The position numbers were made by a program, and so were the translations under genes. Below the pieces are notes generated by a model. That model was given only the letters and a program-made list of their open reading frames with translations. It was not told the origin of the DNA and made no database searches. DNA of 64,000 nt, taken from Natrinema halophilum. Lineage in GTDB: Archaea > Halobacteriota > Halobacteria > Halobacteriales > Natrialbaceae. The stretch covers positions 2,046,001 through 2,110,000 of the forward strand of contig NZ_CP058601.1 in the NCBI RefSeq assembly GCF_013402815.2. Reading direction: 5' to 3'. Of the stretch, positions 1-64,000 are shown piece after piece. Position 1 is the first letter of the stretch. Every line of letters starts with the position of its first letter.

Positions 1-2
1 AA

Positions 3-563
3 GGCGCAAACGCGATGCAGGCGGCCGCGACGGCGATCCAGAACGCCTACGCCATCCCGAGGCACAGCGACGGAATGACCCGGGTGAACGTCGGCCGGAT
101 CGAGGGCGGCACCGCGAGCAACGTCATCGCCGAGGAGGTCGCTATCGAAGCCGAGGTCCGCGGCGAGACGACGGCCCTGATGGAGTATACCCGGACCGAA
201 CTCGAGCGCGTTCTCTATGCGGCAGCCGAAATGCACGACTGCGACGTCACGCCGCGGGTGATCAGCGAGTCACCCCGGGTCGACAGCCATCCCGCACTCC
301 GCGATCTCATCGGGAACGTCGCGTGGGAGGTCAAGGGCGTCGAGCGCGTCGTTCCGGCCGAAGACTTCGGGGTGAGCGAAGACGTGACGTACCTGATGGA
401 GCGCGTCCAGGACGACGGCGGTCTCGCGTCGTACATTCTCGTCGGGACGGATCACCCGACGAGCCACCACACGCCGACGTTCGACATCGACGAAGAAAGC
501 CTCGAGATCGGCGTGTCGCTGCTCTCGGAGACGATGATCGAACTTTCCCGGCGGCGGCCGTAG
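3..563 (+). CDS. M20-family amidohydrolase, C-terminal part (5' end outside window)
   Basis: The reading frame is already open at the left edge, and residues G-A-N-A before the first Met align with D-N-A of the complete paralogue at 6428-7729, so the N-terminal half lies outside the window. The visible 187 residues cover the end of the dimerisation lid and the C-terminal catalytic part, including GTASNVIAE and the terminal THHTPTFD segment that carries a metal-binding His in this family. Identity with the paralogue is high throughout. M20 enzymes are two-metal hydrolases of N-acyl amino acids. In this setting (DoeA-like hydrolase, BCCT transporter, aminotransferase) removal of the acetyl group from N-acetyl-2,4-diaminobutyrate (a DoeB2-like role) is the likely job; this is inference. 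A general aminoacylase is the alternative. Confidence 0.85.
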   Translation, partial: GANAMQAAATAIQNAYAIPRHSDGMTRVNVGRIEGGTASNVIAEEVAIEAEVRGETTALMEYTRTELERVLYAAAEMHDCDVTPRVISESPRVDSHPALRDLIGNVAWEVKGVERVVPAEDFGVSEDVTYLMERVQDDGGLASYILVGTDHPTSHHTPTFDIDEESLEIGVSLLSETMIELSRRRP

Positions 564-684
564 TACCGTCCGTTTACGGCGGCCCACTCGTCCGAACTGT
601 CAGTCGATGATCACGGTCGACGGATGGTAAACCACGGTCGATGGATGGTAAACGTTAATTTACGCGCACGCACTGTATTACTCT

Positions 685-1332
685 ATGAGCCAGGACGATG
701 TGCCGGAGTCGCTCAAGACAGCGGCGGACTCGGACCGTCCGCGCGGTATTCTTACTCCCTCCGACCGCGACTTCTTGCTCGGGCGCAAGACCGACTACAC
801 CGACCACTCGAAGAAACAGAAGCGAAACCGAATTCGGCGCCGGGTTCGGAACGCGATTCTCGACTTCAGTATCCTCTTCGAATACATGGAAGAGCGTGAT
901 CGAGAGACGGTCTTCGATCCGAACGACGACGAACGAGACGCGTACACGCAGGGAATCACCGACATGCTGGCGTTTCTCCATCTCGGGACGATGGGCTACT
1001 ATACCCCGTTCAAGGATATGCTCTCGGAGGGGGTCGGGAAGGCAGAACAGCGCCTCGCGGGCTCGAACTACCGGATGGTCAACGTCGAATTCAACGTCGA
1101 GCCCGTCGGCCAGATCAACGTCGACGAAGTCATCGAGAAACTCGAAAACGAGGAGTTCGCCCAGCTCACCGACGAGGAACTCCGCGCATTCGTCCGGTTG
1201 CTGACGATGTCCGACGCGTTTTCTCCGGAGGATACCCGCGAAGAGATCAAGGATCGCGTCGACGAGTTTGCCGACCGAGTGACCGAGAGTGCCACGTCCC
1301 GCAAACAGACGTTCGAAGAAATGACGGACTAA
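685..1332 (+). CDS. Conserved haloarchaeal protein of unknown function
   Basis: This acidic cytoplasmic protein of 215 residues has no signal peptide or membrane segment. Residues about 20-60 (PRGILTPSDRDFLLGRK followed by a basic RIRRRVRNAILDFSIL helix) match a pattern I recall from conserved haloarchaeal proteins without an assigned function. The rest is predicted alpha-helical and ends in a strongly charged region. The ATG sits about 25 bases after an A/T-rich stretch (acgttaattta), which suggests a leaderless or nearly leaderless transcript. It lies between the two solute-catabolism transcription units, but nothing in its sequence ties it to them. The basic helical block could contact nucleic acid; that is only a suggestion. 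Confidence 0.8.
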   Translation: MSQDDVPESLKTAADSDRPRGILTPSDRDFLLGRKTDYTDHSKKQKRNRIRRRVRNAILDFSILFEYMEERDRETVFDPNDDERDAYTQGITDMLAFLHLGTMGYYTPFKDMLSEGVGKAEQRLAGSNYRMVNVEFNVEPVGQINVDEVIEKLENEEFAQLTDEELRAFVRLLTMSDAFSPEDTREEIKDRVDEFADRVTESATSRKQTFEEMTD

Positions 1333-1840
1333 CGGAACGCGGATCACGTCGGCGTCGAAATTCTGCCTCGCATCTTGGGTCGCCGATGTGGTCCAATTTC
1401 GGCGAGTGAGCTGACCTGGCCCTCTTCGAAGATCAGTCGCCAAAATCGCGGATCTGTACCGGTTCAGCCGCGTTTCCGACGTTCTCCTGGCAGATCTCGG
1501 TTTAGCGAACCGATCGCATCAGCCGATTTCCCTGCGTATTCTTTGCATGAACGAGACAAACTCGGGTTCAGGACCGTATGACTGTATTTTCAATCAGGCT
1601 CTTACTACCAGGAATAACTACAAAAATAATTATTGTTTCACGCGTAGTCAGTTCTCAACAGCCGTGATCGCTACCTCGAGCGTCCGACCAGTAAACACAA
1701 ACTGTGGATGAATTCCGCGAGTGAGAAACACTTATTGTATACGCCGTTAATGGTCCCGGTATGCCATTGTGCAGCATGGCGAATGGTAGGTGGAGGCACA
1801 GTCAATCTCCGAGCCGTCGCCCGGTTCCGGGGGTGAGACG
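1333..1840. other. Intergenic region with the BCCT gene promoter
   Basis: There is no convincing gene here. The right half (about 1580-1760) is far more A/T-rich than its surroundings, with tracts such as aaaaataattattg and acttattgtatacg that fit archaeal TATA/BRE elements for the transporter gene. At 1691-1700 the sequence gtaaacacaa resembles elements found before other genes of the island (see Findings). Confidence 0.5.
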
Positions 1841-3484
1841 ATGAGTGGTGAGCAAAAGGGGATGGTCGACGAGTTCCTCGAGGAGATTGATCCGACGGTC
1901 TTCCTGTTCGGCGCACTACTGACGGTCGGTGTCATCGTCGCGTTCTTCGTCGATCAACAGTTCGTCTCGAACGGAATCGCGGCGATCCAAAGCGAGATTC
2001 TCGCTTATCTGAACTGGGCATTGCTGGTTATCGTGTTCCTGATCGTCGTCTTCCTCCTGTTTCTGATCGTCGGTCCGTGGGGGAAGATCAAGATGGGCGA
2101 CGAGGATCCGGAGTATAGCTTTCTCTCGTTCTTCGCGATGTTGTACTCAGCCGGGTTCGCAGCCGGTGTCGTGTTTTGGGGGCCGACCGAAGCACTGTTC
2201 TACTACGACTCGCCGTCGCCGTTGTTCGGCGTCGAGAGCGGGACTAGCGAGGCGATACCCATCGCGATCCAGCAGACGCTGTTCCACTGGGCGCTGCCTC
2301 AGCTGGCGGTGTTTACGATCATGGGGCTTGCGATCGCATACTTCGCGTATAATTACGAAAACGTACCGCTTCGAGTCTCCTCGGCGCTGACTCCGATCAT
2401 CGGCGCCGAGAACCTCGATGGTCCGTTCGCGAAAGTGATCGACATCCTCGCGGTGTTCGCGACGATCGGCGGCGTGGCGACCTCGCTTGGCTTCATCGGG
2501 AGCCAGTTCATCGCCGGCCTCGACTATCAGTGGGGGATCGATCTGGGGAACGTCGGTATCCTCCTCGTGGTCACGACGATGACGCTTCTGTTTACGATAT
2601 CGATGGTCCTCGGCGTCAACAGAGGGATCCGCCGGCTGTCGAACTTCAATATGATTCTGTTCGTCGTACTCATGCTCGCCACGTTCATTTTGGGACCGAC
2701 GCTGTTCTTGCTCTTGCTCGGTTCCCAGGCAGTCGGTGGGATGATCGCCGACTTTACGTCCATGAGCCTCTACACCGGTGCCGGCACCGAAGGCGGTACG
2801 GGATGGGTCAACGCCTGGACCGTCTTCTACTGGGCGTGGGCGCTCTCGTGGTCCCCCTTCGCCGGACTGTTCATCGCCCGCATTTCCAAGGGTCGTACCG
2901 TCCGGGAAGTCGCGTTTACCGGTATCGTGGCGACCTCCGCAGCGACTATCCCGTGGTTTACGTTCGTCGGCGGCACTGCCCTGCAGTACCACCACACCGG
3001 AGTTGCCGATTTCAGCCCCGTGATCGCCAACTTCACGCCGGAAATATCGGGATTCATCCTCTTCGGTGCGTTCCCCTTCGGAACCGTGTTTATGATCGCC
3101 TTCATGGTCCTCGTGACGACGTTCTTCATCACCTCGGCGGACTCGTCGACGCTCGCCGTCTCGATGATGACGACCGGCGGCAAAGCGAGACCCTCGACCA
3201 TCAACCGGATTTTCTGGGGCGTCGTCCTCGGCATGACCGCGGCGATCCTTATGATCATCGGCGGTGAAGGCGGAACGAGCGCGCTGCAAGACGCGGTCAT
3301 CATCACCGGCGCGCCGTTCGCGTTCGTCTGCTTCCTGGCGATGCTCTCCCTGATCAAAGACTTCGGGTCGAACTACGGCCAGGTGTTGCTCCAGGACGAA
3401 ACCGTTCTCGTCGGCTCGAGTACGAAGACCGAAGCCGAATCACCGGCTGGGCCCGGTGGCCCCGTCGAGTCTGACGACGACTGA
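1841..3484 (+). CDS. BCCT-family transporter, probably for a compatible solute
   Basis: This is a secondary transporter of the betaine/choline/carnitine family in the cytoplasmic membrane, with about twelve hydrophobic segments. The family signature is visible from residue 326 (WTVFYWAWALSWSPFAG), followed by the LFIARISKGRTVREV loop. The usual double Trp at the signature is Trp-Ala here. At 547 residues it has normal family length. I chose the ATG at 1841 because GGGGGTGA lies four bases upstream; an in-frame GTG at 1790 would add 17 hydrophilic residues. The gene is followed by the class III aminotransferase on the same strand. Next to a DoeA-like hydrolase island, ectoine or hydroxyectoine is the most likely substrate; glycine betaine is the main alternative. 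Transport is expected to be driven by sodium ions or protons. Confidence 0.9.
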   Translation: MSGEQKGMVDEFLEEIDPTVFLFGALLTVGVIVAFFVDQQFVSNGIAAIQSEILAYLNWALLVIVFLIVVFLLFLIVGPWGKIKMGDEDPEYSFLSFFAMLYSAGFAAGVVFWGPTEALFYYDSPSPLFGVESGTSEAIPIAIQQTLFHWALPQLAVFTIMGLAIAYFAYNYENVPLRVSSALTPIIGAENLDGPFAKVIDILAVFATIGGVATSLGFIGSQFIAGLDYQWGIDLGNVGILLVVTTMTLLFTISMVLGVNRGIRRLSNFNMILFVVLMLATFILGPTLFLLLLGSQAVGGMIADFTSMSLYTGAGTEGGTGWVNAWTVFYWAWALSWSPFAGLFIARISKGRTVREVAFTGIVATSAATIPWFTFVGGTALQYHHTGVADFSPVIANFTPEISGFILFGAFPFGTVFMIAFMVLVTTFFITSADSSTLAVSMMTTGGKARPSTINRIFWGVVLGMTAAILMIIGGEGGTSALQDAVIITGAPFAFVCFLAMLSLIKDFGSNYGQVLLQDETVLVGSSTKTEAESPAGPGGPVESDDD

Positions 3485-3536
3485 TCCGCTGACCCTCCAG
3501 CCCGCTGTCCGACCGCTTCGGCCGTCATGCTGTGCG

Positions 3537-3541
3537 TTTTT
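3537..3541 (+). terminator. Possible T-tract terminator after the BCCT gene
   Basis: A run of five T after a G/C-rich stretch lies about 50 bases past the stop codon. Archaeal terminators are T-rich tracts, but this one is short. Confidence 0.3.
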
Positions 3542-3577
3542 CTCGCGATCCCTTCGATAGTGCATAACAAGTTTTAA

Positions 3578-3590
3578 TGTACGAGGTACA
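3578..3590. promoter_or_regulatory. Palindrome TGTAC-GAG-GTACA before the aminotransferase gene
   Basis: A perfect 5-bp dyad with a 3-base spacer ends 12 bases before the ATG of the class III aminotransferase. It overlaps the expected core promoter (gttttaatg is just upstream at 3571-3579). Its position fits an operator bound by a dimeric repressor of the Lrp or wHTH type, but no such regulator gene is visible nearby. Confidence 0.4.
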
Positions 3591-3602
3591 CATAAACTGT
3601 GT

Positions 3603-4964
3603 ATGAATCGGGATACGACGGTACCAGACGCGGACGCACTTCCCGGTCCGAACGCGAAGCGTTGGGTCGATTTCCATCACGAGTACTCGGCACCCAGCGA
3701 GTACTCACACGAGTTCGTCTGGGACGTCACGCGGGAAGCCGACGGACCGTTCGTCACGGACGTCGACGGGAACGTACTGCTCGACTTCACCTGCCACATT
3801 GGCGCTGCACCGCTTGGCTACAACAACGAGAAAATCCTCGAGAAAGTCCGGGAATTCGACCTCGTCGAGCCGATGAAGATCGCCGGACAGGATCTGTACT
3901 TCGGCTCGGGGCCGGATCCGACCGAGGCCGAATTCCCCGGCTCGAGCCACCTCATGCAAAAGTTGACCGAGGTTTCGAGCCAGTACGGGATGGACACGGT
4001 CTTCCTCTCGAACTCCGGTGCGGAGGCCATGGAAAACGCGATGAAGATTACCGCCGACTACCGCGCCCCCTCGAAGTACGGCGTGGCCTTTTCGGGGAGC
4101 TTCCACGGACGCACCCTCGGAACCCTGTCGATCACGAAATCAAAGGAGGTTTACACCCGTCACTACCCAGAAATCGGCGGGATCGAGACGGTCCCATTCT
4201 GTGCGGACCGTGGCTGTAATGGCGACAGTTGCGACTGTGGCTTCTTCGCAGGCGAGGGTTCCCAGCTTCGATCCATGCTCGCGCCCGAAGGCGGCTACGT
4301 CGACCCCGACGAAATCGCCTTCCTCACCCTCGAGCCGATTCAGGGCGTCGGCGGGTACCGCTTTCCCAGCGAGGCGTTCATGCAGGAGGTCGCAGACGTC
4401 ACCGACACCTACGACATCCCGCTGGTCGTCGACGAGATTCAGGCTGGGATCGGCCGCACCGGCGAATTCTGGGCCTCGGATCACTACCCCATAGAACCCG
4501 ACGTCATCGCCAGCGCGAAGGCCCTTCGGGTCGGTGCGACCCTCTCTCGCGCCGAGGTCTTCCCGGACCAGAAGAACCGATTGGGTTCGACCTTCGGCGG
4601 CGGGGACCTGCTGGGCTCGATGATGGGTGCGTTCACCCTCGAGGCCATTCAGGAGCACGACCTGCTTGCAAACGCCACCCGTCGCGGCGAGCAGGCCAAA
4701 GACCTCCTCGGCGACGACGCGCCCGAGTACGTCGAGGACGTCCGCGGCAAGGGCCTTATGCTAGCCATCGAGTTCGACACCCCCGAACGCCGTACCGCCA
4801 TCGTTCGGGCCGCCCTCGAGCGCGGCCTCCTGACCCTCGGGTGTGGCAAGAAGACGATCCGGTTGCTCCCACCGCTCGATTCGACCGAGCGCGAGATCGA
4901 ACTCGGGATCGGCATCTTCCTCGAGGCCGTGGAGGCGGTCGGTGCGAGTCCGACGGTAGCGTAA
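3603..4964 (+). CDS. Class III (omega) aminotransferase, DoeD/GabT-like
   Basis: This 453-residue PLP enzyme has fold-type I hallmarks: SNSGAEAMENAMK near residue 138, SFHGRTLG, VVDEIQAGIGRTG with Asp277 for the PLP ring nitrogen, and Lys306 in ASAKAL for the Schiff base. Family members move an amino group from an omega-amine such as 4-aminobutyrate, ornithine or 2,4-diaminobutyrate to 2-oxoglutarate. Next to a DoeA-like hydrolase and M20 deacetylases, the 2,4-diaminobutyrate to aspartate-semialdehyde step (DoeD) is the best guess. An unusual insert carries four cysteines (C200, C205, C210, C212). The ATG follows a TATA-like tttaatg and a palindrome by about 12 bases. A T6 tract follows the stop. 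A different omega-amine substrate is possible. Confidence 0.85.
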   Translation: MNRDTTVPDADALPGPNAKRWVDFHHEYSAPSEYSHEFVWDVTREADGPFVTDVDGNVLLDFTCHIGAAPLGYNNEKILEKVREFDLVEPMKIAGQDLYFGSGPDPTEAEFPGSSHLMQKLTEVSSQYGMDTVFLSNSGAEAMENAMKITADYRAPSKYGVAFSGSFHGRTLGTLSITKSKEVYTRHYPEIGGIETVPFCADRGCNGDSCDCGFFAGEGSQLRSMLAPEGGYVDPDEIAFLTLEPIQGVGGYRFPSEAFMQEVADVTDTYDIPLVVDEIQAGIGRTGEFWASDHYPIEPDVIASAKALRVGATLSRAEVFPDQKNRLGSTFGGGDLLGSMMGAFTLEAIQEHDLLANATRRGEQAKDLLGDDAPEYVEDVRGKGLMLAIEFDTPERRTAIVRAALERGLLTLGCGKKTIRLLPPLDSTEREIELGIGIFLEAVEAVGASPTVA

Positions 4965-4973
4965 CGGCGACGA

Positions 4974-4998
4974 TTTTTTCGCTCTCGATTTTCGTTTC
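4974..4998 (+). terminator. T-rich terminator after the aminotransferase gene
   Basis: A T6 run starts 9 bases past the stop codon and is followed by further short T runs (gattttcgtttc). This matches the multiple T-tract terminators of haloarchaea and separates this gene from the convergent lyase gene. Confidence 0.5.
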
Positions 4999-5165
4999 TC
5001 CGATCGGCTTTCCGAACCGGGCCGACCGATTCTGACGGTGCTCGTAAACGAATACTGATTCACCGGTTCGGGAGCAGCTTCACCGATACCGTCGCGCAGT
5101 GCAACGGCGGTCTCGGCGCGTCGGCCCGTGATCGTCGATCCACGCTGAAAGCGTTCTGTGGGCCG

Positions 5166-6431
5166 TTACTCGAGCGACCGTTCGACGATGGAGACGCCGT
5201 CGAGTTCGGACAGCGCCTCGAGAACCCCATCGAGATGGACCGGACCGCTTCCCTCGAGGCCGATCGTTACGGGCGTTCGGTTCGGATGGTCGACCGCGGT
5301 TCGGCGCGCACGCTCGAGAACGTCGACTTCGGCACCCTGTGCCGAAACCGTCTCGACCACTGCACCGACGGTCGTCGGCCATCCCTGGATCGCGAGTCTG
5401 GCCTCGGCGTAGCGCTCGAGTTCGTGGAGGCCGGTCCTGGTCATTTCGGCGTGTTCGATGAGGTTTACGTTGCCGCCCGAAATTACGAGGCCGACGTTTC
5501 CTTCGAGATCCGTCTCGAGCGAGAGCGCGCCAGCAAGTGGTGCAGCGCCGGCGCTTTCCGCGACGGTCTTTGCGCGCTCGGCCAGCAGGGTAACTGCGGC
5601 GGCGATTTCCCGATCGCTCACGCTCACTACGTCGTCGACGACCTCGCGAGCGATTTCGAAGGTTGTCTCGAGCAGTCGGGTGTCGGCGATCCCCTCCGCG
5701 ACAGTGTCGACGTCCGGGAGTTCTCGGATCTCGCCGGCTTCGAGCGACGGTTTCGCGTGGGCAGCCCCGCTCGGCTGTACGCCGATAACCCGAATTTCGC
5801 GATCTACAGCCTCGAGAACCGTTCCGATTCCAGAGATGAGGCCGCCGCCGCCGATCGCCACCAGTACGGTATCGAGTTCGGGATACTGCTCGAGCAACTC
5901 GAGTCCGATCGTTCCTTGCCCTGCGACGATCGCCTCGTCGTCGAAGGGATGGACGAACGTCCGTCTGGTTTCCCCCGCTCGTTCGAGGGCGTATTCGTAG
6001 GACTGCTCGTAGATATCGCCCTCGACGACGACTTCAGCTCCGTATCCGCGGGTGGCCTCGATTTTCGCCGCGGGCGTGACGTCGGGAACGACGATCGTGG
6101 TGTCGATATCGAGCAAGTCGCCGGCTAGCGCGACGCCCTGGGCGTGATTCCCCGCGCTCGAGGCGATGACGCCCGCGCTTTGCTCCTCGGGGGAAAGCTG
6201 GGCCATTTTGTTGTACGCACCGCGAATCTTGAACGATCCCGTCCGCTGGACGTTCTCGAGTTTCAGCCCGACCGAGGCCGCGCCGGTCATCTCCGCGAAC
6301 GTCCGCGAGGTGTCGAGCGGCGTCCGATGGACGACGTCGCCGATGCGCTCCCGTGCCATCTCGACGTCCTCGACGGTGACCCGGCCGTGGCTTTTCTCCC
6401 GGCATTCATCCGTCTCGCTATCCCCGCTCAT
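5166..6431 (-). CDS. Threonine-deaminase-type PLP lyase, EutB-like
   Basis: The 421 residues form a fold-type II PLP enzyme of the threonine/serine dehydratase family. PLP Lys68 lies in TGSFKIRG, the phosphate/substrate loop SSAGNHAQG is at 91-99, and the PLP phosphate loop GGGGLISG is at 194-201. A C-terminal stretch of about 90 residues replaces the long regulatory domain of biosynthetic IlvA. The start is the ATG overlapping the stop of the upstream M20 gene (ATGA, 4 bp), so the two are probably translationally coupled. EutB of hydroxyectoine-utilisation clusters belongs to this family and is thought to act on the hydroxylated diaminobutyrate intermediate. Catabolic threonine deaminase (ammonia plus 2-oxobutyrate) is the alternative, and sequence reading alone does not separate the two. 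Confidence 0.85.
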   Translation of the reverse strand: MSGDSETDECREKSHGRVTVEDVEMARERIGDVVHRTPLDTSRTFAEMTGAASVGLKLENVQRTGSFKIRGAYNKMAQLSPEEQSAGVIASSAGNHAQGVALAGDLLDIDTTIVVPDVTPAAKIEATRGYGAEVVVEGDIYEQSYEYALERAGETRRTFVHPFDDEAIVAGQGTIGLELLEQYPELDTVLVAIGGGGLISGIGTVLEAVDREIRVIGVQPSGAAHAKPSLEAGEIRELPDVDTVAEGIADTRLLETTFEIAREVVDDVVSVSDREIAAAVTLLAERAKTVAESAGAAPLAGALSLETDLEGNVGLVISGGNVNLIEHAEMTRTGLHELERYAEARLAIQGWPTTVGAVVETVSAQGAEVDVLERARRTAVDHPNRTPVTIGLEGSGPVHLDGVLEALSELDGVSIVERSLE

Positions 6432-7729
6432 CCTTCGTTCTCGAACCGCGTCACGGGATGTTGGCGTTCGAGTTCTCGAATCGTCTCGACGAGTACCGTG
6501 ACGCCGTGCTCGAGACTCTCCTCGTCGACGTCGAACGTTGGCGTGTGGTGGCTCGTCGGGTGATCCGTTCCGACGATGAGGTATGTCGCCAGCCCCCCAT
6601 CCTCCTGGACGCGCTCCATCAGGAACGTCGCGTCCTCGCTCGCCCCGAAGTCCGCGGCCGGAACCACCCGTTCGACACCCGCAACTCCGTTTGCGACCTC
6701 GCTCACGAGATCCTGGAGTTCGGGGTCGCTGTCCGCCCGCGGCGACTCGCTGACGACGTCGATGTCTGCCTCGCACCCGTGCATCCTCGCCGCCGCCGTC
6801 ACCGCGCGCTCGAGGCGGCGTTTCATAAATTCCATCAGCGCGGTGGTCTCGCCGCGTGCTTCCGCTTCCATGTGTGCCCGCTCGGCGATGACGTTGCTCG
6901 CGGTGCCGGCCTCGGCTTTGCCGACGTTCACGCGGGTCATCCCGTCGCTGTGGCGCGGAATGCCGTAGGCGTTCTCGATCGCTGTTCCCATCGCGTGCAT
7001 AGCGTTATCTCCCTCGTTCGGTGCCTTTCCCGCGTGCGCAGAGGTCCCTTCGATCGTCGCGTCGACGTGGCACATCGCGAGTGGCTTTTCGATGCCGGCG
7101 ACGACCTCGCCGGTCGGGTGATCGAGTCCGATGTGCACTGCGAGCAGGTAGTCCAGATCGTCGGCATACTCGCTGTTCGCCATCGGACAACCGCCGCCGC
7201 CCGCCTCCTCTGCAGGCTGGAAGAAGGCGACCAGCCGTCCGGAAAAGTCGCTCTCGGCGATCGACTCGAGGGCGGCCAGCCCCCAGGTCATATGGGCATC
7301 GTGGCCGCAAGCGTGCATCGTTCCGTCGATCTCCGATCGAAAGCCCTCGTCGGCAGGATCGTGTTCTTCGTCGGTCGATTCCTCGATGAACAGGCCGTCG
7401 ATATCGACGCGCAGACCGATCGCCGGCCCCTCTCCGCGGTCGAGGACGGCGACCGCGCCGGTGGTGCCGCCGGCCATCCGGTCGAGGAGGGTTTCGTCCG
7501 CGCCGCGCTCGCGGGCGCGCTCCAACCACGGCTCGAGGTCTTCGTCAGGGACGGCCATCCGGTCGGCTGGATCGTAGGCGTCCGGGCCGACGGCGAGTTC
7601 GTCGACGCCGATAGCTCGTATCTCCTCGACGAGCTGTGACGTGGTAAAGAACTCGCGCCATGCGGGCTCGGGGTACCGGTGGAAGCTGCGACGAACCGTG
7701 ACGAGTCGGTTCTGAATCGGTTCGGACAT
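6428..7729 (-). CDS. M20-family amidohydrolase, DoeB2-like deacetylase candidate
   Basis: This complete 433-residue metallohydrolase has metal ligands in MHACGHDAH (His139, His143 region), Glu174/Glu175 in QPAEEAGGGG, His232 of the lid in TSAHAGKAP, and a C-terminal THHTPTFD. An insertion after residue 50, including the acidic MAVPDEDLEPWLERARERG segment, is longer than in simple aminoacylases. The start is the Met of MSEPIQNRL; the open frame extends upstream but that part is not protein-like. It is followed by the EutB-like lyase with a 4-bp overlap and diverges from the hydroxyacid dehydrogenase at 7867. Deacetylation of N-acetyl-diaminobutyrate is inferred from context. A close paralogue lies at the left edge of the window. 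Confidence 0.88.
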   Translation of the reverse strand: MSEPIQNRLVTVRRSFHRYPEPAWREFFTTSQLVEEIRAIGVDELAVGPDAYDPADRMAVPDEDLEPWLERARERGADETLLDRMAGGTTGAVAVLDRGEGPAIGLRVDIDGLFIEESTDEEHDPADEGFRSEIDGTMHACGHDAHMTWGLAALESIAESDFSGRLVAFFQPAEEAGGGGCPMANSEYADDLDYLLAVHIGLDHPTGEVVAGIEKPLAMCHVDATIEGTSAHAGKAPNEGDNAMHAMGTAIENAYGIPRHSDGMTRVNVGKAEAGTASNVIAERAHMEAEARGETTALMEFMKRRLERAVTAAARMHGCEADIDVVSESPRADSDPELQDLVSEVANGVAGVERVVPAADFGASEDATFLMERVQEDGGLATYLIVGTDHPTSHHTPTFDVDEESLEHGVTVLVETIRELERQHPVTRFENEG

Positions 7730-7754
7730 GCTAGCCGATGACGCACCCCACGAC

Positions 7755-7800
7755 CTTAGTTGTACACAATTGCTGTTAACGATGTTTACACAAAAGGGAT
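7755..7800. promoter_or_regulatory. Divergent promoter between the M20 and hydroxyacid dehydrogenase genes
   Basis: This A/T-rich spacer carries two similar elements, tgtacacaa at 7761-7769 and tgtttacacaaaa at 7783-7795, between divergent starts at 7729 and 7867. Both resemble elements before the BCCT, aminotransferase and M24 genes, so a shared regulator is plausible. Confidence 0.4.
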
Positions 7801-7866
7801 AAGAGGGCCGACGGTAATCGTACGGTAGATAGCAAAACGCGTCGGCGAGACGCGGGAGACACCGAG

Positions 7867-8838
7867 ATGGACACGAATCCAGATATCGTCGTTCTGAGAG
7901 AGGGAACGGAAGGACTGTCGATGGAGTCGTACGCTGAAACCTTACGCGAGCGGTTGCCGGACCACACGATTGCGCTCGCTCGGACGCCGAAGGAAGAGCG
8001 CGAACTCGTCGCGCAGGCACGTATCGTAACCGGCATTTCTATCGACGAATCCCTCCTCGAGCGCACAGACCGGCTCGAACTGTTCGCATGTATCTTCGCC
8101 GGCACCGACCACGTGCCGATGAACGCGCTGGCGGACCAGGGCGTCGCCGTCACGAACGCGGGTGGAATCCACGCCCCCGGAATCGCCGAGCAGACCATCG
8201 CCAACATGCTGGTGTTCGCGCGCCGCCTCCACGAAGGATGGCGTCGGAAGGAAAACGGCGAGTGGCGGCACTTTCAGTCGTACGAGTTCACCGATAGCAC
8301 CGTTACGATCGTCGGTCTCGGCTCCATCGGACAGGAGATCGTTCAGCGTCTGGAGGGGTTCGAGGTCGAGACCATCGGCATTCGCTACACACCCCAGAAG
8401 GGCGGTCCGACCGACGAAGTCCTCGGGTTCGGGGAAAACGACGTCCACGAGGCCTTTGCGCGTAGCGACTATGTTGTCCTCGCGTGTCCGCTCACTGATC
8501 TGACTCGCGGACTCGTCGGCGAAGCGGAACTCGCCACACTTCCGCCGAACGCAGTCGTCGTCAACGCGGCCCGCGGCCCGATCGTCGACACTGATGCGCT
8601 CGTTTCCGCGCTCCAGTTCGAGGGGATTCGCGGAGCCGCCCTCGACGTCACCGATCCGGAACCGCTCCCCGCCGACCACCTGCTCTGGGACCTGGAAAAC
8701 TGCCTGATTACCCCACATACCGGTGGCTACACGCCGAAGCATTGGGACCGGCTGGCCGACGTCGTCGCCGAAAACGTCGCCGCACTCGAAACCGGTGACG
8801 GTCTCCAGAACGTCGTATTCGACCCTGACTCGAGTTGA
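7867..8838 (+). CDS. D-2-hydroxyacid dehydrogenase family protein
   Basis: This 323-residue NAD(P)-dependent oxidoreductase has the nucleotide-binding loop GLGSIG at 150-155 and the catalytic triad Arg236 (NAARGP), Glu265 (DPEPLP) and His284 (PHTGGY). Family members interconvert 2-ketoacids and D-2-hydroxyacids. The true substrate is unknown. It is divergently transcribed from the M20-lyase pair and so sits inside the ectoine-type island, where bacteria have EutC or DoeC as redox steps. A replacement role for one of these is speculation. The ATG at 7867 directly precedes a conserved-looking N-terminus. Confidence 0.88.
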   Translation: MDTNPDIVVLREGTEGLSMESYAETLRERLPDHTIALARTPKEERELVAQARIVTGISIDESLLERTDRLELFACIFAGTDHVPMNALADQGVAVTNAGGIHAPGIAEQTIANMLVFARRLHEGWRRKENGEWRHFQSYEFTDSTVTIVGLGSIGQEIVQRLEGFEVETIGIRYTPQKGGPTDEVLGFGENDVHEAFARSDYVVLACPLTDLTRGLVGEAELATLPPNAVVVNAARGPIVDTDALVSALQFEGIRGAALDVTDPEPLPADHLLWDLENCLITPHTGGYTPKHWDRLADVVAENVAALETGDGLQNVVFDPDSS

Positions 8839-9007
8839 CCTCGAGGACGACCGACGCCTGCATTCTGCGACCGAAACTCGCGATCGAACGGCGACCCCTG
8901 ACGCATCGGCCAGGTGCGACCGTCGGGTCCGCGAGCGGGCGCTCCGACTCTGTCGCGGGGACCGACCTGCCACTGTTCGAATCGGCTACAACACCGAGGC
9001 AGACGTC

Positions 9008-9703
9008 TTACTCGTCGTCCGTCGAACGATCCTCAGTCGCTTCGAACGACACCGTCGGATTCGAACCGTCCGAGTCTCTGGAATCACCGAACCCGCCACT
9101 GAGAACGCGCGCAAGCGCTTCTTCGACGCGTTCACCGGTTTCGATGATGCGCTCCGGCTCGGCTTCGACGACGAACCCCGAGGTGACGTTCGGTGCTGTG
9201 GGGATAAACAGCACTTCACGGCCGTCGTCGGTGACGTTCCCGGTTTTGAACGCCGTCATCTGTGTCCCGTCCCAACTCGAGACCCTGACCGGTTCCTGCA
9301 GCGCCTGTTCGTCTCCGAGCGTGGTTTCGGCGGCAACCTTCGATGCGTTATAGACGACGCGTAGCCCCGGAACGCGGTTAGCCACGCCGTCGATGCCCCG
9401 GGCGAAGACGTCGCCGATCGTCGTTCGCGTGAGGGTGCCGATCACGACCGTCACCAGACAGAAAAAGCTCAGGGAAACGACGACACGGAGGAGACGGATG
9501 ACCAGCAGTCGAGTCGGTTCGTGACCGATCAGCCCGCTGAGTATCTCGCCGTTGAACAGAACCATCGGTGTGAGACCGGTGACGATCGCGTACAACCGAT
9601 ACACGACGTAAAACGTCACGAGTATCGGTCCGAGGAGAATAAGCCCGCTCGCAAACACTCTCTTCCACGCCGCCATAGGTAGCGTATCTGACTGCTGAGG
9701 CAT
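9008..9703 (-). CDS. DUF502-family membrane protein
   Basis: This 231-residue protein has two N-terminal transmembrane segments (about residues 14-40 and 62-90) and then a soluble domain with VPGLRVVYNASKVAAETT, the landmark that I associate with DUF502 proteins. The C-terminal 30 residues are acidic and low in complexity. The function of the family is unknown; a role in envelope maintenance or transport has been suggested from its position next to transporters in other genomes. The start MPQQSDTL was chosen because upstream residues in the open frame are Arg-rich and not protein-like. It lies downstream of the glutamate dehydrogenase gene on the same strand with a gap of about 110 bases. Confidence 0.75.
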   Translation of the reverse strand: MPQQSDTLPMAAWKRVFASGLILLGPILVTFYVVYRLYAIVTGLTPMVLFNGEILSGLIGHEPTRLLVIRLLRVVVSLSFFCLVTVVIGTLTRTTIGDVFARGIDGVANRVPGLRVVYNASKVAAETTLGDEQALQEPVRVSSWDGTQMTAFKTGNVTDDGREVLFIPTAPNVTSGFVVEAEPERIIETGERVEEALARVLSGGFGDSRDSDGSNPTVSFEATEDRSTDDE

Positions 9704-9816
9704 GAGGCCTTCCCTTTCGTCGAGCGACGCCGCACGATGGCGTGGCCGACTGCTGCCGGTCGACCGACGAAACAATCTTCGAGGAGCGACGAATTCCCCG
9801 ACTGCCAGTGGTTCGG

Positions 9817-11097
9817 CTACGGCCAGAGACCGCGCGTTGCCTTCGCCTCCGCGATCCGGGAAAGCGCGACCACGTAGGCGGCGTCGCGCCAGGTTAGCCC
9901 CTCGTCGTCGACTTTCGTCCGTACGTCGGTCCATGCATCGAGCATGTGTTCCTCGAGTTCGTCGTTGACCCGGTCGAGCGACCATTGTCGGCGGTTGATA
10001 TCCTGGAGCCACTCGAAGTACGAGACGGTGACGCCGCCCGCGTTCGCCAGGATGTCCGGGATCACCGGGACGTCCCGTTCCTCGAGGATAGTATCGGCGG
10101 CGAACGTCGTCGGGCCGTTCGCGCCCTCGACGACGATATCGGCTTCGATGGCGTCGGCGTTGTCAGCGGTGATGACGTTGCCGACGGCTGCCGGAACGAG
10201 AAGGTCGACGTCGAGTTCGAGGAGCGCTTCGTTGGTCATCGTTTCGGGCGCGTCCTGCTCGAGTACCGCTTCGGGTTCCTCGTCGTGGGTCGGGATCGCG
10301 TGCGTCTCGAGCCCGTTGGGGTCGTAGATCGCCCCGTTGACATCGCTAACGGCGACGACGGTCGCGCCCCACTCCTCGAGTAGGCGGGCAGCGTTGGCGC
10401 CGACGCTACCGAATCCCTGGACGGCGATCGTAGTGTCTGTCAGATCGTGATCGTAGTAGTCGATGGCTTCTCGCGCGATAATTGCGGTCGAACGGCCGGG
10501 GGCTTTCTCGCGACCGTAGGAGCCGCCGATGATCGGGGGCTTTCCCGTGACGACGCCGGGAATCGTCTCGCCCTGTTGCATCGAGTAGGCGTCCATGAAC
10601 CAGGCCATCGTCTGTGCGTCGGTTCCCATGTCCGGTGCGGGAACGTCCTTCGTTGGACCTACGACGTTGCGCAGTTCCTCGGCGAATCGACGGGTGAGCC
10701 GTTCGGTCTCGTCTGCGGATAGGCCCTTCGGATCGACGGCGATGCCGCCTTTCCCGCCGCCGAAGGGGAGGTCCATTACCGCACACTTCCAGGTCATCCA
10801 CATCGAGAGACCGATGCACTCCTCGCTCGTTACGTCGGGGTGGTACCGAAGTCCGCCTTTGTACGGGCCACGAACATCGTCGTGCTGGGCCCGATACCCT
10901 GTAAATACCTCCACGCTGCCGTCATCACGCTCGAGTGGGACCGACACCTGCTGAACCCGCGTCGGATACTTTAGGCGTTCGACGACGCCGGGGTCAACGT
11001 CGATGTGAGTCGCCGCGCGCTCGAGCTGTCGGCGGGCAGTGGTGAGCGCCGAGTCGAGTTCGTCTTCGGGTTCGGGTTCCGTTGGAGGCGATGTCAT
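9817..11097 (-). CDS. Glu/Leu/Phe/Val-type amino acid dehydrogenase (glutamate dehydrogenase)
   Basis: The 426 residues match hexameric glutamate dehydrogenases. The substrate-binding region [10 protein letters not shown] (Lys80) and catalytic PFGGGKGG (Lys116) are present, followed by a Rossmann domain with [12 protein letters not shown]. It should catalyse reversible oxidative deamination of glutamate to 2-oxoglutarate. Downstream of the DoeA-like gene on the same strand (gap about 130 bases), it may recycle the glutamate formed by the nearby aminotransferase; that link is inferred. Haloarchaea usually carry several GDH paralogues, so this need not be the main assimilatory enzyme. Confidence 0.92.
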
Positions 11098-11229
11098 CGT
11101 CGTGGAAGTTGACCGGGAAGGATCATTGTCATTGTGGTTGATGGAGGAGTATTAGCGGGGCGGGTGACCGGGAGCGATTGTCGTCAGAGGGGGCGACCGG
11201 GATCGAATTCGGGTGTGAATTGGACCTGA

Positions 11230-12408
11230 TCATGCGGTAAACAGCCGTCGCGGGAAGTTAGCCAGCGTCTCTGCACCGTCTCCGGTAACGTGGAACGTTT
11301 CGCTGATTTCCATGCCGATCTCGTCGGTCCAGATACCCGGTATCATGTGGAACGTCATGTCTTCCTCGAGCACTGTTTCGTCGCCAGGGCGAAGGCTAGC
11401 GGTGTGTTCGCCCCAGTCCGGCGGATATCCGAGTCCCATCGAATACCCGATTCGGTCTTCCTTCTCGAGGCCGTACTCTGCGATGGTATCGCGCCAGGCC
11501 CTTTCGACTGCTTCGCACGTGACGCCGGGTTCGGCGGCATCGAGGGCCGCTTCGAGCCCTTCGACGACGATGTCGGCAGTTCGTTCGAGTTCTGCAGGTG
11601 GATCGCCGACGAACGTCGTCCGAGCGAGCGGGGAATGATACCGGTGACGGCAGCCGGAGAGTTCGATGATAACCGGATCACCGTCTTCGAACGGACGATC
11701 GGTCCAGGTCAGGTGCGGCGTCCCTGTGTGGTCGCCGGTCGGCATCAGCGGGACGATAGAGGGATAGTCGCCGCCGTAGTCCTCGGTGCCGGTGATCAGC
11801 GCCTCGTAGATCGCCGCGGCGGCCTCGTACTCCGGTACGCCGGCTTCGATCGCGTCCAGGCCAGCTTGCATGGCGGTTTCAGAAATTCGGGCGGCTTCGC
11901 GCATGTACTCGAGTTCCTGCTCGGATTTTTTGATCCGAACCCAGCCGACCAGTAGCGTCGCGTCCGCGAACTCGGCCTCAGGAAGGTTCTCCTGCAGACG
12001 TGTATACGATTTGGCGGTGAAATAAGAGGCATCCATCTCGAGGCCGATTCGGCCGTCGGCGACGGCCAGTTCCTCAAGGACACCCGCGACGTAATCCATC
12101 GGGTGCAGATCGTGGGGCGAGTGAACGTGGTCGTCGCTGTAGGCGCGGATACTTTCCTCAGCGAGGTGAGTCGTCGCTCGTGCACCGTTCGCGTCCATCC
12201 CGCGCCCGATCCAGACCGGTTCGTCGCGGTCGGGGGTGACGACGACGGCCTGATGGACGTAAAACGACCAGCCGTCGTACCCTGTCAGGTAGTTCATGTT
12301 CGCCGGATCGGCGACGACGATAGCGTCGAGATTCTCCTCGTGCAATCGCTCTTTCGTCCGGTCGACCCGACGCTCGTACTCCCGTTCGTCGAAAACGTCA
12401 TGTGGCAT
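11230..12408 (-). CDS. doeA: M24 creatinase-like hydrolase, probable ectoine hydrolase DoeA/EutD
   Basis: This is a 392-residue pita-bread-fold protein. The N-terminal domain carries LTGYDGWSFYVHQ (residues 41-53) and IGRGMDANGA (67-76), which I recognise as typical of ectoine hydrolases and not of prolidases. In the catalytic domain the segment around 245-265 reads DPVIIELSG...RYHSPLART, so the two Asp metal ligands of classical M24 peptidases are absent, as in creatinase. Ectoine hydrolase opens the ectoine ring to N-acetyl-2,4-diaminobutyrate in the cytoplasm. It is upstream of GDH on the same strand and near a BCCT transporter, M20 deacetylases and an omega-aminotransferase, which supports the call. 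A creatinase or Xaa-Pro peptidase paralogue is less likely. Confidence 0.78.
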   Translation of the reverse strand: MPHDVFDEREYERRVDRTKERLHEENLDAIVVADPANMNYLTGYDGWSFYVHQAVVVTPDRDEPVWIGRGMDANGARATTHLAEESIRAYSDDHVHSPHDLHPMDYVAGVLEELAVADGRIGLEMDASYFTAKSYTRLQENLPEAEFADATLLVGWVRIKKSEQELEYMREAARISETAMQAGLDAIEAGVPEYEAAAAIYEALITGTEDYGGDYPSIVPLMPTGDHTGTPHLTWTDRPFEDGDPVIIELSGCRHRYHSPLARTTFVGDPPAELERTADIVVEGLEAALDAAEPGVTCEAVERAWRDTIAEYGLEKEDRIGYSMGLGYPPDWGEHTASLRPGDETVLEEDMTFHMIPGIWTDEIGMEISETFHVTGDGAETLANFPRRLFTA

Positions 12409-12476
12409 GATAACAGGCCCTCACTCGAACCATCACCAAGGAGTGGTAAAACCTTTTCGTTGATGGTGAAAACGGA

Positions 12477-12488
12477 TTGTGTGTATAG
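12477..12488. promoter_or_regulatory. TTGTGTGTATAG element upstream of the DoeA-like gene
   Basis: On the minus strand this reads ctatacacacaa, similar to elements at 1691, 3586, 7761 and 7783 before other island genes. It lies 69 bases upstream of the DoeA-like start, a plausible distance for an operator near the promoter. Confidence 0.3.
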
Positions 12489-12548
12489 TTGGGCAAAAAC
12501 ACGTCCACTCGAGCGTTTATGAAACCGACCGTCATACTGGGACAAACC

Positions 12549-12571
12549 ACCGGCGATTAAGACACGCCGGT
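12549..12571 (+). promoter_or_regulatory. Hairpin in the carS leader
   Basis: A perfect 7-bp stem (ACCGGCG / CGCCGGT) with a 9-base A/T-rich loop ends 14 bases before the carS ATG. It could be an RNA hairpin affecting ribosome access, or a DNA operator. Confidence 0.35.
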
Positions 12572-12585
12572 TCGTCCGGGCGAAC

Positions 12586-13131
12586 ATGGCAGTACTCGAG
12601 ACAATCGTAATTGCGTTCTGGGTGATGTTACCGGCGTACGTCCCCAACAACGCCGCGGTGCTGGCAGGAGGCGGTCGACCGATCGACGGCGGCCGAACGT
12701 GGGGGGAAAAGCGGGTGCTTGGCGACGGGAAAACGTGGCGAGGGACGGCGATGGGTATTCTCGCAGGCGTCACGCTCGCAGCACTTCTCACCTATCTCGC
12801 GCCCGACGTCGGCGATTCGCTTGGCTTTTCGGTCCCGCAGTTCACGCCGCTTGCGGCGCTCGGCCTCTCCGGCGGCGCGATGCTCGGCGACATCCTCGCG
12901 TCCTTTCTCAAGCGCCGGTCCGGCCGTCAACGCGGCGCGATGTTCCCCGGTCTCGACCAGTTGGACTTCGTCGTCGTCTCGCTTCCCCTGACCGCCCTGC
13001 TGGCGTTCGACTGGTTTACTACCTGGTTTTCGCTCGAGGTGCTTTTCGTCGTGATCGTCATCACCCCGATACTCCATATCACGACGAATATGATCGCGTA
13101 CAAACTGGGGCTGAAGAACGAGCCGTGGTAG
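12586..13131 (+). CDS. carS: CDP-archaeol synthase CarS
   Basis: This 181-residue integral membrane protein has about five hydrophobic segments and family landmarks NNAAVLAGGGRPIDGG near the N-terminus and LKRRSGRQRGAMFPGLDQLDF in a cytoplasmic loop. CarS transfers CMP from CTP to 2,3-digeranylgeranylglyceryl phosphate, the activation step for archaeal polar lipids, at the cytoplasmic membrane. Length and start agree with the family, and the N-terminal Met leads directly into the first membrane helix. It stands alone, divergent from the DoeA-like gene. Confidence 0.93.
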   Translation: MAVLETIVIAFWVMLPAYVPNNAAVLAGGGRPIDGGRTWGEKRVLGDGKTWRGTAMGILAGVTLAALLTYLAPDVGDSLGFSVPQFTPLAALGLSGGAMLGDILASFLKRRSGRQRGAMFPGLDQLDFVVVSLPLTALLAFDWFTTWFSLEVLFVVIVITPILHITTNMIAYKLGLKNEPW

Positions 13132-13227
13132 CCTGCCCGAGGACTCGATATTGACATCAGATGCCGAATACAGCGCCGAATGGCAACCCATCGCGGCCAA
13201 ACCCGTCGATATTCGTTGGTTCTACCG

Positions 13228-14187
13228 TTATTCGAGCGCCGCGTGCAGATCCGCGACGGCGTCGTCGTAGGCCTCGTGGGCCCGCTCGAGATTCACGGGC
13301 TCGGAAATCATGTTGAAGAAGCCGTGGATCACGTCGTCGTAGTGGTGGAATTCGACCGGGACGCCGTCGTTCTCGAGTCGCTCGGCGAGGTTCGCTCCGT
13401 CATCGCGCAACGGGTCGAACCCGGCCGTGAGAATCGTCGCCGGCGGGAGATCTGAGAGGTCGTGGGCGAGTTGAGGCATGGCGTAGACGTTCCCCTGATC
13501 GAACGCCGATTCGAATCGATGACCGCGGAACCACTCCATGTCGTCTTTCGTGAGAAAGTAGCCGTCCCCGTTTTCCTCGTAGGCCTCGGTCTCGGTCACT
13601 TTTCCCGTACTGGGGTAGATCAGTAGCTGATAGGCGATGTCGGGACCGCCGCGGTCCCTGACGAGTAGCGACAGCCCAGCCGCGAGGTTGCCGCCGGCGC
13701 TGTCCCCCGCAACGACGATTCGATCCGGATCGGCTCCGAGATCGGGTGCAGTCTGGGCCGCCCACTCGAGGGCGGCATAACAGTCCTCGAGTCCCTCGGG
13801 GAAGGGGTGTTCGGGGGCGAGCCCGTAGTCGACGCTGACGACGGGATACCCGGAGTCGGCGGCCAATTTCCGGCAGGTACCGTCGTGGGTGTCGATGTTC
13901 CCGATGACCCAGCCGCCGCCGTGGATATAGAGGAGTAGCGGTCGATCATCGCCCTCGGTTCCCGGGTCGTAGATTCGAATCGGCAGGTCGCCGTGCGGGC
14001 CGTCGATGATTCGGTCCTCGACCGACTCGAGTTCGATCTCGGGCTCTCCCCCGGCTTGCATTTCGTCGAACATCCGCCGCGCCTCATCGGGGGATACCTC
14101 GTCGAACGAGGGTGCGTCGAGGGATTCGTACAGTTCGAGAAACGCCTGCACTTCGGGGTGAGGTTCGGCTGCGCTGCGTGGCGTCAT
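13228..14187 (-). CDS. Alpha/beta hydrolase, hormone-sensitive-lipase type esterase
   Basis: The 319 residues match the HSL/bHSL esterase family. The oxyanion motif HGGGW is at 89-94, the nucleophile Ser163 is in GDSAGG, and a C-terminal Asp (GFDPLRDDG) and His (DVIHGFF) complete the triad. An N-terminal cap region (PEVQAFLELY...SPDEARRMF) is typical. No signal peptide is seen, so a cytoplasmic carboxylesterase is likely; the natural substrate is unknown. The gene is monocistronic, between carS and pyrE, with an A/T-rich promoter region upstream around 14195-14230. Confidence 0.9.
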   Translation of the reverse strand: MTPRSAAEPHPEVQAFLELYESLDAPSFDEVSPDEARRMFDEMQAGGEPEIELESVEDRIIDGPHGDLPIRIYDPGTEGDDRPLLLYIHGGGWVIGNIDTHDGTCRKLAADSGYPVVSVDYGLAPEHPFPEGLEDCYAALEWAAQTAPDLGADPDRIVVAGDSAGGNLAAGLSLLVRDRGGPDIAYQLLIYPSTGKVTETEAYEENGDGYFLTKDDMEWFRGHRFESAFDQGNVYAMPQLAHDLSDLPPATILTAGFDPLRDDGANLAERLENDGVPVEFHHYDDVIHGFFNMISEPVNLERAHEAYDDAVADLHAALE

Positions 14188-14346
14188 AGTACAACCGTTC
14201 GCGAACGGGAATAAAAAGATACCTGCAACGGAAATTCTCGGATTTGCACAGTAAGGCGATTTCGCGATTTCGCGCGCCGATGATGGACGACCGGCGGCGC
14301 GTCACGTTTCACACCGCTTATTTCGGTTCGGTGCGCCCTCTCGAGC

Positions 14347-14871
14347 ATGACGAACCAGGAACTCATCGACGCCCTCCGAGCGGCCGACGCCGTCCAGTTC
14401 GGCGAATTCGAACTCTCCCACGGCGGTACCAGCGAGTACTACGTCGACAAGTACCTCTTCGAAACGGACCCCGACTGTCTCGAATTGATCGCCGAGGCCT
14501 TCGCCGATCGGCTCGGCGCCGACGACAAACTCGGCGGGGTCGCACTCGGCGGGGTCCCGCTCGCAGCCGCAACCAGCGTCGCGGCCAGCGTTCCCTACGT
14601 CATCGCGCGCAAACAGCGCAAGGAGTACGGCACCGGGAATCTGATCGAAGGACGCCTCGAGGACGGAGAGGAGGTCGTCGTTCTCGAGGACATCGTGACG
14701 ACGGGAACGAGTCTCGTGGAGGCCGTCGAGGCGCTCCGGGATGCCGGCGCAACCGTCGAGCGGGCGCTCGTCGTCGTCGACCGCGAGGAGGGCGGCCGGG
14801 AGAACGTCGAGGACGCGGGACTCGAGATGGAGTCGCTCGTGACCGCAAGCGAACTGCTCGAGAGCCAGTAG
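14347..14871 (+). CDS. pyrE: Orotate phosphoribosyltransferase
   Basis: This 174-residue protein has the PRPP-binding loop [14 protein letters not shown] at about 110-123 and an Arg-Lys-Gln-Arg-Lys-rich flexible loop ([10 protein letters not shown]) expected for OPRTase. It forms orotidine monophosphate from orotate and PRPP in pyrimidine synthesis. A TATA-like gcttattt lies about 30 bases before the ATG, so the transcript is probably leaderless or nearly so. Haloarchaea also carry a PyrE-like regulator (see gfcR at 18540); this shorter protein lacks the N-terminal HTH and is the likely enzyme. Confidence 0.93.
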
Positions 14872-14935
14872 GGTTCCCCGCGGTGACGGGAGGGCAACCC
14901 ACACCGAGGTGATCGAGGGGGACGTCAGAGCGAAC

Positions 14936-15973
14936 TCAAGTGCCCTTGACCAGCTGGGTCACGCCAGCGGATTCGGCGACCATCCACACGACGAACAACC
15001 CATACGCCAGCAAAAGCACGTAAGACTCGAGGGCGGTGATCGAGAGATCGGTGCGCAGAAACGAAAACAGGAGAACGGTCGCGAGCGTCAACACGCCGAG
15101 CATCGGAACGGCCGCGCCGAAGTCTACGGGGACGGTTCCGACGATGAGCACGCCGATCGGAATCGCGACCAGAAGGTCGAACGTGTTCGAACCGAGGACG
15201 TTCCCGATGCTCGTGATTCCCCTGCCAGTCCGGGCCGATCGCACGCTGACGAGCATGTCCGGAAGACTCGTCGCCGCCGCCAGAATCATCACACCGGCGA
15301 GAAACTCGGGAATGCCGACCGCCTGACTGAGAGCTGTGATGCTCCCGACCAGTTGTTCGACGGCGATGAGGATAACCACCAGGCCGACGACGAGTTTTCC
15401 CCACTGGCGGCCGACATCGATTCCGTCCGTGACGCCCTCGGCGTCGTGGTCGCTGACGTCTTGCCACTGGATGAAGAGATACAATCCGTACAGGAGAAGC
15501 GGCAGCACTGCCAGGGGCCGGGTGAGCCTACCGGCGAGTTCGCTCCCGTCGGAGACGGGCACGTAAATGACGGCGAGTGCGAGGGTAATCACGAGCGCGG
15601 AGACGGCGATCATGTAGAACTGCGCTTCCTTGTAGACGATGGTGCGATTCGTGTCCAGGTCGCCGTCCGACACGAGTCCAGACAGCGCTGGAATAACGAG
15701 AATGTTGAATATCGCTGAGCCGACGATCGCACCGATACCCATGTTGAACGTTCCGGCAAAGCCCGCGATCACGACGGCCGCCAGTTCCGGAAAACTCGAG
15801 CCGACGGCGACGACGATCGAGCCCTGGACGACCGCCGGCAACCCGTAGTACGCCGAAAGCTGTTCCGCTGATTCTTCGAGCCACCCGCTCCCAAACCAGA
15901 CGAACCCCGTGGCGACGATAATGACGACCGCATAAACGACGGGTCCATCTGGGAGGAAGCCATCGAGGACCAT
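14936..15973 (-). CDS. Sodium/calcium exchanger family protein
   Basis: The 345 residues have ten or so membrane segments and two inverted-repeat alpha motifs: VGSSFPELAAVVIAG in the N-terminal half and AAATSLPDMLVSV with IGNVLGSNTFDLL in the C-terminal half. These are the ion-binding repeats of the CaCA superfamily; the conserved acidic residue is Glu in the first repeat and Asp in the second. It likely exchanges Ca2+ for Na+ or H+ across the cytoplasmic membrane. I chose the ATG at 15973; a GTG three codons upstream (15982) is possible. It converges with pyrE and has a gap of about 64 bases to it. Confidence 0.88.
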   Translation of the reverse strand: MVLDGFLPDGPVVYAVVIIVATGFVWFGSGWLEESAEQLSAYYGLPAVVQGSIVVAVGSSFPELAAVVIAGFAGTFNMGIGAIVGSAIFNILVIPALSGLVSDGDLDTNRTIVYKEAQFYMIAVSALVITLALAVIYVPVSDGSELAGRLTRPLAVLPLLLYGLYLFIQWQDVSDHDAEGVTDGIDVGRQWGKLVVGLVVILIAVEQLVGSITALSQAVGIPEFLAGVMILAAATSLPDMLVSVRSARTGRGITSIGNVLGSNTFDLLVAIPIGVLIVGTVPVDFGAAVPMLGVLTLATVLLFSFLRTDLSITALESYVLLLAYGLFVVWMVAESAGVTQLVKGT

Positions 15974-16282
15974 TACCTGCACGTCTCGGCCCGAAACTCA
16001 TTAGTTGTTCCATTGACTGGAGGCACCATTTCCGTCCGATTCGACGCGGTGAGTGTCGACGGACCAGCGAAGATCGGCCCATATTTCCAGATCGGTCTCG
16101 CGTGTCACTCGTCGTTCTCGAACGAAACGAGTAGCATCGATCGGGTCTGCGACCAGATTGGCCGCTTCGTCCGGTTAGAGGGCCAAATTTCGATGGCCGG
16201 TTCCGATAACTGTGACCGTGGCCCGAAATCGACCATTCGATCACGTGTCGTCATCGTGACCGGATCGCAGCCCATCACAACG

Positions 16283-16370
16283 CTTTTATCCTGCTCGAGA
16301 CTACGCGTAGCCACAGATGGTAGGTGTCCGCTTTACAGGGGCGTTTGCCCGCTTTTAACTCCCACCTACC
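16283..16370 (+). promoter_or_regulatory. thrS promoter and structured leader
   Basis: A TATA-like cttttatc at 16282-16289 is followed about 30 bases later by an ATG at 16317. From there the RNA could fold into a long stem, GGTAGGTG (16319-16326) with CACCTACC (16363-16370), that encloses a smaller GGGC-GTTT-GCCC hairpin (16339-16350). The left arm resembles a ribosome-binding sequence. The thrS start is 78 bases further on. This layout suggests a regulated leader. Confidence 0.45.
16317..16358 (+). CDS. Possible 13-codon leader ORF before thrS
   Basis: This tiny ORF (MVGVRFTGAFARF) starts at the position expected for a leaderless message from the TATA-like element at 16283 and lies inside the leader hairpin. 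It has one Thr codon only. Whether it is translated is unknown. The rest of the 465-base gap upstream (15983-16282) shows no gene. Confidence 0.25.
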   Translation: MVGVRFTGAFARF

Positions 16371-16448
16371 GCGTATTGCGTCGGCATCCGTCGGCCAGTG
16401 TGCGGAACGTGCGGACACGCAACCGGAATTCTCACCCCATCCACAGCT

Positions 16449-18389
16449 ATGTCAGAACCAGATTCACAGGAGCAGATAGCGGTTGTACTGCCGGACGGCT
16501 CAGAACTCGCAGTCGACGCGGACGCTACCGTCGAGGACTGTGCCTACGAGATCGGCCCCGGCCTCGGCAGCGATACGGTCGCCGGGAAACTCGACGGCGA
16601 CCTCGTCGCCAAAGAACAGCCCGTCTACGACGGCGCCGAACTCGAGATCGTCACGGACGGCTCGGAAGAGTACCTCGAGGTCATGCGCCACTCCGCGTCT
16701 CACTGCCTGGCCCAGGCAGTCTGCCGCCACTACGACGACGTCGACCTCGCCATCGGCCCACCGACGGACGAGGGGTTTTACTACGACTTCGACAACCTCG
16801 ACATCGACGAGGAGGAGCTCTCGGAACTCGAACGCGAGATGGAAGAAATCATCGCCGAAGACTACGAAATCGAGCGCGAAGACCTCTCGATCGACGACGC
16901 AAGAGAGCGACTGGCCGACGAACCCTACAAGCTCGAACTGCTCGAGGAATTCGCCGAGGAGACGGACACCGTTTCGTTCTACAGTCAGGGCGAGTGGGAA
17001 GACCTCTGTGCCGGTCCGCACGTCGATTCGACGGGCGAAATCGGCGCGATCGAACTCCTCGAGATCGCCGGCGCCTACTGGCGCGGCGACGAAGAGAACA
17101 CGATGCAGACGCGCATCTACGGGACGGCGTTCGAGGACGAAAGCGATCTGGAGGAGTTCCTCGAACGCAAGCAAGAGGCCGAGAAGCGTGATCACCGCCG
17201 GATCGGCAACGAGATGGACCTGTTTTCCATTCAAGACGTTACCGGCCCCGGCCTCCCGCTGTATCACCCGCCGGGCAAAACGGTACTGAAGGAACTCGAG
17301 GACTTCGTCGCCGACCTGAACGATGACGCCGGCTACGACTACGTCGAGACGCCCCACGTCTTCAAGACGGATCTCTGGCACCGCTCGGGCCATTACGAGA
17401 ATTACGCCGACGACATGTTCATCTTCGACGTCGGCGACGACGAGTTCGGCCTGAAGCCGATGAACTGCCCCGGCCACGCGGCCATCTTCCAGGACCACTC
17501 CTGGAGCTACCGCGACCTCCCTATTCGGTACGCCGAGAACGGCAAGGTGTATCGAAAGGAGCAACGCGGGGAACTCTCGGGCCTCTCCCGGGTCTGGGCC
17601 TTCACCATCGACGACGGCCACCTCTTCGTCAGCCCCGACCAGATCGAAAGCGAAGTCGAGGAGATCATGGACATGATCGTCGAGGTGCTCGAAACGTTCG
17701 ACCTCGAGTACGAGATGGCGCTTGCCACGCGCCCCGAAAAGAGCGTCGGAAGCGACGAGATCTGGGAGAAAGCCGAGTCGCAACTCGAGAGCGTCCTCGA
17801 GGCTCGCGACCTCGACTACGAGGTCGAGGCAGGTGACGGTGCGTTCTACGGGCCGAAGATCGACTTCGCGTTCGAGGACGCCATCGGGCGCGACTGGGAC
17901 GGCCCGACGGTCCAGCTCGACTTCAACATGCCCGAACGGTTCGACCTGAATTACGTGGGGGAGGACAACGAGGAACACCGCCCCGTCATGATCCACCGGG
18001 CGCTGTACGGCAGTTACGAGCGGTTCTTCATGATGCTCATCGAGCACTACGAAGGTCGGTTCCCGCTGTGGCTCGCGCCCGAACAGGTCCGCGTGCTACC
18101 GATCTCCGACGACAATCTCGGGTACGCACAGCAGGTCGCAAACGAGTTCGACGACTTCCGCGTCGAGGTCGACGGCCGCGACTCTACCCTGGAGCGAAAG
18201 ATACGCGCGGCTCACGACGATCGGGTCCCCTATCAGATCATCGTCGGCGACAACGAGGAAGAGGCCGGCAACATCTCGGTGCGCGACCGCTTCGAAGACC
18301 AGGAGTACGACGTCGAAATCGACGAGTTCAGGGGCCACCTCGAGGTAGAACGCGACGAACAGCGGACGGAGCCGGACTTTCTGCAGTAG
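16449..18389 (+). CDS. thrS: Threonyl-tRNA synthetase with bacterial-type editing domain
   Basis: The 646 residues hold an N-terminal TGS domain (about 1-70), an N2 editing domain with HSASH (His81, His85) and CAGPH (Cys187, His191), the class II catalytic core with MNCPGH and a [11 protein letters not shown] segment, and a C-terminal anticodon-binding domain (about 540-640). It charges tRNA-Thr and should clear mischarged serine at the N2 site. Most non-halophilic euryarchaea carry a different, D-aminoacyl-deacylase-like editing domain, so this is the bacterial architecture. The start MSEPDSQEQ was chosen because the upstream extension is not protein-like. Confidence 0.96.
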
Positions 18390-18390
18390 C

Positions 18391-18403
18391 GGCCGCCGTT
18401 TTT
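18391..18403 (+). terminator. Terminator after thrS
   Basis: A G/C-rich ggccgccg block followed by a T5 run begins at the stop codon. It is a simple archaeal-type termination signal. Confidence 0.45.
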
Positions 18404-18467
18404 CCCGCGTACGGTGCCTGTTTCCCGTCGATTCGTCTGTTAACGAGGCAGCACCGGTCCTCGATAA

Positions 18468-18524
18468 CCCACGTTCGTGGGGATATGTCGGTTGAAACGC
18501 AATCGTAATACCCATACTTGTGGG
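18468..18524. promoter_or_regulatory. Two palindromes in the gfcR promoter
   Basis: CCCACGTTCGTGGG (18468-18481) is a perfect 14-bp palindrome. A second copy, CCCATACTTGTGGG (18511-18524), has one mismatched pair. Their centres are 43 bases apart, about four helical turns, so both face the same side of DNA. They lie 59 and 16 bases before the gfcR ATG, which fits autoregulation by a dimeric HTH protein. Confidence 0.55.
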
Positions 18525-18539
18525 ATCGTGTACAGAGGT

Positions 18540-19250
18540 ATGAACAGAGCCGAAAAGGCAGCCCTCCAGTTGCGAGCCGTCGACGTGTTGCGGATGTTAA
18601 AGGAGACCAGGACCTACGACGAACTCGCCGAAACGACGGGGCTTCCCGCAGGCGATCTCAATCGGTACGTCAACGGGCACGTTCTCCCGGGAACCGACCG
18701 TGCGCTCGAGGTAGTCGAGGATCTCGGGCGGGAGGCACTGGCCGGTGAACTCGAGGCGCGGATTCGCGTCGACGACGAAGGATACGTTGACAACTCCGCA
18801 ACTGTCTTCGACCAGCCGTTCCTCGATCTCGCAGCGCCGGTCGTCGCCACCGGGTTCGATTTCGAACGACCGGACGTCGTCCTCACCGCCGCGACCGACG
18901 GGATCACGCTCGCGGCAGCACTCGCGAGTTACTACGGCGTCCGGTGTGCCTACGCTAAAAAGCGCAAGGAGACCGCAGTCGAGGAGTTCATCGAGGCACG
19001 CCAGCGTCTCGAGTCAGGGATCGAGCTCACCTACTACCTGCCTGCATCCGCCATCGAACCCGGCGAAACCGTTCTGGTCGTCGACGACCTCATCCGGTCG
19101 GGCGAAACACAAGAACTGCTGTTGGACATCGCTCACACTGCCGAGGCCGACGTTGGCGGCGTCTTCGCTCTCATCGCGGCCGGCGAAGATGGTATCGGGC
19201 GCGCCCGAGAACGAACCGACGCACCGGTCGGTGCGCTCACGAGCGTTTGA
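18540..19250 (+). CDS. gfcR: PRTase-like transcriptional regulator GfcR
   Basis: The 236 residues combine an N-terminal HTH (about residues 10-45: LRMLKETRTYDELAETTGLP...) with a phosphoribosyltransferase fold whose PRPP loop VLVVDDLIRSGET contains Asp182 and Asp183. This is the architecture of haloarchaeal PyrE-like regulators such as GfcR, described as controlling sugar catabolism genes in Haloferax. It is therefore a DNA-binding regulator and probably not a pyrimidine enzyme. The start MNRAEKAAL follows an agaggt sequence. Paired palindromes upstream suggest that it controls itself. Confidence 0.85.
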   Translation: MNRAEKAALQLRAVDVLRMLKETRTYDELAETTGLPAGDLNRYVNGHVLPGTDRALEVVEDLGREALAGELEARIRVDDEGYVDNSATVFDQPFLDLAAPVVATGFDFERPDVVLTAATDGITLAAALASYYGVRCAYAKKRKETAVEEFIEARQRLESGIELTYYLPASAIEPGETVLVVDDLIRSGETQELLLDIAHTAEADVGGVFALIAAGEDGIGRARERTDAPVGALTSV

Positions 19251-19350
19251 ACGCGCGCGACCCGAATCACGGTCGCCGATCGTCGGGGAAGGGACGACGA
19301 TACGGTTCGGACTGCTGGGTCAGCTCGGAAGGAGTAGGCTGCTTTCACAG

Positions 19351-19394
19351 ACCTCCAAATCGGAAGCAGTAGACCTCCCGATCGGAAGCAGTGG
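19351..19394. repeat. Two imperfect 22-bp direct repeats before glmS
   Basis: acctccaaatcggaagcagtag (19351-19372) is followed directly by a copy differing at three positions (19373-19394). They end about 25 bases before an A/T-rich promoter-like sequence (attattaatcatta) and 72 bases before the glmS ATG. The gap is otherwise empty. Confidence 0.6.
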
Positions 19395-19466
19395 GCCATG
19401 CGAATGGTTGCCACATTATTAATCATTAGGTTTATGGTGGTCCCGGTAGTCGGTGGTGGTACGCAC

Positions 19467-19907
19467 ATGACGAAGACAGTCATCCTCGGTGTGATCGGGT
19501 CGGACGCTCACGTCGTGGGGATCACAATCCTGGAACAGGCGCTGGAGGCAGCCGGATTCGACGTCGTCAACCTGGGAGTCCAGAGCTCTCAAGAGGAATT
19601 CGTCGAAGCCGCATCCGCCAACGACGCCGAGGCTGTACTCGTCTCATCACTCTACGGCCACGCCAAGCAGGACTGCGAGGGGTTCCACCAGCGGATCGCG
19701 GAGGCAGACCTCGACGTCACGACGTACATCGGTGGCAACCTCGCCGTTGGTCAGGACGACTTCACCGAGACTCGTTCGTTTTTCCGCAGGATGGGATTCG
19801 ATCGGGTTTTCGACTCCGAAACCGATCCCGAAGAAGCCATCGAGGCCCTGAAGGCCGATCTGGACATGCGCTCGACCGAACAGGAAGGACAGACCGTCTC
19901 GGTTTGA
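19467..19907 (+). CDS. glmS: Methylaspartate mutase small (B12-binding) subunit GlmS
   Basis: This 146-residue protein is a stand-alone cobalamin-binding domain. The base-off B12 motif D-x-H-x-x-G is at Asp13-His15-Gly18, and SSLYGH near 62-67 and GGNL near 93 complete the Rossmann-like site. With the catalytic GlmE subunit it interconverts glutamate and 3-methylaspartate, a step of the methylaspartate cycle used by haloarchaea to assimilate acetyl-CoA. GlmE is not encoded next to it in this window. The start MTKTVILG gives the normal family length. A B12-dependent corrinoid protein of another mutase is the alternative. Confidence 0.85.
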   Translation: MTKTVILGVIGSDAHVVGITILEQALEAAGFDVVNLGVQSSQEEFVEAASANDAEAVLVSSLYGHAKQDCEGFHQRIAEADLDVTTYIGGNLAVGQDDFTETRSFFRRMGFDRVFDSETDPEEAIEALKADLDMRSTEQEGQTVSV

Positions 19908-20081
19908 AGATCGATTCATCCCGACGGGCGACAGTTCCCGACCGTTGGATGGTGTAGCTTACGTTGTGACCTTCACTCGTCGGCTAAAGCAGTTCCCCTT
20001 CGTATCGGACGGGTCCATCACTAGTACGGGCAACTCGTCATGAGCCCGATTCGTTACGAACTCGGCCCGTGACCAACTCGC

Positions 20082-20516
20082 TTACCGGACGATCGTTACT
20101 GGCACCGGCGACCGGCGGGCGACCGTCTCGGCGACGCTACCAAGGAGAATCCGGCTCGCCCCCGTTCGACCGTGGCTGCCGATGACGATGTGATCGACAC
20201 CCTGTTCCTCGGCGTACTCGACGATCGACCGCGAGACGCTGCCGATAACGTGATCCGTATCGATCTCGAGGCCGTATTCGGCCGCCTGTTCGCGCGCCTC
20301 GTCGAGAATCTCCTCGGCTCGTTCCTCGTGGTGGCCCTGTATCTCGTCGTAATTTGCCATCGCGGTTCCTTCCATACCGCCGACCGCGTAGAAATCTCCC
20401 GGGTCGAGAACGTTCAACGCGGTGATCGTCGCATCCGAATACTCCGTACAGGCGAACTCGAGAGCTGCTGTCGACTGAGTCGAATCGTCGACCGCTACCA
20501 GAACGTGCCGGGACAT
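20082..20516 (-). CDS. Universal stress protein, UspA family
   Basis: The 144 residues form a single Usp domain with the N-terminal strand VLVAVDDSTQSTAALEFA and the ATP-binding G-x2-G-x9-G-S/T pattern near the C-terminus (GSHGRTGASRILLGSVAETV). Such proteins bind ATP and dimerise; the cellular role is not defined. Haloarchaea encode many copies. It lies between glmS and the L15e gene on the opposite strand, apparently alone. Confidence 0.92.
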   Translation of the reverse strand: MSRHVLVAVDDSTQSTAALEFACTEYSDATITALNVLDPGDFYAVGGMEGTAMANYDEIQGHHEERAEEILDEAREQAAEYGLEIDTDHVIGSVSRSIVEYAEEQGVDHIVIGSHGRTGASRILLGSVAETVARRSPVPVTIVR

Positions 20517-20696
20517 AGCCGGCGATATGTCCGCATTCGGAATAAGTCCACCTCTTGAACCGACCCACTGAGAACGTAGCTGGATGGGGTGCAGTCGGTT
20601 CCCCGAACCGTTCGGATGCTCCTGCAGTCACTGGCGGGGTCGAGGTGGACTGCAGAAAGATCGGCGTTACACAGATCGCGGTGGCTGCAGACGGCG

Positions 20697-21287
20697 TTAC
20701 TTGGCGCGGCCCTGTCCACCGGTGTTGGACGGACGAACCTTCTCGGCGCCTTTGCCACGGTTGTTGAGGCCGCGGTTTGCCGTTCCAGCGTTAGTGAGCC
20801 CGCGGAACGCGCGGTTCTGGTGGACGTCGTCACAGATCCAGTTGAGGTCGTCGTCGTTCTGGATAGCGGGATGGTTCGGATCGACGAGGATCGCTTCGAA
20901 CCACTTCTGACTGCCGTCTTCACCGACCCAGTAGCTATTGAGCACGCGCAGGTTAGGGTACTTTCGGGAGACGCGTTCCTCGCCGATACGTTGGATGTTC
21001 TTGCGCCGCCCGATGCGGTTGACACCCTGGCGCTTCGAGCGCCGGCCGGCCGTGAATCGCTCCTTTCTGGCGGTCCCCTTACGGACCGAGACGCGAGTCA
21101 CGACGATACCCTGTTTGGCCTTGTAGCCGAGTTCGCGCGCCTTGTCGAGTCGCGTCGGGCGATCGATCCGTTCGATCGCACCCTGTTTCCGCCACTCCTG
21201 CTTGCGCTGCCACTGTAGTTCCCCGAGCTTGCCGTCGTCGGGGTCTTTCCATGCGTCCTTGATGTGGGAATAGAAGCTTCGTGCCAT
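20697..21287 (-). CDS. rpl15e: 50S ribosomal protein L15e
   Basis: The 196 residues are rich in Arg and Lys and match archaeal/eukaryotic L15e from MARSFYSHIKDAW through KARELGYKAKQG to RKNIQRIGEERVSRKYPNLRVLNSYWVGEDG. It belongs to the large ribosomal subunit and has no bacterial counterpart. The Met of MARSF was chosen over an ATG three codons upstream because GGGTGA lies at proper distance. The C-terminal tail NRGKGAEKVRPSN is basic, as in halophile homologues. Confidence 0.97.
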   Translation of the reverse strand: MARSFYSHIKDAWKDPDDGKLGELQWQRKQEWRKQGAIERIDRPTRLDKARELGYKAKQGIVVTRVSVRKGTARKERFTAGRRSKRQGVNRIGRRKNIQRIGEERVSRKYPNLRVLNSYWVGEDGSQKWFEAILVDPNHPAIQNDDDLNWICDDVHQNRAFRGLTNAGTANRGLNNRGKGAEKVRPSNTGGQGRAK

Positions 21288-21528
21288 TGTATTCACCCGC
21301 GGGCGTTTCCTGGTTCAATCCCGACCGGGGCCGAGCCCCGCGGATCACATCCCGACCTGTGGCGAAGTGCCGTGCAGGTGCCCGCTGATGCCCGCGGACC
21401 AGCGAGTCTACTCTCTCTTCCCTACTCTCGAGTATAAGAGCTTCGAACTCGTAGAGCGCGTCCGAACCGGCGATGTTCGGCGCAGTCTGCCGGTCAGCCG
21501 GTCTGGGCGTTCGCCCGACGAGAAGCCG

Positions 21529-22059
21529 TTAGCGCACCGGAACGCGCTCGCGCACGCCCGTCGGCGTAATCCCGTTGACCGTCGCGAAGACGGCTCCCAG
21601 GACGAGACCGTAGATGAGGTGGCCGACGCCGAACAGGAGCGCGCCGAACAGTTCCGCTGCCAGTCCCGGAATCGGGAGAAACGGCAGCGGCATCGCGGCG
21701 ACGCCGGCTCGTTCTATCGCGAGCGGGAACAACACGCCTCCGGCGAAGAGCCCGATGATTGCGCCGAAGATGAGGCCCGCGATAACGTAATCGCTGAACG
21801 TCTCCATGTTCTCCTGAATCGTCCGCCTCGAGGCGATAGCGGCGAACAGGAGTCCGAACGCGATGCTTATCATCAGGTGAATGGTCCAGCCGACGCCGAC
21901 CGCTATTTCAGGCTCCGCTGCGAGCCCGCCCAGTAATTCGATCTGGCGCCCGCCGAAGTGGAGGACGAGCCCCATCGCGATACCGGCGACCAGTCCGCCC
22001 GTCAGGCCACCGCCCCACACACCGACGCTGTCGAGGTTGTGCGAGCTATTACCACTCAT
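21529..22059 (-). CDS. Multi-pass membrane protein of unknown function
   Basis: The 176 residues contain about four to five hydrophobic segments (GGLTGGLVAGIAMGLVLHF, HLMISIAFGLLFAAI, DYVIAGLIFGAIIGLF, FGALLFGVGHLIYGLVLGAVFATV). There is a short hydrophilic N-terminus. Conserved-looking His residues lie in the first and last helices. I do not recognise the family with confidence. Start MSGNSSHNLD was chosen because the upstream frame is Arg/Pro-rich. The gene is monocistronic. Confidence 0.75.
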   Translation of the reverse strand: MSGNSSHNLDSVGVWGGGLTGGLVAGIAMGLVLHFGGRQIELLGGLAAEPEIAVGVGWTIHLMISIAFGLLFAAIASRRTIQENMETFSDYVIAGLIFGAIIGLFAGGVLFPLAIERAGVAAMPLPFLPIPGLAAELFGALLFGVGHLIYGLVLGAVFATVNGITPTGVRERVPVR

Positions 22060-22618
22060 ACTTGGACCTACGGATGCGAGTCTGATTAAGCCGTGCATCG
22101 ACCGGTATCCGTGAGTGTAGATCGGTTCGGTAGTTCCATCGTATCGACCGATTTCGCCTCGAGGACGTCCGATCGGGGACAACGGGACCGTCAGAAGGGG
22201 CCGGTATCTCCATGCGCGATTCCAGGTGATCGGTTCTGGCTCTTCTACCGACGTGGCGAACTCGGAATCCGTGGCAACCATCAGAGCGGCAAACTGTTCG
22301 TCCCTTCGAGTGCGTTTTCCGACAGCTCGAATCTATCCGAACGACGGTTTGTGTCTCCCTGAAAGCCGGGGGCAAGCGAGCGACGAACAGGATCGGCCAG
22401 GTTTCGTATATCGATATACCATATATCAGCCCGATCGACCATCATCTTTCGCCGATTGATGTGTGAGCGAACGTCCTCTGGGAGGTTCGCAGAAATCACC
22501 GATAGCTTCTTACAAATCGTTGTCACACGGTACCAGGGGCAGACGCAGCCCCGAGTAACGGAGCAAAACAGGCGGATAAACAGCGTAGCCGGTCGGGGAC
22601 TGAAAAAGGCGGTCGATC
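22060..22618. other. Intergenic region without a convincing gene
   Basis: Five hundred and fifty-nine bases separate two minus-strand genes. An A/T-rich patch at about 22408-22430 (tcgtatatcgatataccatatatc) looks like a promoter. A minus-strand frame at 22281-22526 contains ISANLPEDVRSHINRR, slightly like a ribbon-helix-helix antitoxin start, but no homology is evident over the remainder. Confidence 0.4.
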
Positions 22619-23527
22619 TCAGACGAAATCGGCGAGCGTCTCGAACGAGTTGGCAGTGATCGAGTCCGCCAGGTCGCTACTCTCGAGATCGTCGGACACG
22701 TACTGGGGGTGCTTTCGGCGGAAGTAGCCCACGACGTTCGTCAGATCGCGCTGAAGGAACTCGTCGGCGTTCTCGTGATCCGTCGGGACAGCCTGTGGCC
22801 AGTCGAAGATCGTCACACCCTCCTCGTTGACGAAGACGTTGTACTCGCTCATATCAGCGTGAACGTATCCGTGTTCGTACGCGCGCGAGATTTCCGACAG
22901 CAACAGATCGAGGACGCCCAGCACTTGTTCGTCCTCGAGTCGCGTCCGCGAGAGTTCGACGCCGTCCATCTTCTCCATGACGATGGCGTGGCGGTTCTGT
23001 CCGATCGGTTGGGGAACCGCGACGTCGGGGTAAAGGTCCTCGAGGATCCCGTGTTCGCGTTCGGCGGCCTTCCGCGCGGTGTACATCCAGGAGACGTGTT
23101 CGTTGTCCGCCGTGTAATCCCGTTCCTTGTGGACCTCACGGAAGTTCGTGTATCCCTCGCGGTGGTACTTCAGGGCGAGCGGCTTGTACGAGCGGACCTC
23201 GTACACGTCGCTTTCCTTCCCGACGCCGAGTGGCGAGCCGAACTCGGAGATCGTATCCTGTTCGACGAGCGCGCGGAGGGCCAGCGTGTCGTAGCCCTCG
23301 AACTGGAGGGTGTATCCCTCGTACTGGATCGTCTTTTTCTCGATCAACCCGCGTTTGAGACAGCGTTCGAGTCGGTAATCGACTTCCTCTTCCGAGAGGG
23401 AAGCGAACTTCGGAAGCTTCTCTCGCTGGACCCATTCGGAGAAGCGCATCCCCTGTTCGACCCCTGAGAGGAGATAGAAGTCCTCCGCCTCGAGTTCCGG
23501 AAGCAATCCGGCGACGTTTCGCACCAT
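22619..23527 (-). CDS. rio2: RIO2-type serine/threonine protein kinase
   Basis: The 302 residues start with a winged-helix domain (about 1-90), as in RIO2 and unlike RIO1. The kinase domain shows the ATP loop GVGKESDVYE (101-110), Lys120, the catalytic HADMSEYN (Asp225, Asn230) and the metal-binding Asp242 in IFDWPQAV. RIO2 acts in maturation of the small ribosomal subunit in eukaryotes and binds pre-30S particles in archaea. Length is normal. The ATG is followed by the conserved opening of the wHTH domain. Confidence 0.95.
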   Translation of the reverse strand: MVRNVAGLLPELEAEDFYLLSGVEQGMRFSEWVQREKLPKFASLSEEEVDYRLERCLKRGLIEKKTIQYEGYTLQFEGYDTLALRALVEQDTISEFGSPLGVGKESDVYEVRSYKPLALKYHREGYTNFREVHKERDYTADNEHVSWMYTARKAAEREHGILEDLYPDVAVPQPIGQNRHAIVMEKMDGVELSRTRLEDEQVLGVLDLLLSEISRAYEHGYVHADMSEYNVFVNEEGVTIFDWPQAVPTDHENADEFLQRDLTNVVGYFRRKHPQYVSDDLESSDLADSITANSFETLADFV

Positions 23528-23830
23528 ACGACGGGATAACCGGCGTGTACGTAAAAACGGCGTGACGGGCGGCGACTACGGCGAGAGGATCGAACGGGAG
23601 GACGACACGCCGCTTTTTGATGCCGCCGTTCGCGTCGAGACGCCTTGTCGCGACTCGTTCGATCGCATCCTGGACAGCCGCAAACTGGATATAAACTCGA
23701 TAGTGCTATATGAAATCTACATTCGAAGGCAAAACGAGTCGCTGTAGACGCGATTTCATCCCTCGGGGAGACGTTCGCTCCGACGGCCACAGTCGGAATC
23801 GATTTCACTCTCGTTCCCGTGAACCCGCGT
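23528..23830. other. Divergent intergenic region
   Basis: This spacer separates the divergent rio2 and lipoate ligase genes. An A/T-rich patch at about 23688-23715 (tggatataaactcgatagtgctatatg) can serve as promoter for either side. I see no gene in it. Confidence 0.45.
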
Positions 23831-24667
23831 ATGACGGCACTGGCCGATCGGGACTGGCGATTGATCCGAGATGTCCCTCGAGACGGCGCGACCCAGATGG
23901 CGATCGAAGAGGTCGCTGCACAAACGGCGATCGAAGACGATCTGCGAACGGTCCGAGTCTACTCGTGGAAGCCGAGCACGCTTTCGCTCGGGTACCGTCA
24001 GGACCCCGAGACGGTCGACTGGGAATTTTGCGAGCGCGAAGGAATCGGCGTCACGCGTCGGCAGACCGGTGGCGGCGGGATCTATCACGACCGCCATGCG
24101 GACATTTCGTACACCATCGTCGCGCCCGCCGACGAGGTCCCCGGAAACCTGATGGACTGTTACGAACTGTTCTGCGAGCCGATCCTCGACGCCTTCGCTC
24201 GGATGGGCGTCGATGCCGGCTTCGCATCGGCCGAACGGAACGCGATCTATCACCCTTCCTGTTATCTGCGAGATATCAACCCGGCACACGATATCGTCGC
24301 GCCCGTAGATGGAGGCGCGAAGGCGAAAAAGATCAGCGGCAACGCCCAGTATCGCCAGCGCGACGTCGTCATCCAGCACGGATCGATTAGCTACGACCTC
24401 GAGGCGCGAAAGCACATCGGGGTCTTCGACGCTGCCCTCGACGACTCGACCTTTACCGACCGGGTGACCAGCATCCGCGACGAAGTGGGTATCGACCGCG
24501 ATGAGGCCGTCGATTCGGTTGCGTGTGCCCTTCAGGAGTGGTGTGACGCCGACGAGTCCACCTGGCGGGAGGCCGAAATCGAAGCCGCCCGGGATCTCGC
24601 CGATCAGAAGTTCGCCACCGACGGGTGGGTTCGCGATCGGGAGGTGCTCGAGGCGGGTGACAGGTGA
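23831..24667 (+). CDS. Lipoate-protein ligase A family protein
   Basis: The 278 residues match the BPL/LplA fold: RRQTGGGGIYHD (lipoyl-AMP loop) near 80-91 and AKKISGNAQYRQRDVVIQHG near 163-182, with the active Lys in KISGNAQ. It attaches lipoate or octanoate to E2 or GcvH proteins, or acts as an octanoyl transferase. The family also contains biotin-like ligases, but the motifs favour LplA. The ATG at 23831 was preferred over a GTG four codons upstream. No partner genes are adjacent. Confidence 0.88.
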   Translation: MTALADRDWRLIRDVPRDGATQMAIEEVAAQTAIEDDLRTVRVYSWKPSTLSLGYRQDPETVDWEFCEREGIGVTRRQTGGGGIYHDRHADISYTIVAPADEVPGNLMDCYELFCEPILDAFARMGVDAGFASAERNAIYHPSCYLRDINPAHDIVAPVDGGAKAKKISGNAQYRQRDVVIQHGSISYDLEARKHIGVFDAALDDSTFTDRVTSIRDEVGIDRDEAVDSVACALQEWCDADESTWREAEIEAARDLADQKFATDGWVRDREVLEAGDR

Positions 24668-24891
24668 TGGCTGACAGGTGAGCGGTAACGGATACTGGGC
24701 GGCGTGACGAGAGTCCCCCTCGTTGTCGAAGAGGATTGTATCGGACGCAGTCACTTGTTTTCTCCGTTCTGAGTTCTCAGCTGGGCGTTTCGATTAAACG
24801 CCCTCCGTCAACGAATAAAAGGCAGCAGTCAAACGCTCGCCACTCTCTCAGGTTCGACATATCTATCATGAACCGGTACTGACGGGTAGCT

Positions 24892-25764
24892 ATGAAAGTC
24901 GGTGCACACGTTTCGATTTCCGGTTCGCGCGTCTCCTCCGACGAGGAAACACCGCCGTACGACGACGTCCGTAACGCGGTTCCCCGACAGCTCGCGTTCG
25001 GCGGCAACTGCGGGCAGATATTCACGACGTCGCCGCAGGTCTGGCAACAGCCCGAAATCAGTGACGAGGCCGCCGACGGCTTTCGGGCGGAAAGCGACGA
25101 GCGACTCGAGGGACCATGGGTGATCCACTCGTCGTACCTCGTCAACCTCTGTACGCCGAAAGACGACCTCCGGCGAAAATCGATGGAGAGCATGCAGGCG
25201 GAGCTCGATGCCGCGGACAAACTCGGAATTCCGTACGTCAACGTCCACCTCGGCGCGCACACCGGGGCCGGCGTCGAAGGCGGTCTCGACAACGCCGCAC
25301 GCGTCATCGACGACCTCGACGTGCCCGAGGACGTGACGATCCTCATCGAATCCGACGCGGGCAGCGGGACGAAACTGGGCGGCGAGTTCGAACACCTCGC
25401 GGGGATTATCGATCGCACCGCAACCGACATCGGCGTGTGCATCGACACCGCCCACACCCTCGTCGCCGGGAACGATCTCACGACGCCCGAAGCGGTCGAC
25501 GAGACCGTCACCCGATTCGACGACGTAGTCGGCCTCGAGTACCTCGAGTACATCCACCTCAACGACTCGAAACACGACGTCGGCACGAACAAGGACGAAC
25601 ACGCCCACATCGGCGAGGGCTACATCGGCGAAGACGGCATGCGTGCGATCGTGAATCACCCGGATCTGCGAGATTTGCCGTTCGCACTTGAGACGCCGAC
25701 AGAGGACGGTCGCGGGTTCGCGTGGAACATCGAGAAGGTCAAAGAACTTCGCGACGAAGAGTAG
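24892..25764 (+). CDS. nfo: Deoxyribonuclease IV (AP endonuclease, Nfo type)
   Basis: The 290 residues match the three-zinc TIM-barrel endonuclease IV family: [11 protein letters not shown] at the start, [38 protein letters not shown] and [22 protein letters not shown] with many metal-binding His, Asp and Glu residues, and a final ALETP. It incises DNA 5' of abasic sites in base-excision repair. A short insertion after residue 17 ([12 protein letters not shown]) is acidic, typical for a halophile. The gene is followed by the methyltransferase after about 90 bases. Confidence 0.94.
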
Positions 25765-25854
25765 TTTGCGACCGCGGCTTCACACCGGATCTGTGGTGGA
25801 GGTCGGGATCGTGGAATCGACCCGTTTTTACACGGTACGACCGAAACGGCGCCC

Positions 25855-26661
25855 GTGCGAGAGTTCTCCGAATCCTATCTCAGCCGAACCCGCGAGGGGA
25901 TGTGGGACGACTCCCGGAGGGCCCTCGAGCCGCTGGCACTCGGTTCTCGAGACCGTATTCTGGACGTCGGCTGTGGGACCGGTGAATTGAGTCGCGTCCT
26001 TACCGCCGACTCCCCGGGCGAGGTGATCGGCTGCGACGTCGATCGCGATCTTCTCTCGGCCGCGAGTCAGTACGTCCCCGTGGTGGCCGGCGACGCATTC
26101 CGGCTCCCGTTTCCCGACGACTCGTTCGATCTCGTCGTCTGTCAGGCGTTGTTGATCAACCTGCCCGAGCCCGCGGCCGCACTATCCGAGTTCGCCCGCG
26201 TCTCGAGCGATCTCGTCGCAGCTATCGAACCCGACAACGCCGCGGTCGAGATCGATTCAAGCGTGGATGCGGAAGGGCGCCTCGAGCGTCGAGCGCGCCG
26301 GGCCTACCTCGACGGTGTACACACGGACGTCGCACTCGGTGCCGATGCCCGAAGCGCCTTCGAAGCGGCGGATCTCGATGTACTCACGACACGTCGGTAC
26401 GATCATGTCCGAACGGTCGAACCGCCATACAGTGAGACGGCGGTAGTCGCAGCCCGCCGCAAGGCGACCGGAGCGGGGTTGGCCGACGACCGCGAAACGA
26501 TGCTTTCGGGAGCGTTGACCGAGACGGAATACGACGACCTCCGCGGTTCGTGGCGAAAGATGGGACGCACTGTCATCGAGCAGATGGAAACACAGGAGTA
26601 TCACCGCAAAGAGGCGGTTCCGTTCTTCGTCACCGTTGGACAGATTGCCCAGTCCGGATGA
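25855..26661 (+). CDS. Class I SAM-dependent methyltransferase
   Basis: The 268 residues carry the SAM-binding motif ILDVGCGTGELS at about 35-46, the acidic strand end IGCDVD, and a DDSFDLVVCQALLINLPEP motif IV-V region of the UbiE/COQ5-like type. A C-terminal segment (EYDDLRGSWRKMGRTVIEQM) resembles substrate-binding helices. The substrate is unknown. The start is a GTG at 25855, about 25 bases after an A/T-rich cgttttta, which supports a leaderless message. Confidence 0.85.
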   Translation: MREFSESYLSRTREGMWDDSRRALEPLALGSRDRILDVGCGTGELSRVLTADSPGEVIGCDVDRDLLSAASQYVPVVAGDAFRLPFPDDSFDLVVCQALLINLPEPAAALSEFARVSSDLVAAIEPDNAAVEIDSSVDAEGRLERRARRAYLDGVHTDVALGADARSAFEAADLDVLTTRRYDHVRTVEPPYSETAVVAARRKATGAGLADDRETMLSGALTETEYDDLRGSWRKMGRTVIEQMETQEYHRKEAVPFFVTVGQIAQSG

Positions 26662-26733
26662 CACGAATGGTCGAGCATGAGAAGACGAGCGGATCGCCAC
26701 CCGCACGACGAGTGGACGCCTGGAAGCAACGCG

Positions 26734-27195
26734 TCACCACGGTAGGAGCGCTCGGATCACGCTCCCCACCAATCCGCCGACGATGCCGTCGACGGCTGTC
26801 AGGAGCGAGAAGGCGATCACGATCAGGATTGCGCTCGATAATCCGAGTCCCGATAGCATCGGACTGATCGGGCCGACTGACGCGAGGACGAAAAGCGGTG
26901 GCTCGTTGTACAGACCGATAAGGGTGCCGAGAAACGCCGTTACCGTTCCCGCGACGCCGCCGACGAACGCGCTTGCGATCACCGCGTGGACGAGACCAGA
27001 CGCGACCCGTCCGACGGCATACGCGGCGAGGAAACCGGCAACGATTCCGCCGCCGATACGAGTAAGCAGCGGAACCATCAACGCATTGAGATTGACAACG
27101 ATCCCGACCACGGTGGCCCCGAGGACGATTTGCGTGTCGATCCCGCCGAGCAGTAACCTGCTCGCTTCGGAGTCGGGCGACTCGTAGTTACTCAT
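26734..27195 (-). CDS. Small membrane protein (possibly DUF5518 type)
   Basis: The 153 residues have four hydrophobic Gly/Ala-rich helices: IVLGATVVGIVVNLNALMVPLL, GGGIVAGFLAAYAVG, VIASAFVGGVAGTVTAFLGTL and SAILIVIAFSLLTAVDGIVGGLVGSVI. This glycine-rich pattern is common in haloarchaeal proteins of the DUF5518 kind; I am not sure of the family. The function is unknown. Start MSNYESPDSE was chosen; an ATG six codons upstream is possible. Confidence 0.65.
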   Translation of the reverse strand: MSNYESPDSEASRLLLGGIDTQIVLGATVVGIVVNLNALMVPLLTRIGGGIVAGFLAAYAVGRVASGLVHAVIASAFVGGVAGTVTAFLGTLIGLYNEPPLFVLASVGPISPMLSGLGLSSAILIVIAFSLLTAVDGIVGGLVGSVIRALLPW

Positions 27196-27249
27196 AGTCC
27201 CTCGGTCGGCCATCAAACGGAAAGATCGCGGTTTCGGGTCGGGTCTGTG

Positions 27250-27525
27250 TCACTGCGGGACATGCTCCGTCATCGTCTCGTTCGTTTCCCGTTCGAGATC
27301 CGTCGTACCGTCGACAGCTTCCTCGAGGGATTTACTCGCATCGACCATTGATTCGACATAATCACGGATATCGTCGCTCACGGTCACTTTGGAGACGAGT
27401 TTGTACTCGCGTTCGACTGCGACGATCGGAGCGGCGTCGAATACGGTGGATTCTGCACGTCCGCTGTTCGTCCCTTCACCGATCGAATCCTTTGGCGACG
27501 CGACGAACGGGCGAGGTCGGATCAC
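27250..27525 (-). CDS. Small hypothetical protein, doubtful
   Basis: This 91-residue frame starts with GTG. The C-terminal half (VSDDIRDYVESMVDASKSLEEAVDGTTDLERETNE) is acidic and helical and looks coding; the N-terminal 35 residues are less convincing. It follows the DUF6230/DUF6114-like pair on the same strand after 37 bases, so it may be a third gene of that operon. A later internal start is possible. Confidence 0.4.
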   Translation of the reverse strand: MIRPRPFVASPKDSIGEGTNSGRAESTVFDAAPIVAVEREYKLVSKVTVSDDIRDYVESMVDASKSLEEAVDGTTDLERETNETMTEHVPQ

Positions 27526-27562
27526 GAATCAGCTTCCGCCACCGATAGCGTTCGTGGCGCGG

Positions 27563-28150
27563 TCACTCATCGAGTCCTCGTTGCGAGATTGCTTCGACAC
27601 CAGTACGAAGGTGCGAACGCGTTTTGGTGGCGATACGTCCGAGGGTCCCACGCATTCGAGCGAGTGCGGTATCGACGGTACTCGGTTCCGACACAGCATC
27701 CTCGACGACAGCAGCATCCGGTTTCCACGCGATACAGAGGTTTCCACCGATAATTCCGAACAGCATCCCGAAAAACAACCCACCGAGCGAACCGAACAGC
27801 GAGAGTATCGACAGCACGACGCCGACGACACCGATCTCGTGGGAGTACTGCGGTTTATACAGTGCGGACATACCCGAGAGGAAGGCGAACACACCGAGCA
27901 TGGTTCCGAGGGCGAGAACGCCAGTCACCTGACCGCTGACGGAGAGGAAGTCGGGCAGGGCCTGTGCTGGGACCCAGGTGATGAGGAAACCGCCCAGACA
28001 GAGCAAGAGACCGCCCAGGAGCGGGCGCTGCGTCCGCCAGTCGGCAAATCGATTCCATCGGCCTTCTATCAACTTGGCGATCCGGTTCGACTGACTATCG
28101 CACTGGTCGGTGGGGCTTTTTGTGTCGTCTCGACTGTCTTGAGGGGGCAT
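27563..28150 (-). CDS. DUF6114-like membrane protein
   Basis: The 195 residues have an N-terminal hydrophilic stretch, a RPLLGGLLLCLGGFLITWVPAQ segment, three more hydrophobic helices and an acidic C-terminal tail. The order (R-P-[LF] before the first helix, a loop with YKPQYS, then GLFFGMLFGIIGGNLCIAWKP) matches DUF6114 proteins, best known from actinobacteria. It starts 6 bases after the stop of the DUF6230-like gene, so the two form an operon. Function is unknown; a paired membrane role is inferred from conserved adjacency. Family assignment is from memory of the pattern. Confidence 0.65.
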   Translation of the reverse strand: MPPQDSRDDTKSPTDQCDSQSNRIAKLIEGRWNRFADWRTQRPLLGGLLLCLGGFLITWVPAQALPDFLSVSGQVTGVLALGTMLGVFAFLSGMSALYKPQYSHEIGVVGVVLSILSLFGSLGGLFFGMLFGIIGGNLCIAWKPDAAVVEDAVSEPSTVDTALARMRGTLGRIATKTRSHLRTGVEAISQRGLDE

Positions 28151-28156
28151 CTGTGG

Positions 28157-28759
28157 TCACTTCGAATTGTACTCCACGTCGACGTTGAGGCCGGGGAGGC
28201 TGATCTCGTTCGAGGCGAGGTACACCATATCGATCGTGACGTCTTCCTGTACCATTCCGGGACTTCCCCCGTGGATGTCGGTTATATAGCCGTCTTCGGG
28301 ATCGACGTTCTCACCGGCCGCCTGCTGGAACTGCCGTTCCGGATTGTCGCTGGCCTGTGTTTTGATGACCTGTCCGTTGAACGTCGCTTCTTTCGCTTCT
28401 AGTCCAGTGAGTTTGATGTACTGCTGATCAGCTTCGACCGTCTCCTCGGCAGTGAACGAGATTTGCATCGTCCCGTCCATCATCGGTATGTTTTGCTTTC
28501 TCGTCAGTTCCAGCCCATCGATTTCGACATCGCGCTGCTCGGCGACAACCACCGGTGTCGATCCTGCGTCGTTCTCTCCGGAACTCGGGTAGAGAAGAAA
28601 CTCGTCGGATCTGATCTCGTCGGCTGTGACCGTAAACCCGTTACCGCTTGCCAGCGGTGCAGCGTAGGCAGTCCCCGACGACAAGATAACGAGGCCGACC
28701 GCCGCGACTACCAGAAACGATACCCCTGTCCCGACCACGAGCCGCTTCGTATCGTACAT
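28157..28759 (-). CDS. DUF6230-like exported or membrane-anchored protein
   Basis: The 200 residues begin with a short basic stretch and one hydrophobic helix (about residues 9-33) ending in AYAAPLASGNGFTVTADEI. The remainder is a soluble domain with ITFxGL-type beta strands (EIDGLELTRKQ, TGLEAKEATFNGQVIKT, LPGLNVDVEYNS). The AYAAPLA...F.VTAD opening and the ATF segment resemble DUF6230 proteins, the usual neighbours of DUF6114. The domain should lie outside the cytoplasmic membrane. The role is unknown. Confidence 0.65.
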   Translation of the reverse strand: MYDTKRLVVGTGVSFLVVAAVGLVILSSGTAYAAPLASGNGFTVTADEIRSDEFLLYPSSGENDAGSTPVVVAEQRDVEIDGLELTRKQNIPMMDGTMQISFTAEETVEADQQYIKLTGLEAKEATFNGQVIKTQASDNPERQFQQAAGENVDPEDGYITDIHGGSPGMVQEDVTIDMVYLASNEISLPGLNVDVEYNSK

Positions 28760-29036
28760 GCTATTCCCTGCTATCGATACATCTGTTTACGGTTTCTGAC
28801 AGGTTTCCCGTATCCAGATCCCCATCGTTCTCGGATCGACCGAATCGGTGTTGCATCACTGTGTCACACACACACACCCAACAGGATCGAGGATCACTTT
28901 TCCTCCTCGTATGCGGGGGAATTTATATGGATATCGTCAATACATAATATAAACTATATCAAACTAGAGTCTTGTTTACAGCTGCTGATCACGGACGGTT
29001 GGAGAGCGACGGAAGCGGTCAACCGTCGGCGCAAGA
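28760..29036. promoter_or_regulatory. A/T-rich promoter region of the DUF6230-like gene
   Basis: There is no gene here. Bases about 28918-28965 (gaatttatatggatatcg, then atacataatataaactatatc) are among the most A/T-rich in the window and carry several TATA-like boxes. Confidence 0.45.
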
Positions 29037-29153
29037 CGACCGACCGTCTATCGGAATGAAACGACCGACCGTCTATCGGAATGAAACGACCGATCGTCTA
29101 TCGGAATGAAACGACCGACCGTCTATCGGAATGAAACGACCGACCGTCTACCG
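29037..29153. repeat. Tandem repeat, four 25-bp units plus a partial fifth
   Basis: Units begin at 29037, 29062, 29087 and 29112 with consensus cgaccgaccgtctatcggaa followed by tgaaa; the third has one C-to-T change, and a 17-base partial fifth unit follows at 29137. Units are contiguous with no spacers, so this is not a CRISPR array. It lies between the LarA-family gene and the DUF6230-like gene, about 280 bases upstream of the latter. Confidence 0.9.
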
Positions 29154-29232
29154 AACCATCACGACTTATCGGCTGACAGAGCGAGACGACTGTTACGATC
29201 CATCGCGACGATCGAAGTCGTCCGATCAGTTC

Positions 29233-30462
29233 CTACTCACCGTCGACCAGCAGCGTGTTCACCGCATCGGGGATTACGAGCACCTCGGTGCCATCCTCGA
29301 GCGCGTCCGCGACGTCGCATTCGGCGTGCATCAAGCAGTCTTCGACGACGTCGGGCGCGTCGCTGTTGGTGACGAATAGGTCGTGGTCCCGGAGGACTCG
29401 AGCGACGACGAACGCACGCTGCGCACCGGGTTCGTACCCTTCGCGCATCGTTTCGTATAGCGCGTCCGCATCGGTCGCCTCGCGCAGATGGCGATAGAAT
29501 CGCCGTTCGCCGGTTCCCTCGCCAGCACCTTCGGGAAGTTCCGCGGGGACGACGAGTCGACCGCCTTCGCACAACGGATTTCGGTCGCCGAGTGCAACGT
29601 ACGTTGCTCCGCGCGTCGCCTGATAGAGGTTCGCATCCTTGGGGGCGCCGACGCCACAGATCACGGCATCGAACTCGTGGTCGATCGGCACTGACAGTGC
29701 CGAGCGAGCAATCGACGCGAGTTCGCTGACGACGCGGCGATCGTCTCCGGCTCGGACACCGAGGACGCCAACTGGGCCGTGGGTCAGGTTCAGGGAAAAG
29801 TCGACGCCCGCACGGTCGCCGGCCCGATCAACTGTTTCGCGGAACGGATTCCCATCGATCCGGCCCAGGCGGACTCCCTCGCGGGCGAGCATGTCCGGAC
29901 CGTGAGTGTAGCGGATGATCGATTCACTTCCCGCTCCGATGACGACAGTTTTCGCGCCACCGCTGAAGCCTGCGTACTGGTGCGGTTCGACGACGCCCGT
30001 CGAGAGGACGGCATCTGCGGTCGCAACCGGTTCACCGATTTCGACGGGAACTCCCTCCCCGACCGTTCCGACTTCGACGACCGAGTCGGGATCGTGATTG
30101 ACCGCCAGGTCGGCGTGCTGACCGAGCATCGTCTCGATCTCGTCGTCGGTCATCGGCCGATGAAGGCCGAGTCCGACAACGACCGTCACCTGCTCTCTGT
30201 CGACCCCGATTTCCGCGAGGTTCTCGAGCAGGACATCCAGCAATACGTCATCCGGTACGTTGCGCGTCATGTCGGTGACGACGATCGCGATGTCGCCGTC
30301 CGAGTCGATTCGCTCTGCAAGCGGCGAGCCGAGCGGGTTCTCGAGCGCACGTTCGGCGGCTACGCGAACATCGACACCCTCTCCACCCGGCGGTTCGGCT
30401 ACCGTTACGTCGCAGTTGGGCAAGCGGACGTCGATCGTGCCCTGTCCGAGCGGAATTTCCAT
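29233..30462 (-). CDS. LarA-family (lactate racemase-like, DUF2088) protein
   Basis: The 409 residues match nickel-pincer nucleotide enzymes. His101 (GLGLHRPM), His161 and Lys171 (GVVEPHQYAGFSGGAKTV) and His187 (YTHGPD) correspond in spacing to His108, His174, Lys184 and His200 of Lactobacillus LarA. So the cofactor-lysine link and catalytic histidines are kept. The substrate may be lactate or another 2-hydroxyacid. The LarB, LarC and LarE maturation proteins are not encoded in this window. The start MEIPLGQGTI begins the conserved domain; the longer open frame upstream is not protein-like. Confidence 0.85.
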   Translation of the reverse strand: MEIPLGQGTIDVRLPNCDVTVAEPPGGEGVDVRVAAERALENPLGSPLAERIDSDGDIAIVVTDMTRNVPDDVLLDVLLENLAEIGVDREQVTVVVGLGLHRPMTDDEIETMLGQHADLAVNHDPDSVVEVGTVGEGVPVEIGEPVATADAVLSTGVVEPHQYAGFSGGAKTVVIGAGSESIIRYTHGPDMLAREGVRLGRIDGNPFRETVDRAGDRAGVDFSLNLTHGPVGVLGVRAGDDRRVVSELASIARSALSVPIDHEFDAVICGVGAPKDANLYQATRGATYVALGDRNPLCEGGRLVVPAELPEGAGEGTGERRFYRHLREATDADALYETMREGYEPGAQRAFVVARVLRDHDLFVTNSDAPDVVEDCLMHAECDVADALEDGTEVLVIPDAVNTLLVDGE

Positions 30463-30560
30463 ATTCGTCGTTTGATCTGCAACCGTGAAAAGTACCGCTG
30501 AGTCTCGAGTGACTTGCGATCGGAAGTGACCGACGGTGCAAGCGAAAGCGGACGGGTAAC

Positions 30561-31228
30561 CTACGAGCCCGGCGGCTGGAACGCATCGAGATCGAGGCGG
30601 CCGACTGCGGCCGGAGCGAAGGAGATTCCGGCGAGCAGGACGGCATAGAGGACGATGAGAAGCGGTTCGACCCGTCCGACTACCGATTCGAGTCCCCGGA
30701 TGGCGGTTACGAACCTGCCCGATCCCAACGAGAAGTACTCCTTCGAATCGGGACCGCAATTCCGGCAGGGCCCCCAAGCCGCCGCGAAAAGTCCGCCGGC
30801 CGAGCCGCCGAGGCCGAGCAGCGCGGCTTCGGTGGCACCGACGACGAAGACGGCGGGTATCGAGAGGATGAACACAATCGAGAACCTGGTCGTCGGATCG
30901 CCGCCTGTGAGTCGGTTCATGGCGACTGCAAAGTGTGTTCCGAGCGCCTCACCGACGATCTACGTCCCCCACGTAATAAACCCCGAGAACGACCCGAAAG
31001 AGCGAGACGGCACCGACGAGTGTAACGGCTCCGACAACGGCCTGCCAATCTCCCAGACGGACGTCTGCCGAGACGAGGCCGCCGGAGACGACGGCGGCCG
31101 CAAACGAATGCCCGCCCGGAAACCCGTCTCCTTCGCGTTCCCCCGAGTTCGGTGATGCCTACGACGAATTCGGCGTTTTCAGCCGGGACGAGGTTTCGGA
31201 AGACCCTACTTTTCTCCTCGAGTCGCAT
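30561..31228 (-). pseudogene. Degenerate PAP2-family phosphatase gene
   Basis: Three consecutive frames on this strand each encode part of one protein. The first is MRLEEKSRVFRNLVPAENAEF...TELG (from 31228). The second has GDGFPGGHSFAAAVVSGG...RVVLGVYYVGDV (about 31130-30962). The third has VGEALGTHFAVAMNRLTGGDPTTRF through to the stop at 30561. The middle part carries the PAP2 signature region (normally FPSGH; here FPGGH) and the R...GVYY..DV motif. One shift falls in a G5 run near 31140, the other near 30960. The segment normally present between the first helix and the FPSGH motif is also missing, so this is an inactivated gene and not merely a read error. Confidence 0.7.
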
Positions 31229-31497
31229 GCTGGTTCCAGCGTGTGTTCGTCCCGAACGTAAACGATCGTTCTGACACATCGGTTTCTAATGATCGGCGGG
31301 CAAAACTGTGGGTTTCACAGATATGTACTGGCGTTTCCGCTGACTAGCTTCGGGTCAGCATCTGTCAGCATTTCTCGAGAACTGTCAGCCCATCAGTTGC
31401 ATGTTCAATAGCCGTCGGCGATCACCAATGCCAGTGATTTCCAAAGGACTTTGGGACAAAGGTAACGAATCAACCGCCACTAGTGTAACGAGTTGCA

Positions 31498-32211
31498 ATG
31501 ACAGAACGGCGACGGGACGATCAATCAACGTCCGTCAGAGAAATCGAGTTTAATGTTTCTAACGCATCATATCCATTCGTAGCCGTCTCTGAGAAGGCCA
31601 ACTGCCGAATCGAACTGGTAGAGATGTTGCCCAACGACAGTGGACAGTATGTCGAGTTTTTTACCGTCGCCGATGCTGATCCGTCGCAGATTCTCGACTA
31701 CACAGACCCTTACGACACCGACATCCGACTTCTCAGCGAACGTTCGAACGGTGGTCTCTTCGAGTTCCACGTCTCCGCAGCGTGTCCCGTAATCACGCTC
31801 GCCGAACTCGGAGCGCTTCCCCGGATCGTTCGGGCTGACGACGGTTCCGGACGCATCGTCGCCGGAGTCCCACCACGACGCGACGAGGTCGCGATCGTCG
31901 ACGAATTCCTCGCGGAAAATCCAAATGCCGAACTCGCGGCGAAACGCGAGAAAGACAACCTGGAGCCGTTGTTCAGTCAGACGGCGTTCCGCCAGGAACT
32001 CTATGCCGCACTCACCGAGCGACAACACGAAGTACTCAAGTCCGCATTCGAGGCCGGATACTACGACTGGCCCCGCAAGTGTTCGGGAGAAGACGTCGCA
32101 GCCGAACTCGGAATTACGTCGCCGACGTTCTCCCAGCACATTCACGCCGCCGAACGCAAACTCCTCACGCTGCTGTTCGAGGAACCGCAGGCTGACTTCT
32201 CCCACGACTGA
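31498..32211 (+). CDS. Bacterio-opsin activator-type HTH regulator
   Basis: The 237 residues have an N-terminal sensor-like domain and a C-terminal HTH-10 domain (about 170-228: ALTERQHEVLKSAFEAGYYDWPRKCSGEDVAAELGITSPTFSQHIHAAERKLL), the DNA-binding unit of Bat-type haloarchaeal regulators. No PAS or GAF motif is obvious in the N-terminal part. The target genes are unknown; the HalOD1 protein and nirK lie downstream on the other strand. The ATG at 31498 opens the acidic N-terminus. Confidence 0.9.
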   Translation: MTERRRDDQSTSVREIEFNVSNASYPFVAVSEKANCRIELVEMLPNDSGQYVEFFTVADADPSQILDYTDPYDTDIRLLSERSNGGLFEFHVSAACPVITLAELGALPRIVRADDGSGRIVAGVPPRRDEVAIVDEFLAENPNAELAAKREKDNLEPLFSQTAFRQELYAALTERQHEVLKSAFEAGYYDWPRKCSGEDVAAELGITSPTFSQHIHAAERKLLTLLFEEPQADFSHD

Positions 32212-32384
32212 AGCCGCAGGCGTTCGCGCTGTTTTCGCTGTCACTTGTATTCAGACGAGTGACAGCCTCTCCAGCGAAACCGCTGGGGTCGTTCGAGAGA
32301 GAAGATCGTTCGATCGGCTTTCCTCCCGCAGGTGAGAGTAATTCGAAGTCGGTTTCGTCGCCGTCGAGGTCGCCCGACTCAGTT

Positions 32385-32699
32385 TCACTCGAGTCGTTTG
32401 ATGTCGATTCGGCCCTCTGCATCCACGGTAACGTCACAGTGTTCGAACCGAAACGAGAGCATTCGCGGTCGAGCGCTTGCCTTCCCGTGGGTCAGAAAAC
32501 GGTCTAACGCGTCGGGATCGATAGCCTCGTACAGCGGTTGGATGGCCGTCACGTCCCTCCCTGTAACGTCCGCGACCGCACGAACGACTGCCGACGAGGG
32601 GCTATCGGTCGAGTTCCAATCGCAGTGGACAGTGTAGAATCCGCCTGCGGAATCGTCGTCACGCGAGTTCGTCGTCGAAGATGAATCGTTCCCTGTCAT
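32385..32699 (-). CDS. HalOD1 output-domain protein
   Basis: This 104-residue protein is a single HalOD1 domain: an acidic low-complexity N-terminus, then GGFYTVHCDWNSTDSPSSAVVRAVADVTGRDVTAIQPLYEAIDPDAL and FEHCDVTVDAEGRIDI at the end. Such domains occur in haloarchaea as stand-alone proteins or as output modules of two-component regulators, with unknown mechanism. Its neighbours are the Bat-type regulator and nirK. The start MTGNDSSS was chosen over an upstream frame that has no match to the family. Confidence 0.85.
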   Translation of the reverse strand: MTGNDSSSTTNSRDDDSAGGFYTVHCDWNSTDSPSSAVVRAVADVTGRDVTAIQPLYEAIDPDALDRFLTHGKASARPRMLSFRFEHCDVTVDAEGRIDIKRLE

Positions 32700-32939
32700 C
32701 GAACACACCTCGGTATAATCAACTGTTACGAGTGAGCGGCATAACTTCACTACCTACATCTCGTGGCTGCAGTTCCGAACGGGACCGACGACGGGTCGCA
32801 ATCAGATGACGGACGAAGCGCCGATGTTGACCGGGACGATTTCCGATACCGTCCGGCTGCGATCGTTGCAGATCGTCGACAAAACGGTGAGAAGACGGGC
32901 GGGCGAGTTTCGATCGCCGGGTGGCTTGCGGAAATTCGC

Positions 32940-34028
32940 TCACGGATCGGGGTCGAAGATTTCGGGTTTGGGATCGCCCTGCACGTCGACGACGCCGAGT
33001 GCTCCGCGGTGGACGACTCGCGAGAGCGCGTGGTCGACGATTTTGACCGGTCCGGGGACGGGGAGTTCCATCACGCCGGCGGTGGTGGTTCCGGGTGCGA
33101 CGGGCGTCGTTTCGACGTTGTTCGCGGGGTCGGACAGCAGGTCACCGTCGCGGTAGAGGTCGCTCCAGACGTTGCCGATGGGGTGGAGCGAACTCAGCAG
33201 GTTCGGGCCGCCGTTGGCGAAGTAGACCCGGGCAGTTTCGCCCGTGTTGGCCTGCATGGGACCGGCCGCGTCTTCCGTAAAGCCGTAGGCCTGGCCGTTG
33301 AAGACGACGTAGGTCGGTTGTTCGCGTTTCATCGCCTCGTAGTCGAAGCCGTGGTGGCCGTCTTCGCCGACCTCGCCGGTGGTGTAGATCTCGTGCTGGC
33401 CGAGGTAGAACTCGTTGTCGACCTCGGGGAGGCCGTCTTCGGGCTCGACCAGGATCGAGCCGAACATCCCGCTACTGATGTGCATGTCCATGTTCGGGAT
33501 CGCACAGTGGTAGATGAACACGCCGGGGTACTCCGCGCGGAACTGGATCTGGGTTGGATCGTCGTCGGGGGCGATCGTCGTCGCGTCGGCACCGCCACCC
33601 GGCCCGTAGACCGCGTGGAAGTCCATGTTGTGCATCGCCGCGTTCAACTCCTCGGGGACGTCGAAGGTGAGGTTGACCGTGTCACCCCGACGGACCCGGA
33701 GCATCGGCCCCGGAACCTGTCCCTCGAAGGTCATGTAGTCGAAGGTGACGCCGGGTTCGATCTCGGCGGTCACCTTCTCGGTCCGAATCGTGACGTCGTG
33801 CGTGCGGGGCTGGGTCCAGTCGACCGGTGCCGGGATGTCGGTCGGATCGCGTGCGATCTGGTCGACGTCGACCGACTTCGCCGCCGGCAGACCCTCCTCC
33901 TCCGCCGGCTCGTTGCTATCTGGGCTGTTCTCCTGTGGATCGCTACCGAGACAGCCGGCCACCGCGAGCGCACCAGTCGCCCCGATCGCCTGCAGTACGT
34001 GCCGTCGGTTGGATTGGGTCGAAGTCAT
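32940..34028 (-). CDS. nirK: Copper-containing nitrite reductase NirK
   Basis: The 362 residues begin with a Tat signal (Arg8-Arg9) that runs into a lipobox AVAGC (Cys26), so the enzyme is probably a lipoprotein outside the membrane. Type 1 copper ligands are His133, Cys175, His183 and Met188; type 2 ligands are His138, His174 and His333; the catalytic pair is Asp136 and His282. It reduces nitrite to nitric oxide in denitrification. No nitric oxide reductase or copper donor gene lies next to it. An acidic linker of about 30 residues follows Cys26. A palindrome and a TATA-like element are upstream. Confidence 0.95.
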   Translation of the reverse strand: MTSTQSNRRHVLQAIGATGALAVAGCLGSDPQENSPDSNEPAEEEGLPAAKSVDVDQIARDPTDIPAPVDWTQPRTHDVTIRTEKVTAEIEPGVTFDYMTFEGQVPGPMLRVRRGDTVNLTFDVPEELNAAMHNMDFHAVYGPGGGADATTIAPDDDPTQIQFRAEYPGVFIYHCAIPNMDMHISSGMFGSILVEPEDGLPEVDNEFYLGQHEIYTTGEVGEDGHHGFDYEAMKREQPTYVVFNGQAYGFTEDAAGPMQANTGETARVYFANGGPNLLSSLHPIGNVWSDLYRDGDLLSDPANNVETTPVAPGTTTAGVMELPVPGPVKIVDHALSRVVHRGALGVVDVQGDPKPEIFDPDP

Positions 34029-34048
34029 CGTTTTTCTCCTCACTTACT

Positions 34049-34065
34049 CGTAGGGAGGACCTACG
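34049..34065. promoter_or_regulatory. CGTAGG-N5-CCTACG palindrome upstream of nirK
   Basis: A perfect 6-bp dyad with a 5-base spacer sits 20 bases before the nirK ATG. It would be in the 5' leader if transcription starts near 34105, so it may be an RNA hairpin or an operator. A GTGAGGAG ribosome-binding sequence lies between it and the ATG. Confidence 0.45.
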
Positions 34066-34130
34066 TTCAGTCGTATCGACGATTCCCGACCTATGGTAAC
34101 TGAGTTGACCATTCCCGCTATATCGTGGGC

Positions 34131-34140
34131 ATTTATATAC
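34131..34140 (-). promoter_or_regulatory. TATA element, probably for nirK
   Basis: atttatatac (minus strand gtatataaat) is a strong TATA match about 105 bases upstream of nirK, giving a leader of roughly 75 bases. The divergent aminotransferase start is 200 bases away, so nirK is the likelier target. Confidence 0.45.
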
Positions 34141-34336
34141 CTATTTTCGATCGACAGTCGGTATCGACGACAGTAGACCGCTCACGGGCCGGGTAACGGA
34201 TAGGACATGCAGTTCGAGGCCGTCGGCTGACCCACCGTCCCATCAGGCCGACCTCGGTAACAGGTATGCCCCACCACCGCGGTCACGACGAACCTGATCG
34301 TCAGAACGAACACGGAAGCGAGCAAACGATGGGGTA

Positions 34337-35443
34337 ATGGAGCCACGTGATCTTCGCGAAACGATGCCCGCTCTCGAATCGAGCGTCTATTGCAACTGGG
34401 GTGCCGGCGGGCCGAGCCCGCGTCGCGTCGTCGAGGCGGCCGAATCGGCGCTCGAACACCACGAGTACGAAGCACCTGCGGCCGACGGCATGTATCCCGC
34501 AGCATTCGACGCGTACGACGAGTCGCGGGCGGCTATCGCCAGCTTGCTCGGTGCATCGCCGAGCGAGATCGCGCTCACCCAGAGCACGACTGACGGGATC
34601 AATCGGGTCGCAGGCGCGTTCGACTGGACCGAAGACGACGTCGTCGTTCGGACCGATCTGGAGCATTCGGCGGGCGTCCTGCCATGGCAACGCCTCGAAC
34701 GCGAATACGGGGTCGACGTCCGGGTACTCGAGACCGAAAACGGCCGACTCGACCTCGACGAGGTGACCGCGATCGCCGGGGAAGCGACGCTGTTCTGTGT
34801 GAGTTCGCTGACGTGGACGCACGGCACCCAGTTACCGATCGCCGAAATCGTCGACGTCGCCCACGATGCCAACGCGTTGGTTCTGGTCGACGCCGTGCAA
34901 TCCCCCGGACAGGTTCCGATCGACGTTCGCGAGTGGGAGGCCGACTTCGTCGTCGGGGCTGGTCACAAGTGGCTGATCGGGCCGTTCGGCGCGGGTTTTC
35001 TCTTCGTCCGGGACAGCGTCGAACGGGACCTCGTTCCCGCGGCGATCGGCTACCGAAGCGTAACAGACGCAAACGCCGTCGATTACAGCTACGCAGCCGG
35101 GGCAAAGCGATTCGAAATCGGCACCGCGAGTCCTGCGCCGCACGCTGGACTCACGGAAGCGATCGACGCGATCGAGGAAATCGGCATCGATGCGATTCAG
35201 GGGCGGATCGAAGTCCTCACCGATCGGCTCAAAGATGGCGTGGCGGACGACCGACTGCTGAGCCCCAGGTCGTACGAATCCGGACTGGTAACGATCGACG
35301 TCGACGAACCGAACCGGGTCGTCGACCGACTCGCCGGCCAGGGGATCGTCGTCAGATCCCTTCCGAAACCGGATGCGATCCGCGCATCGATTCACGCGTT
35401 CAACGACCGGGACGACGTAGACGCGTTGCTCGAGGCGCTGTAA
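34337..35443 (+). CDS. Class V aminotransferase, cysteine-desulfurase-like
   Basis: This 368-residue fold-type I PLP enzyme has the PLP-binding Lys211 in GAGHKWLIGPFGAGFLFVR, Asp in LVLVDAVQSPGQVPIDV, and LTQSTTDGINRVAGAF for the phosphate site. Unlike SufS/NifS proteins, no catalytic Cys loop (such as RxGHHCA) is seen near the C-terminus, where the sequence reads GIVVRSLPKPDAIRASIHAFN. It therefore belongs with isopenicillin-N-epimerase-like or Cys-lyase-like members. The substrate is unknown. It diverges from nirK with a spacer of 308 bases that holds only promoter-like elements. Confidence 0.85.
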   Translation: MEPRDLRETMPALESSVYCNWGAGGPSPRRVVEAAESALEHHEYEAPAADGMYPAAFDAYDESRAAIASLLGASPSEIALTQSTTDGINRVAGAFDWTEDDVVVRTDLEHSAGVLPWQRLEREYGVDVRVLETENGRLDLDEVTAIAGEATLFCVSSLTWTHGTQLPIAEIVDVAHDANALVLVDAVQSPGQVPIDVREWEADFVVGAGHKWLIGPFGAGFLFVRDSVERDLVPAAIGYRSVTDANAVDYSYAAGAKRFEIGTASPAPHAGLTEAIDAIEEIGIDAIQGRIEVLTDRLKDGVADDRLLSPRSYESGLVTIDVDEPNRVVDRLAGQGIVVRSLPKPDAIRASIHAFNDRDDVDALLEAL

Positions 35444-35506
35444 ACGGCCTCGTTACTCGATATACCTGGAGAGCTACCAGAAAGCACCCGTTTCGTCTGA
35501 CCAGGT

Positions 35507-36436
35507 TCAATCGGCGGCCTGACGCTCTTTCAGGGCGGCACGAACGTCGCCGTACCGCTCGAATCGATCGGCACCGATGTAGTCGATGGTGTCTTGCAGA
35601 TACTGGGTGACCTGTTTACCGATCTTGCGCTGATCGTATCCCTCGAACGGCTGCTCGTCGTAAAGGGGGTCCGCCAGCAGCCGGTTTTCGACGTACTCCT
35701 CGATGCGCGGTTCGTAGACGTCCGCGACGATATCGGGTTCGGCCTCTGCGAGTTGCTGCAGGACCCAGCGCCCGTTCTCGATGTGGCGCGTTTCGTCCTG
35801 GCGGACCTTACCGATAGCCTCCTGGAAGGACTCGAGGACGACGTCTCGCCCCATCTGCTCGGCTTTCAGTTCGATCATCTGGTCGAAGGTGAGGTAACCG
35901 CCGCGGGCGAGCTGGGCCTCGATGATACCCATATAGTTCAGATAGGCTTCGCCGAGCGCGTACACGAGTTCGGTCCGGTCGCCGCTGTCGATCGCTGCCA
36001 TCAACTCGTCTGCGGTGTCGTAAAGGTCGTCAGTGCTGTACCCCTGTTCCTGGTAGCCGCCCTCTCGGAACGGTTCCGTGTCCTGCGTCTCGAAGACCTC
36101 CTCGAAGTACCGACTGAAGAGATCCGTGTGCTTGGCCTCTTCGTACACCTGCTGGGCCAGGTACATCTCCTCCTGAACGGTATCGAACGGCATCTCTTCG
36201 TTCGGCAGTGCATCCAGCGCCATCATGTACGGCGCGAGCGTCCGCGTGACGTCTTCCTCGCCGTCGTAGAACCCCGAACACGTCGCGAGAAACCGGTGCT
36301 GTTCGTCCTCGGAAAATTGTTGCCAGTCGGCGCGGTCTCCCTCGAGGTCGTAGTCGTCCGGATCCCACGTCCCCTCTCGTTTTCCTTTTCGATACAGTTC
36401 GTAGGATTTCTCGCGTTGGCTGTATTCGATTGGCAT
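35507..36436 (-). CDS. Ferritin-like di-metal oxidase, R2lox-like (ribonucleotide reductase R2 superfamily)
   Basis: The 309 residues show the di-metal carboxylate ligands Glu60, Glu100 and His103 (EEAKH), Glu173 (NYMGIIE), and Glu215 and His218 (DETRH). Val63 (three after Glu60) and Tyr168 (five before Glu173) match the Val-Tyr pair that forms the ether cross-link in R2-like ligand-binding oxidases, so I favour R2lox over a classical class I RNR beta subunit. No RNR alpha subunit gene is nearby. Its reaction in vivo is unknown. The start is the Met of MPIEYSQREK; an upstream start would add eight residues. Confidence 0.8.
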   Translation of the reverse strand: MPIEYSQREKSYELYRKGKREGTWDPDDYDLEGDRADWQQFSEDEQHRFLATCSGFYDGEEDVTRTLAPYMMALDALPNEEMPFDTVQEEMYLAQQVYEEAKHTDLFSRYFEEVFETQDTEPFREGGYQEQGYSTDDLYDTADELMAAIDSGDRTELVYALGEAYLNYMGIIEAQLARGGYLTFDQMIELKAEQMGRDVVLESFQEAIGKVRQDETRHIENGRWVLQQLAEAEPDIVADVYEPRIEEYVENRLLADPLYDEQPFEGYDQRKIGKQVTQYLQDTIDYIGADRFERYGDVRAALKERQAAD

Positions 36437-36553
36437 GCCCACACATGACGCGGTAGTCACAGATCAATATACGGAATTGTACTTCGTTTGAAATTTCTGC
36501 GCAACGACGGTCACTAATCGGCGAGAGAATGCCTGTTTCGGCCGTCTGTCCGG

Positions 36554-37054
36554 TTATTCCTCGTCGACGTCGCGCGACGCTGCGGCCTCGACCATCGTCT
36601 GGCGCTCGTCGAAGTACGCCGGCGCGTCGTTGTCCGCTTCGAACTCGATGATGCGAGCCAGCGCTTCTTGACCGTCTTCCGCTACAGACGGCAACTCTTC
36701 GGCGAGTTCGGTATACCCCGCTGCAAGGTCCTGAAAGGCCTGCATCCGGGCCTGTTTCGCCTCGACGAGGAGTTGCTTCTCCTCGAGTTCTCGTTGCAGG
36801 TCCTCGATCGCCGCGACGTCAACCTCGCTCGCACTGGGAACATCAGCCGTCGACGGGGTCTCGGTCGCCGGCACCTCGTCCGGTAGCGCCTCGAGGCGCG
36901 ACCGGACGTCGGCCATCTCCTGATCGATCTCGGCGAGCAGTTCGTCGGCTTCCTCGCTCATCGTCTCGACGTGTCCGGACAGCAGACCCGCCTGCGTTCG
37001 GCAGTACTCGACGAATTCCTCGACCGCGAGTGCGCCCGCGGCGTCGTCGCTCAT
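36554..37054 (-). CDS. Coiled-coil protein of unknown function
   Basis: The 166 residues are very acidic and mostly helical, with two likely coiled-coil segments (about 25-50 and 80-115; for example AAIEDLQRELEEKQLLVEAKQARMQAFQDLAAGYTEL) separated by a Pro/Thr/Ser-rich linker. There is no Cys, signal peptide or membrane helix. I recall similar conserved haloarchaeal proteins but no function. It is followed on the same strand by the R2lox-like gene after about 118 bases, and diverges from uvrA. Confidence 0.75.
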   Translation of the reverse strand: MSDDAAGALAVEEFVEYCRTQAGLLSGHVETMSEEADELLAEIDQEMADVRSRLEALPDEVPATETPSTADVPSASEVDVAAIEDLQRELEEKQLLVEAKQARMQAFQDLAAGYTELAEELPSVAEDGQEALARIIEFEADNDAPAYFDERQTMVEAAASRDVDEE

Positions 37055-37267
37055 ACGTCCCCCTTGGCGCTACCTGCCGAAGTGACTTTGGGCGCGCGAC
37101 GGTCACCGCTCGATAGCAACGCGTCAATCGAACCCCTGGACGAGAGAAACGGATCTCGACCATCGGACAGTGCGGGTTCGAGCCGATCCAAATCAGAATT
37201 GCTACCAAATACCACGCCATCGGTCTTTCAGACTCGTTAAGTCCCTCGGGCCATTGATGCAGATACA

Positions 37268-37324
37268 ATGAATCTGGTAACGCGTCGACAAAAGAGGCAC
37301 TCCACGATCGGGACCGAACGATGA
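37268..37324 (+). CDS. Possible 18-codon ORF coupled to uvrA
   Basis: A short basic ORF (MNLVTRRQKRHSTIGTER) starts at 37268 and its TGA overlaps the uvrA ATG (ATGA). It might be a leader peptide whose translation delivers ribosomes to uvrA. No independent evidence of expression is available. Confidence 0.3.
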   Translation: MNLVTRRQKRHSTIGTER

Positions 37325-40284
37325 GCAAGGACACCATCGAGGTGCGAGGTGCGGAGGAACACAACCTCAAGGACCTCGACGTTTCGATCCCCCGTGAAGC
37401 GTTCACCGTCGTGACCGGCCTCTCGGGGTCGGGCAAGTCCTCGCTCGCGTTCGAGACGGTCTACGCCGAAGGGCAGCGCCGGTACATCGAGAGTCTCTCG
37501 GCGTACGCCCGGAACTTCCTGGGCCAGATGGACAAACCCCAGGTAGAGACGGTCGAAGGCCTTTCGCCGGCGATTTCGATCGACCAGAAAAACGCCGCGA
37601 ACAACCCCCGCTCGACCGTCGGAACGGTCACGGAACTGCACGACTATCTGCGACTGCTCTACGCCCGCGTCGGGACGCCCCACTGCCCCGAGTGCGGTCG
37701 CGAGGTCGGCGAGCAGTCGGCCCAGAACATGGTCGAGCGCATTCTCGAACTCCCCGAAGGAACGAAAGCGAAACTCGCCGCACCGGTCGTCCGCGACCAG
37801 AAAGGCGCGTTCGAGGACCTCTTCGAGGAACTCGTCTCGGAAGGGTACGCCCGTGTCGAGATCGACGGCGAGGAACACGACCTCACGCTCGACGATCCTG
37901 ACTTAGACGAGAACTTCGATCACACGATCGACGTGATCGTCGACCGCGTGAAAGTCTCCGTCGAAGATCGACCACGAATCATCGACAGCGTCGAGACCGC
38001 ACTCGAGGAGGCCGACGGCGTCATGAAGGTCATCCTTCCGGACGCGTCGGCAGACGTCGCCGCCGATCTCGGCGAAGAGGCCCGCCAGACGGGCGCACTC
38101 GGCGACGAGACCGAAGACGACGACCGATTCGTCGTCGAGTTCTCGAAGGATCTGGCCTGTACCCACTGCGGGATCGACGTTCCGGAGATCGAGACCCGCT
38201 CGTTCTCCTTCAACTCGCCCCACGGCGCGTGTCCCGAGTGTGAGGGCCTTGGCGAGACCAAAGAGATCGACGAGAACCTCGTCCTGCAAGACGAGTCCAA
38301 GCCGCTCAAGCACGTCTTCGAACCCTGGAGCTACAACCGCTCGTACTACAGGACGCGACTCGACGCCGTCGCGGAGCACTTCGACGTCTCACTGTCGACG
38401 CCGTTCGAGGACCTCGACGCGGACGTCAAGCAGGCATTCCTCTACGGAACGGACGGCCAGGTGCTATTCGAGCGACACACCAAAAACGGAACCCGCCGAA
38501 AACGAAAGCGCTTCGAGGGCGTCATTCCGAACCTCGAGCGGCGGTACGTAGAGACCGACTCGGACTCGACCCGGGATCACATCGATGACTACATGTCGGT
38601 CACCGAGTGCCCGGCCTGCGACGGCACTCGCCTCAAACCCGCAAGTCGCGCCGTGCTGGTCGACGAAACCGCCATCACGGAGATCAACGCGATGAGCATT
38701 GGTGATGCGCTCGTCCACTTCGAATCGCTGGAGGCGGACCTCACCGAGCGCGAGAAGGTCATCGCCGAGGAGATCCTCAAAGAAATCCGTGCCCGCCTCG
38801 GCTTTATGTGCGAGGTCGGCCTCGAATACCTCACGCTCGACCGCGAGGCCTCGACACTCTCCGGCGGGGAGAGCCAGCGCATTCGACTGGCCACGCAGAT
38901 CGGCTCCGGCCTCGTCGGCGTGCTGTACGTCCTCGACGAGCCCTCGATCGGACTCCACCAGCGGGACAACGACCGGCTGCTGGATACCCTGGAGGAACTG
39001 CGCGATCTGGGGAACACCCTGCTGGTCGTCGAACACGACGAGGAGACGATGCGACGGGCGGACAACGTCATCGACATGGGCCCCGGCCCGGGCAAGCGCG
39101 GCGGCGAAGTCGTCGTCAACGGACCCGTAGAAGAGGTCAAAGCGACCGAGGGATCGGTGACGGGAGACTACCTCTCCGGGCGGCGCCAGATCCCGGTGCC
39201 CGACGAGCGACGGGACCCCGACGGTGCGCTGACGATCCGCGGCGCGCGCCAGCACAATCTGAAGGACCTCGACGTCGATATCCCGCTTGGGTGCTTTACG
39301 GCGATCACGGGCGTTTCGGGATCCGGGAAATCCACACTCATGCACGAGGTCCTCTACAAGGGACTCGCTCGCCGCATGAACGACAACACGTCGGTCATTC
39401 CGGGCGACCACGACGCCCTCGAGGGGCTCGAAGAGATCGAAACGGTTCGGCTGATCGACCAGTCGCCGATCGGTCGCACGCCCCGGTCGAATCCGGCAAC
39501 CTACACCAACGTCTTCGATTACATCCGCGAACTGTTCGCACAGACGAAGCTCTCGAAACAGCGCGGATACGAGAAGGGCCGCTTCTCGTTCAACGTCAAG
39601 GGCGGTCGCTGCGAGGAGTGTGGCGGACAGGGTACCGTCAAGATCGAGATGAACTTCCTCTCCGACGTGTACGTCCCCTGCGAGGAGTGCGACGGCGCAC
39701 GATACAACGACGCCACGCTCGACGTTACCTACAAGGGCAAAACCATCGCCGACATCCTCGAGATGTCGGTCGAAGAGGCCTACGATTTCTTCGAATCCTC
39801 GAGCCAGATCCGACGCCGCCTGAAACTGCTGAAAGACGTCGGTCTCGACTACATGAAACTCGGCCAGCCGTCCACGACGCTCTCGGGCGGGGAAGCCCAG
39901 CGCATCAAACTCGCCGAGGAACTCGGTAAGAAAGATTCGGGGGAGACGCTCTACCTGCTCGACGAACCGACCACAGGCCTCCACTCGGCGGACGAGCGAA
40001 AACTCATTGACGTCCTTCATCGACTGACCGACAACGGCAACACCATCGCCGTCATCGAACACGAACTCGACCTCGTAAAGAACGCAGATCACATCATCGA
40101 TCTCGGCCCGGAGGGCGGCGAGAACGGCGGCGAAATCGTCGCCACCGGCACGCCCGAGGACGTGGCGCGACTCGAGGACTCCCACACCGGTCGCTACCTT
40201 CGCGACCTGCTCCCGAAAATCGACCTCGAGGGGCCACGTGGCGACCGCGTCGAACCCGTGACGGCGCCGATGGACGACGACTGA
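37321..40284 (+). CDS. uvrA: Excinuclease ABC subunit A
   Basis: The 987 residues carry two ABC ATPase units. Walker A loops are GLSGSGKS (33-40) and GVSGSGKST (664-672). ABC signatures LSGGESQRI and LSGGEAQRI are each followed by LDEPSIGLH and LDEPTTGLH. Zinc modules with paired CxxC motifs occur around residues 280-310 (CTHCG, CPECEG) and 760-790 (CEECGGQ, CEECDG). UvrA dimers find bulky lesions and load UvrB in nucleotide excision repair; haloarchaea have the bacterial uvrABC system. uvrB and uvrC are not in this window. An 18-codon ORF overlaps the start. Confidence 0.98.
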   Translation: MSKDTIEVRGAEEHNLKDLDVSIPREAFTVVTGLSGSGKSSLAFETVYAEGQRRYIESLSAYARNFLGQMDKPQVETVEGLSPAISIDQKNAANNPRSTVGTVTELHDYLRLLYARVGTPHCPECGREVGEQSAQNMVERILELPEGTKAKLAAPVVRDQKGAFEDLFEELVSEGYARVEIDGEEHDLTLDDPDLDENFDHTIDVIVDRVKVSVEDRPRIIDSVETALEEADGVMKVILPDASADVAADLGEEARQTGALGDETEDDDRFVVEFSKDLACTHCGIDVPEIETRSFSFNSPHGACPECEGLGETKEIDENLVLQDESKPLKHVFEPWSYNRSYYRTRLDAVAEHFDVSLSTPFEDLDADVKQAFLYGTDGQVLFERHTKNGTRRKRKRFEGVIPNLERRYVETDSDSTRDHIDDYMSVTECPACDGTRLKPASRAVLVDETAITEINAMSIGDALVHFESLEADLTEREKVIAEEILKEIRARLGFMCEVGLEYLTLDREASTLSGGESQRIRLATQIGSGLVGVLYVLDEPSIGLHQRDNDRLLDTLEELRDLGNTLLVVEHDEETMRRADNVIDMGPGPGKRGGEVVVNGPVEEVKATEGSVTGDYLSGRRQIPVPDERRDPDGALTIRGARQHNLKDLDVDIPLGCFTAITGVSGSGKSTLMHEVLYKGLARRMNDNTSVIPGDHDALEGLEEIETVRLIDQSPIGRTPRSNPATYTNVFDYIRELFAQTKLSKQRGYEKGRFSFNVKGGRCEECGGQGTVKIEMNFLSDVYVPCEECDGARYNDATLDVTYKGKTIADILEMSVEEAYDFFESSSQIRRRLKLLKDVGLDYMKLGQPSTTLSGGEAQRIKLAEELGKKDSGETLYLLDEPTTGLHSADERKLIDVLHRLTDNGNTIAVIEHELDLVKNADHIIDLGPEGGENGGEIVATGTPEDVARLEDSHTGRYLRDLLPKIDLEGPRGDRVEPVTAPMDDD

Positions 40285-40399
40285 ATGATATCGTAACGAC
40301 GACGTAGCATTCGACGATCCCCGCGCGAACGACGGTCGGCACGGCCGACCGGACGCAAGTGGGACTACACCCAAGGAGTCTCGTGGCCAACGAATACGT

Positions 40400-40792
40400 A
40401 TGCCCGACGATCGGAACGCGTCCGAGGAACCGACGCCGATCGAGGAGGATCCGACGGATTCGTTCGACCTCGCACACCCCGAGCGGGTTCAGGTTGGCGT
40501 CACGCGGGGGGAGACCGACCTCGAGATGGGACCGCCGCGGGATTACCCGGACCGAGCCGACGTCTCGGTGCGGCCAGAGTCCGACGAGGGCCACCGCGTG
40601 ATCGTGAGCGTCGATGCGATGGCGGGCGACCACGGAACGGGACACGCGGACGTGGCACTGACGCCCGCGGAGGCTCGCGCGTTGCGGGATCAGCTCGACG
40701 AAACGGTCCGGTGGATGACCGAGGACGGTCGCGAGGGGGCCACAGAGTCCGCTCGCGATACTGACGGCGAACCAGATCACGACGGACACTGA
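40400..40792 (+). CDS. Acidic hypothetical protein
   Basis: The 130 residues are Asp/Glu-rich. The central part (PDRADVSVRPESDEGHRVIVSVDAMAGDHGTGHADVALTPAEARALRDQLDETVRWMTED) looks folded: two beta strands followed by a helix, ending in a low-complexity tail. The ALTPAEARALRDQLDE motif is common in small haloarchaeal proteins. No function is known. It is 115 bases downstream of uvrA and may be a separate unit. Confidence 0.6.
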   Translation: MPDDRNASEEPTPIEEDPTDSFDLAHPERVQVGVTRGETDLEMGPPRDYPDRADVSVRPESDEGHRVIVSVDAMAGDHGTGHADVALTPAEARALRDQLDETVRWMTEDGREGATESARDTDGEPDHDGH

Positions 40793-40851
40793 CCGGGGCA
40801 CCGACGACGCTACTCGAAGAAACGAAATTGGCGAAAACCGGATCGAACCCG

Positions 40852-41259
40852 CTATTCGGCGGGACTCGGTCGCTGTACGCGTGAAAGGTATCCCGCCAGA
40901 TCCGATGTCGTGATCATCCCGATGACGCCTTCCTCGTCGTCGACGACGGGGATGTGATGGAAATCGTGTTCGACCATCGTGTCGGCGGCGTCGCGGATGC
41001 GATCCTGTGCCGTGGTCGTTACGACGTCGGAACTCATATACGTCGAAACCGGCGTCTGATCTTTCGGCTGCCGTTCGGAGACGATTCGGACGAAATCCGT
41101 CGTCGTCAGGATACCCTCGAGTCGGTTGTGGTCGTCGACGACGACGACCGAACCGATCCCGTTTTCGAGCATCACCTGTGCAGCGTCTTCGACGAGTGTG
41201 TCCGGCGTCACCGTGTGCAAAGACGTGGACATGACTCGAGCGACGAAAATATCCTCCAT
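40852..41259 (-). CDS. CBS-domain pair protein
   Basis: The 135 residues are two CBS motifs in tandem (ARVMSTSLHTVTPDTLVEDAAQVMLENGIGSVVVVDD and VSTYMSSDVVTTTAQDRIRDAADTMVEHDFHHIPVVDDEEGVIGMITTSDLAGYL). Such Bateman modules bind adenosine nucleotides or other charged ligands and sense energy status; the partner is unknown. The gene diverges from the helicase-nuclease operon. Confidence 0.93.
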   Translation of the reverse strand: MEDIFVARVMSTSLHTVTPDTLVEDAAQVMLENGIGSVVVVDDHNRLEGILTTTDFVRIVSERQPKDQTPVSTYMSSDVVTTTAQDRIRDAADTMVEHDFHHIPVVDDEEGVIGMITTSDLAGYLSRVQRPSPAE

Positions 41260-41344
41260 ACAGATGGATACTCGTTAAACACTATAAGGATTATCGGACT
41301 CGGTCAAGTGGGCCGGGGACGGGGCGGGGCGCGGTGTACCCATC

Positions 41345-41352
41345 TTTAAATA
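41345..41352 (+). promoter_or_regulatory. TATA element of the helicase-nuclease operon
   Basis: tttaaata lies 34 bases before the ATG at 41386. This fits an archaeal TATA box about 25 bases before transcription start and supports that ATG over the in-frame TTG (41353) and GTG (41371). Confidence 0.5.
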
Positions 41353-41385
41353 TTGACTCCGCAATACTCGGTGACAGATCGATCG

Positions 41386-43701
41386 ATGGCGACACCGCCG
41401 CCGGAACTCGAGGGAACGTGCAAGCTCCTCTCCGAGCCCGCACAGAGTAGCGATCTGTTCGCGACGATTACGACAGAGTACGCCGATCTCGCGGACGAAT
41501 ACGGGGCCCGAAACGTCCTGGTCCTGAAACGGCATCCGGCGGGGATCGAATCGGTGACCGCAGCGCTGGCCGACGCGGACGCCGGCCGATCTAACGGCCG
41601 GCCGCGCTCGCCCCGTATCGAGTCACTTCCGGAACACGCCTCGAAAGTCATCGAGGAGTACGACCCGACGCTGTCCCGACTCGAGTACGAAGAACGGATC
41701 GAGCTCGTTTCGATGGTGATCGACGGAGCGAGTCGGTCGGTACCGGACTACCTCGAGCGTGCGGCCGCCCACGAGAGTTTCGCACGCGACGTCGGGCAAT
41801 TACTGCTCGAGGCGACCCGCCAGCGAATTCGTCTCGACGACCTCGATGACCCCCACGACTGTCTGGCGTTTCTGTACGCGATGAACGACCGCTTCCACGC
41901 AGAACTCGACGACCGGGGGTACGTCGAACGGGCGGACGTGATCCCACAGGCCGTCGAGTTACTCGAGGCGGACGTAGATGAGTTGCGAAGCCGTATCACC
42001 GCCTCGTTCGACGCCGTTCTCGCCATCGAGTTCGAGGAGTACCGCCGCCTCGATCGGCGATTTCTTTCGACACTGACCGACGACGCCGCGCTCGTCTGTC
42101 TCGGCGAGCGCAACGCAAGCGTCGAACGGACGCGAGTCGAGCCCGGTGACGTCACGGCGATGGCGAACGCGGCCGGTCTCGATGTCGAGTCGCTCGACCC
42201 CGGCAAGGGCCATCGCGGCGACGGCGATCCACCGCACCGGGCGATTACGCGTCTTCTCGCAACGGGCGAGTCACCGAGTCGGACCGGAGGCGCCGACCGT
42301 GCGGGAGAAGCCGAGGCTGAAGACGCCGAGGTCGGGGACGGGGCCACTTCATCCGACGGAGGCTCGACGGCTGTCGGTCCGATCGGACGCGCTAACCGCA
42401 TACACACCCGAACCAGCCGCGAACATGTCCGAGCCGTCGCGACCGAGATACAGTCGCTTCGCGACCGCCACGGCTGGTCGTTCGACGAGTTTGCCGTCGC
42501 CGTCCCCCGGATCGAGCGAGTTCCCGAGACCAGACGACGGTTCCGGGATGCCGGCGTGCCGACAGCCACGATCGGTACCCCCTCACTCGCCGAAGACCCC
42601 GCGGTGAACGAACTCTACGCAGTCGTCACGCTTCAGTGCGAACGCGAGAACGAGGAAGTGGACGACTGGAATGCCCGAACAGACCCCGACGACCCCACAG
42701 GCGACGCGAGCGGGCCGCGAAACGATTCGTTGGATCGACTTCGTGCTCGGGTGCCGGGGTTCTCGCCGGCCCTGCTCGCGAACACCGCCGGCTCGAGCAT
42801 CCGACGCTCGCTCGAACGCTGGACCCACCGAACGGATCTAAAAGGCCGGATCGCTCGCGAGGAGGACTGGGTCGACGCTCGCGAGCAGTACGAGGGTATC
42901 CGTCGGGTGCTTGAAATCGCACAGTTCGCGGAAGAGACCGACCTCGTCGGCCCGGACTGGCGCGGGCTGCGCCGAATGCTCCGACGGACGATTCGGTACG
43001 ACGCGCCGTACGTCCACGCGGTCGAGACGCGACCCCCTACCGGCGGCGTCACGGTCTGTGCCGTCGACGACCTGAAGTACGATTCGCGGAACGCGGTTTT
43101 CCTGCTCGACCTGATCGACGAAACCTATCCGGGCGAGCAGTTTCTCACCCAGCTCTTTCCGACGGCGTGGCTCCGGGAGATGTCGGCCTATCCCGCGGTT
43201 ACCGACCCGTCCCTTCAGGCGATCGCCGACACGTTCGACACCGTCGAGACGACCGGCGTCGGCGATCCGTTCGAAACGTACCACGCTCATCGATCCCGTC
43301 GACGGCTCGCGCTCGGGTCCCGCGCGGCCGAGCGCGTCCTCTACTGTTGTTCGTACGAACGCGGCGCAGGCGGCTTACGTCGAACTCACGACGAGTCTCG
43401 CTACCTGAAACTGATCGAGTCGACACCGGGACTCGCCCTCGAGGACGTAGACGTTCGCGCCGACGCGGCGATTCACGGCGAACCGAACGCGATCGAGGCG
43501 CTGCTCGACCAGCCCCGCGGCGAACTCGAGCGGGTGCTTCGAGAGGCGAGCACGGGCGGTGAGGCCGACCTCGGCGAGACGGAAGCGCTGTTCGAGGAAA
43601 TCGCGGTCGTCCTCGAGGACGGAGACGTAGACGACGAACTCGCGGAGGCGGTCCGCTCGCAGTTCGAGTTCGCCGCGGGTACGGTGGTCCGTGATGACTG
43701 A
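41386..43701 (+). CDS. AddB-like helicase-fold protein without ATPase motif
   Basis: The 771 residues have no Walker A loop. Several blocks resemble the inactive helicase half of AddB/RecC proteins: an early VLVLKRHPAG, LEYEERIELVSMVI, the EFEEYRRLDRRFLSTLTDDAALVCLGE region where Walker B would sit, and late TGGVTVCAVDDLKYDSRNAVFLLDLIDETYPG and LGSRAAERVLYCCSYERGAGG, which parallel the motif V-VI region of UvrD-like enzymes. A low-complexity acidic insert lies around residues 310-340. Its stop overlaps the next start by 8 bases. The AddB assignment is inference from layout and weak motifs. Confidence 0.7.
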   Translation: MATPPPELEGTCKLLSEPAQSSDLFATITTEYADLADEYGARNVLVLKRHPAGIESVTAALADADAGRSNGRPRSPRIESLPEHASKVIEEYDPTLSRLEYEERIELVSMVIDGASRSVPDYLERAAAHESFARDVGQLLLEATRQRIRLDDLDDPHDCLAFLYAMNDRFHAELDDRGYVERADVIPQAVELLEADVDELRSRITASFDAVLAIEFEEYRRLDRRFLSTLTDDAALVCLGERNASVERTRVEPGDVTAMANAAGLDVESLDPGKGHRGDGDPPHRAITRLLATGESPSRTGGADRAGEAEAEDAEVGDGATSSDGGSTAVGPIGRANRIHTRTSREHVRAVATEIQSLRDRHGWSFDEFAVAVPRIERVPETRRRFRDAGVPTATIGTPSLAEDPAVNELYAVVTLQCERENEEVDDWNARTDPDDPTGDASGPRNDSLDRLRARVPGFSPALLANTAGSSIRRSLERWTHRTDLKGRIAREEDWVDAREQYEGIRRVLEIAQFAEETDLVGPDWRGLRRMLRRTIRYDAPYVHAVETRPPTGGVTVCAVDDLKYDSRNAVFLLDLIDETYPGEQFLTQLFPTAWLREMSAYPAVTDPSLQAIADTFDTVETTGVGDPFETYHAHRSRRRLALGSRAAERVLYCCSYERGAGGLRRTHDESRYLKLIESTPGLALEDVDVRADAAIHGEPNAIEALLDQPRGELERVLREASTGGEADLGETEALFEEIAVVLEDGDVDDELAEAVRSQFEFAAGTVVRDD

Positions 43702-44740
43702 CGGTGATTCGACCGTTGCCTCCCTCTCCGTCGACGGCATTCGCACCGCCCTGCACTGCCCTCGCCGGTACGAGTTAGCCTCCGTCGACGGACTCGAGTG
43801 CGGCGAAGACGACGCAGTCGAGGAACGGGTCGACCTGCTACGAACCGCGATCTGCGACGCGCTCCGAAGCGGCGAAACGGACCGCGAGGGGATCGAATCC
43901 GCGGCTCGAGATCGACTATCGAGTCTGTGGTCGGATCACGACGAGCGCTTTCACTCCGTGGCCCAGCGCCGCCACGAGCGGCGGGTCCTCGACGCGACGA
44001 TCGTCGCGTACGCGGAGCGCATCGGGACCGACCACGCCGTGGGGATCGAACGGCTGACCACCGACGCGACCGGCGGCGAATTGATCGGGCCCGGGTTACC
44101 ACTCTCCAGTACGATCGCCCTGTCGGAACCGAAAGCCGAACCGGAACTCGACGGGGAGACGATATCGATCGACGCGACGGTCGACTACGTCTCCGGCGAC
44201 GACTCGTCGATCGTCGGCGTCCGGTTCGTTCCCACGCTCGCGCCGCTTGGCAGACTACGGTACCGGTCCGACTGGGAGGGCGACGTCGCAACCCGATTTA
44301 CGGATCACTTCGCCGACGACGCCGACGTATTTGACCCGGACCCGGTGGGAGTTCTCTTCGAGACCGCGGTCGTCCTCGACGGGCTCCGCGACCTCCGCGA
44401 TCGACTCGGACTGGGTGATCGAACCTGTCGGTACGTCCAGATCCCGGTCGCCGACCGATCGAGCCTGTCGGTGAACTGGGTACAGAACGAAGTCGAAACG
44501 AACCTCGAAGTCGTCGATCTGACCGACGTCTACGTCGACCACCACACGTTCGGCATGACACACGATCACCGCAACGAGACGGTTGACGGCCGACTTGCGA
44601 CGGTTGCCGCGACGCTCGTCGCGGAGTCGTTCGATCCTGCCCGGCGGTGGAACGAAATCGAAGAACACGCCTGCCCCGACTGTGACTACACCGTTTGCTG
44701 TCAGGAGTACATCGCCCACGAGGTGCGCTTCGATGGCTGA
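43694..44740 (+). CDS. AddB/Cas4-type iron-sulfur nuclease-fold protein, probably inactive
   Basis: The 348 residues have Cys22 (HCPRRYEL) near the start and C327-x2-C330-x5-C336 near the end, the four-cysteine iron-sulfur staple of AddB, Dna2 and Cas4. Between them the expected catalytic strand (D...D/E-x-K) reads DATVDYVSGDDSSIVGVRFVP, so the Lys and second acid appear to be missing. I infer a structural, DNA-binding nuclease relic that completes a split AddB. It overlaps both neighbours by 8 bases (ATGACTGA and ATGGCTGA), so all three are translated together. Confidence 0.75.
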   Translation: MTDGDSTVASLSVDGIRTALHCPRRYELASVDGLECGEDDAVEERVDLLRTAICDALRSGETDREGIESAARDRLSSLWSDHDERFHSVAQRRHERRVLDATIVAYAERIGTDHAVGIERLTTDATGGELIGPGLPLSSTIALSEPKAEPELDGETISIDATVDYVSGDDSSIVGVRFVPTLAPLGRLRYRSDWEGDVATRFTDHFADDADVFDPDPVGVLFETAVVLDGLRDLRDRLGLGDRTCRYVQIPVADRSSLSVNWVQNEVETNLEVVDLTDVYVDHHTFGMTHDHRNETVDGRLATVAATLVAESFDPARRWNEIEEHACPDCDYTVCCQEYIAHEVRFDG

Positions 44741-47700
44741 CCGACACCGGCGGAACGGCGACGACGATCCCGCGTTCGCGACCCACGTCGACCCGAAAGG
44801 CAATCAGCGCGCGGTCATCGACAGCGACGCGGCCTGTACCTCCGTGGACGCGGGTGCCGGAACGGGAAAGACGACGACGATGCTCGTTCGTCTCGAGCGC
44901 GCTCTCGATCGAGGCGAGGTCGATCCCGACGACGTGCTGGTGTTGACGTTCGCGAACGAGGCCGCCGCAAACATCCGGGCGGCGGTCACGGAGCGGCTCG
45001 ACCCCGACGATGCCGCGGCAGTCGACGTCTACACCTACCACTCGTTCTGTTATCGCCTCGTCCGCGAGTATGCGTACTATTTGGGGTATTCGCCCGAATT
45101 CGACGTCGTCACCGAGCGCACCCGGCGGCGGATCATCGGTCGCCTACTCGCCGACAACGACTACGATTTCGCGGCCGCGTCGACCCGGGACGACGGGGCG
45201 CCGGCCGACCTTACCGAATCGATCGATCGCTTCATCCAGGCGATGAGCCAGGAGAACGTTACACCGGATCGGTTGCGGGCGGGACTACCACCGGTCCGGA
45301 CACTCGAGCTCTGCAACGAGTTCGTCCTGTGGCTCGAGCGAACGGCTGGCGAGGAGCTATCGTTCGACGACGAGGCGCTTCGCTACTTCAATCGAGACGA
45401 GCACCTCGAGTCGGCCCGGGAGTCGTTGGTCGATTACGGCAAACTCCTCTCGTACTGTCGGGAAAAGATCGTCGAGGCCCCGGCAGCCTTCCGCGAGGAC
45501 GACGTGGTTCGCGACGTCGACCGCTACCTGCGAGTCCTCCAGCAGTGCGTCACGAACACGATCGAAACGCTCTCGCTCGAGGATCGGACGACGAAGCACC
45601 TCCCGCGGACGCTGTTCGGTAACGAGATTTGGGGATCGGCCACGAATCGGATCGAGCAGACCCCGTTCGGCCGTCTGAAACACTATGTGGAGTTTCTCCG
45701 GTTGGCCCGCCACTTCGCCGACGTATACGCGGATTACCACGACCGTCTCGAGGCCAAGCGAACGATGGACTTCGACGAACTGGTACGGACGGCGACCGAG
45801 TTACTGGCGGACGACTCGGTCGCCGACGAGATCACCGGCCGGTGGACGCAGGTGTACTGTGATGAGTTTCAGGACACTGACGAGACGCAGTTTTCCCTGC
45901 TCACCGACCTCACGGACGGTTCCGATCGGCCGGACTTGCTCGCAATCGGTGACAAAGACCAGGCGATTTACGGCTGGCGAGGCACTGACCGCGAGGGGTT
46001 AGACCGGCTGGCAGACGCCTACGACGACCACGAGGCGATCGAACTCGAACTGAACTTCCGCTCGCGGCAGGAAATTCTCGACCTGACCAACGCCTGCGAT
46101 TACGGCCCGCAGTCCTCGAAGACGCTGCGCGAGGACGGTCGGACGCCCGGTACGGACGACGAAGATGACCCGCCGGACCGCGTAATCAAGATCGAGAGCG
46201 ACCAGATGAACCTCTCGACGGCCGAACAGGTCGCAACGACGGTATCGCGGCTGCTCAACGGTGCAGCCGAGAACGTCACGCAACGCACTCCGGGCGACAT
46301 CGCAGTTATCGTTCGGACGAATCGCCACGCCCAGCTGGTCGCGGACGAACTCCGAGACCTGCAGATCCCGTTCGACGTTTCCGGCTCGCCACGGGGTGAG
46401 ATTTCGCCCGGACTACGAACCGCCCTGTCGTACCTCCGGGTACTCGTCGACCCGGACGCGGATACACACCTTCGGCGCGTGCTCCTCTACCGATACCGAC
46501 TCACGGACGAGGATCTGTCGACGCTGCACGGACGGGACGGATCGCTGTACGACGCGGTGATGGATTCGAGTCCGGAGACCGGGGCGGTCGAGCGGCCGGA
46601 ACGGCTCGAGCAGGCACGAGACCACCTCACGGCTCTCGAGACGTTCCGGGACGTCTACCCGCTCTCGGGATTCATCCGCCGGTTCCGGGACCTTACGCGA
46701 ATCGAGTGGTTCTGTACGAGCGACGAACGGGACGAATTCGATCGGCTCGATCGGTTCGTCGAGGCGTACGATTCGGACGGCGTCGTCCAGTCGCTCTCCG
46801 CGGAGTTCGTCGACGCGCTCGCACGGACGCTGCGAAGCGGCGGGAGCGATCGAACGCGCGGAACCCGATCGGCCGATAGCGTTGACGTCATGACGGTCCA
46901 TCAGGCGAAAGGCCTCGAGTTCGATACCGTTCTCGTTCCCTACCTTTCGGACGAGGAGTGGTGCGTCGACGGGGACTACGTCGAGCGAGCGCGGTACGAA
47001 CTGTTGGCCGCCACGCTCGACGACGACGTGGCGTCTCCGCTGCTCGCCGATCTGGCCACCGAGACGGTCGGTGAAGAGTGGCGAGTCCTCCACGTCGCGC
47101 TCACGCGGGCCGAGAACCACCTGTTCATCTTCGGATCCGCGTACGAATACGACGGCGGGGAAGACGAACTCGCGGCGTCGACCGCCGAGGCGTGTCTGGC
47201 AACCGACATCGAGTGGTCGGTCACCGGCCGGCGGATGAATCTCTGGTCGTCGCTGACCGATAGCTTCGAGCGAGTCCGAGAGACCTACCCGAAAACCGTC
47301 GTCGATCGAACCGACGAAATCGCCGCTTCGGCGGGCAATCGTCCGGGAACGATCACCTACTATGCCGACTACGGGGAGAGAGCGGTCGAACCGCTCGAAA
47401 CGCGGGAAGCGATCGAAACCGTTCACCGACTGGGTCGGCTACTTCGCGATGGGACGCTGTTACCGGCAGCCGACGCGGCGAGCCACCTCGGAGGACGGGG
47501 CCGACGCGACGACGACATCGATGATGGGCCCTCCATCCGGATTCCACGCAGTCGCCGACCGACCGCACTGACGACAGATACCGTTCGATTTCCGGTCGAT
47601 GCCCTCGCGTCGACTGCCGAGCTTCCGGTCGCGATCCGCCACAGCTACTCCGCGATCGACACCCACGAGACCTGTCCCCGAAAGCACTACCTCGATCACG

Positions 47701-48527
47701 TCGTCCGCGCGATCGACGATCCGCTCGAGGCGACGGAGACGATCCCTGTCGCGGGACCGAACGCCTCGACAGAACCGGGTGCCGTCTCGGAATCGGACGC
47801 CTCGACGGAGACGAGCGTCGATGAGTCACCGCCAGCCGAGGCCAACGGCGGGACAGCGACGGCGCAGGCCGAGTCACCGTCACAAATCGTCGGCACGCTC
47901 TTTCACGACATCGCAGAGGAGGCCTTTCACCGCGACGCCGCGACGCGCGCTGCGTGGCGCGAGATCGCCATCCGGCAACTCACCGCGCGTGATGTGCTCG
48001 AGTACCGCAGTCAAGTCCTCGCCAGTATCGATCGCTATTTCGAGGCGACCGCACCCGCGTTCGGCCGGCCAGTCGCCGACTGGGACCCCCTCGCGGCGGA
48101 ACTGCCGTTCTCACTCGAAGACGTCGACGGTGTGACGGGAGCCGTCGTCGGCTACGTTGACTCGGTGCGACGGCTTCCCGATGGTGGCCTCGCCGTACTC
48201 GATTACAAAACGACTGACGAGCGAATCGACGCCGAAGACGCCGTTCAGCTGGCGCTCTACCGACGGGCCTGTGTAGACCGGTTCGACGAGCCGGTTGCGA
48301 CCGTCGGCTACGTCTACGTCGGCGACGTCGACGAACCGCGAATCGACCTCTTCGACGCCGACGAACTGCCATCGTGGAAAACCGTCCTCGAGGCGCTCGA
48401 GTCGGTCGACGATCCGTCGTTTACGGAGACGAGGGCGGGAGAACACTGTCGGCGCTGCCCGCATCGGTCGCTGGGGTGCGGGCCGGCGGAGTACACGCCG
48501 GCCCGCGAGCTGTCGAACGACGACTGA
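44733..48527 (+). CDS. AddA-like UvrD-family helicase with PD-(D/E)XK nuclease domain
   Basis: The 1264 residues start with a superfamily 1 helicase: Walker A DAGAGTGKTT (39-48), DEFQDTDETQ (Walker B), GDKDQAIYGWRG (motif III), MTVHQAKGLEFDTV (motif V) and HVALTRAENHLFIFG (motif VI). After an acidic linker the C-terminal RecB-type nuclease shows HETCPRKHY, GTLFHDIAEEAF, VVGYVDSV, LDYKTTDE and QLALYRRA, so all catalytic residues are present. A cysteine cluster CRRC-x6-C at the end suggests an iron-sulfur staple as well. This should be the motor and nuclease of a double-strand-break resection complex. Confidence 0.88.
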   Translation: MADRHRRNGDDDPAFATHVDPKGNQRAVIDSDAACTSVDAGAGTGKTTTMLVRLERALDRGEVDPDDVLVLTFANEAAANIRAAVTERLDPDDAAAVDVYTYHSFCYRLVREYAYYLGYSPEFDVVTERTRRRIIGRLLADNDYDFAAASTRDDGAPADLTESIDRFIQAMSQENVTPDRLRAGLPPVRTLELCNEFVLWLERTAGEELSFDDEALRYFNRDEHLESARESLVDYGKLLSYCREKIVEAPAAFREDDVVRDVDRYLRVLQQCVTNTIETLSLEDRTTKHLPRTLFGNEIWGSATNRIEQTPFGRLKHYVEFLRLARHFADVYADYHDRLEAKRTMDFDELVRTATELLADDSVADEITGRWTQVYCDEFQDTDETQFSLLTDLTDGSDRPDLLAIGDKDQAIYGWRGTDREGLDRLADAYDDHEAIELELNFRSRQEILDLTNACDYGPQSSKTLREDGRTPGTDDEDDPPDRVIKIESDQMNLSTAEQVATTVSRLLNGAAENVTQRTPGDIAVIVRTNRHAQLVADELRDLQIPFDVSGSPRGEISPGLRTALSYLRVLVDPDADTHLRRVLLYRYRLTDEDLSTLHGRDGSLYDAVMDSSPETGAVERPERLEQARDHLTALETFRDVYPLSGFIRRFRDLTRIEWFCTSDERDEFDRLDRFVEAYDSDGVVQSLSAEFVDALARTLRSGGSDRTRGTRSADSVDVMTVHQAKGLEFDTVLVPYLSDEEWCVDGDYVERARYELLAATLDDDVASPLLADLATETVGEEWRVLHVALTRAENHLFIFGSAYEYDGGEDELAASTAEACLATDIEWSVTGRRMNLWSSLTDSFERVRETYPKTVVDRTDEIAASAGNRPGTITYYADYGERAVEPLETREAIETVHRLGRLLRDGTLLPAADAASHLGGRGRRDDDIDDGPSIRIPRSRRPTALTTDTVRFPVDALASTAELPVAIRHSYSAIDTHETCPRKHYLDHVVRAIDDPLEATETIPVAGPNASTEPGAVSESDASTETSVDESPPAEANGGTATAQAESPSQIVGTLFHDIAEEAFHRDAATRAAWREIAIRQLTARDVLEYRSQVLASIDRYFEATAPAFGRPVADWDPLAAELPFSLEDVDGVTGAVVGYVDSVRRLPDGGLAVLDYKTTDERIDAEDAVQLALYRRACVDRFDEPVATVGYVYVGDVDEPRIDLFDADELPSWKTVLEALESVDDPSFTETRAGEHCRRCPHRSLGCGPAEYTPARELSNDD

Positions 48528-48734
48528 ACGAATACGGACGCGCGGGACAGAGCCAGGATGCTGTTGGAATGTCGGCAGTCGGCCATAACGGCCTCAGCAG
48601 GGAGATACCACCAGGGAATTGAGTACACGCAATCGGTTTCGGGGAACCATACAGCCCCTCGAGATGGACAGAATCAGAGCCGGCGTCGATGCGGTCATCA
48701 CGGCGATCGAAGTGAGAATAGAAAACGCGTCGGA

Positions 48735-51338
48735 TTAAGACTGCCAGTCGAATCGCTCCGGGTTCCGCGTCGCCAGCGCCGTCCGAACCGCGGCGACGTT
48801 CTCGGCGCCGTCGTGGACCCGGACGATGTCGGCCCCCCGGTCGGCCGCGAGGGCGGTGGCCGCGACGGTGGCCTCGAGTCGCTCGCCGGGATCGCGACCG
48901 ATCTGGGCGAACATGCTCTTGTGGGAGTGCCCGAACAGCACCGGACACCCCAGCGCGTGGAACTCGTCGATCCGGTCGAGTAGTTCGAAGCTTTCGGCCG
49001 CGGACTTGCCGAAGCCGATGCCGGGGTCGACGATGATTCGGTCGCGGTCGAGGCCGGCCTTCTCGGCGAGCAAGACTCGCTCGGAAAGGTGATCGATCAC
49101 GTCCGCGACGACGTCGTCGTACTCGACGTCGCGGTCGGGCACGACCGGTGCGTCGATACTGTGCATCACCACCAGTCCAGCGTCGTGGTCGGCGGCAACG
49201 AAGCGCATCTTGGGGTCCTCGAGCCCGGAGACGTCGTTGATGATGTCCGCACCCGCCTCGAGTGCCGCGTCAGCGACCGCCGCCCGGCGAGTGTCGACCG
49301 AAATCAGCGCGTCGAGATCGGCGATTCGCTCGATCACAGGCACGACTCGATCCAGTTCCTCGTCGATCGAGACGGGATCTGCACCCGGCCGCGTCGACTC
49401 CCCGCCGACGTCGATCACGTCGACGTCGGCGTCGACCATCGCCCTGGCGCGGGCCACGGCGTCCTCGAGGGCGTCGTATCGACCCCCATCGTGGAAGCTA
49501 TCCGGGGTGACGTTCAGAATACCCATCACCGACGGACGGTCCGCCCAGGGGAACGTGGCCTCGGTCGAATCGCCTGTCGTTCGAGCGGATGAACGGGACC
49601 AGCCCACGGTTCGTCGTTCCGTCGGAACCCTCTCGGTTTCTGGTGCCGTTTCGTCATCGGCGACGTCGGCAGCGCCAGCATCGATTTCGAGCGTGGTGCG
49701 TAACTCGCGGGCGACGTCGGCCAGCCCGTGGGGTCGCGAACGATTCTCGAGGACCTCGACGAGGGCCTCGAACTGGGCGAGCGTCCCCATCAAAACGGCG
49801 TCGACCGCCTCGTCGTCGCGATCGAGTCCCGAAAGGGCGCATTCGCCACCGAGACGAAGCAGTTCCTCCTGCAGGACCGTCGCTTGCCGGTCTCGGAGCG
49901 CCGTCCTGACGACTCGGTGGACGGCATCGCCGTCGAGCCGTTCGACGTCACCCGCGGCGACGTTCGCATCCTCGAGCGTCTCGCGGGCGTCAGAGAGGTC
50001 CCTGACACGCTTCGGTACGTCGGTGCGAGTCCACCGCGAGCGCGCTTCCGCGACGGCAAACAGGGAGCCGGTGACGAGCACGCAGTCGTCGCTCTCGGCC
50101 GCGTCGAGTGCGGTCGCGAGGGCGTCCTGTACTGCGGCCTCGGTCCGAACCGTGCTCGCACCGGCGTCGGCGAACGCCTCGGCGAGTACCGCACGGTCCT
50201 CGGCGCGCTCGAGCGACGGTTCAGTCGTGACGATGGCGTCGGGCGTGGGTAGCGCAGCGGCCATCGCGCGGTGATCCTTGTCGTGCATCGCCCCGAAGAC
50301 GACGTGGAGTCGGTCGAAATCGTACGTCCCGAGCGTTTCGGCGAGTTGCTCGCAGGCACCCGGGTTGTGCGCACCGTCTAACACGACCAGCGGCTCGGTG
50401 TCCATCACCTCGAACCGGCCCGGCCAGTGGGCGCTTCGGAGTCCGTTCTCGAGGTCGGCGGTCGATACGTCGCCGACCTGCGTTGCGATCGCGGCGGCGA
50501 TGCCGGCGTTGACGGCCTGGTATTCGCCAAGCAGCGGAATCCGCGTCTCGACGTGCCAGTCGTCCGCCTCGATCGAAACGGCGGCCTCGGTGTGGTTCGT
50601 CCGACCGCCGTACGTGACGCGGATGTCCGGCACGGAGCGTCCGTCCGTGGCATCCACAGTCTCGCTCGCGTCGTCCGCCTCCGGAGCCGTTCCCACCGTC
50701 ACGACCTCGCCAGCGACGTCGCGGACCGCCTCGAGCGAGTCGCCGGTGACGCCGGTCACGAGCGGGTCACCGTCCGGGGCGACGTGGGCCTTATCGCGGG
50801 CGATTTCGGCTTCGGTGTCGCCGAGGATACCCGTGTGTTCGAGCGTGACGCTCGTCACCGCACTTGCGACCGGATCGACGACGCTCGTGGCGTCGTACTT
50901 CCCGCCGATACCGACCTCGAGGACGGCGATGTCGACGTCTTCGCGGCCGAACTGCCACAGCGCCATGGCGGTCATCGTCTCGAAGAAGGTCGGGGACTCG
51001 CCGTCGGCCGCCCGCTCCGTGATGTAGTCGCGGACGGCGTCGACGTAGTCGCAGACGGCAGTCTGTGGAATTTTCCGGCCGTCGACGCGGATTCGCTCGC
51101 GGAGATCCTCGAGGTGGGGCGAGGTGTAGAGACCGACGGAGTAGCCGGCCTCGCGCAGGGTTCGCTCGAGCATCCGGGCCGTGCTCCCTTTGCCGTTGGA
51201 GCCGGCGATCTGGACGCAGTCGACGTCAGCGTGTGGGTTCTCGAGGTGGGATAGCAGCCGGGCCGTCGACTCGGTGCCCGGCTTCGGGCGGAACCGCCGG
51301 AGATCGAAACAGAAGTCCGCCGCCTCGTGATACTCCAT
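48735..51338 (-). CDS. folCP: Fused folylpolyglutamate/dihydrofolate synthase and dihydropteroate synthase
   Basis: The 867 residues combine FolC (about 1-420; ATP loop AGSNGKGSTARML, EVGIGGKYDATSVV, VLDGAHNPGACE) with FolP (about 600-867; ILNVTPDSFHDGG, DVGGESTRPGA, VDPGIGFGKSAAESFELLDR). About 180 residues between them (DLSDARETLEDANVAAGD...LMGTLAQFEALVEVLENRSR) are a helical region not found in either bacterial enzyme. The fusion is known from haloarchaea. It makes dihydropteroate and then adds glutamate. Start MEYHEAADF was chosen since upstream residues are not homologous. Confidence 0.95.
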   Translation of the reverse strand: MEYHEAADFCFDLRRFRPKPGTESTARLLSHLENPHADVDCVQIAGSNGKGSTARMLERTLREAGYSVGLYTSPHLEDLRERIRVDGRKIPQTAVCDYVDAVRDYITERAADGESPTFFETMTAMALWQFGREDVDIAVLEVGIGGKYDATSVVDPVASAVTSVTLEHTGILGDTEAEIARDKAHVAPDGDPLVTGVTGDSLEAVRDVAGEVVTVGTAPEADDASETVDATDGRSVPDIRVTYGGRTNHTEAAVSIEADDWHVETRIPLLGEYQAVNAGIAAAIATQVGDVSTADLENGLRSAHWPGRFEVMDTEPLVVLDGAHNPGACEQLAETLGTYDFDRLHVVFGAMHDKDHRAMAAALPTPDAIVTTEPSLERAEDRAVLAEAFADAGASTVRTEAAVQDALATALDAAESDDCVLVTGSLFAVAEARSRWTRTDVPKRVRDLSDARETLEDANVAAGDVERLDGDAVHRVVRTALRDRQATVLQEELLRLGGECALSGLDRDDEAVDAVLMGTLAQFEALVEVLENRSRPHGLADVARELRTTLEIDAGAADVADDETAPETERVPTERRTVGWSRSSARTTGDSTEATFPWADRPSVMGILNVTPDSFHDGGRYDALEDAVARARAMVDADVDVIDVGGESTRPGADPVSIDEELDRVVPVIERIADLDALISVDTRRAAVADAALEAGADIINDVSGLEDPKMRFVAADHDAGLVVMHSIDAPVVPDRDVEYDDVVADVIDHLSERVLLAEKAGLDRDRIIVDPGIGFGKSAAESFELLDRIDEFHALGCPVLFGHSHKSMFAQIGRDPGERLEATVAATALAADRGADIVRVHDGAENVAAVRTALATRNPERFDWQS

Positions 51339-51613
51339 ATTCAAACGAGAGAGCCCGATCGTTTTAGCGGTGGCGATAGGGTCCGAAACCGGGACCGAAG
51401 AAGACGAGCAGGGTGCGGAGCGGAGGCGGAGACAGGCGGCCACTGACGGTTCGCAGGAGTCCGGACGCAGCCGGCCATGGTGATGGAAATGGTCCGATTC
51501 GTCCGCGTCAGCGAGTGTTAACATGTTCGGAGGAAGACGCACCTTCCGGGAAGACACAGACTCTGGTAACGGGGCCCGAAACGACGATCGATACACCCCG
51601 AAGGAACCCATCA

Positions 51614-51985
51614 ATGCCAGCGACCGATTTCGACACCGAACGAACGTACGGCGAGGACCGATTCACCACCCGCTCCGTCTTTCGAAGCGACCGGACAAAG
51701 GTCGTTCTCGGCTACTTCGAGCCGGGACAGTTCATTCCGGTTCACGCGCCCGGAAGCGACGTCGTAATCAGCGTTCGGTCGGGAACCGGCGTCGTTCGCG
51801 AGGGGGAGACGGACCACGTCGTCGGGCCCGACGACGTGGTCGTCGTCGAAGCCGACGTCGAACGAGGCGTGCGCGCCGACGAGGACGGCCGACTCGAAGC
51901 GCTGCTGGTGACGAGTCCGCCGCCGACCAATGCCGAACACGATCCCGTTCGAGAGGGCCTGCAACGCGAGGTGTTCGATCCCTGA
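51614..51985 (+). CDS. Small cupin-domain protein
   Basis: The 123 residues form one cupin barrel: KVVLGYFEPGQFIPVHAPGSDVVISVRSGTGVVREGETDHVVGPDDVVVVEADVERGV. The first motif keeps one His (VHAP) while a second His and Glu are not evident, so metal binding is doubtful. The function is unknown. A similar C-terminal tail with LLVTSPPPT is shared by many halophile cupins. The ATG at 51614 starts the domain. Confidence 0.8.
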   Translation: MPATDFDTERTYGEDRFTTRSVFRSDRTKVVLGYFEPGQFIPVHAPGSDVVISVRSGTGVVREGETDHVVGPDDVVVVEADVERGVRADEDGRLEALLVTSPPPTNAEHDPVREGLQREVFDP

Positions 51986-52081
51986 TCACGTAGAGCGGGA
52001 ACACCACGTTGCGAGGACGGCACTCGTGTTCATTTCGATGACCGCGAAAGCGACGGCCGGCGGTTGGAGTCCCGGTATCGG

Positions 52082-52416
52082 TTACGCGTCCGACTCCAAC
52101 CGGTCGATCAACCCATCGCGGAACGTCGCCTTCGTTCCCGCAGGACCGGTGATCGTCAGGTGCGTTTCCTCGTACGGCGGTAAGACGTCGATCGTGTACT
52201 CCGCAAACGAACAGCACTGCCGCTCGGTGGCGGCGAACGTCGCGACCGCCGCGAGGACGTCGTCGTCCCCGTCAACAGGAGCCTATACCCATCGTCACGC
52301 TCCGTCGCATCTCTGTCGTGCTCAGCCAGGACCGAGCGAACGTGTTCTGGTCGGTCCGCGTCCTGTTCGGCCGTCACCGTGCAGGCCACCGGTGGATCTG
52401 AATCGCGTTCGCTCAT
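52082..52416 (-). pseudogene. Frameshifted gene for a small Cys-Cys protein
   Basis: The frame starting at 52416 encodes MSERDSDPPVACTVTAEQDADRPEHVRSVLAEHDRD...YRLLLTG, then loses sense. The next frame continues with DDDVLAAVATFAATERQCC, SFAEYTIDVLPPYEETHL and TITGPAGTKATFRDGLIDRLESDA to a TAA at 52082. Joined, they give a protein of about 110 residues typical of haloarchaea, with an ERQCCSF motif. One base appears to be missing in a G4 run near 52270. It is either a recent inactivating mutation or a sequencing error. Confidence 0.65.
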
Positions 52417-52504
52417 GTTGCATCGATACATTGGCGAGGCGGTGTCTAAGCTGTCAAATCCATCCCATCACAGTAACTTCGCTCGAGCGAACCGATCATC
52501 GAGA

Positions 52505-52620
52505 ACTATAGTACTCGTTGAACGTCATTGCACACCCCGCTCGCGACTTCGCAGCCAGCGAGCGCTCGCTGGCCGCAGCAGTGCGAGCGGTGGGTAGATC
52601 GTTTCAACGACTACTATAGT
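52505..52620. mobile_element. MITE-like palindromic element of 116 bp
   Basis: Terminal inverted repeats of 18 bp (ACTATAGTACTCGTTGAA at 52505-52522; complement of the right end at 52603-52620 with one mismatch) enclose further inverted sequences and a perfect 20-bp central palindrome (52554-52573). It encodes nothing. The structure is that of a non-autonomous insertion-sequence derivative. No clear target duplication is seen. The surrounding bases 52417-52504 and 52621-52746 hold no gene. Confidence 0.7.
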
Positions 52621-52746
52621 GCAGCCGTCGAATTCGCGGCCAGTGTTCCGCCATCGGCTGCTCGAATCGCTCGAGCCGAGACGGGGGAGCTCCTCAACGG
52701 AAACTACCTAAAGCAGCGAGAGAGCCCGCCATTTACGGTGTGGATG

Positions 52747-52989
52747 TCATGTGCCCTGCAACCCGGTAGGTGGACGGAAGAAAAGTCCGTCGAGCAGGGC
52801 GAGCGCTGCGATAGCGACCCCGCCGAGAACGGCCACCTCGAAGGGGACGTTCAACATTCGACTGACGAGGGTGGTGACTGCGAACGCTGCCGGGATAGAC
52901 CCGAGCAAGAGATCGTATCTGTCGATCGTCGAGAGTCGCTCTGCGATCCAGGATTCGTCCTCGGTTCCAGCGATGTCACTGTGCACCAT
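52747..52989 (-). CDS. Small membrane protein, conserved in haloarchaea
   Basis: The 80 residues have an acidic N-terminus (DESWIAERLSTIDRYDLLLG) and two hydrophobic helices (SIPAAFAVTTLVSRML and VAVLGGVAIAALALLDGLFF). The motif RxxxIDRYDLLLG before the first helix is common among small halophile membrane proteins of unknown function. It lies upstream of the ABC transporter genes but is not overlapping them. Confidence 0.75.
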   Translation of the reverse strand: MVHSDIAGTEDESWIAERLSTIDRYDLLLGSIPAAFAVTTLVSRMLNVPFEVAVLGGVAIAALALLDGLFFRPPTGLQGT

Positions 52990-53207
52990 TGTTCTCACCA
53001 CCGGACGGTCGTACGATTGCTTCCTACTAAAAAATATCGGATCGAGGGCAGCAGAGGCGGCTTCATGCACTCTCCCCTCCTCTCGGTCCGTCTTTGATCG
53101 GCAGCGATACGTAAAGAGTCGCGTGCCCGTCGACCCCTATCACCCGTCCAGACCGGTCGGGCCGGGTCGAGCGACCGTCGTACCGGACGGTCCCCGACGG
53201 ATCTCGC

Positions 53208-53987
53208 TCACTCGGCGGGTGGCTCTCGAAGTCCGTCTTCGCTCGGTTGGCGAGTGATTTCGAGAAACGCATCCTCGAGACTGCGCGCGTCGCCGGTCTC
53301 GGCGCGAGTCTTGAGCGTCTCAGGGTCGCCCTCGGCGACGAGCGTCCCATCGTGCAAAACGCCGATTTCGTCGGCCAGTTCGTCGACGACGGGAAGGATG
53401 TGCGTCGAAAGGAAAATCGTCATCTCCCGATCTGCGAGGTCGGCGATCGTATCCCGCATGGTCCGGGCCGCGCGAGGGTCGAGGCCGCTCGTGGGTTCGT
53501 CGAGGAAGGCGACATCCGGTTCGTGCAAGACCGCCTGGATGACGCCGACCTTCTGGCGCATCCCCTTCGAGTAGTCTTCGATGCGCTTGTTCGCGTCCGC
53601 CAGTAGGTCGAAGCGCTCGAGCATGGATTCGATGCGCTCCGTCGCCACGTTCTCGGGGATATCGCGGAGACCGGCGGCGTACTCGAGTTGTTCCCGGCCG
53701 GTGAGTTCGTCGTAGATTGGTGGCTCTTCGGGGAGGTAACCGATGTGAGGCGTGACGGATTCCCGGTCCGTAATCGGGTGACCCGCGACGCGGGCCGTGC
53801 CCGACGTCGGCTTCGTCAGCGTCGTCAGTATCCGCATCGTGGTCGTCTTGCCAGCGCCGTTCGGTCCGAGAAAGCCGTACACCGATCCTCGCTCGACGTC
53901 CATCGTCAGATCCGAAACGGCCGTCGTCTCGCCGTATCGTTTGGTCAGATTTTCGGTTTCGATAGCGAGGGCGTCGACAGGGCTCAT
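53208..53987 (-). CDS. ABC transporter ATP-binding protein
   Basis: The 259 residues are a complete nucleotide-binding domain: Walker A GPNGAGKTT near 41, Q-loop region, signature YSKGMRQKVG, Walker B VAFLDEPTSGLD, and H-loop STHILPV. It is of the NatA/CcmA-like type used in export or membrane-modifying ABC systems. A second ATG at 53996 is preceded at 2 bases by GGGGAGG, so the start could be three codons earlier. The divergent gene at 54357 probably encodes its membrane partner. Confidence 0.93.
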   Translation of the reverse strand: MSPVDALAIETENLTKRYGETTAVSDLTMDVERGSVYGFLGPNGAGKTTTMRILTTLTKPTSGTARVAGHPITDRESVTPHIGYLPEEPPIYDELTGREQLEYAAGLRDIPENVATERIESMLERFDLLADANKRIEDYSKGMRQKVGVIQAVLHEPDVAFLDEPTSGLDPRAARTMRDTIADLADREMTIFLSTHILPVVDELADEIGVLHDGTLVAEGDPETLKTRAETGDARSLEDAFLEITRQPSEDGLREPPAE

Positions 53988-53996
53988 ACAGTTCAT

Positions 53997-54356
53997 TTCC
54001 TCCCCACCGTAAGTAAAGATTTATCATATATGCGTTCCGTTCGAATGCACGCTGCCCTCTCCTCTCGAGCAACTGGGTGCGCATCAAAATCGACGTTCGC
54101 GCCGTCGGACTCGTCGAGATTCCCCGACTCCTCACGGAGTTCCCGGATTCGATCGACTCGACGGCGACGCCGATCTGCAAGCGCATCCGGCGGATTACCG
54201 GCGGAGCCGAGGTCGAAGGCGGCTCGAGGGGAGTTGGTGACGGATTGCGCGCGGAGTGATGACAGAAATCCAAATATTTTACTGATCGCACGGATCGAAT
54301 GTAACTATGAGATCTACGGATCCCTGCGCTGCGAATCTAAAGCGAGGTGATCGCTG
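53997..54356. other. Divergent promoter region of the ABC genes
   Basis: An A/T-rich patch at 54016-54031 (agatttatcatatatg) fits the ATPase promoter, and another at 54268-54279 (ccaaatatttta) that of the permease. The G/C-rich middle reads as weakly coding in one plus frame (54077-54259) but has no recognisable domain. Confidence 0.45.
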
Positions 54357-56015
54357 ATGAGGTACGCGTCCGTCTCGATCGCCAGAACGGAGCTTCGACG
54401 GACAGTCCGGGCGATAACCGGGAACCGGATGAAACTGGTCATGATGGCCGTACTGGCGCTATTCCTGCTCGGGCCAGTCACGGCTGTCGGGCTGTTCTTT
54501 CTCCCGGAATTGGGGGCACAAGCAGCGGCCGGAATCGATGCAGACACCGCCGATATCGTGAGCAACGTTATTACCGGCGGCACTGCCGTCGTGTGGCTCG
54601 TGATCGTCTTCATGACGATCATGCGAACGGTTACGGCGGTCGCCGATGTCGACGAACCGTCGTTTCTCCTGGTGTCCACGCCGGTCCGAAACACCGTTCT
54701 GGGGATTATCGCCTGCGAAAGCGCGCTCTACGCGGTCGTTCTGCTCCCGTTTACGCTGCTTTACGCCGCAGCGTTCGCGTTCGGTGCGGGCACGGTGTTG
54801 CCGGTCCTCGTCACGCCAGTGCTGATTAGTCTCATCGTAGTGACAGCCGTTCCAGTCGGATTCGCGATCGGCGTCTGGGTCCGACATTTGATCACCGTCT
54901 ACGAACCGATCGCACAGTATCGCACCCTGTTATTCACCGCGTTCTGGCTCGTCTATTTCGGCGCGATCGCAACCGGCCAGTTGGACAGAGTACTGCAAAC
55001 GCTGTTCACCGTGTTACAATCGAGTCCACTCGGCTGGCCCGGTCACGTGCTACTGTTCGGGATCCCCGGCCTGGTACCGTCACCGCTCGGCCTCGGCGGT
55101 GCGATCGGCGGCTCGGCCATCGTCGTCGGATTCGCAGTCACCGTCGCTGTCCCGTCCGCTCGGATCCACTGGTTCGCCGATCCAGCGCGACCCGACGACG
55201 ACGAGATCGAGGAAGAAACGTCGTCCGACCGGCTCGCCAGGATACTTTCGAGTACCGTCTCGAGGCCGGTCCGCGGGGTGGCAGTGACGGCGATTCGGCG
55301 AACGAAACGCGCACCGATTCGGTTGGCCTACGCCGGCTACCCGTTGTTTGGGGCGCTCGGCTTCGGTCAGGTGGTCATCGAAACCAGGACGGTTCCCTCG
55401 TTCGTCGCAGTGTTGTTTTGCCTGTACGTCGTCTGGGCGGCCGGGGTCCTGTTTACCCTCAACCCGTTGGGTGATCTGGGTCCGGCGCTGCCCGCCGTCC
55501 TGACCTCGACGCTTACCGGCCGACAGGCCATTCGCGGTCGCATGCTCGCCGGTTCGCTCATCGGCGTCCCGCTCGCGCTCGTCGTTTCGGTCGCCTTCGG
55601 GGTCGTCAGTCCGCTCTCGCTCGAGCATACCGCTGTGCTCGCCGTCGGGACTACGGCAGGCGCGGTCGCCACACCTGCTCTGGCCACTGGGATCGGGTCT
55701 ACGTTTCCCCGCTTCGGCAGCGTCAAGCTCACCAATAATCGCGAGGCGGTGATGCCGAGCAAGACGGCTTTTCTCGTCTACACGCTCGCTATCGCGCTCC
55801 CGACGGGTGCGGCCGTCGTACTCTATCTCGAGGCGCCGGAGCTGATCGCCGGATTGATCTCCGGGTTGGCGGCGCTGACGCCACTTTCCGAAATAACGGT
55901 CTCTGCCCGCGCGATCACGATCGGTGCCTGGGCCGTCCTGATCGGCGGGCTGATCGCGCCGGTCGTCTCCTATCGATACGCGATCGAAGGGTTCGACTGG
56001 TACACACTCGAGTGA
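54357..56015 (+). CDS. ABC transporter permease (large ABC-2-like membrane protein)
   Basis: The 552 residues contain about twelve hydrophobic segments, starting with RMKLVMMAVLALFLLGPVTAVGLFF, and an acidic cytoplasmic loop around 275-300 (DPARPDDDEIEEETSSDRLARILS). The organisation, with an N-terminal cytoplasmic amphipathic stretch RYASVSIARTELRRTVRAI, is that of ABC-2-like exporters from haloarchaea. It diverges from the ATPase gene and would form a complex with it. The substrate is unknown. The ATG follows an aggtgatcg ribosome-binding sequence. Confidence 0.8.
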   Translation: MRYASVSIARTELRRTVRAITGNRMKLVMMAVLALFLLGPVTAVGLFFLPELGAQAAAGIDADTADIVSNVITGGTAVVWLVIVFMTIMRTVTAVADVDEPSFLLVSTPVRNTVLGIIACESALYAVVLLPFTLLYAAAFAFGAGTVLPVLVTPVLISLIVVTAVPVGFAIGVWVRHLITVYEPIAQYRTLLFTAFWLVYFGAIATGQLDRVLQTLFTVLQSSPLGWPGHVLLFGIPGLVPSPLGLGGAIGGSAIVVGFAVTVAVPSARIHWFADPARPDDDEIEEETSSDRLARILSSTVSRPVRGVAVTAIRRTKRAPIRLAYAGYPLFGALGFGQVVIETRTVPSFVAVLFCLYVVWAAGVLFTLNPLGDLGPALPAVLTSTLTGRQAIRGRMLAGSLIGVPLALVVSVAFGVVSPLSLEHTAVLAVGTTAGAVATPALATGIGSTFPRFGSVKLTNNREAVMPSKTAFLVYTLAIALPTGAAVVLYLEAPELIAGLISGLAALTPLSEITVSARAITIGAWAVLIGGLIAPVVSYRYAIEGFDWYTLE

Positions 56016-56047
56016 CCCGTCGACCGATACCGACCTACCACGAAGGC

Positions 56048-57205
56048 TTACATCTCCGATGCGTCGAGCCACTCGCCGTCGACGTGGCGCTCGACGGACA
56101 GCGGTTCGTCGTCGTCGATGTCGATCGAGAGCATCGTAGTCGTGTCGTCCGTCGAATTCGTGGTGTTGCCCCCGGTGTCGGTCGTGTTTCCGTCCTCTGC
56201 GTCAGCGTCGACTCCGTCGACCGCGCGCTCGAGAATCGTCCCGCCGTCGCCGACCACGACGTCGTACGTCGACCCCTTCGCGACGCCGTCCAGTTTGGTT
56301 TCGACCGAGGTTTCGTACTGCTTCCACTGGCCGGCAGATTGTCGCTCGTACACGCTACCCCCGTCACCGGCCGCGAGTCCGGCGGCGTCGGTGCGATCGA
56401 CGGCGCGGATGGCCCGTCGCTTGTCGTCGACGACGTGAGGAGTCCAGCGAAAGCCGTCGTAGCGGTAGATGATCCCGGAACCGGCGGCGACGTTTACGTC
56501 TTTTTTCCCCCTACTCGCGAGGTCGAAGAACGCACCGCCCGCGAAGTCGATGCCGATCTGCGTCCACGTGCTCCCGCCGTCGAACGTCTCCGCGACGAAC
56601 TGGCTCGTACTGCAGACGTGCCCGGCCTCTCGAGTGGTAAAGTCTATCGCCGGAATCGTCGACCCGCCGCCGGGCTTGATCACTTTCTCGTATTTCATCG
56701 CCCCGCCGTCCTGTCGGACGCCGACGAGCAGTTCGCCGGAGCCGTTGACGAAGTAGACCCGCTCGTTCTCGCCGGCTGTTCCCCGGACTGCACAGTCTTC
56801 CCAGGTGCTCGTCTTTCCCTTCGGCGCGGAGTAGTTCGTCAGCGTCCGCGTTTCGACGTTGTATTCGCCGATGACGCCGCTCCCGCCGACGAACCAGACC
56901 GCTTTGCCATCGTCGGTCGCGTCGATCCCGGTCAGGCGACGGCTTCGAGCCTGCGGACCGTAGGAGACGACTTTCTGCCAGCCGTCATCGCGTCGGGCGA
57001 GGACGTTCCCGTCGGCACCGGCCGCGAACGGTCCCGTGGCGGTATCGACGGCATCGTTGAGCGCCTTTCCGGTCGGGGATTCGGCCCGTTGCCACTCGGA
57101 ATCGGTCGATTGTGCGGCCGCTGTACCTGTGCCGATCGTGAGAACGCCTGCGGTCGTCGATGCTGTCGCGAGTCGAAGCACGTCGCGTCTGGTCTGTTCG
57201 GACAT
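56048..57205 (-). CDS. Tat-exported beta-propeller protein
   Basis: The 385 residues start with a Tat signal (TRRDVLRLATASTTAGVLTIGTGTAAAQ, cleavage after AAA near 31-32). The mature part has repeated beta motifs with GG..W and DG.T (FDGGSTWTQIGIDF, FFDLASRGKKDVNVAAGSGIIYRYDGFRWT, GDGGTILERAVDG), like BNR/YCF48-type propellers. A Thr/Asn/Asp-rich linker (GNTTDTGGNTTNSTDDTT) precedes a short C-terminal tail. No membrane anchor is seen, so it is probably secreted. The function is unknown. Four 44-bp repeats lie just upstream of its promoter. Confidence 0.8.
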   Translation of the reverse strand: MSEQTRRDVLRLATASTTAGVLTIGTGTAAAQSTDSEWQRAESPTGKALNDAVDTATGPFAAGADGNVLARRDDGWQKVVSYGPQARSRRLTGIDATDDGKAVWFVGGSGVIGEYNVETRTLTNYSAPKGKTSTWEDCAVRGTAGENERVYFVNGSGELLVGVRQDGGAMKYEKVIKPGGGSTIPAIDFTTREAGHVCSTSQFVAETFDGGSTWTQIGIDFAGGAFFDLASRGKKDVNVAAGSGIIYRYDGFRWTPHVVDDKRRAIRAVDRTDAAGLAAGDGGSVYERQSAGQWKQYETSVETKLDGVAKGSTYDVVVGDGGTILERAVDGVDADAEDGNTTDTGGNTTNSTDDTTTMLSIDIDDDEPLSVERHVDGEWLDASEM

Positions 57206-57271
57206 AGATCGCGACCCGGGGTACTGCTCGAGCAGACAAAAGTCCATGAGACATTATACATGGTTATACTT

Positions 57272-57447
57272 ACCACGTAGTCGTCACACCAGAGTCGAAG
57301 TCGTCCTTCATGGTGACCACGTAGTCGTCACACCAGAGTCGAAGTCGTCCTTCATGGTGACCACGTAGTCGTCACACCAGAGTCGAAGTCGTCCTTCATG
57401 GTGACCACGTAGTCGTCACACCAGAGTCGAAGTCGTCCTTCATGGTG
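57272..57447. repeat. Four perfect 44-bp tandem repeats
   Basis: Units start at 57272, 57316, 57360 and 57404; each begins accacgtagtcgtcacacca and ends ccttcatggtg, with no differences among the four. There is no spacer. The array ends 67 bases upstream of the secreted propeller gene and adjoins an A/T-rich, TATA-like patch (57252-57271), so it may hold repeated regulator sites. Perfect identity indicates recent expansion. Confidence 0.95.
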
Positions 57448-57497
57448 AAGACGAGATATCGGGCGGGTGGTTCCGTACCCACCGCAATCGATTGCGG

Positions 57498-57812
57498 CTA
57501 CGAAGACCGGTGCCCATCGGAAGCGATCAGTGCGTACCAACGTGCGCTCACGACCGCGTAAACCGTCCCACCAACACCGATCGTGAGGACCGTTCCAGCA
57601 AGAACGGTCGCCGAGTAGACGGCGGATAGAACTGGAATGACGGAGGAAACACGCACGAGGAGTCCATTTAGCACCCCGAAGCCACAGAGGACGACGTTTA
57701 GCACCCCGAAGCCACAGAGGACGACGAGGATTCGGAGCCAGTTGCCGCGTGCACGGTACCGGCTTGCGACGAGAGATGCACGGATGGAACGATGCTCGCA
57801 GTACCTGCTTGG
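57498..57812 (-). pseudogene. Remnant of a membrane-protein gene
   Basis: An open frame without an early start codon encodes YCEHRSIRASLVASRYRARG, NWLRILVVLCGFGVLN (the VVLCGFGVLN unit occurs twice) and GLLVRVSSVIPVLSAVYS, TVLAGTVLTIGVGGTVYAVV and a short tail. This is a believable C-terminal part of a protein with two or three membrane helices. It is preceded in frame by a TAA at 57813-57815, so its N-terminus is lost. A 30-bp tandem duplication (57667-57696 and 57697-57726) adds ten residues. Confidence 0.45.
57667..57726. repeat. 30-bp tandem duplication
   Basis: tttagcaccccgaagccaca followed by gaggacgacg occurs twice without change (57667-57696, 57697-57726). It keeps the reading frame of the minus-strand membrane-protein remnant. 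Confidence 0.9.
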
Positions 57813-57964
57813 TTACCTCGGTACTGCGGCCAATCAGCCGGTTCAGGGGGAGATGCGTCCCCGGGTGCGAGACAGTCAGTCAGACTGATCAGGCCAATGA
57901 GCCCACAACCGACCACCTCGCGGCGGGACCGTCTTCGAGAACGCACCCAACGGTCCCCACTCAT
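57806..57964 (-). pseudogene. 5' fragment of a PQQ-repeat lipoprotein gene
   Basis: The frame from 57964 encodes a basic RRRSRREV stretch, a hydrophobic segment (GCGLIGLISLTDCLAPGD) and DWPQYRGNQAGT, the usual opening of a haloarchaeal PQQ-like propeller lipoprotein. After about 53 codons the homology stops and the frame runs out of phase into the membrane-protein remnant. It is likely a truncated gene. The 223 bases from 57965 to carB hold nothing I can support. Confidence 0.45.
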
Positions 57965-58187
57965 TCGTCGTGTTTGACGAACTCGCTCGATTCATATCAC
58001 GATTTCGATGTTCGAAATATAGTTGGCTCGGCGTTGATTTTCCTCAGCTCAGATTGTGGTGCTACCCCGAGTCAGCCAGCCCGGTGCGGGCGTCGCGGGT
58101 CCGATCGACGGTGTCGACTATCGAGCCGAGATCGCGGCCGATCCGTCTCCGATACGGAAAGATGAAACGAAAACTGCTCGAGTCAGC

Positions 58188-61100
58188 TTACTCCGATGTT
58201 CCCCACTCGGCCGCCCTCTTCGGGCGGTCGGTCACGGCAGCGATTTCGAGCGTTCCGTCGAAGCTATCGAGCGCCTCGACGTAGGCCTCGGCGCTGGCTT
58301 CGGTCGACAGGTAGGGAATCTCTTCCTCGACGGCCATCTCCAGCGAATCGCGGTCGCGACTGACCACGAAGTCGACGTTGCCCTCGCGGATCGCCTGCGG
58401 GACGTCGTCGAAGTCGGCCACGTCGAAGTGGTTCTCGAAGCCGTCGATATCGAAGTCGACTACGGCGGTCCCCTCGCTGACGGCGTTGCCGGCGGCCTGC
58501 TGGGCCTTCCAGTAGGCCGTCCCGAACTCGCTTGCCGTCCCCATGACCTCACCAGTGGACTTCATTTCCGGGCCGAGACGCGGGTCCGACCCCGGCAGGC
58601 GGTCGAACGGGAGGACGACCTCTTTGATCGAGGTGTGGTCTGGGATCTGCTCTTCGGCCTCGAGGCTCGTCAGCGTCTCACCGGCCATGACCTGCGCGGC
58701 GAGTTTGGCGATCGGGACGCCTGTCGCCTTCGAGACGAACGGGACGGTACGCGAAGAGCGTGGGTTCGCCTCGAGCACGTACACTTCACCGTCGCGGACC
58801 GCCAGCTGAACGTTCAGCAGCCCTTTCGTCTTCAGCGCTTCGGCGATGTCCTCGGTGACCTCGCGGACGCGCTCGAGCGTGTCTTCGTCGAGCGAGCGCG
58901 GCGGAATCATACAGGCCGAGTCGCCGGAGTGGACGCCCGCGGTCTCGACGTGTTCCATGATACCGCCGATGAGCACGTTGCGGCTGTCGGCGACGGCGTC
59001 GACGTCGAGTTCGACCGCATCCTCGAGGAAGTCGTCGACCAGAATCGGCTTTTCGGGGCTGACGCGAACGGCCTCTTCGATATAGGTCTCGAGTTCGTCG
59101 TCGTCGTAGACGACGTCCATCGCACGGCCGCCGAGGACGTAGGAGGGACGCACGAGGACGGGATAGCCGATGTCGTGTGCGAGATCGAGTGCCTCCTCCT
59201 TGGAGAAGGCCGTACCGCCCTCTGGCTGGGCGATACCGAGTTCGTCCATCAGCGCGTTGAAACGGTCGCGATCTTCCGCAAGATCCATCGCTTCGACGCT
59301 CGTCCCCATGACCTCACAATCGAGGCCACGACGCTCGAGTTCGTCCTCGAGCGGTTCGCCGATGTTGACCGAGGTCTGGCCGCCGAACTGGACCATCACG
59401 CCGTCGGCGCCCGTCGCCTCGGCGACGTCGGCGACCTCCTCGGCCGTAATCGGCTCGAAGAAGAGCCCATCTGAGGTGTCGTAGTCCGTCGAGACCGTTT
59501 CCGGGTTGTTGTTGACGACGTGTGCGTCGATGCCCAGTTCGCGCAGCGCGCGGACCGCGTGAACCGAACAGTAGTCGAACTCGACGCCCTGCCCGATGCG
59601 GATCGGGCCGCCGCCGACGACGATTACGCTCTCGAGATCGCGATCGACCTCGAGTTCGCCCGAGGCGGCGTCACCCAGTAGCGGTCCTTTCTCGAATTCG
59701 TTTTTGCGGGACGAATAGTAGTACGGTGTCTCGGCTTTGAACTCGCCGGCGCAGGTGTCGACCTGTTTGTAGGTGCGACCGGGGACTTCCTGTTCGACCG
59801 TACCGACGTCCGCGCCGGCCGCGGCTGCGATCGTCGCGTTGGTGTGGCCGGTGATCGCCGCCTCCGTAAAGTCGCCATCCTGTGCAGCGAGCGTCGAGTC
59901 AGCGATGTTCTTGTAGCGCTCGGTGTACCACTCGAAGATTCCGGTCAGCTCCTGGACCTCCGCGACGGTGTAGCCACGTTCGAAGGCCTCGAACATCGCG
60001 TACGGGCGGTCCGGGGACGGACGCTCGAGGTAGCGTTCCTCGAGTTCCTCGTCCGAGACTTCGGCCCAGTCGACGTCGGGTTCGTATTCGGACGAACGCA
60101 GCGCTTTGAGCAGGGATTCCTCGAAGGTGCGGCCAATGGCCATCGCCTCGCCGGTCGACTTCATCGCCGTCGTCAGTTCGAAGTCGACGTCGTCGAACTT
60201 GTCCTTGGGCCACCGGGGAACCTTCGTGACCACGTAGTCGATCGCGGGCTCGAACGCTGCCGTCGTTTCGCCCGTAATTTCGTTCTCGATCTCGTGGAGG
60301 CGCTTGCCGAGTGCGACCTTCGCGGTCACGCGGGCGATCGGATAGCCGGTCGCCTTGGACGCGAGTGCAGACGAACGGGAGACGCGAGGGTTGACCTCGA
60401 CGACGCGGTACTCGCCGCCGGGGGTGCCGTCGTCGTGCCAGGCGAACTGGATGTTACAGCCGCCCTGAATGCCGAGTTCGCGGATGACGTCGAGCGCGGC
60501 GGTGCGCATCTCCTGGTGGCCCTCGTCGGGGACGATCTGGGATGGCGTGACGACGGTGGATTCGCCCGTATGGATACCCATCGGGTCGATGTTCTCCATG
60601 TTGCAGATGATGATACACGAGTCATCTGCGTCGCGCATCACCTCGTACTCGTATTCGACCCAGCCGGCGATCGATTCGGTGATGAGAACTTCGCTGTTCC
60701 GGGAGAGGCGCAGACCCTTGCGGACGCGACGGAGGAGTTCGTCCATCTCGTGGACGACACCGGAGCCAGAGCCACCCAGCGTGTAGGTCGTTCGAGCGAT
60801 CACCGGGAGACCGCCGACCTCGTCGACGGCAGCCCGGACGCGTTCGTTCAGATCATCTTCGGTCAGTTCCGAGACTTCTTCGCCTTCGTCGAGCGAGATG
60901 GTGGTCGAGGCGGGAACCGGCTGGCCGATCTTCTCCATGCGCTGGCGGAAGAGGTCGCGGTCTTCCGTCGCGTAGATCGTGTCCAGCGGTGTCCCCATAA
61001 TTTCGACGTCGTATTCGTCGAGGACGCCCTCTTCTGCCAGTTCCGCGGTGACGTTGAGCCCGGTCTGCCCACCGAGACCGGCGATAACGCCGTCGGGATT

Positions 61101-61364
61101 CTCCTTGCGTATGATTTCCGCGATGGCATCGGTCGTGATCGGCTCGATGTATACCCGATCGGCCATCTCCGGGTCCGTCATGATCGTCGCCGGATTCGAG
61201 TTCACGAGGACGACGCGGGCCCCTTCCTCCTGAAGCGCTCGGCAGGCCTGCGCGCCAGAGTAGTCGAATTCAGCGGCCTGTCCGATCTGGATCGGGCCGC
61301 TCCCGATCAACAGGATCGTGCGTCCGTCCCCCGTCTCGCCGTCTGCGGCGGTGTCCGTACTCAT
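58188..61364 (-). CDS. carB: Carbamoyl-phosphate synthase large subunit
   Basis: The 1058 residues contain the two homologous ATP-grasp halves: GSGPIQIGQAAEFDYSG near the start and VVGGGPIRIGQGVEFDY near 560, each with NSNPATIMTD or NNNPETVSTD, and a C-terminal MGS-like allosteric domain after about 930. It makes carbamoyl phosphate from glutamine-derived ammonia, bicarbonate and two ATP for pyrimidine and arginine synthesis. The small subunit gene carA is not adjacent in this window. The start MSTDTAADGE was chosen because upstream residues are not conserved. Confidence 0.98.
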   Translation of the reverse strand: MSTDTAADGETGDGRTILLIGSGPIQIGQAAEFDYSGAQACRALQEEGARVVLVNSNPATIMTDPEMADRVYIEPITTDAIAEIIRKENPDGVIAGLGGQTGLNVTAELAEEGVLDEYDVEIMGTPLDTIYATEDRDLFRQRMEKIGQPVPASTTISLDEGEEVSELTEDDLNERVRAAVDEVGGLPVIARTTYTLGGSGSGVVHEMDELLRRVRKGLRLSRNSEVLITESIAGWVEYEYEVMRDADDSCIIICNMENIDPMGIHTGESTVVTPSQIVPDEGHQEMRTAALDVIRELGIQGGCNIQFAWHDDGTPGGEYRVVEVNPRVSRSSALASKATGYPIARVTAKVALGKRLHEIENEITGETTAAFEPAIDYVVTKVPRWPKDKFDDVDFELTTAMKSTGEAMAIGRTFEESLLKALRSSEYEPDVDWAEVSDEELEERYLERPSPDRPYAMFEAFERGYTVAEVQELTGIFEWYTERYKNIADSTLAAQDGDFTEAAITGHTNATIAAAAGADVGTVEQEVPGRTYKQVDTCAGEFKAETPYYYSSRKNEFEKGPLLGDAASGELEVDRDLESVIVVGGGPIRIGQGVEFDYCSVHAVRALRELGIDAHVVNNNPETVSTDYDTSDGLFFEPITAEEVADVAEATGADGVMVQFGGQTSVNIGEPLEDELERRGLDCEVMGTSVEAMDLAEDRDRFNALMDELGIAQPEGGTAFSKEEALDLAHDIGYPVLVRPSYVLGGRAMDVVYDDDELETYIEEAVRVSPEKPILVDDFLEDAVELDVDAVADSRNVLIGGIMEHVETAGVHSGDSACMIPPRSLDEDTLERVREVTEDIAEALKTKGLLNVQLAVRDGEVYVLEANPRSSRTVPFVSKATGVPIAKLAAQVMAGETLTSLEAEEQIPDHTSIKEVVLPFDRLPGSDPRLGPEMKSTGEVMGTASEFGTAYWKAQQAAGNAVSEGTAVVDFDIDGFENHFDVADFDDVPQAIREGNVDFVVSRDRDSLEMAVEEEIPYLSTEASAEAYVEALDSFDGTLEIAAVTDRPKRAAEWGTSE

Positions 61365-61630
61365 CTGTCTTGGTGAATCGAAGTTCGTACATCGTAATAA
61401 GCCCCACGATACAGTACGAATCTCGAAATGGGTTTTCGAAATTCGAACTCGGACGGCGGGCAACCCCGGTTGACGCCGATTTTCTGCGGGTGGAACCGAT
61501 CTCGCCTGGCTGAGTGAAAGACTCTACCGCACGTGACACGATTGGGGGATTGTACCATTGCGGGCGGCTATAACCGCAGTCAAGGGCCGTATCCCTTATG
61601 TCACCTCGTTCCCACTATTGATTCGATCAA

Positions 61631-63949
61631 ATGGCTGTGTTCGGCACCACCGATTCCCACTACCACCATACCGTACTTTATCTCGATCCAGATCCAGCGA
61701 CTCGGCGTCGAACCGCCGACGGAATCGAGTCGACTGCCAACCTCGATGTCGAACACGTCACGACCCCATCCGAACTGCGAACCGCGCTCACGTCCGCCGA
61801 CGAATACGCGTGCGTCGTCACCGAGTATCGACTCGAGGAAACGGATGCGTTAGCTCTGTACGAGCAACTCGAGGAGACCGGTAACGTGAGCGTCCCGTTT
61901 ATCCTGTACACCGCCGATGGGAACGAGACGCTCGCCAGCGACGCGATCACGTCAGGTCTGTCGGGGTACGTCCCGAGGGAACTCGACGACTCCATCGAAC
62001 GGCTTCTCGCGCAGATTCGGACGGTCGTCGACGCGACGAAACGGATCACCGAAACCGGCGACGACGTTCAATCCCCACAGGTCGACCCGGAAACGACCCT
62101 TCAAACCGAACGCGATCGGTTCGCCGCGTTCTTCGAACACAGTCCCGATCCAGTCATCGTGACGCGACGGGGTGACCCCATACGGATTGTCGACGTCAAC
62201 CCCACGTTCGAGACGGTCTTCGGCTACGACGGATCAGACGTTACCTACACTACGCTTGTCGACGAGATCGTTCCAGAAGGTACGGATCCGGTATCCCTCG
62301 CCGACGCCGTCGATCCCGGGGAGGCGATGAAGGCGGAGGTCGAACGGCTGACGACGGACGGTCTCACCGAATTTCGGCTCATCAGTTTCGCGCTCGGAAT
62401 AGACGGTGACGTCTACGAATACGTGATCTACAACGACATCAGCGAACAAAAGTCCCGAGAACGCGAACTCGAGCGGTATCGAACGCTCGTCGAAACGGTC
62501 GGCGACGCGATGTACGTCCTCGATGCGGCCGGAAAGATCGAGATGGTCAACGACGCGATGGCCGAACAACTCGGCGTGTCGCGGGAGAATCTCGTGGGCT
62601 CGGATCCCACGGACTACATGTCAGATGAAGACGTCGAACGGGGACGAGAGATGTTGCGCGAAATCGTCGAGGAAGACGGACGAAACTGGGGGACCTACGA
62701 AATACAGTTCGAGCCCGTCGACGGCGAACCGTATCCGGCGGAAGACAACGTCGCACCGATGGTAGACGACGACGGCAATTTTGTCGGCAGCGTCGGCGTC
62801 ATCAGAGACGTTAGCGATCGAAAGGAGCGCGAACGTCGAATTCGTCGCCTCCACGACGGAACCCGCCTGCTGATGACGTCGACGAGAGTCGAGGCGGTCG
62901 CACAGGTCGCGAGCCGGGTCGCACGAGATGCACTCGATTTGGGCATAAATGCTGTCTATCTCTACGACGAAACCGAAGATGCCCTCGTACCCACCGCAGT
63001 CACCGATCGAACTGAGAAACTGCTCGGTGAGGTGACGCCGATCGAACGCGAAGGTGGCCTCGCCTGGGATGCCTACGAGGCCGGTGAGGCGATCGCCCAC
63101 GGCGATGTTCGCCACGATCCGAACGTCCAAGACTCTGAGACGCCGATCTGCAGCGAGGCCCACATTCCGATCGGCGACGAAGGACTGTTCGTCGTCGGTT
63201 CGACCGAGCCCAACGATTTCGACGAGGAAGCGCTCGCGCTTGCAAAAATCCTTCTCGCTAACGTCGAGGTCGCGATGGAACGTGCCCGCCGCGAGGACGA
63301 ACTCGCCACCCGGACCGCCGAGCTAGAGCGCCAGAATGATCGACTGGATTCCTTTGCAAGCACCGTTTCACACGATCTCCGGAACCCGCTGACGATCGCT
63401 ACGGGTCACCTCGAGAGTCTCGAGAGCCACATCGACGGCGAGGCCGAGAAACATCGAGAAGAGATCGAGTGGGCACTCAACCGGATGGACGATCTCATCG
63501 AGAACGTCCTCACGCTGGCCCGAAGCGGCCAGCGCCTGACGACGACGGAGCCAGTATCGCTCGATGCAGTCGTCGACCAGGCCCATCGGACCGTCGATCC
63601 GACCCTCGAGATCGTCCGAGACGAGCCGTTACCGACGATCGAAGCCGACGAGGACCGCCTGCTCGTCCTCTTCGAGAACGCCCTCCGAAACGCCCGCGAA
63701 CACGTCGGCGAGGACGTGACGGTCACGATCGAGGGCACCGTCGACGGATTCGCGATCGCCGACGACGGCCCCGGAATCTCGGCCGACGAACGCGACGCGG
63801 TTCTCGAATCGGGGTACAGCACCGATTCGGATGGAACGGGCTTCGGACTCGCGATCGTCTCCGAGGTCGTCGACGCCCACGGTTGGTCGGTCGCGGTCGA
63901 GGAGAGCGAGGCCGGTGGATTTCGGCTGGCAATCTCGCTTCAAAACTGA
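61631..63949 (+). CDS. Sensor histidine kinase with receiver-like, PAS, PAS and GAF domains
   Basis: The 772 residues hold an N-terminal receiver-like domain (about 13-135) in which the phosphoacceptor Asp is replaced by Glu65 (CVVTEY) and the conserved Lys by Arg (YVPRE), two PAS domains (about 165-275 and 285-395), a GAF domain (about 410-555), and a HisKA domain with His581 in STVSHDLRNPL. The ATPase domain has NALRNAREH (N box) and IADDGPGIS (G1). No membrane helix is seen, so it senses inside the cell. The partner is unknown; no separate response regulator is adjacent. Confidence 0.92.
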   Translation: MAVFGTTDSHYHHTVLYLDPDPATRRRTADGIESTANLDVEHVTTPSELRTALTSADEYACVVTEYRLEETDALALYEQLEETGNVSVPFILYTADGNETLASDAITSGLSGYVPRELDDSIERLLAQIRTVVDATKRITETGDDVQSPQVDPETTLQTERDRFAAFFEHSPDPVIVTRRGDPIRIVDVNPTFETVFGYDGSDVTYTTLVDEIVPEGTDPVSLADAVDPGEAMKAEVERLTTDGLTEFRLISFALGIDGDVYEYVIYNDISEQKSRERELERYRTLVETVGDAMYVLDAAGKIEMVNDAMAEQLGVSRENLVGSDPTDYMSDEDVERGREMLREIVEEDGRNWGTYEIQFEPVDGEPYPAEDNVAPMVDDDGNFVGSVGVIRDVSDRKERERRIRRLHDGTRLLMTSTRVEAVAQVASRVARDALDLGINAVYLYDETEDALVPTAVTDRTEKLLGEVTPIEREGGLAWDAYEAGEAIAHGDVRHDPNVQDSETPICSEAHIPIGDEGLFVVGSTEPNDFDEEALALAKILLANVEVAMERARREDELATRTAELERQNDRLDSFASTVSHDLRNPLTIATGHLESLESHIDGEAEKHREEIEWALNRMDDLIENVLTLARSGQRLTTTEPVSLDAVVDQAHRTVDPTLEIVRDEPLPTIEADEDRLLVLFENALRNAREHVGEDVTVTIEGTVDGFAIADDGPGISADERDAVLESGYSTDSDGTGFGLAIVSEVVDAHGWSVAVEESEAGGFRLAISLQN

Positions 63950-64000
63950 CCGATTCGAACCCGTCCGTCGACGAGCGGAACGGATACCGATGTGCTCGCG

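Follow-up and report, generated by a model that had tools for sequence, protein, structure and literature searches.

Gene layout of the three-gene locus

Does a haloarchaeon carry an AddAB-type machine for processing DNA ends, built from three subunits? The question is raised by three adjacent genes in the window, a 64,000-nucleotide (nt) stretch of DNA from Natrinema halophilum (contig NZ_CP058601.1), which a sequence-only reading had taken for such a machine with a single working nuclease. Gene 1 (positions 41386 to 43701; 771 amino acids [aa]) encodes a putative ATPase-dead SF1A helicase-fold subunit resembling the helicase half of AddB, RecC, or AdnA; gene 2 (43694 to 44740; 348 aa) encodes a Fe-S nuclease domain of the RecB/AddB/Cas4 type that is predicted to be catalytically dead; and gene 3 (44733 to 48527; 1,264 aa) encodes a UvrD-type motor joined to a Fe-S PD-(D/E)XK nuclease, both predicted to be active. 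These genes and all features within them lie on the plus strand. For context, a divergent CBS-domain gene (40852 to 41259, minus strand; Pfam CBS, 4e-31) precedes gene 1 and is a conserved neighbor in the clade to which the window belongs.

The 8-nt overlaps reported at both joints are borne out: genes 1 and 2 share ATGACTGA (43694 to 43701), and genes 2 and 3 share ATGGCTGA (44733 to 44740). They recur in relatives, where, reading the nearest start, the overlap is 8 nt in about 27 of 40 loci at the first joint and in about 24 of the same 40 at the second, the others being mostly 1, 4, or 11 nt. Overlapping starts of this kind would couple the synthesis of the three proteins.

Gene 3 is predicted to encode an active motor and an active nuclease

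Sequence comparison supports the earlier description of gene 3 as a complete UvrD helicase with a probably active RecB-type nuclease. The protein matches Pfam UvrD (5e-52), UvrD_C (2e-27), and PDDEXK_1 (2e-20; residues 1046 to 1246, positions 47868 to 48470), and its motor and nuclease residues are invariant among 40 sequences. In the motor, these are G43, G45, K46, and T47 of the Walker A motif GTGKT (residues 43 to 47; 44859 to 44873) and D377, E378, and Q380 to D383 of motif II, DEFQDTD (residues 377 to 383; 45861 to 45881), where F379 is nearly invariant; in the nuclease, they are H1058, D1143, D1157-Y-K1159, Q1172, and Y1176. The nuclease also carries its own set of invariant Fe-S cysteines, absent from the earlier reading: C981 (47673 to 47675) and C1239, C1242, and C1249 (C-x2-C-x6-C; 48447 to 48479).

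By sequence profile, gene 3 is nearer to UvrD-Cas4 fusions and PcrA than to AddA. It scores 138 and 118.6 bits against the curated AddA models, below both cutoffs (707.65 and 860.75 bits, respectively), and 197 bits against PcrA/UvrD. With UvrD-Cas4 fusions (PMC5704561), it aligns through both helicase and nuclease (hhalign, 3e-79), and the combination that defines these fusions, a UvrD helicase with a Fe-S PDDEXK_1 nuclease and intact active residues, is found in gene 3. Among helicase-nucleases, the best match to its helicase is AdnB. PADLOC matches to GajB and an RT helicase were rejected as generic UvrD matches.

Gene 3 is complete on its own, and the phylum includes UvrD-Cas4 fusions that stand alone (L209 to L214 and L228). 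It could therefore act by itself, as Dna2/Bad or UvrD-Cas4 does, while the products of genes 1 and 2 pair up as a distinct regulator or scaffold encoded in the same operon. We consider this improbable, as every complete locus fetched (found through gene 1) holds genes 1, 2, and 3 together with overlapping starts. UvrD-Cas4 fusions are described as lone genes, frequently in a restriction or methylase setting (PMC5704561), whereas gene 3 always accompanies genes 1 and 2.

Gene 1 has a helicase fold without a P-loop

Searched by itself against Pfam, gene 1 gave no match. No gene 1 protein has a P-loop among 16 aligned loci that represent all clades: at the position expected for Walker A, the window reads LLSEPAQSSDL (41422 to 41454), with no GKT or GKS. 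Motif II is degenerate, with EFEEY replacing DEFQD (42028 to 42042) and E217 and E218 invariant. Against the PDB, a gene 1 profile matches UvrD1 (6.6e-8) and AddB (3u44_B; 4.2e-7). The AlphaFold model (pLDDT 83) matches UvrD, AddB, and AdnB in Foldseek with E values of 1e-17 to 1e-22 (AddB, 7e-21), a comparison that does not separate AddB from UvrD/AdnB. As modeled, the gene 1 protein adopts an SF1 helicase fold that lacks the P-loop and matches UvrD, AddB, and AdnAB; its profile and Foldseek matches and its missing P-loop fit the helicase-like fold without translocation motifs that is typical of the AddB N terminus.

Gene 2 keeps its Fe-S cysteines and has lost its active site

Gene 2 matches PDDEXK_1 at 1e-5, and its AlphaFold model (pLDDT 88) has AddB and AdnA as top Foldseek matches (probability 1.00). 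Thus, the structure predictions proposed as a check place both of the first two proteins among AddB/AdnAB/UvrD folds. The reported combination of AddB Fe-S spacing with a missing catalytic Lys and acid was confirmed. C22 (43757 to 43759) and C327, C330, and C336 (C-x2-C-x5-C; 44672 to 44701) are invariant in 77 sequences, and a cluster is predicted in this AddB-type domain, for which AddB is the best Foldseek match. At the former active site (44183 to 44230), residues 177 to 179 read RFV versus DYK in active relatives, with D164 kept. The site is intact in 36 and lost in 78 of 114 loci, and on the gene 3 tree the active and dead gene 2 states part once. A sister clade, from other haloarchaea, has DYK intact, so that the nuclease at the AddB position is predicted to be active there and dead in the window's clade. 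The claim of a single working nuclease therefore stands for the window's clade and fails for the family as a whole.

Because the catalytic loss is a single clean event on the tree, all four cysteines are kept, and dN/dS is 0.15 to 0.27, gene 2 appears to be dead but retained under purifying selection rather than decaying. Residues 281 to 290 (44534 to 44563) form a conserved His-rich insertion specific to the window's clade; the corresponding positions are filled in about 3% of other-clade sequences.

Relation to known helicase-nucleases and origin of genes 1 and 2

The triad resembles AddAB in setting a dead SF1 half and a Fe-S nuclease half, with C-x2-C-x5-C spacing, against an active UvrD helicase-nuclease encoded by an adjacent gene. 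It differs in that the AddB helicase-like and nuclease domains share one chain of a two-subunit enzyme, whereas the corresponding partner here is split into two of three separate genes, and in the window's clade the nuclease encoded by gene 2 is predicted to be dead; in addition, profiles do not class gene 3 as AddA, and it bears its own Fe-S set. A curated AddB model matched neither gene 1 nor gene 2 of the window, and the best values among relatives were 4.7e-6 and 0.0012, respectively. Genuine AddA/AddB pairs occur in other archaea of the phylum, and methanogens among them carry fused AddB-AddA pairs (L215 to L218, L220 to L222, and L224 to L225). Of the AddAB-type machine first proposed, the folds and the constant association of a dead helicase half, a dead Fe-S nuclease half, and a full helicase-nuclease hold up; membership in AddAB, judged by profiles, does not. 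Together, the sequence comparisons suggest that the triad works like AddAB or RecBC yet is not a curated AddAB member.

The pairing of one working nuclease with helicase and nuclease domains that are both dead also recalls RecB and RecC of RecBCD. In the triad, however, there is no RecD, the dead nuclease is a separate chain that keeps its Fe-S cysteines, and neither RecC nor RecD models matched any of the three genes. Mycobacterial AdnAB is likewise built of UvrD-type subunits; the gene 2 model matches AdnA, which is regarded as the AddB counterpart (PMC4824097), and the gene 3 helicase matches AdnB. Each of the two AdnAB subunits joins a UvrD motor and a nuclease in one chain, a layout not seen in the triad, which has three chains and a gene 1 without a P-loop.

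Genes 1 and 2 could derive not from AddB but from a duplicated UvrD-Cas4-type ancestor of gene 3, as with AdnA/AdnB, followed by gene splitting and ATPase loss, which would make the resemblance to AddAB convergent. The gene 1 HMM scores 47 to 82 bits on UvrD-Cas4 fusions versus 25 to 41 bits on archaeal AddB, the preference for UvrD-Cas4 is shared by gene 2, and the gene 1 profile also matches a gene 3 (3.5e-13; L226). Against this, AddB and UvrD-Cas4 profiles tie for gene 1 in hhalign (4.4e-16 and 5.5e-16, respectively), and AddB is the model matched by most gene 1 members in single-sequence family scans (8 of 40). The nuclease-domain tree pairs gene 2 weakly with UvrD-Cas4 (support, 60/46) and is star-like, with long, unsupported deep branches. 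We give this origin slightly less than an even chance; it is compatible with the RecBC-like function considered below. The description of gene 1 as the ATPase-dead helicase half of AddB is therefore sound as to a dead SF1 fold that matches AddB, but since AddB and UvrD-Cas4 profiles match equally, a split AddB is only one possible source.

The triad is conserved and divides into two clades

The three genes are adjacent in all 40 loci from the family Natrialbaceae and in 76 of 77 named haloarchaeal loci, which bears out the co-occurrence expected in Halobacteria. Loci were located through gene 1, so the survey covers those that carry it. All fetched loci keep the triad in constant order, conservation far beyond chance. 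Gene 1 was found in 109 and gene 2 in 106 of 125 genomes of the family, some of them from other clades; about one-eighth of the genomes have no gene 1 match. In one locus that seemed to lack gene 2 (L087), tblastn recovered it intact. Apparent gene 1-gene 2 fusions in G011 and G083 proved to be three separate genes, the extra gene 1 length being an upstream frame, and in G102 the gene 2 match sits in a separate 357-aa frame; no fusion within the triad was seen in any locus.

In Natrialbaceae, the dead-gene 2 clade is inherited chromosomally and in synteny, with the CBS gene, uvrA, and folCP nearby; the CBS gene adjoins the triad in 37 of 49 named loci of this clade. The active clade has other neighbors. 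Its triad often immediately follows AgaP (PLD) genes, which in four named loci are themselves preceded by long Argonautes; further loci hold Mre11-like, Rad50-like, GmrSD, or Mrr genes. Two loci of this clade are on plasmids.

Proposed function at DNA ends

The best reading suggested by these comparisons is a RecBC-like enzyme for end resection or degradation with one motor and one nuclease, and we think it probable that the triad is a single RecBC/AddAB-like enzyme acting on broken or linear DNA ends. The three proteins may form a complex in which gene 3 would supply the sole motor (3'-5', SF1A) and the sole nuclease. Like AddB and RecC, gene 1 would be the subunit that grips the opposite strand and possibly reads its sequence; gene 2 would sit beside it as a structural clamp, a counterpart of the AddB C-terminal nuclease domain encoded as its own chain. 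Such an enzyme may serve in housekeeping recombination; the near universality of the triad in the family and the synteny of the dead clade with the CBS gene and uvrA count for this explanation. A search for a Chi-like overrepresented octamer, proposed earlier, failed to single one out: in two triad genomes, sampled over 400 kb each, none exceeded a z of about 6, nor was any strong in a 400-kb sample of one genome without the triad.

For archaea generally, HerA-NurA is named for resection (PMC7690668), and a review of haloarchaeal break repair names Mre11-Rad50 (PMC7776575). The triad had been described as distinct from the Mre11-Rad50-HerA-NurA system; it does not replace HerA-NurA, as NurA is present in each of the family's 111 good genomes. 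Because NurA co-occurs everywhere, the triad adds to HerA-NurA, and it may be redundant or have a different use. We found no paper presenting this triad as a machine.

One such use would be mainly antiviral: the enzyme would degrade foreign DNA that is linear or has been cut by Argonaute, and the copy in the window would be a chromosomal defense set rather than a repair enzyme. The neighbors of the active clade and its two plasmid loci point in this direction, UvrD-Cas4 fusions have been linked to defense (PMC5704561), and haloarchaeal pAgo-AgaP (APAP) restricts plasmids and a virus, with a helicase gene noted beside some of its operons (PMC11442185). The window's clade, however, has no Argonaute or AgaP gene near its loci, and so does not form an APAP operon; a search of the whole genome of N. 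halophilum gave no Piwi match, and its syntenic position near uvrA and folCP and near universality in the family also speak against defense. We therefore regard this as unlikely for the window's copy.

Returning to the RecBC-like reading, we tentatively raise a broader scheme, possible though on balance doubtful: a three-chain helicase-nuclease family could have split into an Argonaute-linked defense branch with two nucleases and a chromosomal repair branch with one. The latter would have become RecBC-like independently of bacterial RecBC, from UvrD-Cas4 rather than AddA stock, and would provide a second end-resection route beside HerA-NurA. If the triad resects or degrades ends, archaea possess a RecBC-type enzyme, and the sister clades, one with two nucleases and one with a single nuclease, offer a natural experiment on the role of the second nuclease and on the common ancestry of a repair machine and an Argonaute-linked defense module. 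Natrinema and Haloferax are among the cultured genera that carry the triad.

Conserved three-gene layout of the triad

The triad genes lie on the forward strand: gene 1 (41386-43701; no Pfam-type domain match), gene 2 (43694-44740; a weak PDDEXK_1 match), and gene 3 (44733-48527; UvrD-helicase, UvrD_C, and PDDEXK_1 domains), with 8-base overlaps at both joints (ATGACTGA and ATGGCTGA). A sequence-only reading had described a three-gene AddAB-like machine with a split, apparently inactive AddB and a single working nuclease; its motif points proved correct when the domains, residues, and overlaps of the window were checked. Surveyed in relatives, the genes do occur together: all three were found in identical order in 39/39 loci of close and divergent relatives and in 76 of the 77 loci from named genomes recovered with a gene 1 profile, the sole incomplete locus (L137) being interrupted by a contig end. 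Within Natrialbaceae, gene 1 was matched in 109/125 genomes and gene 2 in 106/125, some of these matches being to divergent clades. Across Halobacteria, the triad is patchy (107/292 sampled genomes; roughly 1 in 5 outside Natrialbaceae). The window's sequence falls with Natrinema loci in the gene 3 tree.

An intact helicase-nuclease and two proposed AddB-like partners

Across 40 sequences, the Walker A and DEFQD motifs of gene 3, its nuclease residues (His, both acids, Lys, and Gln), and its four Fe-S cysteines were invariant or nearly so. No P-loop was present in gene 1 of any member of the alignment of relatives, and its motif II reads EFEE. Against the PDB, the gene 1 profile matched UvrD1 (6.6e-8) and, collinearly, AddB (4.2e-7; residues 65 to 351 on 56 to 369), and its AlphaFold model (pLDDT 83) matched UvrD, AddB, AdnB, and RecB chains. 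The best PDB matches of the gene 2 model (pLDDT 88) were AddB and AdnA (probability 1.00), with modest TM-scores (0.36 to 0.42). The dead helicase fold of AddB and RecC serves as a single-stranded DNA (ssDNA) scanner for Chi (PMC4824097), and gene 1 may scan ssDNA in the same way.

AddB and a duplicated UvrD-Cas4 gene are both possible ancestors of genes 1 and 2. Profile comparison of gene 1 gave a tie (AddB, 4.4e-16; UvrD-Cas4, 5.5e-16). Gene 3 aligned with UvrD-Cas4 fusions of other Halobacteriota over 955 columns spanning helicase and nuclease (3e-79), and among curated models it scored higher with PcrA (197 bits) than with AddA (138 bits; AddA cutoff, 708). UvrD-Cas4 fusions have been described as a monophyletic, mostly defense-linked group (PMC5704561).

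Loss of the second nuclease

Gene 2 cysteines 22, 327, 330, and 336 were invariant in a 77-sequence alignment; in L092, a locus outside that alignment, residue 327 is Tyr. Of 114 loci, 36 retain the nuclease residues D-DYK and 78 have lost them. On a quick gene 3 tree of 90 representatives, which includes long branches, a single change of state (branch supports of 98 and 100) separates a dead clade, to which the window belongs, from an active sister clade. Because the second nuclease is lost, the window's branch resembles RecBC, with one nuclease and a dead partner, whereas the sister branch, with two nucleases, resembles AddAB. The dN/dS values of gene 2 in close pairs (0.15 to 0.27) indicate that the dead protein is under purifying selection. 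Gene 2 of the dead-clade locus of Halorussus ruber (L152) has an intermediate D-DYR, the acid kept and Lys replaced by Arg. A conserved His-rich insertion specific to the window's clade (VDHHTFGMTH, residues 281 to 290; 44534-44563) is a possible interface; it adjoins a low-confidence stretch of the monomer model.

The best reading of the triad is a RecBC/AddAB-like end-processing enzyme in which gene 3 would translocate and cut, gene 1 would guide or scan the other strand, and gene 2 would act as an Fe-S structural clamp.

Genomic context of the two clades

The first use of the enzyme may have been either repair or defense. Among 49 named dead-clade loci, a divergent CBS gene adjoins the triad in 37 and uvrA lies upstream in 19; neither context occurred in any active-clade locus inspected. 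Active-clade settings are varied and often defense-like, including GmrSD, Mrr, and AAA ATPases, and two loci are plasmid-borne. An AgaP-like PLD gene flanks gene 1 upstream in some 10 active-clade loci, and in four named ones (L173, L175, L176, and L179) a long Argonaute precedes the AgaP-like gene; the chance that all four would be active-clade is ~0.01, relatedness ignored. These four loci (L173, at 2079-13370) hold a compact run of pAgo, AgaP (a PLD protein of 706 residues), gene 1, active gene 2, and gene 3, in which AgaP is separated from gene 1 by only a few bases. This run is an Argonaute operon carrying its own helicase-nuclease. The study showing that haloarchaeal Argonaute-AgaP restricts both plasmids and a virus also remarked on a helicase gene near some of the operons (PMC11442185); a UvrD protein with PD-(D/E)XK motifs and Cas4-like proteins have been listed as Argonaute neighbors (PMC6299218). 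The link is thus partly on record, though not as a three-gene machine. No Piwi protein was found in the whole genome of the window. Mre11-like and Rad50-like genes precede the active-clade triad in L155 to L157; in L155 (2251-16321), a GmrSD-type gene separates the Mre11-like and Rad50/SbcC-like genes from the triad, and L156 is on a plasmid.

Relation to known resection systems

Parts of a haloarchaeal repair review mention no resection factors but Mre11-Rad50 (PMC7776575), and parts of an archaeal one name HerA-NurA for resection (PMC7690668). Searches of an open-access library for archaeal AddAB/RecBCD yielded no description of the triad. NurA is present in 123/125 Natrialbaceae genomes and in 111/111 of good quality, so the triad is a route additional to HerA-NurA. 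It is not simply the archaeal AddAB, since other Halobacteriota have AddAB-like pairs best matched by AddA/AddB models, at scores below bacterial cutoffs. In nine nonhaloarchaeal loci (L215 to L218, L220 to L222, L224, and L225), fused AddB-like genes (~1026 to 1092 codons; no P-loop; C-x3-C-x5-C) adjoin AddA-like genes. The window's genome also encodes a Dna2-like nuclease-helicase (L103, 6325-9402; G000:C1, ~1895324-1898401) with Dna2, PDDEXK_1, and AAA_11/12 domains.

In samples of two triad genomes, the window's own and G093 (L230 to L249 and L270 to L289), the palindrome CTCGAG was over-represented (1.4 to 1.5 times expectation); it was under-represented (0.68) in G030, a genome without the triad. 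It was ruled out as a Chi-like sequence because it is not strand-biased. Just downstream of the triad, a long minus-strand frame (48735-51614) was read by eye as a FolC-FolP type fusion, with a folylpolyglutamate synthase-like N part and a dihydropteroate synthase-like C part.
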